Of a stretch of DNA of 33,061 nt, positions 1 through 33,061 are shown piece by piece. Both the position numbers and the translations under genes were made by a program. The stretch lies in assembly GCF_014696315.1 (NCBI RefSeq), contig NZ_JACJPX010000085.1, positions 1-33,061 on the forward strand, given 5' to 3'. The number at the start of each line of letters is the position of its first letter. Within the stretch, counting starts at the first letter, position 1. Below the pieces are notes generated by a model. The model searched no databases and had not been told where the DNA came from. It saw only the letters and a program-made list of their open reading frames with translations. This DNA comes from Calothrix membranacea FACHB-236 (GTDB lineage: Bacteria > Cyanobacteriota > Cyanobacteriia > Cyanobacteriales > Nostocaceae).

Positions 1-24
1 AAAAAACAGAACAATAATTTTGGA

Positions 25-70
25 GGGGGTTTGGGGGACGCAACCGTCACCCAATCGGGGGTTTGGGGGA
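25..70. repeat. G-rich direct repeat pair
   Basis: GGGGGTTTGGGGGA occurs at 25-38 and again at 57-70, a 32-base period. The second copy is followed by a C-rich stretch (AATCCCCCA) that could pair with it. No coding sense is visible. The remainder of 1-248 is AT-rich with one HIP1-like core near 180 and no recognisable gene. Confidence 0.6.
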
Positions 71-248
71 GAATCCCCCAATTGATCTGGCTTTTTTGAT
101 AAGTGACAAATCAATCACTAATGAGCTTAACTGAACAGTATTGGATTATACCTAAGCATTTACACCACATTGAAAAGCGATCGCCTTTTTCCTATTAATC
201 TACGGTTGACTATAATTGTCAATTTGCGACGCAATCAAAAAAATAATG

Positions 249-1451
249 TTATACAAACTTTTGATTAAATTCATATATCAAATCTACTCTGCCCTTGCGT
301 AACATTGCCGGGTCTAATCTTTCTGTAGTATTACAAGTCATCAACACAACTAAACGCTGCTTCATTTGCAGACCAGATTCATCAACTACACTTTGATATA
401 AAGTACCATCTAATAAACTCAGAATATGTTCTGTTTTATTGTTATACTGCGCCACTTCATAAGCACGATTTTGAGCTAAGTTATCAGCTTCATTAATAAT
501 GATGCAAATTCTCTCTAAATAAGTGGGTGGTACAAAGTTAGTAATTGCATCATGATCTAAGATAAAAATGACAAAGCCTAAAGGTACAAGAATTTCTTGG
601 GCTACTGCTTGTGTCCATGCAGTTTTACCTGTACCCGGTTCTCCATGTACGACAACAGCTAATTGATTTTGATTGAGAATTGACTGTTGTACTGTGTCTG
701 TAAAGCTTTGAATATCTGCTGGAAATGTGCGAATGGGAAATTGGCTGTTTACCTTACCTACACGACTTTGATAACCACTTAACATCACTGCTAAGTCATA
801 AGTCGCTTTGCTAATTAAAGTAGCCATATCTCTGGCCATTAAAGTGTATTGTCTCCGTCCGCGATCGTAAGGGTCAATTTGTAACCAAATATCGTATTGA
901 GACCAGTAAGCATAAACAGTATTAATCACATCTATCCGTTCCCAATTGACAAATTTTTCAACGGGAAAGTAAAAATCACGTTCTGAATAATATTGAGTAA
1001 TAATATCAGGACGGTCTAAGATTTTTAAAACTCGCAATACAGTGATTTCTTGCAAGCGATTTAGTACATAATCAATAGGAATACTATTGCGGCTCACAAA
1101 TTGCGTGATGGGAGTTTCTGTACTCAGAACTTCCTTATAACGATTATCTGGTGTTAGCGGTTCTGGGGTAATAAAATTCCAAAATTTTTGTAATTCTCCT
1201 CTTGTATAATCGGAAGCGACATTTAATATATTTGCCCACCAACTATAATCTCTTCTACCTAACGCATCAGCATAGTAACTTGCTAAGTTAATAGTTTTTT
1301 GGGTTAATTCGTGGGTGTCATGAAAAAGAATTTGTCCAAAATATGCTAAATCAAAGTCCCGTTGAAATGGCCGCCAACCACTACTCAAAAGGTTTTGACG
1401 GTTGTTATTTGCGGAATTGCCTTCGTTATTTCTAAAATCATCAAAAACCAT
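249..1451 (-). CDS. BCS1-like AAA ATPase, 400 aa
   Basis: A probable AAA-type remodelling ATPase with a long helical N-terminal part (about residues 1-240) of unknown role and one C-terminal ATPase domain (about 245-400). Walker A is GEPGTGKT at 270-277. The Walker B strand reads IIINEAD at 317-323, with Asn where Asp is usual but the catalytic Glu kept. Sensor 1 is probably N374 in MTCNTTE, followed by LDPAMLRKGRVD, which matches the second region of homology of BCS1-type AAA proteins. There is no signal peptide or clear membrane segment, so it is probably cytoplasmic. The substrate cannot be told. It stands alone: the next gene starts more than 1.1 kb away on the other strand. Confidence 0.8.
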   Translation of the reverse strand: MVFDDFRNNEGNSANNNRQNLLSSGWRPFQRDFDLAYFGQILFHDTHELTQKTINLASYYADALGRRDYSWWANILNVASDYTRGELQKFWNFITPEPLTPDNRYKEVLSTETPITQFVSRNSIPIDYVLNRLQEITVLRVLKILDRPDIITQYYSERDFYFPVEKFVNWERIDVINTVYAYWSQYDIWLQIDPYDRGRRQYTLMARDMATLISKATYDLAVMLSGYQSRVGKVNSQFPIRTFPADIQSFTDTVQQSILNQNQLAVVVHGEPGTGKTAWTQAVAQEILVPLGFVIFILDHDAITNFVPPTYLERICIIINEADNLAQNRAYEVAQYNNKTEHILSLLDGTLYQSVVDESGLQMKQRLVVLMTCNTTERLDPAMLRKGRVDLIYEFNQKFV

Positions 1452-2596
1452 ATTTTTAGTGATGTAGCGGTAGTTGAATTAGTTGATGTTGACGTAGAAA
1501 AGCTAAAAAAGTTTTTTCTAGTATAATCTAGTACATCTATTTCGGAAAAAATAGCTTATCCGACAAAGCGATGCAACACATCAAATCGCAATTTTGATTT
1601 TTATCAACAATCTTAGGGTAATTTTAATTTAGCGTAGTGGTAGTAGTTACTGGCGAGTTGCTAGTACTAATACACATGAACCTCCCATTAGGCACTACCC
1701 ACAACGTCAAAATTAGTGTTTCAGCTAAAATCAGACAATACACGCCCTAAAAAAATTGCTATCGAGCTAGAGTATATACACTTATCTAAAGGTGGCGGAA
1801 CTTTATATTCTCAAGAATAAAAAAAGACTGTGGTTAATTTTTGACAGTTAGTCTCTGTCTAACTGAAAGGAAGATAAAAAGGCATCTAAATATATATAGT
1901 TGAGCATCTCTTGTATTACATTGTATTACAAAAATTCCCCACCTGTCAAGCCTGGACAATTCTGCTGGGATTGACATCATTGTGAGTAAATATAGATCAG
2001 ACATGACAATAGCAAGAAAATGATTGAGTTATAGCTATTGGGCGATGCTATCTGTCTATTTTTATGTATGGTGGTGAATTTAAATTAATTACAAGCTAGC
2101 TAGTGTTCGCTTAAACTCTAACTGTTATGCTGTGGGTAATCACCACTCTACAAATACTACTTAAGAAAGCTATATTCATTTATAGGATGATTTATACGAT
2201 TTAATGCATTTGAGAAATCAGAGATAGATGAAATTTGCAGTCTCTACTTTTTTCTAATTGCTGCAATTACTTGATAATTTCCTTTTTTAAATACGGTGTA
2301 TATTTAACTGCCAATAATGTACATAAAAGTGCATTATAGTTTGTTCATTAAGTTATATCTACTTTTTGTTATATTTGAAGTTCTTATGTTATAAACCTAA
2401 AAACATTCTTTAATTTTGCATATAATACAAGAGGTAACTGCTATAGCTTCAGATTGAGGTTTATGAACCTCAGCATATACACCTTTCATCAAGATTCTTA
2501 ATTGCAAGATAGCGAAATGCTAGTCCATCCTTAATGGATAAAAATTTGTGATTCCGCTACTAACAATTAATCTTATTTCAATACTCGGGAGAAGAA
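1452..2596. other. 1.1-kb gene-free AT-rich interval
   Basis: No convincing reading frame on either strand. Visible structure: a 10-base tandem direct repeat TTGTATTACA at 1911-1930, and a small hairpin CAGTTAG/CTAACTG at 1845-1851 and 1859-1865. The stretch must hold the promoters of the leftward ATPase (left side) and of the rightward receiver protein (right side). It is long enough for a small RNA, but none is recognised. Confidence 0.5.
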
Positions 2597-3064
2597 ATGT
2601 TAGCACATTCATTCATGAGTGATGAAAAGAAGCAAAACTCTCCGCGGCCTTTAATTTTGGCAGTCGAAGATCATGATGATAATCTCGTGTTGATGAGTTA
2701 TGCCCTTGATTCACTTGGTTGTAGATTCATTTGTCAGAAAGATAGTACAAATACAGTATTGGTTGCTAAAGAGTACCAGCCAGATTTAATTGTTTTAGAT
2801 ATTTTATTGCCTACTATCAGCGGTATTGATGTAGTACGTTATTTAAAGCAAGAATCACTCACTTGTAACATTCCTGTATTAGCAGTCACAGCTTTAGCCA
2901 GCAATGAAGATAAAGAACGCATTCTCAAGGCTGGTTTTGATGCCTACCTCAGCAAGCCTTATATGATTGAGGAATTAGAGGCTGTTATCCGCCGTCTACT
3001 GTGTGGGAAGCTTGATACCCCATCAGGTTTTGAATTATGTAGAGAATTTTCTGATAGTTTGTAA
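2597..3064 (+). CDS. Single-domain response regulator (CheY-like receiver)
   Basis: A 155-residue receiver with no output domain. The acidic pocket is VEDHDD (about 23-28), the phospho-acceptor is D68 in VLDILLP, the Thr switch lies in AVTALAS and the conserved Lys in LSKPY. Such proteins relay phosphate or act by protein contact. The start at 2597 is preferred because GGGAGA lies four bases upstream. An internal Met at 2615 (MSDEKK) has no such site. The gene is separated from the leftward signalling cluster by about 150 bases and converges on it. The stop codon lies inside a heptamer repeat (3058-3085), so the last residues may have been set by repeat insertion. Confidence 0.85.
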   Translation: MLAHSFMSDEKKQNSPRPLILAVEDHDDNLVLMSYALDSLGCRFICQKDSTNTVLVAKEYQPDLIVLDILLPTISGIDVVRYLKQESLTCNIPVLAVTALASNEDKERILKAGFDAYLSKPYMIEELEAVIRRLLCGKLDTPSGFELCREFSDSL

Positions 3065-3085
3065 TTTGTAATTTGTAATTCGTAA
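3058..3085. repeat. Heptamer tandem repeat TTTGTAA x4
   Basis: TTTGTAA occurs at 3058-3064, 3065-3071 and 3072-3078, then TTCGTAA at 3079-3085. It is of the STRR type known from heterocystous cyanobacteria. The first unit supplies the stop codon of the upstream response regulator. Confidence 0.85.
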
Positions 3086-3213
3086 TTAAACCTGTCATTA
3101 AGAATTTGCTGTGTGGACAAGGATAAATTGGATGCTATTCCTTTACCATCAAGCAAATCAAAAAGCTGTACTTTAATGTCAGCGACATTTATATATTTTA
3201 AATTTTGAATTCT

Positions 3214-4350
3214 TTATTCCTCAGTGTTCTTTGGTAAGCGTACTGTAAATTTGCTTCCTTGACCTAGAACAGAATTAACCTCAATTTTACCGCTGTGTGC
3301 TTCTACAATTCGGCTTGATAAGTGCAAACCTAAACCGCTGCCGGAGCGTTTATTTCTACCTTGACGAAAGCGCTCAAAAATTGTTGCTTGGTCTTCAGGC
3401 GCAATTCCATAGCCCGTATCTTCAACTTCAATTGTGAGATAAGTTTGCTTTTGCGGCCCATAAGGTTCTTCAGAAAAGCGAATTTCTACGCCGCCTGTAT
3501 CTGTAAACTTAATGGCGTTTCCTACTAAATTGCTTAAAACTCTTCTCAGTTCTAAACTGTCACCCATCACTACACCAGCTTGATCTCCAAGTGAGTCTAA
3601 TTGATGAGTATCTACTTTCAGAGTTAACTGTTTCTCCATTGCTAAGGGACTCAGTTCGCTCACTACTTCTTGAGCTGTTTCTTTGAGGTCGCAATTCTCC
3701 CAGTTCAAGGTTTTTTTCCCAGCCTCGAAGCGAGAAACTTCTAGGAGGGTATTAACCATTTGCATCAAATTTTGGTTACTGCGAATCATGACGCTGATTG
3801 CTTGTTTCATCTCCGGAGAGATTTTACAGAAAGCTTCTTCCTGAAATAAATACAGCATCCGATCGGCGGCTACTAAGGGTGTTCGCAAATCGTGGGTGAG
3901 GCGGGAAACAAAGTCTTCTCGCTGACGAGCCATTTTTCTTTGTTCGTCAAGACTCTCTTTGAGGCGTAAGAGCGATCGCACTCTGGCTAACAGTTCATCT
4001 GTATCAAATGGTTTGCGGATAAAGTCGTCAGCACCAACGTCTAATCCTTCCACTACGCTGGATTCATGAAAAGCAGTAATCAACAAAATTGGAATATAGA
4101 TTTTCTTAAGTTCTGGATTTCTACGAATGCGGCGTGTAACTTCATAGCCATCCATCCCTGGCATCATCACATCTAATAAAATCAAATCGAATGATGATTG
4201 TTCAACTTTTTCTAAAGCTGTTATCCCATCAGATACTATTTCAATCTCATAGCCTTCACTCTCTAAAATTGTTTGCACTAATATGAGATTGTCTCTAGTA
4301 TCATCAACAGCCAGAATCCGAAAAACTCGAGAATTTTCTGCAACAGACAT
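3214..4350 (-). CDS. Receiver-histidine kinase fusion, 378 aa
   Basis: A cytoplasmic sensor kinase with an N-terminal receiver (about 10-125; acceptor D60 in LLDVMMPGMDG, Lys in RKPF) followed by HisKA (about 145-210; phospho-accepting H153 in LTHDLRTP) and a HATPase domain (about 255-375). Visible ATP-site boxes are the N box LSNLVGNAIKFT, G1 EDTGYGIAPED and G2 GSGLGLHLSS. There is no membrane segment or classical sensor domain, so its input is probably phosphotransfer to its own receiver. It is the last gene of a leftward cluster, 32 bases after the stop of the preceding fusion kinase, so co-transcription is likely. The cognate output is not evident. Confidence 0.9.
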   Translation of the reverse strand: MSVAENSRVFRILAVDDTRDNLILVQTILESEGYEIEIVSDGITALEKVEQSSFDLILLDVMMPGMDGYEVTRRIRRNPELKKIYIPILLITAFHESSVVEGLDVGADDFIRKPFDTDELLARVRSLLRLKESLDEQRKMARQREDFVSRLTHDLRTPLVAADRMLYLFQEEAFCKISPEMKQAISVMIRSNQNLMQMVNTLLEVSRFEAGKKTLNWENCDLKETAQEVVSELSPLAMEKQLTLKVDTHQLDSLGDQAGVVMGDSLELRRVLSNLVGNAIKFTDTGGVEIRFSEEPYGPQKQTYLTIEVEDTGYGIAPEDQATIFERFRQGRNKRSGSGLGLHLSSRIVEAHSGKIEVNSVLGQGSKFTVRLPKNTEE

Positions 4351-4382
4351 GATCTATCAATTTAGCTTTTTTAGGATTAATT

Positions 4383-5750
4383 TTAGAATCTTACGTTAGG
4401 AGAACCCATAGATACTCTGTTGGATTCTGAATGATATTTATGAAGATTCTGGCTCGATTCCGTATGAGATTGATGCGGATTCTGAGCAGAACAAATAATA
4501 TAATCATTATCATATTTTAACGCATTATCATCAACTTTTGTTGTTGATAATGTAATTTGACGCGGCAATTCAATCCTAAACATAGAGCCAACACCCAATT
4601 GGCTCTTCAGAATGATTTTGCCATCCATCATTTTGACTAAAGAATCGACAATTGCCAAACCCAAACCTGTACCGGGGTATTTGCGAGTAATACTTTGATC
4701 AACTTGGCGAAAGGCTTCAAAAATTAATTTGAAGTCTCGAGATGCAATGCCAATTCCTGTGTCGCGTACAGTAATTGCAATATCGTTAGTAGGTAGTTCA
4801 CTTACCTCAACCCAAACACTACCGGATTCGGTAAATTTAATAGCGTTAGAAAGTAAATTAACTAATATTTGTTGGATACGACTAGAGTCATTAAAGACTA
4901 AAGGATTTTCTAACTCTGTTTGCACAAATAAAGACAGATTCTTTACTTCTGCTAAAGAACTGACTTCGGCAACTGTTGCATCAATTATTTTTGTTAAATC
5001 AAATAATTCTGGCTTTAGCTCTAACCTACCAGCTTCTAACTTGGAAAAATCGAGAACTTCGTTTAATAACATCAGCAAATGTTTACCATTATTCAGGATA
5101 CGCTCTACCATATCCTTTTGGTGATTTGTGAGTTGTCCAAATTTCGGGCGTAGTAAGATTTGTGAAAAGCCAATAATGGCATTCATAGGAGTTCGCAATT
5201 CATGGGAAATTGTCGCCAAAAACTGCGATTTCAGCCGTGATGCCTCTAATAATCTTAAATTTTGTAGATGAATTTGTTGCCGTTGTCTTTCTAATTCTTG
5301 ATTTTTTCTTAACAGTTGCTCGTTACTTTCTTTAAGTTGTTGATGAGCCAAAGCAGCTTGCATTTCTGCTCGATGAACGCGAATTGCATTCCGCAAAACT
5401 TGTGCCAAAATTTCTGATGAAACTTTAGCTTTAGATAAATAATCTGTCGCACCAGCTTTCATCAACTCAACAGCAATTTGGTCATCTCCTTGACCTGTCA
5501 GCACTACTATGGGTACTTTAATTTCTAGAGCGCGTAATTTTTGAATCAAGGTCAAACCATCAGCATCTGGTAAGCGATAGTCAAGAAAAACGCAGTCATA
5601 AGTAGTAGTTTTGAGGGTAGAGATCGCATCATTGCAAACACCCACTTCTGACAGTTCCATTGACACACCTGCTTGTCTCAGGGCACGTCGAACTGCCATG
5701 CGGTCTACTTCATCGTCATCTACAACCAAAATTTTCAGCGTCTCTTCCAT
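4383..5750 (-). CDS. Receiver-histidine kinase fusion, 455 aa
   Basis: An N-terminal receiver (about 5-122; acceptor D57 in FLDYRLPDADG; the Lys is in LSKAKV, without the usual following Pro) is joined by a Gln/Glu-rich coiled coil (about 128-175) to HisKA (H183 in ISHELRTPMN) and HATPase (N box LLSNAIKFT, G1 VRDTGIGIA, G2 GTGLGLAIV). There is no transmembrane segment. The roughly 45-residue tail after the HATPase domain is polar, rich in His, Ser and Asn, and contains two tandem 11-residue units encoded by a 33-base duplication. The tail is probably a recent expansion without a catalytic role. The gene sits between the Rcp1-like receiver and the second fusion kinase on the same strand. Confidence 0.9.
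   Translation of the reverse strand: MEETLKILVVDDDEVDRMAVRRALRQAGVSMELSEVGVCNDAISTLKTTTYDCVFLDYRLPDADGLTLIQKLRALEIKVPIVVLTGQGDDQIAVELMKAGATDYLSKAKVSSEILAQVLRNAIRVHRAEMQAALAHQQLKESNEQLLRKNQELERQRQQIHLQNLRLLEASRLKSQFLATISHELRTPMNAIIGFSQILLRPKFGQLTNHQKDMVERILNNGKHLLMLLNEVLDFSKLEAGRLELKPELFDLTKIIDATVAEVSSLAEVKNLSLFVQTELENPLVFNDSSRIQQILVNLLSNAIKFTESGSVWVEVSELPTNDIAITVRDTGIGIASRDFKLIFEAFRQVDQSITRKYPGTGLGLAIVDSLVKMMDGKIILKSQLGVGSMFRIELPRQITLSTTKVDDNALKYDNDYIICSAQNPHQSHTESSQNLHKYHSESNRVSMGSPNVRF
4419..4484. repeat. 33-base tandem duplication inside kinase tail
   Basis: Two adjacent 33-base units (4419-4451 and 4452-4484), each ending GATTCTG on the plus strand, diverged but recognisable. They encode two 11-residue units of the pattern QNxHxxHxES in the C-terminal tail of the 455-residue kinase. 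Confidence 0.65.
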
Positions 5751-5931
5751 CGGCTTTTATTTTCGCTGTCAAATACAGGTTGATCTATAGCATTACCATT
5801 TTCAAGCTATTAAACTAATCATATTAGATTTTAGATTGGGTAATACTTACTTTATATGCTTCATCTTTATGGCTGTTGATTCCCAACTTGCAATCAAAAA
5901 TCTGGTATTTTACTCCCTAGGTATGAGCTGA

Positions 5932-6363
5932 TTAAGGCATTTCGCACAGTATCCAATACCTATTAAGAGTTGCCATCATCTCGACAAAGTTGGAGAATGT
6001 GACAGGCTTTAAGATATAGCCAGCAACATTTAAGTTATAGGCTTCCACTCGGTCTTGATCCTGGTTTGAAGTTGTCATTACAACCACAGGAGTGGTTTTC
6101 AATCTTGGATCAGAACGTAATTCTTGCAGAAATTCAATTCCGCCCATTTTCGGCATATTTAAATCTAGTAAAATCAAGCGGCGTTCTGTAGGAATCGCAG
6201 GTGGTTGATCACCATAACCACGAAGCATATTTAATGCTTCTAGCCCATTATTCGCTAAATAAATCGGGTTAGTAATATTAACTTTCTTGAATGCCCGCTT
6301 GACATTCATTACATCAACTTCATCATCCTCCACCAATAAAATGTTAATCACTCTTTCTGCCAT
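5932..6363 (-). CDS. Rcp1-type response regulator
   Basis: A 143-residue stand-alone receiver of the type partnered with cyanobacterial phytochromes (Rcp1 family). The acidic pocket is VEDDEVD (11-17), the acceptor is D67 in LLDLNMPKMGG, the Thr switch is in VMTTSNQ and the Lys in LKPV. Typical of the family are the extended loop before the acceptor (about 50-62, GDQPPAIPTERR) and the hydrophobic C-terminal helix used for dimerisation. It lies downstream of a PAS histidine kinase on the same strand, after a 330-base gap. That kinase's core (ASHDLKAP) is of the phytochrome-like type, so it is the obvious candidate partner. The pairing is inferred from position. Confidence 0.88.
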   Translation of the reverse strand: MAERVINILLVEDDEVDVMNVKRAFKKVNITNPIYLANNGLEALNMLRGYGDQPPAIPTERRLILLDLNMPKMGGIEFLQELRSDPRLKTTPVVVMTTSNQDQDRVEAYNLNVAGYILKPVTFSNFVEMMATLNRYWILCEMP

Positions 6364-6693
6364 CTTCCCGATTTTATATATTCTTTTTTCTCAGTAATCT
6401 GGTTAATCTCTAATGTATGAGCTTAAAATAGCTATTACAGCAGAGCTAAGATATTCCGAACATCGAGAACACTAAAAATTCTCCCTGCTAAATCGAGCCA
6501 CCAAGGTGAGGTGATCATTAGCAAGCAATAAATAGGTGGTTGTTAGCCCCTGAAAGCAGACGGAGATGATAAATAGTAAAATAAAATACTTTATCATGCT
6601 CAACCCAATTCTATATGAGTAGTTGTCAGTCCGTCCTCAGTCATTGGTCTGAGTTGCCTACTAATAGATTATGTACCATAAGCTTGAGTACTT
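6364..6693. other. 330-base intergenic gap in signalling cluster
   Basis: No reading frame, strong hairpin or repeat was seen between the PAS kinase and the Rcp1-like gene. The gap is large for an operon, so the Rcp1-like gene may have its own leftward promoter here. Confidence 0.4.
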
Positions 6694-8652
6694 TTACTCA
6701 TCAGGTTGCTTTGGCCAAGTAAAGTGAAAAATGCTCCCTTGATTGAGCGCGGATTCTAAGCTAATCGTACCTCCTTCTGTTTCCACAATTTTTTTGACGA
6801 TCGCCAAACCAATGCCTGTATTTTCTTTGCGATCGCGCGATTCTAAAGTTTGGAAGATCGTAAATATTTTATCGTGATACTCAGAGGCAATGCCTGGCCC
6901 ATCATCAGCAATCTTGAATTCGTAGTATTTTCCTCTGTCTTCAACTGAGATGTTGACCATCCCATCTATTCGAGAGTGATGCTGAATGGCATTGCTAATT
7001 AAATTTGCAAATACTTGTTGCAGGGGTAGGCGTTTAGCAATCAAGGTAGGCATTTTATTGGCAATTTCGATGTGAAAAGTTGCTGGCGGTTGCAAAGAGT
7101 CAATTACTTCTTTAAGCAATACACCCACATTTACCTGAGAAGATTTTGTTTGAATGCGCCCAATGCGGGAATATTCTAGCAAGCCATTAATTAGTGATTC
7201 CATGCGCCGCACTCTCCCACGCAGCAAACGCAACTGCTGCTGATTTTCTGGGGGAAGCTGTCCCTTGAGGTCTTCTTCTAACCATTCCGAAAGGCTAGCA
7301 ATCGCCCTTAAAGGTGCTTTTAAATCATGGGAAGCAACGTAAGCAAATTGGTCGAGTTCTTGATTGCGCTTTTGCAAAATTGTGGTGGTTTGCGCCAGAA
7401 TTTTGTTCGCGCCTGAAAGTTCCTCAGCCCTTTGTTGTAAAGCCTGTTCAATTTCTTTGTGATGGGTAATATCAATACATGAACCGATATATCCGACAAA
7501 GTTACCTTCTGTTGTAAATCTGGGACTACCAGTATCTAATATCCAACGATATTCGCCATCAAACCGTCGCAGACGATACTCCATACTAAAGTTTTGGCGA
7601 CGATCAAAGGCTGTAATATAAGTTTCTAAACAATATTGCAAATCCTCGGGATGTACTCCCTGCGACCAGCCATTGCCTAATTCTTCTTCCATTGTCCGAC
7701 CAGTAAATTCCAGCCAGTTTTGATTAAAGAAATTGCACAGTTTATCTAATCCCGACATCCAAATCATCATCGGTGCATTATTAGCCATGATTTGAAATCT
7801 TTGCTCACTTTCTTGTAATGCTTGTTCTGTTAATTGACAATGAGCAATATGATCGAATGCCACACCTACACAACGATTTGGTAAGGGAAATATTCTGACA
7901 TTGAAAAAACTATAGGGAGTATTTTGATCGCAGTAATCAATTTGTTTAACTTCGCTTTGACCAGAAAGGGCTACCTTAGCATAAAGTTCGATATTTGCCT
8001 GATTTAATATCAATTTGTCAGGAGAGAATTCTTTAATGGCTTTACCGATGTAATCTGATAAATTGACTCCCATCAAATCGCTGGCGGCAGGATTAGCTGC
8101 TAATAATTGTAAGGAGTTAATATTATTAGGTTTTGCTAAATGCCAAATCTGTAAACCGAAGGGGATGTTGTGAAATATATCGGCATCAAATGGCAATTGA
8201 GTGTTAGCATTTTCTGTCTTGGCGGTAACGCTGTGTTCGCTATTTAATGATTTGCGATCGCCTAAATCCCGACCTTTGAAAATTAACAGAATAATCCGTC
8301 CACTGGAATTTTTAATCGGGCGAATCGTCAAGTCTAGTGTAGCGACTGTATTACCTGCTCCCAGAATCTCAACTCGATTTTGCACCAATTCGCCACTAGC
8401 AGCAATAGCGATCGCTTCCCGGATTTTTACCTGGATTGCCTTATTTATCTGCCACCAACTAGCTTCCCATAAAGGCAACCCAAGCACATCATTACTACTC
8501 AGTCCGCCAAAATCTAAAGCTGTTTGATTAATATCAATCAGAATGCCATCAGGCTCCATAAGAGCAATAAATTCAAAACTTTGGTTAAATATTGCTCTCA
8601 TTGGTCGCTCAATTTCTTTGATGCCAGCTTGAGTTTGTTGATATCTTTCCAT
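6694..8652 (-). CDS. PAS-domain histidine kinase, 652 aa
   Basis: A soluble sensor kinase with three PAS-like segments: about 17-135 (FIALMEPDGILIDIN), a weaker one about 155-270, and a clear PAS/PAC about 283-400 (WLEFTGRT, then YRWILDTGSP and GYIGSCIDITHHK). A coiled coil (about 400-435) leads to the HisKA core (H442 in VASHDLKAPLRA) and a HATPase domain (N box ANLISNAIQHH, G1 DDGPGIASEY, G2 NTGIGLAIV). The ASHDLKAP signature is that of cyanobacterial phytochrome-like and bacteriophytochrome kinases, but there is no GAF or chromophore Cys. The signal could be a small ligand or redox state and cannot be told. It is the first gene of the leftward cluster and diverges from the NarL-type regulator. 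Confidence 0.9.
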   Translation of the reverse strand: MERYQQTQAGIKEIERPMRAIFNQSFEFIALMEPDGILIDINQTALDFGGLSSNDVLGLPLWEASWWQINKAIQVKIREAIAIAASGELVQNRVEILGAGNTVATLDLTIRPIKNSSGRIILLIFKGRDLGDRKSLNSEHSVTAKTENANTQLPFDADIFHNIPFGLQIWHLAKPNNINSLQLLAANPAASDLMGVNLSDYIGKAIKEFSPDKLILNQANIELYAKVALSGQSEVKQIDYCDQNTPYSFFNVRIFPLPNRCVGVAFDHIAHCQLTEQALQESEQRFQIMANNAPMMIWMSGLDKLCNFFNQNWLEFTGRTMEEELGNGWSQGVHPEDLQYCLETYITAFDRRQNFSMEYRLRRFDGEYRWILDTGSPRFTTEGNFVGYIGSCIDITHHKEIEQALQQRAEELSGANKILAQTTTILQKRNQELDQFAYVASHDLKAPLRAIASLSEWLEEDLKGQLPPENQQQLRLLRGRVRRMESLINGLLEYSRIGRIQTKSSQVNVGVLLKEVIDSLQPPATFHIEIANKMPTLIAKRLPLQQVFANLISNAIQHHSRIDGMVNISVEDRGKYYEFKIADDGPGIASEYHDKIFTIFQTLESRDRKENTGIGLAIVKKIVETEGGTISLESALNQGSIFHFTWPKQPDE

Positions 8653-8940
8653 TTTTGTCAGCTTATTTTCAAGCTTTTTATCTCACAACTATAGTCTGAA
8701 GTTTCATGAGCGATCGCTCTCTAGCTAAAAACGAAAGAATAGGGCAAGCGGCAGTTTATCTAAATATTTCATTTTTTCTTGTAAAATATCTATACATCTG
8801 CGGTCAGAGATTTACATCTATCTAGTCTAAAAAAGGCAAATTTATTATTTCTATCGGTGGATGCACGCTACTGCAATAATCATCTATCTTTGGTTTGGTA
8901 AAAGTAGATAAACGCCTTACAAAAGTTACTATTTAAGCAG
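8653..8940. promoter_or_regulatory. Divergent intergenic region, kinase/NarL regulator
   Basis: 288 bases between two divergently transcribed signalling genes. It must contain both promoters. It is AT-rich with one HIP1 octamer near 8711. No operator could be identified with confidence. Confidence 0.4.
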
Positions 8941-9687
8941 ATGGAGTCACAGAACGTGAGTGTCGCAATGAGTGAAATTAGCATTATTTTAATTGAGGAT
9001 CACGATTTAACTCGGATGGGGCTAAAGGCTGCATTACAGTCCCAAAGTGGATTGAAAGTAATTGGTGAAGCAGCAAATGCCACTCAAGGATTAAAACTTT
9101 TAGAAACAGCTAAGCCAGATGTAGCGGTGGTAGATATTGGCTTACCTGACATGGATGGCATTGAACTTACCCGCAAATTTAAGCGTCAGCAAGCAGAAAC
9201 CGGACAAGCCACAAAAATTCTCATCCTGACAATGGATCATACAGAGGATGCCGTACTAGCTGCATTTGCCGCTGGTGCAGACTCCTATTACATGAAAGAA
9301 ACTAGTATTAGTAGATTAACCGAAGCAATTCAAGCAACTTATACTGGTAACTCTTGGATTGACCCCGCGATCGCTAACGTAGTATTACGGAAAATGCGGC
9401 AAGGTTTACCCGCAGACACCCAAGCCAGCGATAAGCCGAAAACAGTGAAAATTGAGGCTTTAGCATCAGAATACGAACAAGTTTTAGAAACTTACCCACT
9501 CACACAACGGGAATTAGAAATTCTCGAATTGATTGTTGCAGGTTGTAGCAACGGTCAAATTGCCGAAAAACTCTACATTACAGTTGGTACCGTCAAAACC
9601 CACGTTCGCAATATCCTGAATAAACTCTGCGCTGACGACCGGACACAGGCTGCTGTTCGCGCCTTGCGTTCTGGGTTAGTGGGGTGA
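8941..9687 (+). CDS. NarL/LuxR-family response regulator
   Basis: A DNA-binding response regulator of 248 residues. The receiver domain spans about 13-135 (acidic pocket IEDHD, acceptor D65 in VVDIGLPDMDG, Lys in YMKETS). A linker follows, then a LuxR/GerE helix-turn-helix (about 180-245: LTQRELEILELIVAG, then VGTVKTHVRNILNKL). The start is uncertain: an internal ATG at 8968 (MSEISIILIED) gives the usual family N-terminus, and neither start has a strong ribosome site. Its divergence from the PAS kinase suggests it may be an output of that system. Direct phosphorylation is an inference. Confidence 0.88.
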   Translation: MESQNVSVAMSEISIILIEDHDLTRMGLKAALQSQSGLKVIGEAANATQGLKLLETAKPDVAVVDIGLPDMDGIELTRKFKRQQAETGQATKILILTMDHTEDAVLAAFAAGADSYYMKETSISRLTEAIQATYTGNSWIDPAIANVVLRKMRQGLPADTQASDKPKTVKIEALASEYEQVLETYPLTQRELEILELIVAGCSNGQIAEKLYITVGTVKTHVRNILNKLCADDRTQAAVRALRSGLVG

Positions 9688-9711
9688 GGGACTGGGGACT
9701 GGAGAAGGGGT

Positions 9712-9774
9712 AAGGGAGATGAGGGGGATGAGGGAGATGAGGGAGATGAGGGAGATGAGGGAGATGAGGAAGAC
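9712..9774. repeat. 9-base GA-rich tandem repeat, about 7 units
   Basis: Unit GAGGGAGAT repeated head to tail, with four perfect copies at 9730-9765 and variant copies on both sides (GAGGGGGAT at 9721, GAGGAAGAC at 9766). It is strongly purine-biased on the plus strand. It lies between convergent genes. Its reading in other frames gives low-complexity Ser-Pro or Arg-Glu-Met strings that are not real proteins. Confidence 0.85.
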
Positions 9775-9785
9775 AAATACTTTTG

Positions 9786-9820
9786 ACTCAGAACTCAGAA
9801 CTCAGCACTCAGCACTCAAT
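9786..9820. repeat. Heptamer tandem repeat ACTCAGM x5
   Basis: ACTCAGA twice, ACTCAGC twice, then ACTCAAT, ending just before the 3' end of the leftward LpxB-like gene. STRR type. With the adjacent 9-base repeat it fills the whole convergent spacer. Confidence 0.85.
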
Positions 9821-9826
9821 CAGCAC

Positions 9827-11188
9827 TCACAACCTCGATTGCAAACACTCAGCAATGCGTTGCGCTGCGCCTGGTTGACCCATTCGCAGGACTCCGTTAT
9901 CTGCAATTATTTGCAACCTGTCGGGATTTTTGAATAAAGACTGCACTTCTTTAGCAACTTTGTTTGGTTGATCTACTAAAATCAAGGATGGCCCAAGAAG
10001 GCGACTTTGCGCTTCTGCAAAGCCAGGATTATATTGTGGCCCTTGACCGGGAATCGCGATCGCAGGTTTTCCTAAACCTACAAATTGTTCTGTGGCTGTA
10101 CCTGCCATTGCGATCGCAAAATCTCCTAAATGCAAGCAATCGTTATAAGCTTGTTGCGTCAGGATAAAGTATGCATTTTTTTGCTTAAATGTCAATAAAT
10201 TAGGGTCGTTCAGCTGGATCGGTGACTCTGGATGAGAACGCCAGCCTTGGATGGTGAGAGTTTTAATTAAAGCGTTACAGTCTAAACCAGGAGCGATCGC
10301 TCCTAAAAATATTACTGTGCCAGAAGTATAAAAAACCGAATCTCGCTCCCGGAAACTAGAAAGTAATGCAGACACCGCAACCGTAATACTTTCCCAATTA
10401 CTATAGGCCTCTGGCGCACGAGAACCAGGTAGAAGAGTTACAACCAGAGGACGGGTGATTTCTTGCTGTTGCATATCCCCACTGTAAAATCTTTGTGTGG
10501 GAAAAGAAGGTGCCAATCCATCCATCATGGGATTACCCAAATCAAAGGCGGGAATCGGCCATTGTTTCAATATTTCTGTTGTGAGGGAATCTCTAGGGAA
10601 CACTGCCCGACAACGGCGACGACTCATCAACCACCGTTCCCAGGGATGATAAATCGAACCAGAAAAGTTTTCCCATTTTGCGCCTTTATTTTTACGTGGT
10701 AATAAACCAGATTCATCGCGCACATAATATTCTGATTTCGCAGTGCCGACAAAAGCATAGTTAGCACCGCTAAATGTGGCAAATAAAAGTGGGACTATAT
10801 CGCCTACAGCTAAAATCGCCTTATTGTTACCTAATTTTTTTTGCGATTTCACCCAACGACGCACAGCTTTAATTTGACTGAGAGTTAATTGCACTAAACC
10901 ACCACGGACATCTTTGGCTAGTTGTCGTCCATCCATATAGATAAAACCGCCAGAAGGCAAAGTCCGCACCGAACCAATCACAGGGATATCTAACTGTTGA
11001 TAAGCGCGTCCTTCACCCACCAGAGGTAAAGCAAAAATATCTGGTGGGTTTGATTGTTGTTGCAGTGCTTGCAAAATCCTGACAGCAATTACATCTTCGC
11101 CATGACCATTACTTAAAACAAGTAGCTGCAAACGAGAACTTGGAGATGGTGCTGGGGAACGTACAGATAAGGGCGATACATCATTCAT
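9827..11188 (-). CDS. LpxB-related glycosyltransferase-like protein
   Basis: Matches the cyanobacterial family described as lipid-A-disaccharide synthase-related proteins, a GT-B fold relative of LpxB. Visible are the N-terminal LVLSNGHGEDVIA with the nucleotide-sugar transferase-like Gly-His-Gly, the middle GNPMMDGL, the TLLPGSRAPEAY segment resembling the LpxB LPGSR motif, and IAMAGTATEQFVGLGKP, which corresponds to the donor-site region. The substrate is uncertain: orthologues are conserved even where lipid A differs, so an envelope sugar or lipid is only inferred. The frame extends upstream to 11242, but that start would translate GGGCATG repeats. The Met at 11188 (MNDVSP) is the better start. 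It diverges from an Omp85 gene. Confidence 0.82.
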   Translation of the reverse strand: MNDVSPLSVRSPAPSPSSRLQLLVLSNGHGEDVIAVRILQALQQQSNPPDIFALPLVGEGRAYQQLDIPVIGSVRTLPSGGFIYMDGRQLAKDVRGGLVQLTLSQIKAVRRWVKSQKKLGNNKAILAVGDIVPLLFATFSGANYAFVGTAKSEYYVRDESGLLPRKNKGAKWENFSGSIYHPWERWLMSRRRCRAVFPRDSLTTEILKQWPIPAFDLGNPMMDGLAPSFPTQRFYSGDMQQQEITRPLVVTLLPGSRAPEAYSNWESITVAVSALLSSFRERDSVFYTSGTVIFLGAIAPGLDCNALIKTLTIQGWRSHPESPIQLNDPNLLTFKQKNAYFILTQQAYNDCLHLGDFAIAMAGTATEQFVGLGKPAIAIPGQGPQYNPGFAEAQSRLLGPSLILVDQPNKVAKEVQSLFKNPDRLQIIADNGVLRMGQPGAAQRIAECLQSRL

Positions 11189-11229
11189 ATGAAACAAAAA
11201 TTCACTATTAAATGTCTTGTTTAGCAATA

Positions 11230-11257
11230 GGGCATGGGGCATGGGGCATTGGGCATT
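11230..11257. repeat. Heptamer tandem repeat GGGCATK x4
   Basis: GGGCATG twice and GGGCATT twice in the spacer between the divergent LpxB-like and Omp85 genes. STRR type. It lies between both start codons and so within the promoter region. Confidence 0.85.
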
Positions 11258-11363
11258 GCTGATGTCCTCTGATTGTTGTTGTCTCCCTTACCTTATTTGC
11301 CTCCTTTTTCCTCCTTGTACCCCCAACACCAAACCCCTAATCCCCAATACCAAGCTAATTATT

Positions 11364-13538
11364 ATGCGAGTTTCTTCTGCTGCAATTTTTACTTTAGCGA
11401 CCTTGGCGGCTGGTAATGCCACTCAACAAGCAATGGCTGCGCCCGGCCAAGATTCTCTTCACACTGAAAAAGCAAGTAAATTAGTAGTTCCGGTGATTGA
11501 AGACTCGCCAGCAAGGGTAGAAGCGGTTTCAGCACCAGAGACTGTAGTTGCCCAACAATTTTCCCAAAATCCTGTAGTTGTGCAAACAGGGGTGAATAAC
11601 AACTCCGCAGTTATGTTAACTCCGGAACAGGGTGAAAAGAAGAATATACTTCCTACTCCACCTATAATTATTCGCACGCCTTCTGCACCTGTTTCTCTCA
11701 ATCAAGGAACACAGGGGAATGCTCAGGCGACAATTCCTAACACTTCAACTCAAAAGGTAACGCCAGTTGTTACGCCTCCAGCCGTAACTCCGCCAACAAT
11801 TGACAATAATTTAGTTGTCACCGCCACAGATGTGCAGATATTGGGTGCAAGCCAGGAATTACAACAGATAGTTCGCCAGGTAATTAAAACCCAAAAAGGC
11901 GGAGATACTAGTCAAAGCCAGCTGCAAAAAGATGTAACAGCAATTTTGAATACAGGTTTATTTACCAGCGCTAATGTTAATAGCCGCACTACACCAGCCG
12001 GGTTGAATGTAGTGTATCAGGTACAGCCAATAGTAGTGCGATCGCTGCAACTTTCTGGGGCAAAGGCGCTGACTTATCAAGTCGCCCTAACACCCTTCAA
12101 ATCGCAAATCGGTGCTGTCATTAGTCCGGCTGCACTCCAGCAAGCAGTACAACAAATTAATAAATGGTATGCCGATAACGGTTACAACTTAGCGCGGGTG
12201 ATGTCAATTAAACCCAACCGCGAAGGAATTTTGACTGTTAATGTTGCCGAAGGTTTGGTAGGGGATATCAAGTTTCGCTTTCTCAATGATGATGGTCAAA
12301 GCGTTGATAGCAAAGGTAATCCTGTTAGTGGGCGGACTAAACCAGATTTTATTCGCCAGCAACTCAAACTTAAGCCTGGTCAAATCTTCCAAGAAAATAC
12401 TGTGAGGCAAGATGTGCAACAACTTTATCGCACAGGCTTATTTGAAACTGTCAATGTAGCTTTAGAAGGGGATGCCAACAAGGTAGATTTAGTTTACGAA
12501 CTCAAAGAAAATGGGGCCCGTGCAGTTAACGTTGGTGGTAGTTACAACGCCGACCAAGGAATTTTAGGCACCTTAACTTATCAAGACCAAAATGTTGGCG
12601 GTATCAACAATACTGTAGGTTTGAATGTCGGTGTGGGATTGCGTGACTTTCAATTTGATACTAAATATACAAGTCCCTATCGCGAAACTAGCCCTGATAC
12701 CCTAGGATATACAATCAATGCCTTTCGCCGTCGCGAACTCTCGCTGACATTTGATGATGAAATTCCATTAGCAAACGGTGATAGGGCTAGAGAAGGGCGA
12801 ATTGGCGGTGGTATTAGCTTGCAAAGACCCATTGATGATTGGGATACATCCTTAGGATTTAACTATAACCGCATTAGTATCCGCGATCGCCAAGGTAATA
12901 TTACCCCAACCGATGCCAAAGGAAATTCTTTAACTGCTAGTGGTAGTGGGATTGATGACCTGACAACAGTATCTTTTACCGCTACCAAAGACCGACGCAA
13001 TAACCCCATCAATCCTACTCAAGGTTCTGTTCTCAAACTCAGTACAGAACAATCAATTCCCATCGGTCAAGGGAATATATCCATGAACCGTGTCACAGCG
13101 AATTATAGCCAGTATGTACCATTACAGATATTTGGTAGCAAACAACCACAAGTATTTGCCTTAAATGTCCAAGCGGGGACAGTTTTAGGGAATTTACCAC
13201 CTTATGAAAGCTTTAACTTAGGCGGTTCTAATTCCGTGCGCGGTTACAATACTGGGGATGTGGGAAATGGTCGCAGTTATGTGCTAGCTTCCGCAGAATA
13301 TCGCTTTCCTATTGTCTCAGCAGTGGGTGGTGTATTGTTTGCTGACTTTGCCTCCGATTTAGGTTCTGGTAGTAGCGTTATAGGAGATCCCGCAGGTGTA
13401 CGCGGTAAGCCAGGTACTGGTTTTGGTTATGGTGCAGGAGTGCGTTTCGACTCACCCCTGGGCTTAATCCGGGCTGACTATGGTATTAACGACCAAGGAG
13501 AAAGCCGTGTACATTTCGGTATTGGACAACGCTTTTAA
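11364..13538 (+). CDS. Omp85/BamA-family outer-membrane protein
   Basis: An outer-membrane beta-barrel assembly or translocation protein. The chosen start at 11364 gives a signal peptide MRVSSAAIFTLATLAAG ending near AMA. The frame is open back to 11217, but that part is non-coding in character. After a Pro/Thr-rich linker come three POTRA domains (the second ends NVAEGLVGDIKF; the third contains LKPGQIFQENTVRQDVQQLY) and a 16-strand-type barrel. The barrel has the loop-6 signature GGSNSVRGY and ends in a terminal Phe (GIGQRF), the usual recognition signal. Three POTRA domains match cyanobacterial Omp85 rather than five as in proteobacterial BamA. The divergent neighbour is an LpxB-like envelope gene, consistent with an envelope locus. 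Confidence 0.92.
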   Translation: MRVSSAAIFTLATLAAGNATQQAMAAPGQDSLHTEKASKLVVPVIEDSPARVEAVSAPETVVAQQFSQNPVVVQTGVNNNSAVMLTPEQGEKKNILPTPPIIIRTPSAPVSLNQGTQGNAQATIPNTSTQKVTPVVTPPAVTPPTIDNNLVVTATDVQILGASQELQQIVRQVIKTQKGGDTSQSQLQKDVTAILNTGLFTSANVNSRTTPAGLNVVYQVQPIVVRSLQLSGAKALTYQVALTPFKSQIGAVISPAALQQAVQQINKWYADNGYNLARVMSIKPNREGILTVNVAEGLVGDIKFRFLNDDGQSVDSKGNPVSGRTKPDFIRQQLKLKPGQIFQENTVRQDVQQLYRTGLFETVNVALEGDANKVDLVYELKENGARAVNVGGSYNADQGILGTLTYQDQNVGGINNTVGLNVGVGLRDFQFDTKYTSPYRETSPDTLGYTINAFRRRELSLTFDDEIPLANGDRAREGRIGGGISLQRPIDDWDTSLGFNYNRISIRDRQGNITPTDAKGNSLTASGSGIDDLTTVSFTATKDRRNNPINPTQGSVLKLSTEQSIPIGQGNISMNRVTANYSQYVPLQIFGSKQPQVFALNVQAGTVLGNLPPYESFNLGGSNSVRGYNTGDVGNGRSYVLASAEYRFPIVSAVGGVLFADFASDLGSGSSVIGDPAGVRGKPGTGFGYGAGVRFDSPLGLIRADYGINDQGESRVHFGIGQRF

Positions 13539-13554
13539 AAAAAGTATGACAGTG

Positions 13555-13603
13555 GTTAACAGTTAACAGTCAACGGTCAACAGTCAACAGTCAACAGTCA
13601 ACA
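13555..13603. repeat. Heptamer tandem repeat GTYAACR x7
   Basis: GTTAACA twice, GTCAACG, then GTCAACA four times, starting 17 bases after the Omp85 stop codon. STRR type. Confidence 0.9.
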
Positions 13604-13732
13604 ATAACAATCGAATATTTTTATCTGGAAGTCTTTGAGATCAGAATACTTCATCCTTTTATTTAGCAATGTATTATAAAAAAGACAAAACTGTTGCGAT
13701 AATAGGGAGGTTTTAGCGCTGAGGGGAGAGAC

Positions 13733-13748
13733 GATTTCTCAAGAAATC
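13733..13748. promoter_or_regulatory. Perfect short palindrome upstream of kinase
   Basis: GATTTCT-CA-AGAAATC, a 7+2+7 inverted repeat about 75 bases before the Ser/Thr kinase start. It has the size of an operator for a dimeric regulator. It is not followed by a T-run, so it is not a terminator. Confidence 0.35.
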
Positions 13749-13755
13749 CCTTAAG

Positions 13756-13816
13756 ACTCAGGATTCAGTACTTATCTGCTCACTCAGGACTTAGGACTCA
13801 GAACTCAGGAATCAAA
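13756..13816. repeat. Heptamer repeats ACTCAGG abutting kinase start
   Basis: Two blocks of the STRR unit: ACTCAGG-ATTCAGT at 13756-13769, and ACTCAGG, ACTTAGG, ACTCAGA, ACTCAGG, AATCAAA at 13782-13816. The array ends seven bases before the kinase ATG at 13824, so it forms the 5' leader and replaces a normal ribosome-binding site. The AGGA inside the last full unit is 13 bases from the ATG. Confidence 0.8.
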
Positions 13817-13823
13817 AATCTCT

Positions 13824-15434
13824 ATGTTAGCAGGTACAACTTTACAGGGTGGAAAATATACCCTAAACCAAGAAATCGGACGTGGTGGCTTTGGCATTAC
13901 GTTCAAAGCTACGCATCATTACTTAGGTCAGGAAGTAGTGATGAAAACCATTAATGAAAGGCTGCGACAACATCCTGATTTTGCCAAGTTCGAGCGCCAA
14001 TTCCAAGATGAGGCGAGACGATTAGCTACTTGTGTCCATCCCAACATTGTACGGGTAAGCGACTTTTTTGTGGAAGCTGGTTTACCTTACATGGTAATGG
14101 AATATATTCCCGGCGATACCTTGGGAGATGCATTTGTCTTACCAGGGATACCGTTACCAGAAGCCACAGCAATTCACTATATCCGGCAAATTGCAGCTGC
14201 TTTACAGGTAGTACATAACAACGGTCTGCTGCACCGCGATGTCAAACCAGATAATATAATTTTGCGCCAAGGCACTCAGGAAGTAGTGCTAATTGATTTT
14301 GGCATTGCTAGAGAATTTAACGGTGGTGTCAAACAAACACACACTGGTATGGTTTCCGAGGGCTATTCTCCTATTGAACAATACCTGACACAAGCGCCAC
14401 GCACACCCGCCACAGATGTTTATGGCTTGGCTGCTACATTATATGCATTGTTGACCGGGCAAGTGCCTATGCCAGCACTACTGCGCGATCGCGAACAAAT
14501 GCCATCTCCCCGGGAACTGCAACCACACCTCAGCGCGGCGGTGAATCAAGCAGTCATGCGGGGGATGGCGATAGAATCTCGCTTCCGTCCCGCGACAGTA
14601 GGTGAATGGCTAAAACTGCTACCAGGTGATGGGGTAACAGTAGCTACACATTCCGCACCAACTCATACAGTGGCAACTATTAATTTATCGTTGCAAGAAC
14701 AAGAAAATTTATTTGGTAAAACTGGCAAAAAACAAATTACCGTACCAACCACCCTCAAGAATGCAAGAGAACTGGCACAAAAACTAGCAGCATCTAAAGT
14801 ATTTATTGGTACTAGCGTAGCAGTGATTGCAGCTACTGCAGGGTTTGGCATTACTAGTATGTTGCCAAAATCCCAGCCCCAGCCCCAGGAACCTTCAACT
14901 CCGCTTTTTTCTCAACCTACACAAGAGCAAACACCTGTAGCAGATACAACTCCATCACCCAGTAATCAAGACACTCAAACCTCTACATCCTCTGAGGTTA
15001 AACCCGTTTCTACTTCCTCAAGGCGCAGGCGCTATCGTCGTGTTTATCAAGAAGAATCTGCCCAAACTAATACTAATAAAACATCTCCAGAAGAAACTTC
15101 ATCAAACCGTAGTTCTGAACAGCCTGCACCTACGCCTAGTCCTTCCCCTACATCATCTTTAGTAGAAAAATTACGAGCATACCAATCATCTCGTAAATCA
15201 TCCCCCGCACCAGCAGTTAATAATTCACCTTCAACTACAAAAGATTCTGCTGCACCTCGCACAGAGAAGCAGTCAAATCCTGTAGTTATACCACCTTCTT
15301 CAGCACCAGAAACTAAGCGTTCAGATCCCCCGGCTGTGGTGGTTCCAACTCAAGAGGTGAAACAAAATTCCAGCAGTGATAATTCTCCGAAGGTGGAGAA
15401 GTCAACGGAGAAACCAGTGGAAGAGAATAATTAA
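13824..15434 (+). CDS. Membrane-anchored Ser/Thr protein kinase
   Basis: A Hanks-type kinase. The kinase domain covers about residues 10-268: Gly loop GRGGFGITF at 19-27, ATP-binding K41 in VVMKTI, catalytic loop HRDVKPDN at 137-144 (D139, N144), Mg-binding DFG at 158-160, and activation loop ending [10 protein letters not shown] juxtamembrane stretch leads to one transmembrane helix (about 326-346) and a C-terminal region of about 190 residues rich in Pro, Ser and Thr with an RRRRYRR patch. The tail is probably outside the plasma membrane and disordered, with no PASTA or other sensor domain. All catalytic residues are present. Targets are unknown. It lies 280 bases after the Omp85 gene. Confidence 0.9.
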
Positions 15435-15458
15435 ACACTATGGGGGGTTTGGTAATTG

Positions 15459-15488
15459 GTGTTTGGTGTTGGGTGTTGGGTGTTTGGG
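15459..15488. repeat. Heptamer tandem repeat KGGTGTT x4
   Basis: TGGTGTT twice, GGGTGTT twice, then a partial unit, between the convergent Ser/Thr kinase and Crp-family genes. STRR type. Confidence 0.75.
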
Positions 15489-15547
15489 ATTTGCCATTAA
15501 TTAATTCTCCTCTGCTCCCTGCCCCCTGCCCCCTTGCCTCATCTCCC

Positions 15548-16228
15548 TCATTTCTGAACAAGCCGATCGCGATCGCACAATCGAATGCTGGAACCGTTCA
15601 TCTCAATGATTCCTTCTTGACTGAGTTTATAGAAGGCGCGGGAGAGGGTTTCGGGAATTGTCCCTAAAAGTGCGGCGAGTTGTCTTTTGGGTAAGTCCAG
15701 TTCGACTACATCGTTACCTGTGCGATCGCTTAATGTTAATAAGTAGTTTCCCAGGCGTTCGGGGACTTCCTGAAACGACAAGGTATCAACCAAATACGTT
15801 AGCTTTCGCAAGTGTCGCGCAAAGGTTGCCAAAATTGCGATCGCTAAGTCTGGATGTTGTTGTATTACCATCAAAAATGCTGTTCGGGGAACAAATACAA
15901 CCTCAGAATTTTCAATTGCTGCGGCTGAGGCTGGATAATGTCCACCATCAAAGGTAGGTACTTCGGCAAAATGTTCTTCAGCAGTAAATATATGCAGAAT
16001 TTGCTCTTTGCCATCTTTTGCTAGTTTAAAAACTTTAATTCTGCCGGATTTAACGATAAAGAATCCTGTACCTTCATCTCCTTCTAAAAAAACTGTTTTT
16101 CCTCTTTTATAAGTTTGTAAGATAGCAATATTCGCTAAGGCTTGCAGCTGCTCATCCAACACATTCTGAAAAATTGGTGTTTTTCGCAAAAAATCTTTAA
16201 TTTCTAAGACACGTTCACTGACACTCAT
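15548..16228 (-). CDS. Crp/Fnr-family transcription regulator
   Basis: 226 residues: an N-terminal cyclic-nucleotide-binding-like jelly roll (about 15-135; FLEGDEGTGFFIVKSGRIKVF), a dimerisation helix, and a C-terminal winged helix (about 165-222; KRQLAALLGTIPETLSRAFYKL is the recognition helix-turn-helix). The phosphate-binding cassette reads AEVPTFDGGHYPASA and lacks the Arg that contacts cAMP in true CRP. There are no FNR-type N-terminal cysteines. The effector is therefore unlikely to be cAMP or an Fe-S cluster, and is unknown. The gene is alone on its strand and converges on the Ser/Thr kinase. Confidence 0.85.
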   Translation of the reverse strand: MSVSERVLEIKDFLRKTPIFQNVLDEQLQALANIAILQTYKRGKTVFLEGDEGTGFFIVKSGRIKVFKLAKDGKEQILHIFTAEEHFAEVPTFDGGHYPASAAAIENSEVVFVPRTAFLMVIQQHPDLAIAILATFARHLRKLTYLVDTLSFQEVPERLGNYLLTLSDRTGNDVVELDLPKRQLAALLGTIPETLSRAFYKLSQEGIIEMNGSSIRLCDRDRLVQK

Positions 16229-16570
16229 ATTATTGGGTTGGAAATTAACTTCTATATCTTGCTGAAGTGAATATATTTATTACATCCTTCTTATAGCAGT
16301 TTTCTTATATTGACAGCACATGCTGATTTTGAATTCTGCAAATTTCTGTAAAGGTTTAAGAAATGCTAAGTTTCTATAATCTTGGGTTAGCCTTTTTAGA
16401 TTTAAATGAAACATTAAATAAATATTTTTTAATTTTATGCAGAGACGAATCTGAGGCGCAAAAACGTAAATAAGAGCGCACCAAAGAAACTTTACCAATA
16501 TAAATCGATTGCATAACTATAGAATTCATATTTGATTTATGAAATACAAAGGTAAGTTAGCTTTACCTAA
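16229..16570. other. Intergenic stretch without supported gene
   Basis: AT-rich, upstream of the Crp-family gene. A 72-codon frame on the minus strand (16280-16498) has no family resemblance and no ribosome site, so it was not called. A GCGTAGCC motif at 16581-16588, common as a dispersed element in cyanobacterial spacers, lies just to the right. Confidence 0.4.
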
Positions 16571-16831
16571 CCCACCAAAAGCGTAGCCCGTGATCTCATA
16601 TCCTCATTTTTTAGTTTTGTATTAGAGAAACAATCAAAAGAAGATATCGAGCTTAAAGGAGACTTAATTAGGTATGAAGATCAACCAGAATTCAATAATT
16701 TTCTAGACGAAGAATATCCCTTAGAAGGAAAACTACTTTATAGCCAAGCACTGTACACCCTTTACTATGAAAACTACGAGATTCGGCTACAAGCTTTCGT
16801 TGATGAACAAGCAATGTTACATGAAGAGTAG
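16571..16831 (+). pseudogene. C-terminal fragment of unrecognised gene
   Basis: An open frame of about 86 codons ending in TAG at 16829-16831, with protein-like composition (for example LYSQALYTLYYENYEIRLQA, then FVDEQAMLHEE). It has no ATG, GTG or TTG until its last few codons, and an in-frame stop at 16568. It therefore looks like the 3' end of a gene whose 5' part was lost, perhaps at the GCGTAGCC-type repeat around 16581. The family was not recognised. Confidence 0.4.
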
Positions 16832-16928
16832 CGCATTACGGATAAATCTATTTGTGTAAAATCAAAGTGCAGCAGAAATTTTTCTATATGAAAGTGTGCG
16901 AGTCATTCAACCCAGGAGTTTCCCTAGC

Positions 16929-17528
16929 ATGATTGCAGTCAAAGACAACGCTCCTCACCTCACCCCAGACGAGTACTTTGCCTGGGAAGCAACCCAACTA
17001 AAAAAACATGAATACATCGACGGCAAAGTTTACGCCATGAGCGGCGGTAGTGTAAATCACGGTCGTATCGCCATCCGCTTCACCGCCATGTTCGACAGCC
17101 ACTTAGAAAATACAGGTTGCATCACGGGAAATTCTGATGTCAAAGTCAATATCTTTGGCAGTAATAACTATACTTACCCAGATGCCAGCGTTACCTGCGA
17201 CAATCGTGATAAAATCACAACCCAATATATTACCTACCCCTGCTTGATCGTTGAAGTTCTTTCCGACAGCACTGAAGCCTACGACAGAGGCGGCAAATTC
17301 CGAATGTACCGCCAAAACCCAGCTTTAATTGATTACTTACTAGTCAGTTCTACTAGCATCGAAATCGATTTGTATCACAAAAACGACGCAGGCGACTGGT
17401 TGATTATCAACTACAAAGCAGGCGATACGATCGAACTCAAAAGCATTAACTTCAATTTCCCCATTGAACAAGTCTATCGTGCTTTAACCCTCACCCCAGA
17501 AACCCCAACAGACATCATTAAGGAATAG
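16929..17528 (+). CDS. Uma2-family (DUF820) nuclease-fold protein
   Basis: 199 residues from the chosen ATG at 16929, which has AGGAG ten bases upstream. A GTG at 16896 would add 11 residues and has no site. It is a member of the Uma2 family, very abundant in cyanobacteria, with a PD-(D/E)xK restriction-like fold. Visible are the N-terminal LTPDEYFAWE, YIDGKVYAMSGGS with NHGRIA, then YPDASVTCD and IVEVLSDSTEAYDRGGKF, which carry the Asp, Glu and Lys of the presumed active site. The biological role of the family is unproven. The gene is complete and stands alone just outside the mobile region. Confidence 0.85.
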   Translation: MIAVKDNAPHLTPDEYFAWEATQLKKHEYIDGKVYAMSGGSVNHGRIAIRFTAMFDSHLENTGCITGNSDVKVNIFGSNNYTYPDASVTCDNRDKITTQYITYPCLIVEVLSDSTEAYDRGGKFRMYRQNPALIDYLLVSSTSIEIDLYHKNDAGDWLIINYKAGDTIELKSINFNFPIEQVYRALTLTPETPTDIIKE

Positions 17529-17553
17529 ATCGTAGGTAATAAATACTTTCTAG

Positions 17554-17706
17554 GAAGTGCGACTAGTTGCTTTTGAGCTACATAAGCAGGGTAAATATCC
17601 TACTGAATCTGCTGTCTCAGAGCTAATTTGCAAACCAAGGTACTTCCTATACAAAAAAGTTAGATCAGCTCTTAGAGAAGCGAATCGCGAATTTGAGTTA
17701 TTATAA
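17554..17706 (+). pseudogene. TnsD/TniQ-like C-terminal fragment
   Basis: A 50-codon frame bounded by an upstream in-frame TAG (17551-17553) and ending in TAA (17704-17706). The product contains ELHKQGKYPTESAVSELI, then CKPRYFLYKKVRSALREANR. The pattern of YP, a spaced Val, a short helix with KP and a final LREA helix resembles the C-terminal helical repeats of TnsD/TniQ-type target selectors. The resemblance is from memory and the fragment is short. It sits about 120 bases outside the transposon left end, so it would be a relic of another Tn7-like element or of a disrupted host gene. Confidence 0.35.
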
Positions 17707-17826
17707 AGCTTAAAAATTACCTAGAAATTAGAACCATAACTCTGCCGCCTTCTATTGAAAATATAAGCTTGCCATCGCAGCAAAGTTATGGGTAAAGTCA
17801 CAATAAAACTGACAATAAATATTTAA

Positions 17827-17890
17827 TGTACAAGTGGTGTCCATTAAATAATTATTGTCCATTTTAAAGAATTCTTGTCTATTTTCAATT
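17827..17890 (+). mobile_element. Left end of Tn7-like (V-K-like) transposon
   Basis: The sequence begins TGTACA (17827-17832), the terminal hexamer of type V-K transposons as I recall them. Three spaced copies of a TGTC-centred repeat follow: GTGTCCATTAAA near 17838, TTGTCCATTTTAAAG near 17855 and TTGTCTATTTTCAA near 17875. Their spacing is about 17-20 bases and they are candidate TnsB-binding sites. The five bases before the end, TTTAA (17822-17826), would be one copy of the target duplication. No matching right end was found in the window. Confidence 0.65.
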
Positions 17891-17900
17891 TATAGCGCCT

Positions 17901-17946
17901 ATAGCTGAAACCTTATTATAGTAAGGGTTTCAGCTATTTTGTTCTT
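17901..17946 (+). terminator. Intrinsic terminator before tnsB
   Basis: A 12-base arm ATAGCTGAAACC (17901-17912) pairs with GGTTTCAGCTAT (17926-17937). The pairing extends by TTA/TAA around one bulged base, and TTTTGTTCTT follows. It lies between the transposon end and the tnsB promoter and points rightward, so it would block transcription entering from outside the element. Confidence 0.75.
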
Positions 17947-17973
17947 ATATTATTCTTTTTCCACTTTTAAATC

Positions 17974-18019
17974 AAATGATGTCATAAATCATATAAAATT
18001 TTAAAGTAAATGATGACAT
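17974..18019. promoter_or_regulatory. Paired operator-like sites upstream of tnsB
   Basis: AAATGATGTCAT (17974-17985) and AAATGATGACAT (18008-18019), 34 bases apart. Their ATGTCAT and ATGACAT cores are also inverted relative to each other. The second ends 19 bases before the tnsB ATG. They are candidate sites for TnsB itself (the TGTC core recurs in the transposon end) or for an element-encoded repressor. Confidence 0.45.
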
Positions 18020-18038
18020 ATTTTTTGGAGATGATCTG

Positions 18039-19940
18039 ATGCCCAGGAAGCCTACGAGCGAAGCCTTTCCAGGATTAGAGATTGAGGAAGTGGCAAAGAA
18101 GGAAGAAGAGCAAACAAAGCACCTACTAGTTAACGAAGATTCATCCGACTATCTTAAAAAGGTGGAATTAATAGATGCCATCCGCCAAGCACCTAACAAA
18201 GCAGCTCGTATGGATGCGATCGCAGATGCGGCGAAAGCTTTGGGTAAAAGCACCCGAACTATTAAGCGCATGGTGGAGAAAGTTGAACAGGTAGGAGTTG
18301 TAACTCTAGCTGTTGGACGTAAAGATAAGGGACAATATCGTATTTCCCAGCAGTGGCATGATTTTATTGTGAACCTTCATAAATGGGGTAACAAAGAAGG
18401 TTCTCGGATAAACCACAATCAGATTTTTGGCTATTTAAAAGCTTTAGCTTCCCAAGGAGAGAAGCTAGAACAAAAGAAGCATGATGAAAAATTTAAGGGA
18501 TATTCTCAAGTTAGAGAGGATTTAATAGCAGGCAAACATCCTTCTCATGTCACTGTTTATAAAGTAATAAATGCCTATATAGAAGAAAAAAATAAGACAT
18601 TACGCCATCCGGGTTCACCCATCGAAGGACAAATTATTCAAACAACAGAGGGGATTTTAGAAATCACCCACAGCAACCAGATTTGGCAAATAGACCATAC
18701 TAAGCTAGATATTTTGTTAATTGACGAAGAAGATAAAAAAGTTATTGGTCGTCCATATATTACGTTGGTGATGGATAGCTATTCTGGGTGTGTGACAGGT
18801 TTTTATCTAGGTTTTGAACCTGCTGGATCACATGAAGTTGGTTTAGCTCTGCGTCATGCAATTTTGCCAAAGCACTACGAAACTGAGTACGAGCTTCAAG
18901 AAACATGGCAGGTGTGCGGAATTCCAGAATATATAATGACAGATCGTGCGAAGGAATTTAAATCGGCACATTTAAAACAAATTTCCCTACAATTAGGTTT
19001 TACGCGGCGGTTACGTGCTTTTCCTCAAGCAGGTGGTTTAATTGAATCAATATTTGACAAAATTAATAAAGAAATTTTGTCTTTATATGGTGGATATACT
19101 GGTTCAAGTGTAGAGGAACGTCCGCCAGAAGCAGAAAGGACTGCCTGTCTGACGCTTGATAAACTAGAGAAAATCTTAGTGAGATATTTTGTAGACCATT
19201 ATAATCGTCATGATTACCCAAGGGTGAAAAATCAAAAACGTATTGAGCGATGGAAATCAAGGTTGCTGGAAGAACCTGAAATCCTTGATCAACGTGAACT
19301 AGATATTTGTTTAATGAAAGTTGCGATCCGCAATGTAGAAAAATATGGTTCTGTCAACTTTAAGGGTTGGGTATATGAAGGAGACTGCTTGTTAAATTAT
19401 GAAGGGAAGCAAGTTTCTTTAAGATATGATAAGCGTAATATTACAACTGTTCTTGCTTATACTCGCCCTATTAATGGTGAACCTGGAGAGTTTATTGGTG
19501 TTATACAAGCTAGAGATTGTGAACGAGAAAGAATGTCTCTGGCAGAATTGAATTATATTAAGAAGAAATTGCGTGATGCAGGTAAAGAAGTTGATAACTC
19601 TTCTATTTTGAACGAGCGATTATCTACATTCGAGGATGTTGAAAAAAACCGCAAGGAGCGACGTAGACACCGCCGGAAAAAAGCCCAGCAAAAACATGAG
19701 GCTAAATCTAATAAATCCAAAATAGTTGAGTTATTTCCTGAAAATTTCACAACAGAGGAAATAATAAATTCACAAGAAAATTTAACATCTAATTTTGACG
19801 TAAATGCCAAAAATATTGTAAATTCAATAGATAAGCAAATTACGCAGAATAAACCTAATCCTAATCAAACATCTAAAGCTAGACGAAGACCTAGAGTAGA
19901 TGTGAAAGATTGGAACCAATTTTTGAAGGATAATTTGTAA
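18039..19940 (+). CDS. tnsB: TnsB-type DDE transposase (V-K-like)
   Basis: 633 residues; GGAG lies eight bases before the ATG. It catalyses the DNA strand transfer of a Tn7/Mu-type element. Domains: N-terminal helix-turn-helix segments (about 45-110; KSTRTIKRMVEKVEQVG), an RNase H-fold integrase core (about 200-350) and a basic C-terminal region. The DDE triad is intact: D219 in WQIDHTKLD, D302 in MTDRAKEF, E336 in AGGLIESIF. LTLDKLEKILVRYFVDHYNR and RELDICLMK are close to ShCAST TnsB as I remember it. No TnsA-type endonuclease gene is present, as in V-K elements, so cointegrate products would be expected. It forms an operon with tnsC, five bases downstream. Confidence 0.92.
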   Translation: MPRKPTSEAFPGLEIEEVAKKEEEQTKHLLVNEDSSDYLKKVELIDAIRQAPNKAARMDAIADAAKALGKSTRTIKRMVEKVEQVGVVTLAVGRKDKGQYRISQQWHDFIVNLHKWGNKEGSRINHNQIFGYLKALASQGEKLEQKKHDEKFKGYSQVREDLIAGKHPSHVTVYKVINAYIEEKNKTLRHPGSPIEGQIIQTTEGILEITHSNQIWQIDHTKLDILLIDEEDKKVIGRPYITLVMDSYSGCVTGFYLGFEPAGSHEVGLALRHAILPKHYETEYELQETWQVCGIPEYIMTDRAKEFKSAHLKQISLQLGFTRRLRAFPQAGGLIESIFDKINKEILSLYGGYTGSSVEERPPEAERTACLTLDKLEKILVRYFVDHYNRHDYPRVKNQKRIERWKSRLLEEPEILDQRELDICLMKVAIRNVEKYGSVNFKGWVYEGDCLLNYEGKQVSLRYDKRNITTVLAYTRPINGEPGEFIGVIQARDCERERMSLAELNYIKKKLRDAGKEVDNSSILNERLSTFEDVEKNRKERRRHRRKKAQQKHEAKSNKSKIVELFPENFTTEEIINSQENLTSNFDVNAKNIVNSIDKQITQNKPNPNQTSKARRRPRVDVKDWNQFLKDNL

Positions 19941-19945
19941 TTGCC

Positions 19946-20866
19946 ATGTCGGAGATAAACTTAGCCAATACCAATCTAGAATTTCAGAAGTCGTTTGATG
20001 CGAGTTTGCAATCTGCTGAGGAACTACGGCGATCGCCTGAAGCGCAAGCTGAGGTTGAAAGAATTGGTAAAGCTAACACTTACCTTCCTCTAGATCGTGA
20101 TACGGAATTATTTGACTGGCTTGATGACCAGCGTGATGCAAAACTCTGTGGTTATGTTACATCTGCTACGGGTTCCGGCTTACTAAAAGCCTGTCAACTG
20201 TACAGGACGCAATACGTAAAACGAAGAGGAACTCTGTTAGAAATCCCTGCAACTGTTCTCTATGCAGAAATTGAACAGCATGGTGGACCAACGGATTTAT
20301 ATTGTTCGATTCTAGAAGAAATTGGTCATCCGCTTGCTCATGTTGGAACACTGCGAGATTTGCGATCGCGTGCATGGGGAACTATTAAGGGATATGGTGT
20401 CAAAATACTCATCATTGGTAATGCCGACTACTTAACGTTGGAAGCTTTTAACGAGCTAATTGATGTTTTTACAAAAATGCGAATTCCCGTTATCTTAGTC
20501 GGCACTTACTATCTAGGCGATAATATTCTTGAACGGAAAAGTCTCCCATACGTGCGCGTTCATGACTCGTTTTTAGAGTCATACGAGTTTCCTAATTTAA
20601 ATGAGGAAGAGGTAATTGAGGTTGTAAACGATTGGGAAGAAAAATTTTTACCAGAGAAGCGTCGATTAAATCTTACCCAAATGGAGAGCGTAGTTTCTTA
20701 TTTGCGGCTAAAATCTGGAGGTTTGATTGAGCCTTTGTATGATTTACTTCGCAAGATTGCTATTCTAAAAATGGATGAGCCACATTTTGAACTGAATCAA
20801 TATAATTTAACGAAACGGTTTGGCAAACGTAAAGAACCAAAAGTTAAATTTAAAAGAAAAAGCTGA
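19946..20866 (+). CDS. tnsC: TnsC-like AAA protein with degenerate ATP site
   Basis: 306 residues, five bases after tnsB. TnsC proteins are AAA+ regulators that polymerise on DNA with ATP and link the target selector to TnsB. Family features kept: FDWLDDQRDAKL before the P-loop, LIIGNADYLTLEAFNEL in the Walker B region, and VILVGTYYL at sensor 1. The P-loop region reads VTSATGSGLLKAC (71-83) where GxxxxGKT is expected, with no Lys-Thr pair. Walker B has Gly158-Asn159 in place of Asp-Glu. Both ATP-binding and hydrolysis residues thus appear lost, although the frame is intact over its full length. It also carries a roughly 45-residue N-terminal extension and a basic C-terminal tail (KVKFKRKS). 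It may bind DNA without ATP, or need a second TnsC. Confidence 0.85.
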   Translation: MSEINLANTNLEFQKSFDASLQSAEELRRSPEAQAEVERIGKANTYLPLDRDTELFDWLDDQRDAKLCGYVTSATGSGLLKACQLYRTQYVKRRGTLLEIPATVLYAEIEQHGGPTDLYCSILEEIGHPLAHVGTLRDLRSRAWGTIKGYGVKILIIGNADYLTLEAFNELIDVFTKMRIPVILVGTYYLGDNILERKSLPYVRVHDSFLESYEFPNLNEEEVIEVVNDWEEKFLPEKRRLNLTQMESVVSYLRLKSGGLIEPLYDLLRKIAILKMDEPHFELNQYNLTKRFGKRKEPKVKFKRKS

Positions 20867-20920
20867 AGGCTTTTATTTGCTTTGAGTTCAAGTCTTTAGT
20901 CAAACGTACACTATGGGTTC

Positions 20921-21433
20921 ATGGAGCCAGAAGTATTACAAAATCCGCCTTGGTATATCGAACCGAAGGAAGGAGAAAGTATCAGTCACTATTTTGGTCG
21001 ATTTAGGCGACACGAAGCAGTCTGTGTATCATCACCTGGAACTTTAAGTAAAGCTGTAGGAATTGGTCCAGTATTAGCAAGGTGGGAGAAATTTCGATTT
21101 AATCCGTTTCCTAGTCAAAAGGAATTAGAGGCAATTGGTAAATTAATTGGCTTGGATGCAGACCGAATTGCTCAAATGCTCCCTTCCAAGGGTGAAAAAA
21201 TGAAATTAGAGCCAATCCGCTTGTGTGCTGCATGTTATGCAGAGCAAGCATATCATCGACTGGAGTGGCAGTTTCAATCAACAGTGGGTTGCGATCGCCA
21301 TCAGTTACGTTTGCTGTCAGAATGTCCCTTTTGCAAAGAGCGTTTTGCTATCCCAGCGTTATGGGAACAGGGAGAATGTAACAAGTGTCATGCGCCTTTT
21401 AGAAGTATGAAAAAGCGACAGAAAGCTTACTAA
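20921..21433 (+). CDS. tniQ: TniQ target-selection protein (V-K size)
   Basis: 170 residues, the short TniQ form of type V-K elements (ShCAST TniQ is about 167). The N-terminal TniQ motif EGESISHYFGRFRR (17-30) is followed by LARWEKFRFNPFPSQKELEAI. Two zinc-binding units follow: C102/C105 (LCAACYAE) with C124 and H127 (CDRHQL), then C135/C138 (CPFC) with C153/C156 (CNKC). All ligands are present. It lies 54 bases after tnsC on the same strand, completing tnsB-tnsC-tniQ. In known systems TniQ joins TnsC to the RNA-guided effector. Here no effector is in sight, so how the target is chosen is open. Confidence 0.92.
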   Translation: MEPEVLQNPPWYIEPKEGESISHYFGRFRRHEAVCVSSPGTLSKAVGIGPVLARWEKFRFNPFPSQKELEAIGKLIGLDADRIAQMLPSKGEKMKLEPIRLCAACYAEQAYHRLEWQFQSTVGCDRHQLRLLSECPFCKERFAIPALWEQGECNKCHAPFRSMKKRQKAY

Positions 21434-21462
21434 GCAATACTGCTAGTTAAGTTTTATTGCTT
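21432..21462 (+). terminator. Weak hairpin at end of tniQ
   Basis: AAGCAATA (21432-21439) pairs with TATTGCTT (21455-21462) around a 15-base loop, overlapping the tniQ stop codon. The T-run is short. It may mark the end of the transposition operon. Confidence 0.35.
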
Positions 21463-21541
21463 TAACCAGGCGTTCGAGAGGTTGTTACTACCAAAATTTT
21501 CTCAAAGATGTGTAGGCGTAGCCTGTCGTAGAAATTGCTAG

Positions 21542-21652
21542 CAGTTACCTCTGCAAACTCTCCAAAGCAAATGTAGTTACTGCGAAACACCTTTCCCAAG
21601 TCCCGCAGCTTGGCAGGCAAAGGCAATAAAAAAGAGACGGGAATGAACCACG
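21542..21652 (+). pseudogene. Possible zinc-ribbon relic after tniQ
   Basis: A short open frame after an in-frame TAG (21539-21541). It reads QLPLQTLQSKCSYCETPF, then PSPAAWQAKAIKKRRE and a stop. The CSYCETPF knuckle and following basic end resemble the C-terminal CNKCHAPF-KKRQ of the neighbouring TniQ. This may be the tail of a second, decayed TniQ-like or zinc-ribbon gene. It is short, and its end overlaps a terminator on the other strand, so chance is possible. Confidence 0.25.
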
Positions 21653-21657
21653 TCTCT
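21625..21657 (-). terminator. Intrinsic terminator of small acidic gene
   Basis: AGAGACG (21633-21639) and CGTCTCT (21651-21657) form a 7-base stem. On the minus strand it is followed by a run of six T residues (21628-21633 region), about 30 bases past the stop of the leftward gene. Confidence 0.75.
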
Positions 21658-21687
21658 AGGCGATGGGAAATTTATGTATCAAAGCGT

Positions 21688-21990
21688 TTACGCTGCATCT
21701 GCCACTAGCAAGCCATTAACCGCTATGATGAGCAACTGCGCTTGCAAAGGAGTATCGCAAAAAGGTCTTTCATCGCTATTACAAGGCTGCACGATCCATT
21801 TGCCTTCAAGATTTTGGTAAAAAGTGCCTAGCAGTTGCCAACCATTCCATACTCGATAAAGTTCTCCAAAATCATCGGTTACGGAGTCAATTTCTATTTC
21901 TGGTGGTGCTGGGTCAGTTAATTGGTCAATGTATTCCTCAAACTCTGATTGTGCCAAAGTTTGGTCGTCAGATATTTCTTGTGTAATCAT
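21688..21990 (-). CDS. Small acidic hypothetical protein, 100 aa
   Basis: Not recognised. 100 residues, very acidic in the first half (SEFEEYIDQLTDPAPPEIEI). The second half looks like a folded beta-rich core (YRVWNGWQLLGTFYQN, then GKWIVQPCN) ending in a hydrophobic helix (AQLLIIAVNGLLVADAA). The start is supported by GTGAGG eight bases upstream and the end by an intrinsic terminator, so it is very likely a real gene. It diverges from the ribbon-helix-helix gene. Small acidic proteins in mobile elements are sometimes DNA mimics or inhibitors, but nothing here proves that. Confidence 0.65.
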   Translation of the reverse strand: MITQEISDDQTLAQSEFEEYIDQLTDPAPPEIEIDSVTDDFGELYRVWNGWQLLGTFYQNLEGKWIVQPCNSDERPFCDTPLQAQLLIIAVNGLLVADAA

Positions 21991-22019
21991 GTGAATAACC
22001 TCACTAATGGGGTTTTACA

Positions 22020-22059
22020 AAAGGCGATCGCATGGTTTGGCGACTGGGCGATCGCCTTT
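22020..22059. repeat. 12-base inverted repeat of HIP1 octamers
   Basis: AAAGGCGATCGC (22020-22031) and GCGATCGCCTTT (22048-22059) are perfect inverted arms around a 16-base loop. They lie in the divergent spacer between the small acidic gene and the ribbon-helix-helix gene. No T-run follows on either side. Confidence 0.8.
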
Positions 22060-22064
22060 GCTTT

Positions 22065-22112
22065 GTTACTATATTGTAGTTACTTGTTGTTACTAAAACA
22101 AGACCGTTACTA
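22065..22112. promoter_or_regulatory. Four GTTACTA-type direct repeats
   Basis: GTTACTA at 22065-22071, GTTACTT at 22079-22085, GTTACTA at 22089-22095 and GTTACTA at 22106-22112, all in one orientation and 75-122 bases upstream of the ribbon-helix-helix gene. Spacing is irregular (14, 10 and 17 bases). They are candidate operator half-sites for that regulator. Another copy with similar flanking sequence lies at 21484-21490. Confidence 0.5.
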
Positions 22113-22186
22113 CAAAATTTTTCAAACTCTACAAAATTGAGGTAAATAGAGTTATTACAGATTTAAGGTTTGAAGCGATAACGAAC

Positions 22187-22444
22187 ATGGCAAAGCGTCA
22201 GACAACAAAGCTGAACAATCAAATCATCGTCAGAATGGACGATGAGACAAAGGAAGCTTTTATGGATAAAGTTCAGTCTGAAGGGAAAACAGCTTCGGAA
22301 TTAATTATGGGATGGATACGTTCTTACCTTGCGGAAGAACGTCACGAAACGCCAGATTTAACCAAAATGCACAATGAATTGGAGAATCTCAAGCAGCAAG
22401 TTGCAGTAATTCAGAACGAACTCTTGGGAAAAACCGCAGCCTGA
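22187..22444 (+). CDS. Ribbon-helix-helix DNA-binding protein
   Basis: 85 residues. Residues about 11-48 fit the ribbon-helix-helix (Arc/CopG) fold: a beta strand NQIIVRMDD, helix one TKEAFMDKVQSEG and helix two TASELIMGWIRSYLAEE. Residues 58-82 (LTKMHNELENLKQQVAVIQN) form a short coiled coil that would add a dimer contact. It could be the antitoxin-like or repressor protein of the element. Small Arc-type regulators near tns genes have been reported for V-K transposons, but this one has not been matched to them. GTTACTA repeats upstream suggest autoregulation, and a terminator follows. Confidence 0.7.
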   Translation: MAKRQTTKLNNQIIVRMDDETKEAFMDKVQSEGKTASELIMGWIRSYLAEERHETPDLTKMHNELENLKQQVAVIQNELLGKTAA

Positions 22445-22513
22445 GAGATGAAAATGATTCTCTCAGGCGATGGATAGACGAAATTATTAATTCTGCACCC
22501 AGAATTCCAAAAG

Positions 22514-22545
22514 ACCCGTCAGACACATGACGGGTTTAGCTTTAT
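22514..22545 (+). terminator. Terminator after ribbon-helix-helix gene
   Basis: ACCCGTCA (22514-22521) pairs with TGACGGGT (22528-22535) around the loop GACACA, followed by TTAGCTTTATT. It lies 70 bases past the stop codon. Confidence 0.6.
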
Positions 22546-22836
22546 TAGAGAGCAAATTGTTATTACAAATATATATAAGTAGTAACTAATTAATTGCAGT
22601 TGCGATCGCACTCGAATGATAGTCTCTTATGTATAAGCTAATATGGCTCTTCTTCTGTAATTCTGATGTAGTTAAAGTAGCTTAAAAAGAAGCTGAAATG
22701 AGATGATTTTGAGTATCGCAAGGAATGTGATCGCACTTGGTTAAGATCGCTAAGTCGATAAAGTTACGAAATTTGAAGCCATCATATTAATATGACTGGT
22801 ATCGTACTGCTTCTTCTTGTTGTCCAAAGATTTAGT
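22546..22836. other. Spacer, no gene seen
   Basis: AT-rich DNA with one HIP1 octamer and a TAGTAAC (inverse of GTTACTA) near 22582. No transposon right end, Cas12k fragment, tracrRNA-like anti-repeat or CRISPR repeat could be found here, which is the position where V-K elements often carry them. Confidence 0.4.
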
Positions 22837-25800
22837 TTAAAAACCTTTGATTAATAATTCTAGATAATTAATATTATCTTGATAACTTAAATAGTCATTA
22901 TAATTCCCACTAAATTCACAGGGAGTGAATCCATCATAGTAAAGTTGACTGCGGTAAAACCAAGAGGAATTTTCAATAACTTTATAAGACTTATCACTAA
23001 CATTATATGTAGAAGATGTAGCATAAAATTCATCTTCATCTTGATATTTGTATTCATCTTCATACTCATCATCTACATCCTCATACTCATCATTTATTTG
23101 ATAAATCTTATGGATACTATGTGATGTACTAGACAGATTATTTCCATACTCAAAACTTGATTTTTCAGATAATTTGGATGTAGATATCTCCTTCTTAGGT
23201 TCTAATATTGGTTTAGGTTTTATATCTACTTGTGTGCTGAAAGTTTCCCGTGAAGTAATTTGTGGGGCATTAACTACGGTTATATTAGCAGAGTTGCTAA
23301 TGATCCCAACAGTGGCAGTAACAGTAATATTTTTATATTTATCATCTACAGATAAAGTACCGTTAGAGCTGATACTGCCACCTGTTGTCTTCCAAACTAC
23401 GTTACTAACCTGTATTTCATGGTAGTGCTGGTCTAAACCTATGACTTTAAAATTAATCTTTTCATAGGGTTTAAGCTGTACTTTATAAGGAGAAATTTCT
23501 AAGTATCTTAAAACAGGTAGAACTGTAACTTCTGCGGAGGTGCTAACATAAGCTTTTGCCTGCTTAAAACTCAATTTACTAATAAATAGAAGAGTGCGGA
23601 AAATTAGTTTATTAATAGATTTATGTATCCATGCTTGTAAAGACACCTCAAAATTATCTATTAATGTAGATGTAGCACTAACTTCAGATAAATCTTCTGT
23701 ACTTTCCTCAGAAGTATATTTATCTTGTACTTGTGCCAAAACACGAAGAAGATAAGATAACAGTCTTATCGAAATACCAACGTTAACGAGTAATATTCTT
23801 GTCTTTTTGTTGAATTTATAGTTTAAACGAGAGCTTGCAGTTACCCAAAATAAACCCTTAGCATTAAAATCAGCAATGAACTTACCATTTTGGTCAATTT
23901 CACCACCACTTGCTTCCCATAAAATTTCTCCTGGATCAATCTTCTCACCGTACTGATCAAAACCAATGACACTAAAAATTTGACTTTCATTAGGTTTCAG
24001 TTGTACAGCAGGTGGAGAAATCTGCAATTTTCTTAATATCGGCAGCAAAGTTACATCAGCTGATTTGTGAATATTACCAACCGAGGCAGTAACAGTGACC
24101 TTTCTGTGGCTATAATCACCTTGGAATAATCCCTGGCGGCTAATTGAACCTCCTTGGCTTGATTTCCAATCAACTATTTTAAGTGCTATTTCAGCATTTT
24201 GCTGGTCAAAACCAACAGCAGTAAAAGTTTGAGTTGCTTCAGGTTCTAGCTGTATTTGAGGAGGAAAAATATCTAATCGTTTTAAGACTGAAGGAACAAT
24301 AACATCAGCAGAGACACTTAATTTTCCAACAGTAGCAGTAATGGTAAATTGACCTTTTTGATTGCTATCAGTAAAGTAGTTACCATTTTGCTCAATACTA
24401 CCACCTGTTGCTTTCCAATTTATTCCACTGATAGAGATCGCATTCCCGCGCTGATCCAAACCTATTAGCTCGAAATGCTGGAATGTCTCAGGAGACATTA
24501 CAATTTGTTCTGGGGAAATCATAAGTTGAGTCAGTCTCGAAGGTTCAATTACCTTGAAACTGGCTGTACCTACAATATTTCCTAAGCTTGCAGTTACTGT
24601 GATATTCGCATCTTTGTCAACTGCTACAAAGGTTCCATCAGGATATATCTTGCCTTCAGTTGTTTGCCAACAGATATTTTTGATTTTGACTTCGTTTCTA
24701 AATTGATCAAATCCCCTAACCTTCAAATTAAGCCGTTCATTCGGTTTAATTTGCATCCTGTGTGGCTCAATTTCTAAACTTGTCAAAACCGGAAGCAACC
24801 TGACACAAGCCACATCACTTAAATTCCCTATGGAAGCGGTGATGTGAACTATATCTGTTTCGTCACTACCTATGAAAGTACCGTCGTCATTAATCTGTCC
24901 TCCTGATGTACATTGCCAATCAACTCTTGTTGTGGGAATTTCATCTCCTACCTGGTCAAATCCTATGACACTAAAGGTTTGGATTTGATTGGGTTCAATT
25001 TGTAAGTTCTTGGGAAAAATTTCTAACCGTTGCAAAACTACAGGTATAGCAACTTTAGCAGTAGCACTTATATTGTGTTCAATTGCACTAGCTGAGATGC
25101 TAAAGTCACCCTTAGCATTGTCAGTAACTATGAAATTTATGTCTTGATCAATTGTTCCACCTGTGGCACTCCAAGCTATTTTCCCAGTTGCGATCGCATT
25201 ACCACGTTGGTCTAAACCTCTAACGCTAAAGCGTTGATGTTCACCAGGTTTCATTTCAATTTGTTGGGGTGAAATGACTAATGTAGTTAATTTCGCAGGT
25301 TCAATAAAATTAAGGGTTGTAGAGCTACTAATATCTCCAACACTAGCAGTGACAGTAATTTTTTGCTCTTGGTAACTTGCTTCCAATCTACCGTCGGGAG
25401 AAATTGTCCCACCTGTTGCATACCAAGAAATTTCTTTGATATTGATATTGTTACCATACTGATCCACACCTTGGACAGTAAAATGTAAACTTTGCCCGAA
25501 CTCTAGAGTTGGTTGTAAAGGTGAAATAATTAATTTTTGAAGCTTTGGTGCTTCAATTAGTGTGACTAAGCCAGAGGCTGTTACTGCTTCTACATTTGCT
25601 GTAATTGTAAATGCGCCAGGGTTTTGTCCTGCATGGAAAGTTCCATCAGCATCAATAGCGCCACCTGTTGCTTGCCACAACACTTTTTCTACAGTAATTT
25701 CGGAACCTCGCTGATCGAAACCTCTGATTTTCAAAATCTGAGTTTTACCACACTCCAACTTTGTTTGTTGAGGTATAATAACTAATTTTGTCAATTTGGG

Positions 25801-27426
25801 AAGTTCGATAATAGTAACTGATGCAGAAATGTGAAATATTTCTGTTGTAGCTGTAACTTTAAATTTACCCTCTTTTTGACCTGCTATAAATAAGCCATTT
25901 TGATAAATCTCTCCACCTTCTGCCTGCCATAATAACTTTTCGACATTAATCTCTCGACTATATTGGTCAAGTCCTTTAATACTAAAAGTTTGGCTCTGAC
26001 CACATTCCATCTTTAGTTGAGAGGGAAAAATTGATAACGAGCTTAATCTTGGTTCAGAACAACCCTTGAGAGGATGGAGTAATTGACCTGTATGTAAATT
26101 CCAAAGTTTGATCCAGTCATTACTGGCAGTGGCAAGAATTTTGCCATCAGAACTGATAGCAGCAGAATCAACAAAGCCAGCGTGACCTACCCAATTACGA
26201 ACTAATTGCTTTGTTTGAGCATCCCACTGCTTTATTGTATTATCGTCACTCACACTGATAATAGTGTTACCATCAGCACTGATAAGGATATTATTGACTG
26301 AATCGTATAAATTTGTATCAATAAACTTGCAAAATTTTAAATCAGAAATATTTAATTTTAATGTATCGTTATCTCTTGTGCTAAGTAGGTTGACTAATCC
26401 AAGTAATAGCGCACCAAGCCAAAAAAAATCTCCCACGGTCAATTTACTAATTACAAATAAAGTTATTAACCCTATAATTTGGCTAATTAATCCTGGTTTT
26501 TCTAATTTAAAATATTTTGATTTATTGCCACTATCGGAATCCGAACGCAAAATTTTAATATTTCCATCACGACTTCCACTTATCAATAAGTTGCTATCTT
26601 GACTAATACTGACTGCTTTTACCCAATCTACATGCTGTTCTAAGCTGCGATATAATTTTCCTGATTGTAGATTCCATAATTTAACCGTATTATCTGTACT
26701 ACCACTAACAATAGCTTTGCCATTTGAGCTAATTGCTAGGCTCAAGACTGAACCAGAATGCTTCAACAGCGTATGTTGCAATTGATTTGTATCAAAATTC
26801 CAGATTTTTATTGTTTTATCGGCACTCGCAGTGATTAAAGTTTTGCCATCAGGTGTGATAGCGACAGCACTAACCCAGTTGGAATGAGCATTTATTTGTC
26901 GAATTAATAGCCCAGTTTTTAAATTCCAAAATTTAACATTTTTGTCTGCACTACCACTGACAAGAGTATTACCGTCTGGACTAATAGCCACGGATAAAAC
27001 CCAATGAGAATGCCCATTAATGGTGCGAAGCAATTCTCCTGTCTGTAAATTCCAAACCCAAATTTTTTGCCAACTTCCGCCTACTAGAATTTGGTTATCA
27101 TGACTAATAGCAACACACGCAATTGTGTCTGTGGGAAAGATCCGCTTAGAGGAGTTTGCTTCTTGAGAATTTTTGCGGAGATAAGGATTGTATTGATGGA
27201 GTATCCAGTAAGCCGATTGTCGTATTTTTTCCGATTGATCCTGCAAAGCCTGCTGCGTAAACAAATCAAACCCTTCCTGACCTAGTGTCAGTGCTTCTTC
27301 TAAAGCCATGAGTCTCTGCTGTTCACAATTGTCTGCTAAACGCTGCTTGACATCTGCTAGCCGTGCAGATTCTTTTGATTTGTTAGCCATTTCTTCTTGT
27401 CGATGCACTAGTCTCAGTATTCCCAT
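22837..27426 (-). CDS. WD40 propeller plus ten Ig-like repeats, 1529 aa
   Basis: An N-terminal charged helical region (1-95) is followed by seven WD40 blades (about 98-456; WVWNLQTGELLRTINGH, VKFWNLKTG, IKIWNFDTN, VKLWNLQSG and so on). Between blades five and six, residues about 300-360 form a hydrophobic hairpin (LISQIIGLITLFVISKL, then WLGALLLGLVNLL). From about 461 follow ten Ig-like units of about 80 residues with the pattern LxxLxIxP, GxDQxGxxI, W-ATGG-I-xxG and ITVTASxG. Unit nine is split by an insert of roughly 90 residues containing two hydrophobic helices. The C-terminus is acidic (DEYEDVDDEYEDEYKYQDED), then aromatic. There is no signal peptide and no enzyme motif; it may be a scaffold or adhesion-like protein. 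MANKSK at residue 13 is an alternative start. Confidence 0.85.
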   Translation of the reverse strand: MGILRLVHRQEEMANKSKESARLADVKQRLADNCEQQRLMALEEALTLGQEGFDLFTQQALQDQSEKIRQSAYWILHQYNPYLRKNSQEANSSKRIFPTDTIACVAISHDNQILVGGSWQKIWVWNLQTGELLRTINGHSHWVLSVAISPDGNTLVSGSADKNVKFWNLKTGLLIRQINAHSNWVSAVAITPDGKTLITASADKTIKIWNFDTNQLQHTLLKHSGSVLSLAISSNGKAIVSGSTDNTVKLWNLQSGKLYRSLEQHVDWVKAVSISQDSNLLISGSRDGNIKILRSDSDSGNKSKYFKLEKPGLISQIIGLITLFVISKLTVGDFFWLGALLLGLVNLLSTRDNDTLKLNISDLKFCKFIDTNLYDSVNNILISADGNTIISVSDDNTIKQWDAQTKQLVRNWVGHAGFVDSAAISSDGKILATASNDWIKLWNLHTGQLLHPLKGCSEPRLSSLSIFPSQLKMECGQSQTFSIKGLDQYSREINVEKLLWQAEGGEIYQNGLFIAGQKEGKFKVTATTEIFHISASVTIIELPKLTKLVIIPQQTKLECGKTQILKIRGFDQRGSEITVEKVLWQATGGAIDADGTFHAGQNPGAFTITANVEAVTASGLVTLIEAPKLQKLIISPLQPTLEFGQSLHFTVQGVDQYGNNINIKEISWYATGGTISPDGRLEASYQEQKITVTASVGDISSSTTLNFIEPAKLTTLVISPQQIEMKPGEHQRFSVRGLDQRGNAIATGKIAWSATGGTIDQDINFIVTDNAKGDFSISASAIEHNISATAKVAIPVVLQRLEIFPKNLQIEPNQIQTFSVIGFDQVGDEIPTTRVDWQCTSGGQINDDGTFIGSDETDIVHITASIGNLSDVACVRLLPVLTSLEIEPHRMQIKPNERLNLKVRGFDQFRNEVKIKNICWQTTEGKIYPDGTFVAVDKDANITVTASLGNIVGTASFKVIEPSRLTQLMISPEQIVMSPETFQHFELIGLDQRGNAISISGINWKATGGSIEQNGNYFTDSNQKGQFTITATVGKLSVSADVIVPSVLKRLDIFPPQIQLEPEATQTFTAVGFDQQNAEIALKIVDWKSSQGGSISRQGLFQGDYSHRKVTVTASVGNIHKSADVTLLPILRKLQISPPAVQLKPNESQIFSVIGFDQYGEKIDPGEILWEASGGEIDQNGKFIADFNAKGLFWVTASSRLNYKFNKKTRILLVNVGISIRLLSYLLRVLAQVQDKYTSEESTEDLSEVSATSTLIDNFEVSLQAWIHKSINKLIFRTLLFISKLSFKQAKAYVSTSAEVTVLPVLRYLEISPYKVQLKPYEKINFKVIGLDQHYHEIQVSNVVWKTTGGSISSNGTLSVDDKYKNITVTATVGIISNSANITVVNAPQITSRETFSTQVDIKPKPILEPKKEISTSKLSEKSSFEYGNNLSSTSHSIHKIYQINDEYEDVDDEYEDEYKYQDEDEFYATSSTYNVSDKSYKVIENSSWFYRSQLYYDGFTPCEFSGNYNDYLSYQDNINYLELLIKGF

Positions 27427-27709
27427 TTATGAGGCTGTATCAACAATGCCTCAATAGTGCTGAGATTAGTGGCATGGATTAAGAAGGAATTATGCACAAT
27501 CAATAAACACCACATTTTTGATTGGTGCTTAAGTTCTAGTTCTGTAAATGCGATCGCACTCCTTGTTAACTCACAAACTAGCTAAATGCCTCAACTTCCT
27601 TACCTAAGCATCATCATGGCTCAGGGTAAGGACTTGAGAACCAGTGTTGTACCTCAGATTATCACGCTCAATCTGAATCTTGCTTGCGGTTATCAGGACT
27701 ATGGTGAAC

Positions 27710-28414
27710 TCAATAACTTCCCAGGGGGGAACGGTTCAACTCATCCTTATAAAATTTCCAATTGGGGAGAAATTTATTCATCAAAGCCACAAAGCGATCG
27801 CCATGATTGCGTTCTAACAGATGTACCATTTCATGAACTACAACGTATTCTAGGCACTGCTTGTCTTTTTTCGATAGTTCCAGGTTGAGCCAGATGCGTT
27901 TGGCTTGAATGTTGCAGGTTCCCCATTTGGTTTTCATTAGTTTTACCCCCCAGTCCTCAACCTGAACTCCCATGTTCTTTTGCCATTTGGCGATTAATGA
28001 GGGAATATCTTGTTTTAACTGCTGTCGATACCAGGACATCATCACTTGTTGGCGTTGCGCTTCATCACTTCCTGGCTTGACATAAAGGTCAATATATGTA
28101 TTATTTCTAATTTCTACTTTGGGAGTTCCCTGACAATAAATTACATTTAGTAAATAGCGTTTACCTTGAAAATAATGGCTTTCACCAGAGACAAATTCTC
28201 TGGGTGATTGGCGTTCTTGTGTTTCAAAGTTAGCTTGATGCTTTTTAATCCAGGCTAATTTGGAGATAGCGAATAAACGCACAGCTTCGTCATCCAGGTG
28301 TAAGGGTGTGGCGATACGTACTCGACCATCAGGGGGGTAAACTGCCAAGTGCAGGTTTTTAATGTCTTTTCTGGCAACGTCTATGACGAGTTCACCAACT
28401 GTAATTTGATGCAT
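27710..28414 (-). CDS. YgjP-like zinc metallopeptidase
   Basis: 234 residues of the YgjP/SprT-like (DUF45, often labelled M48) type. The zinc site is HEMVH at 194-198 with H204 in ERNHGDRF as the likely third ligand. KTKWGTCN (162-169) is the family's conserved segment before it. No membrane helices, so a soluble enzyme. The ATG follows the hsdR stop codon by a single base, which implies translational coupling. Genes of this family are often found directly next to type I restriction genes; their role there is not established. Proteolytic control of the restriction subunit is one possibility. Confidence 0.88.
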   Translation of the reverse strand: MHQITVGELVIDVARKDIKNLHLAVYPPDGRVRIATPLHLDDEAVRLFAISKLAWIKKHQANFETQERQSPREFVSGESHYFQGKRYLLNVIYCQGTPKVEIRNNTYIDLYVKPGSDEAQRQQVMMSWYRQQLKQDIPSLIAKWQKNMGVQVEDWGVKLMKTKWGTCNIQAKRIWLNLELSKKDKQCLEYVVVHEMVHLLERNHGDRFVALMNKFLPNWKFYKDELNRSPLGSY

Positions 28415-28415
28415 C

Positions 28416-31400
28416 CTAATACTCGCTTTGGTTTTTGACTATTTCAAAAATGCGTTCTACATCTTCTAGAGAATCTAGATGTTGTTTAATGGCATTTTTT
28501 ACTTCGCGTTCTTTGATTTTGTTTCCCCGCCATCCATCTTTTTTGGTTTTGCGAATCGCTTCATCTATCGCTAGAGCTAATACTTCGTCTTGATTAAGGT
28601 TTTCGTATAAAGCCTGTTTAGCATCAGAGTTCAATGATTGAGGATACTCTGAGGAACTGCTGGGTTGAGCAACTTGTTTACTTAACTCAACAATTTTCTG
28701 CAAGTAAGCTTGATATTCTTGGGATGCTGTTTTTCTGGCTTGAATCAATTCGTCCAGCAATGTGGACATTTTCTCAAAATATTTCGGGTTAGTTGGTTGC
28801 TTGTCAATGATAACTTTGCGTAAGTTGTTTTCAATGGTTTCTGCTACTGCTGTTTTGTTCTGCTTGATGCCTTGGGGTAATGCGTTAACAGCATCAGCAC
28901 CCCTTTTGACTATCAACTCAACCAGTGTCATGTCGTCAAAGGTAGCAATAGTTTCGCTTTCTTCTGCACCAATGTAGTTATCTATTAAGTGGCGCATAGC
29001 GGGTTCATAGGCTTTTAAATCAATATAATCTCCACTGGCAAGTTTTACCTCAGCACGTACCTGTTCGTAATGCTTAACTTCTTGTTTAATAGTGTCGATT
29101 TCTGCTGTGCTGTACCCAGCTTGTACCATGTCATTAGAAAGGTTGGCATAGGCACGAACGAAAGCGGATGTGTATTTATACAGGGCAACACGCTTTTGCT
29201 GGTTGTCTTGAACGCTGTCTGGTTTGTCATTATCCCCGCAGAAATAGCGGATATAGGCAGGAGTATCTTGAGGTGGCTCTACAGGTTCGCAAAGGGCTTT
29301 AATAGCTTCTCTAGTCTCTTCTAGGCGTTCTCTGCCTTTTTCTAATCTGTCACTCAATAAGCCATCAACGTCGTCTACGTCATAATCTTCAAAAGCTTCT
29401 GAGGTATAGTCCTTAACTGATTTTTCTAAGCTTTTAAATAGGTCTTTGTAGTCGATAATATAGCCATATTCTTTATCTTCCCCATCTAAGCGATTGACAC
29501 GACAAACTGCTTGAAACAGTCCATGATCACGCATGGTTTTATCAATGTAGAGATAGGTAGCAGGAGGAGCATCAAAGCCTGTTAGAAGTTTGTCAACTAC
29601 TATCAGTAGCTTCATTTGGGCAGGTGATTTGATAAATTTCTCTTTAACTTCCTCCTCAAACTTCTCTGGACTTTTCCCATTCAGCATTTTTTTATAAATT
29701 TCGTATTGCTGGAGCTTTTGAGTGCGTTCATCGTTTCCGGTACTTTCGCCTTTAATGCTTTTCTCTGAGGCATCATAAGAGGTGATAATGGCGCATTTAG
29801 TAAAGTCTGCTGCTTGAAATAACTCATAATATTTACAAGCTTCGTAAATGCTACCTGCTACGAGAATGGCGTTACCCCGTCCACTTTGTAGTCTGTCTTT
29901 GGTTTCAAAATCTAGGATAATATCGCCGACAATTTTACTCAGGCGTGATTTAGAACTGAGGACTCTTTGCATAGTTCCCCAGCGTTGCTTAAGTAGGGTT
30001 TTCGCTTGTTCAGTTAAGCCTCTAGTTTTGGCTTCAAACCATTGGTCAATTTTGGTTTGGGAGGTAACATTTTGTTCTACTTTACGAGCTTCGTAGCGTA
30101 AATCTAGAACAACTTTATCTGTCACAGCTTCGTCAAATTTGTATGTGTGAATGTACTCCCCAAATATTTCTAGGCTATTCCGTTCATCTTTTTTGAGTAT
30201 GGGTGTACCAGTAAAGCCAATGAACAAGGCATGAGGCAAAATTTCCTTCATGGCTTTGTGCAATTTACCTGTTTGGGAGTGGGTGCGATGACACTCATCA
30301 ACAAAGACATAAATATCGCCTTTGACTTGGAAGTTCTGGGGTAAACTGCTCTTGAGTTGGGCTATGTAGTTGTCGTAACCACGTTGTTCTGCATTACTGT
30401 CTTTTCTGCCAAATTTATGGATTAAGGAGCAAAGTAACCAAGGGGTAGTATTATTCAGTTGGGTAATTAAGTCTTGACCACTTTTTGTGCGATAGATGTT
30501 TTCGTTAACACCTAAAAACACTCCTTCAATTTGCTCATCTAGTTCTTCCCTATCTGTCATAATTAAGACACGAGCATTAGGGTTATATTCCCGAATCCAT
30601 TTGGTAAGCCAAACCATAGTTAAGCTTTTACCACTGCCTTGGGTATGCCAGATAATGCCCCCTTCCTTACGGGAAAGATAAACTTGGGCTGCTTTGACAC
30701 CAAAATACTGATTATGTCGGCAGAGTTTTTTCACACCACAGTCAAAGACAACAAAATTGTGGATAACTTCGAGAAAGCGGGTTTTGTCGCAGAGTTGAAG
30801 TAGATGTCTATCTAAACGATTCTCGATGTCGCTGTAGGTGTCTTCTTTCCAAGTAAGGTAATATTTTTCTGCGGTTTCGATAGTACCATAGCGAAGTCCT
30901 TCGGTGTCATTACCTGCCATGACTAACTGCATGATGTTAAAAAAGGACTTGATAAATATAGAATTTTGATTATCGAGGTTTTGGCGGATACCTTCGGAGA
31001 CGGAGACGGTGCTGCGTTTAAGTTCCAGAACACCAAGGGCGATGCCATTGATGTATATAACTATATCTGGGCGTTTGGTATTTTCGCCTTTAACGGTGAC
31101 TTCTTCTGCGATCGCAAAATCATTTTCTAGAGGTTCTTCCCAGTCGATCAGCCAAACGGTTTGGGTGTTCTCGCCAACTTCTTCTTTGACATTAACCCCA
31201 TAGCGCAGGAGGCTATAAACTTGTTTGTTGATGTCATAAAGGCTTTTGCTTTGATCGCCTGCGACTTTGTTGAGTTCATACAAGGCTTTGGCGATCAGGC
31301 TGTTGCTGTAGCCTTGTTTGTCGCGGAGGAAGGCGGTGAGGATTTCCGTTTCGATGTTGCTGTTGTTAGGTCGGTCGTGCCAATCACCCAGATAGCGATA

Positions 31401-31472
31401 GTCTAATTGTTGCTCGAATAATTGCACAATGCGGTTTTGGGTTAGGCGTTCGCGTTGTCCGACCTGGCTCAT
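28416..31472 (-). CDS. hsdR: Type I restriction enzyme R subunit
   Basis: 1018 residues, a normal full length. The N-terminal PD-(D/E)xK nuclease shows D136 in RPDIVIY and E150/K152 in VLELKR. The superfamily 2 translocase has Walker A QGSGKS at 278-283, DECH at 392-395 and GFTGTPI as motif III. Motif VI-like [16 protein letters not shown] follows, and the C-terminal helical part would contact HsdM/HsdS. All key residues are present, so the subunit itself looks functional. It would cleave unmodified DNA together with HsdM and HsdS. It is preceded by a toxin-antitoxin pair and a truncated hsdS, and is coupled to the metallopeptidase downstream. No hsdM is in the window. Confidence 0.95.
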
Positions 31473-31494
31473 AGCAACCCTCTTACTGTGATAA

Positions 31495-31570
31495 TCACGG
31501 ATTTACTCAGCTTTAAATATGACACTGTTAATCAAACTATGTCATCTTTATTTGTGTCATCCGTGAATTT
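31495..31570. repeat. Nested inverted repeats between vapC and hsdR
   Basis: TCACGGAT (31495-31502) and ATCCGTGA (31559-31566) enclose ATGACAC (31519-31525) and GTGTCAT (31554-31560). On the right the two arms are fused (GTGTCATCCGTGA); on the left they are separated by 16 bases. They lie in the spacer upstream of hsdR and may form a hairpin or operator. Confidence 0.5.
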
Positions 31571-31575
31571 TCTGT

Positions 31576-31980
31576 CTAGCTTAATGTTTGTAGCCAGGAA
31601 GTACCTGTAAGATTGGTATCGACTGTAGCTAAGGTCAACTGGTGGTGAATTGCTGTAGCGGCAATAAAGCGATCGCCTGGGTCTTGATGCGGTAGCTGAA
31701 TCTGACGGCTTAAAATAGCGATGTGGCGGTTAAGTGGAGCCTCACGAATTTCTAGGGTATTTAAGGCTAAATCAACCCATGCAACTGGATTAGGCTGTAA
31801 AGATATTCGTCCTTTTTCTGCTAAGAGTAGAGTTTCCCAGATACTAATTGGACTGAGCCAAAGTTCGGTTGTTACTGCTGCAATAGTGGTTTGAAGTTGA
31901 GGAGATAGGCGTTCGTTACCAAGTAAATACCAAAGCCAGATGTGGGTATCAAGTAAGAGCTTCACTGAAGTGCTTCCCAT
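31576..31980 (-). CDS. PIN-domain toxin, VapC-like
   Basis: A PIN-fold ribonuclease of up to 134 residues. The acidic active site is visible: D11 in LLLDTHIWLW, E49 in ISIWETLLLA, D100/D103 in DPGDRFIAATA and D121 in TVDTNL. VapC toxins cleave tRNA or rRNA and are held by the antitoxin. Two starts are possible: ATG at 31980, overlapping the antitoxin gene by 19 bases, or GTG at 31965, giving a four-base GTGA overlap with the antitoxin stop. Either way the pair is translationally coupled. It sits inside the restriction locus between hsdS and hsdR. Confidence 0.88.
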   Translation of the reverse strand: MGSTSVKLLLDTHIWLWYLLGNERLSPQLQTTIAAVTTELWLSPISIWETLLLAEKGRISLQPNPVAWVDLALNTLEIREAPLNRHIAILSRQIQLPHQDPGDRFIAATAIHHQLTLATVDTNLTGTSWLQTLS

Positions 31981-32198
31981 GTGGTAGCAGGGATTACTGG
32001 AGCAATCACGTCTCCCAATATTTCGCCGCTACCCTTCATTGCTCCAAATGCTGGGCGGTGGGGTTGAGGGGTGGCAGGATAGATAATAACTAAGGGTTCC
32101 CCGTCGTGGGTGACGGTTACGGGTGTTTTGGTGCGTTGTATTTCTGCAAATATTTGTTGGAGCGTTTCGGGTAATTCGCTGGTAGCAATGTGTTCCAT
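31962..32198 (-). CDS. Phd/YefM-type antitoxin
   Basis: 78 residues. The N-terminal half fits the Phd/YefM DNA-binding dimer (TSELPETLQQIFAEIQRTK, then TPVTVTHDGEPLVIIYP). The C-terminal part (GAMKGSGEILGDVIAP) is the flexible toxin-binding tail, with the MKGS pattern seen in partners of PIN toxins. It lies directly upstream of and overlapping the toxin gene, the normal order for such modules. It probably represses its own promoter between 32199 and 32263. Confidence 0.85.
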   Translation of the reverse strand: MEHIATSELPETLQQIFAEIQRTKTPVTVTHDGEPLVIIYPATPQPHRPAFGAMKGSGEILGDVIAPVIPATTWEALQ

Positions 32199-32263
32199 AG
32201 TATGGTTTAGCTTTTGTTCTTGCTTTTATTCTAGAGATTGGCGGTTGAAAACCCTAACGTTGA

Positions 32264-32959
32264 TCAAGAACTGCTAATTAGTCTCGTTTTTCCGGTGAGA
32301 AGTTCTTGCATCATGCCCTGTTTTATGGCTTTGTATTTATCGCGCTTTTGTTCTAAGGCTGTGATTTCTGCATCCATGTCGCTGAGAACTTGGGCGATCG
32401 CTTTTTGTTCAGTAAGAGAAGGGATAGGAATAGGCATGAATTTGAGAGACCCAGCATTTACATTTTTCTGTCCTCCTCCAATTTGATTAACTTCAAAAAA
32501 GCTCTGCCCTATTTCAGAGTTGATAAAGTAGCAAAGAAAATTACTTCTAATATTTTGTATTTTTGGTCTAACAATCAAAGTAGTAAAACTTTGTGAGCCT
32601 TCATACTTATCTGGAATGATGCAGGCTGTTCCAGGATAACCTGTCCTGGCAATTAGTAAATCTCCTGATTTTAGTCGTTTATTTTTGAAAAGCTCCTCAT
32701 ATTTTTCTTTGATATACAGAATATCTCTGTCATCTAAATACCCATCTTTAATATTTTGATTTCTAAATAAAATTATTCCTTTTGCTGAATATGCATGAGT
32801 TGCAGCACTTGCAATTCCTACCATGATTCTCTCAGAAATGTCTTCTAAATTTTTCACCTCCCACTCGCCGCTAAAACCGGGCAGCCGTTTTTTGCCCGTG
32901 AGGAGTTGCTGCATCGTGCCTTGCTTGGTGTTACTCTTTTTGATGATGAGGCGATCGCA
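32264..32959 (-). pseudogene. hsdS: 5'-truncated type I specificity subunit
   Basis: The C-terminal half of HsdS. The open frame runs from just after an in-frame TAG (32960-32962). It begins RLIIKKSNTKQGTMQQLL, which is the end of the central conserved helix of HsdS, not a protein start. Then follow LTGKKRLPGFSGEWE, one target-recognition domain (VGIASAATHAYSAKGI, then GDLLIARTGYPG and FKFMPIPIPS-like LKFMPIPIP) and the second conserved helix (ALEQKRDKYKAIKQGMMQ), ending ELLTGKTRL. An ATG at 32914 could start a 216-residue half-subunit. Half-length HsdS proteins can dimerise to give a palindromic specificity, so some function is possible. The break coincides with the start of other DNA at about 32,960. 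Confidence 0.8.
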
Positions 32960-33028
32960 CTAGACATCTCCGAAATAGTAATGTTATGTGCTAAAAGAAT
33001 ATAATAGATGTTTTTTTACACCAGAATT

Positions 33029-33061
33029 ATGAGTTCCGTACTGGATCACATCGAAGCAAAT
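33029..33061 (+). CDS. Start of rightward gene, possibly a transposase
   Basis: Cut by the window edge: ATG at 33029, then MSSVLDHIEAN with no stop. A TATAAT box lies at 33000-33005. N-termini of this form (short helix ending in xANP or xKNP) are known to me from cyanobacterial insertion-sequence transposases, but eleven residues cannot prove it. Its position directly after the hsdS break supports an insertion. Confidence 0.3.
   Translation, partial: MSSVLDHIEAN

Follow-up and report, generated by a model that had tools for sequence, protein, structure and literature searches.

The window, that is, the whole stretch of DNA that was analysed (33,061 bases), is an entire contig (C149) of its genome and carries tnsB, tnsC and tniQ in that order on one strand. 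The first gene (18039–19940, + strand) encodes a DDE transposase of 633 amino acids that matches ShTnsB (E 1.1e-106), and the acidic residues of QIDHT (D), MTDRAKEF (D) and GGLIE (E) align with their D, D and E counterparts in ShTnsB. We take these aligned residues to be catalytic. The last (20921–21433, +) encodes a short, V-K-type TniQ of 170 amino acids (ShTniQ, E 2.2e-57), and the gene between them, tnsC (19946–20866, +), is the subject of this study. No tnsA accompanies the three genes, an arrangement typical of type V-K systems: in the window's genome the TnsA profile PF08722 matched contigs C85 and C18 only, with none on C149 or on contig C24 described below.

Upstream of tnsB lies the tnsB-side transposon end (17838–17885, +), made up of TGTCCATTAAATAATTATTGTCC and further TnsB-site-like repeats; the same end precedes tnsB in relatives whose flanks differ. 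It is bordered by a 5-bp target site duplication, AGTGG (17833–17837), which reads CCACT at the tRNA-side end on contig C24. Five base pairs from the element, an inverted end (17811–17832, −) marks the remnant of a neighbouring element. The stretch at 16286–17837, which is partly host DNA (to 16466), carries a Uma2 gene, ends in the inverted transposon end and is missing from Nostoc linckia (L031), appears to be left over from a further element that occupied this site. Downstream of tniQ, a small RelB/Arc-like ORF (22187–22444, +; Pfam RelB E 0.0099, below its cut-off) could be cargo or a regulator, and the surrounding 22053–22609 recurs with 94% identity after tnsC of genome G111 (L004). The cargo continues with a 1529-aa WD40-repeat protein inside the element (22837–27426, −; Pfam WD40 E 5.1e-53), whose WD40 repeats are N-terminal and followed by many further repeats, and with a YgjP-like metallopeptidase (27710–28414, −; profile match), in a stretch that recurs in other loci. 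Read inward from the contig end, an hsdS specificity domain (32264–32914, −; Methylase_S) is followed by a PIN-domain protein (31576–31980, −; profile match), the type I restriction subunit gene hsdR (28416–31472, −; TIGR00348, 536 bits) and ygjP.

The other half of the element was found on contig C24, which reads tRNA-Ala(GGC), CCACT, a transposon end of the window type, an anchor spacer, a CRISPR array, Cas12k, hsdM and the start of hsdS. Its Cas12k (678 aa, L101:573–2609; NF038191, 795 bits) is the only full-length one found in the window's genome and lies on a different contig from tnsC. The array contains 22 CRISPR-DR15 matches of 37 nt, and the anchor spacer matches tRNA-Ala(GGC) at 17 of 17 nt next to a GTN-type PAM (GGTA). 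The methylase gene combines N6_Mtase and HsdM_N domains, and a second hsdS (Methylase_S) follows it at the end of C24. In the relative G359, the host flank of the window and the tRNA side of C24 fall within one 3.9-kb stretch with a solo end between them. Because the 5-bp duplication beside the two ends (AGTGG, or CCACT on the other strand), the restriction–modification genes and the host flanks agree, we conclude that one type V-K transposon spans both contigs through a putative join, and that the window is, as read from its sequence, the transposase half of a type V-K CRISPR-associated transposon. In the available passages of PMC9938897, the V-K end beside the tRNA is named the left end and that beside tnsB the right end. 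The assembled element resembles ShCAST (Scytonema hofmanni, type V-K) in its tnsB–tnsC–tniQ order, Cas12k, 37-nt CRISPR repeats, tRNA-matching anchor spacer of 17 nt, GTN-type PAM and 5-bp duplication, and its Cas12k and TniQ match the Sh proteins with 468 and 197 bits, respectively. An Rfam scan returned the tRNA and repeats only and matched no tracrRNA family. The G359 locus itself (L192) holds a solo tRNA-side end with an anchor spacer and no element at that site.

The tnsC frame is open over 306 codons and its product matches Pfam AAA_22 (E 1.1e-15) and TniB (3.8e-7), both above the curated cut-off, as well as ShTnsC, the nearest solved structure (E 1.1e-22, residues 33–276). Homology across the AAA domain and the position between TnsB and TniQ thus bear out its designation as a TnsC relative, which a sequence-only reading of this DNA had made; that reading had also described both Walker motifs as lost in an intact frame, and alignment agreed. 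At the former P-loop (residues 72–82, TSATGSGLLKA; 20159–20191, +), the stretch SATGSGLL places Leu79/Leu80 opposite Lys66/Thr67 of ShTnsC. At the former Walker B motif (residues 156–161, IIGNAD; 20411–20428, +), Gly158/Asn159 replace Asp144/Glu145. The trans-acting nucleotide readers of ShTnsC, Q185 and R189, correspond to R204 and S208. The window TnsC therefore has, unlike ShTnsC, no P-loop, no Walker B DE and no equivalent of R189; we refer to such proteins as dead TnsC.

We retrieved relatives from an order-level draw of 388 genomes, 84 of which had any TnsC-type match; a scan of GTDB contigs yielded 17 relatives of the window TnsC with 66–95% identity in the best segment. A second, class-level draw of 388 genomes, partly overlapping the first, added more distant relatives of the same kind, and two scans of IMG/VR gave no relative. 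The 78 TnsC-type ORFs, a retrieved set rather than a census, comprised 34 dead, 4 intermediate (L137–L140), 3 DN-type (L057, L073 and L079), 31 canonical and 6 partial ORFs. The partial ones (L045, L076, L083, L095, L136 and L148) were left out; L045 has the dead motif and L136 lacks a P-loop. The P-loop Lys, the Walker B Asp, the Walker B Glu and Sh R189 were each present in 0 of 34 dead and 32 of 32 canonical proteins (the 31 canonical ORFs plus ShTnsC). About half of the dead proteins are close relatives, and thinning the set to 22 gave the same pattern. A shifted but complete P-loop was disfavoured at the sequence level, because the pattern [GA]xxxxGK[ST] occurred nowhere in the 34 dead proteins. 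An AlphaFold model built on 15 close orthologues had a mean pLDDT of 45.1, unusable for structure-based alignment, and the P-loop comparison is one of sequences.

The replacement motif is itself conserved beyond chance expectation. T72–K81 is invariant in the window TnsC and 14 intact orthologues (83–95% identity), so the substitutions are common to orthologues, as the search proposed with the sequence-only reading was meant to establish. The codons of the former P-loop vary synonymously, with a pN/pS of 0.042 over residues 70–82, the lowest of nine overlapping segments. Mean dN/dS, computed from intact copies only, was 0.103 for TnsC (15 sequences, 105 pairs), compared with 0.153 for TnsB and 0.094 for TniQ (10 sequences each), indicating purifying selection. 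In a tree with the Walker columns masked, 23 dead rows fell on one side of a branch with an SH-aLRT of 99; this was a quick, midpoint-rooted tree with a warning of long branches meeting, and it left out nine near relatives as well as L128 and L131. Residues such as D52, K81, P101, P129 and Y265 are newly conserved across the dead lineage. Simple decay of the element would account for the broken tnsC copies seen elsewhere (L003, L005 and L046 with internal stops, L045 and L056 truncated), yet it is hardly credible for the lineage, in which a dN/dS of 0.10, a single deep clade and an invariant replacement motif go together with TnsB, TniQ and Cas12k frames kept beside dead TnsC. With motif loss common to 34 proteins of one clade, a dN/dS of 0.10 and no tested segment more constrained than the former P-loop, dead TnsC is, on these substitution patterns, a maintained protein and not a product of decay. 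L137–L140, which lost the P-loop lysine and have DD at Walker B, stand beside the dead clade in the tree and are possible intermediates.

Elements with dead TnsC have also moved. In ten relatives (G389, G395, G400, G393, G397, G396, G169, G325, G296 and L042, which is G398), a single contig carries TnsB, dead TnsC, TniQ and Cas12k, and all ten have an anchor spacer; in G400 one contig spans the two ends, the four genes and the anchor spacer. The tniQ of G296 is split in two frames; the Cas12k match of G397 has stops flagged in one reading, yet a 748-aa frame is open there. The 5-bp duplications match in six of the eight elements with both ends (G000, which is the window's genome, G400, G393, G397, G169 and G296; in G397 using the end nearer tnsB), and in seven of ten when the G394 and G401 pairs are added, G394 matching on two contigs; they do not match in G395, G325 and G401. 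These duplications are not fully independent, because elements at the same tRNA share the 5-mer and some stand in tandem. Of 14 tRNA-side ends, 13 had an anchor spacer with two or fewer mismatches over its 17 positions; the search gave none at G394 and none at the truncated end of G289 (L064), and G328 (L103) has a 15-nt match. In G393, at 7833–7839 of the joined stretch, the tandem layout of the window recurs, with an inverted end 5 bp from the next element's end, and such tandem ends suggest repeated insertion at one tRNA site. On a Gloeothece plasmid (L049, 16534–18580), Cas12k is annotated as two overlapping frames beside an open dead TnsC.

These duplications and anchor spacers bear on a decoy or regulator role, which the sequence-only reading had listed among its options. 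A dead TnsC that dampens transposition or excludes competing elements could be expected to lose all nucleotide residues under strong conservation, as a dominant-negative protein would, and in G169, G325 and G328 other end types do separate the dead element from the tRNA. We nevertheless regard this role as very improbable: dead TnsC occupies the tnsC place of the operon and is the only TnsC seen in an element that also has TnsB, TniQ and Cas12k, and the elements have moved.

A second option, dependence on another TnsC, was addressed by searching the same genomes. In the window's genome, dead TnsC as query (E ≤ 10) found only itself, and a canonical V-K TnsC as query (E ≤ 1e-3) found only dead TnsC. 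The TniB profile matched ten longer frames (361 to 1198 aa) besides dead TnsC, the best of them a 606-aa frame on C85. There, an operon (L216 265–6012 plus 12641–12931 of the contig) combines a TnsA match, a TnsB-like ORF, a distant, 596-aa P-loop TnsC with the motifs GPSGMGKS and VIDEMQ, TniQ/TnsD and Cas6, and a Tn7-type element, perhaps a type I CAST, is therefore also present. Its TnsC gave no significant match to the window TnsC (best E 0.63), and help from it is unlikely. Among 27 distinct genomes, dead TnsC was the sole V-K-type match in ten: G000, G361/G390 (one genome), G325, G296, G267, G388, G392, G395, G397 and G333, of which G267 is 67% complete and G333 has a broken dead TnsC. 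The other 17 have further matches, namely canonical, DN-type, TniB-like or fragmentary ones, so help in trans is possible there. In G389 (Scytonema NIES-4073), for example, a 280-aa P-loop AAA protein lies on another contig, with no tnsB within the 2.3 kb viewed.

We weighed on this basis whether dead TnsC acts as a structural co-subunit, active only in the company of a canonical TnsC that another element in the cell supplies. Both kinds of V-K TnsC, dead and canonical, do occur together in G313, G169, G065, G147, G391, G393, G394, G398 and G400, the window's genome has its Tn7-type TnsC, and Cas12k modules do not track the state of TnsC. However, no canonical V-K TnsC match (E ≤ 1e-3) was found in G000, G361/G390, G325, G296, G395 and G397, which have an intact dead TnsC and a long Cas12k frame, nor in G388 and G392. 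The TniB profile found no frame of 500–620 aa in G361 and G296, and in G325 it gave only one, a 574-aa frame matched over 41 positions with 17.1 bits. The dead clade also has its own TnsB, TniQ and ends. A co-subunit role is thus unlikely, and dependence on a second TnsC has at most weak backing in the window's genome, which has no other V-K-type TnsC.

The Cas12k proteins of dead elements occupy at least three places in a quick Cas12k tree, one of them beside canonical-type proteins, although some canonical labels in that tree come from the genome or from similarity, without a linked TnsC. These scattered positions indicate that different Cas12k lineages have been joined to the dead transposase set. 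Genomes with dead or intermediate TnsC include some with long Cas12k-like ORFs (703 to 843 aa; L169, L172–L179, L181 and L182); the canonical-type Cas12k proteins compared are of about 610 to 660 aa.

What a TnsC of this kind might do can be set against ShTnsC. In the passages available from PMC9876797, ShTnsC forms ATP-bound filaments, TnsB stimulates hydrolysis, this stimulated hydrolysis is tied to targeted insertion in ShCAST, and AMP-PNP inhibits disassembly and leads to non-targeted insertion. Canonical ShTnsC uses ATP to coat DNA, and its off-target filaments are cleared only through hydrolysis stimulated by TnsB, unlike the behaviour we propose for dead TnsC. The residues with which ShTnsC contacts DNA also differ. 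K103 is kept in 1 of 34 dead proteins (canonical: K in 19 and R in 6 of 32), K119 in 0 of 34 versus 23 of 32, K150 in 4 of 34 versus 29 of 32, R182 in 9 of 34 versus 23 of 32 and T121 in 15 of 34 versus 25 of 32, positions at which canonical TnsC proteins are themselves variable. With the ATP site and the trans reader lost, and K103, K119 and K150 nearly so, the dead protein may not coat free DNA and may assemble only on TniQ–Cas12k. Because the ATP site is lost and TnsC nonetheless tightly conserved, ATP may not be needed for guided insertion of this kind.

We therefore consider it probable, from comparison of sequences, that the window holds the transposase end of a V-K transposon of an old lineage in which TnsC, without nucleotide binding or hydrolysis, is a working pseudo-ATPase. 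TniQ and Cas12k would nucleate dead TnsC at the guide-marked site, where it would form, with no need for ATP, a short assembly of fixed size, bridge TniQ–Cas12k to TnsB and hand the site over to TnsB. Specificity would come from weak binding to free DNA combined with templated nucleation. We infer ATP-independence, templated assembly and this route to specificity together. The broader proposal, that the whole lineage captures targets without ATP, with TnsC as a templated ruler of fixed length and fidelity arising from nucleation and not from hydrolysis-driven filament clearing, we consider slightly more likely than not. As a Walker B change severely compromised ShCAST, according to the part of PMC11406308 available, the dead lineage must differ in more than TnsC. 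A further alternative is that the protein is still powered by nucleotide, bound at a different site or without the help of a P-loop. Lys81, two residues past the lost P-loop lysine, is nearly invariant in dead TnsC (K in 33 and R in 1 of 34) and could serve such a site, and residual non-canonical nucleotide binding is possible; as a source of power it is improbable, given that none of the 34 proteins has a P-loop motif anywhere and that both Walker B acids and the trans Arg were lost together. Templated assembly without ATP remains our preferred reading. Overall, the sequence-only reading held in part: of the roles it had offered, ATP-independent target marking appears best supported, and the decoy and second-TnsC options fell behind.

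Insertion offsets, measured between the first base of the protospacer and that of the element, were near-constant within the dead clade, which is a new point. The offset was 54 in nine elements with dead TnsC (G389, G395, G400, G393, G397, G390, G398, G396 and G000), 55 in G401 and 66 in the distant G296; readings of 61 in G169 and 94 in G325 are not measures of offset, because fragments of other ends intervene between tRNA and element. Such a constant offset would fit an assembly of fixed size. Among 18 other ends, ten of canonical type lay at 59 to 63 (L054 61, L154 63, L157 59, L158 60, L159 62 or 12, L161 60, L164 62, L165 62, L166 59 and L168 62), unlike the nine near-clade elements at +54; a canonical TnsC free of stops shares the contig only in L054, L154, L158, L159 and L164, the Cas12k of L054 is broken, and in L054 and L154 the true protospacer start may be four bases further on, which would make the offsets 57 and 59. 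L162 reads 55, 45 or 28, and L104, from a genome with a DN-type TnsC, reads 54. The others gave no offset: L155 lacked a spacer match, the end motif was missing from L156, L160 and L163, and L167 and L169 had no tRNA. Published V-K offsets in the available passages of PMC9938897, PMC12719977 and PMC12765450 are 60–66 for ShCAST, 49–56 for AcCAST and 46–82 with one of 147 in nature, so 54 falls within the known range. The dead elements resemble AcCAST (Anabaena cylindrica) in this respect, as its reported 49–56 bp includes 54 (PMC12719977 and PMC12765450).

Walker-less V-K TnsC proteins are already in print. The source is a 2024 review by Hsieh and Peters. In the part available to us (PMC11406308), it states that in some V-K TnsC proteins the Walker B glutamate is missing, that some have no typical Walker A motif, and that the latter may not bind ATP; its section 9 names no protein, clade, element or test, unlike the present account of the clade, its selection and its elements. 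The accessible passages of PMC10293859, PMC9876797, PMC9371665, PMC9938897, PMC12719977 and PMC12765450, those of Faure et al. 2023 among them, do not mention Walker-less V-K TnsC. A literature search, with preprints and most subscription journals beyond its reach, found no description of the clade or its elements. What is new here is the clade, the selection on it, the element anatomy and the offset. A natural lineage without the ATP site tests whether hydrolysis in guided insertion is a requirement or one of several solutions, and its elements are natural starting points for trying guided insertion that runs without ATP and at a constant offset. Separately, L057, L073, L079, L213 and L214 keep the P-loop (GPRDVGKS) and have DN, not DE, at Walker B, a naturally occurring substitution of the hydrolysis residue.
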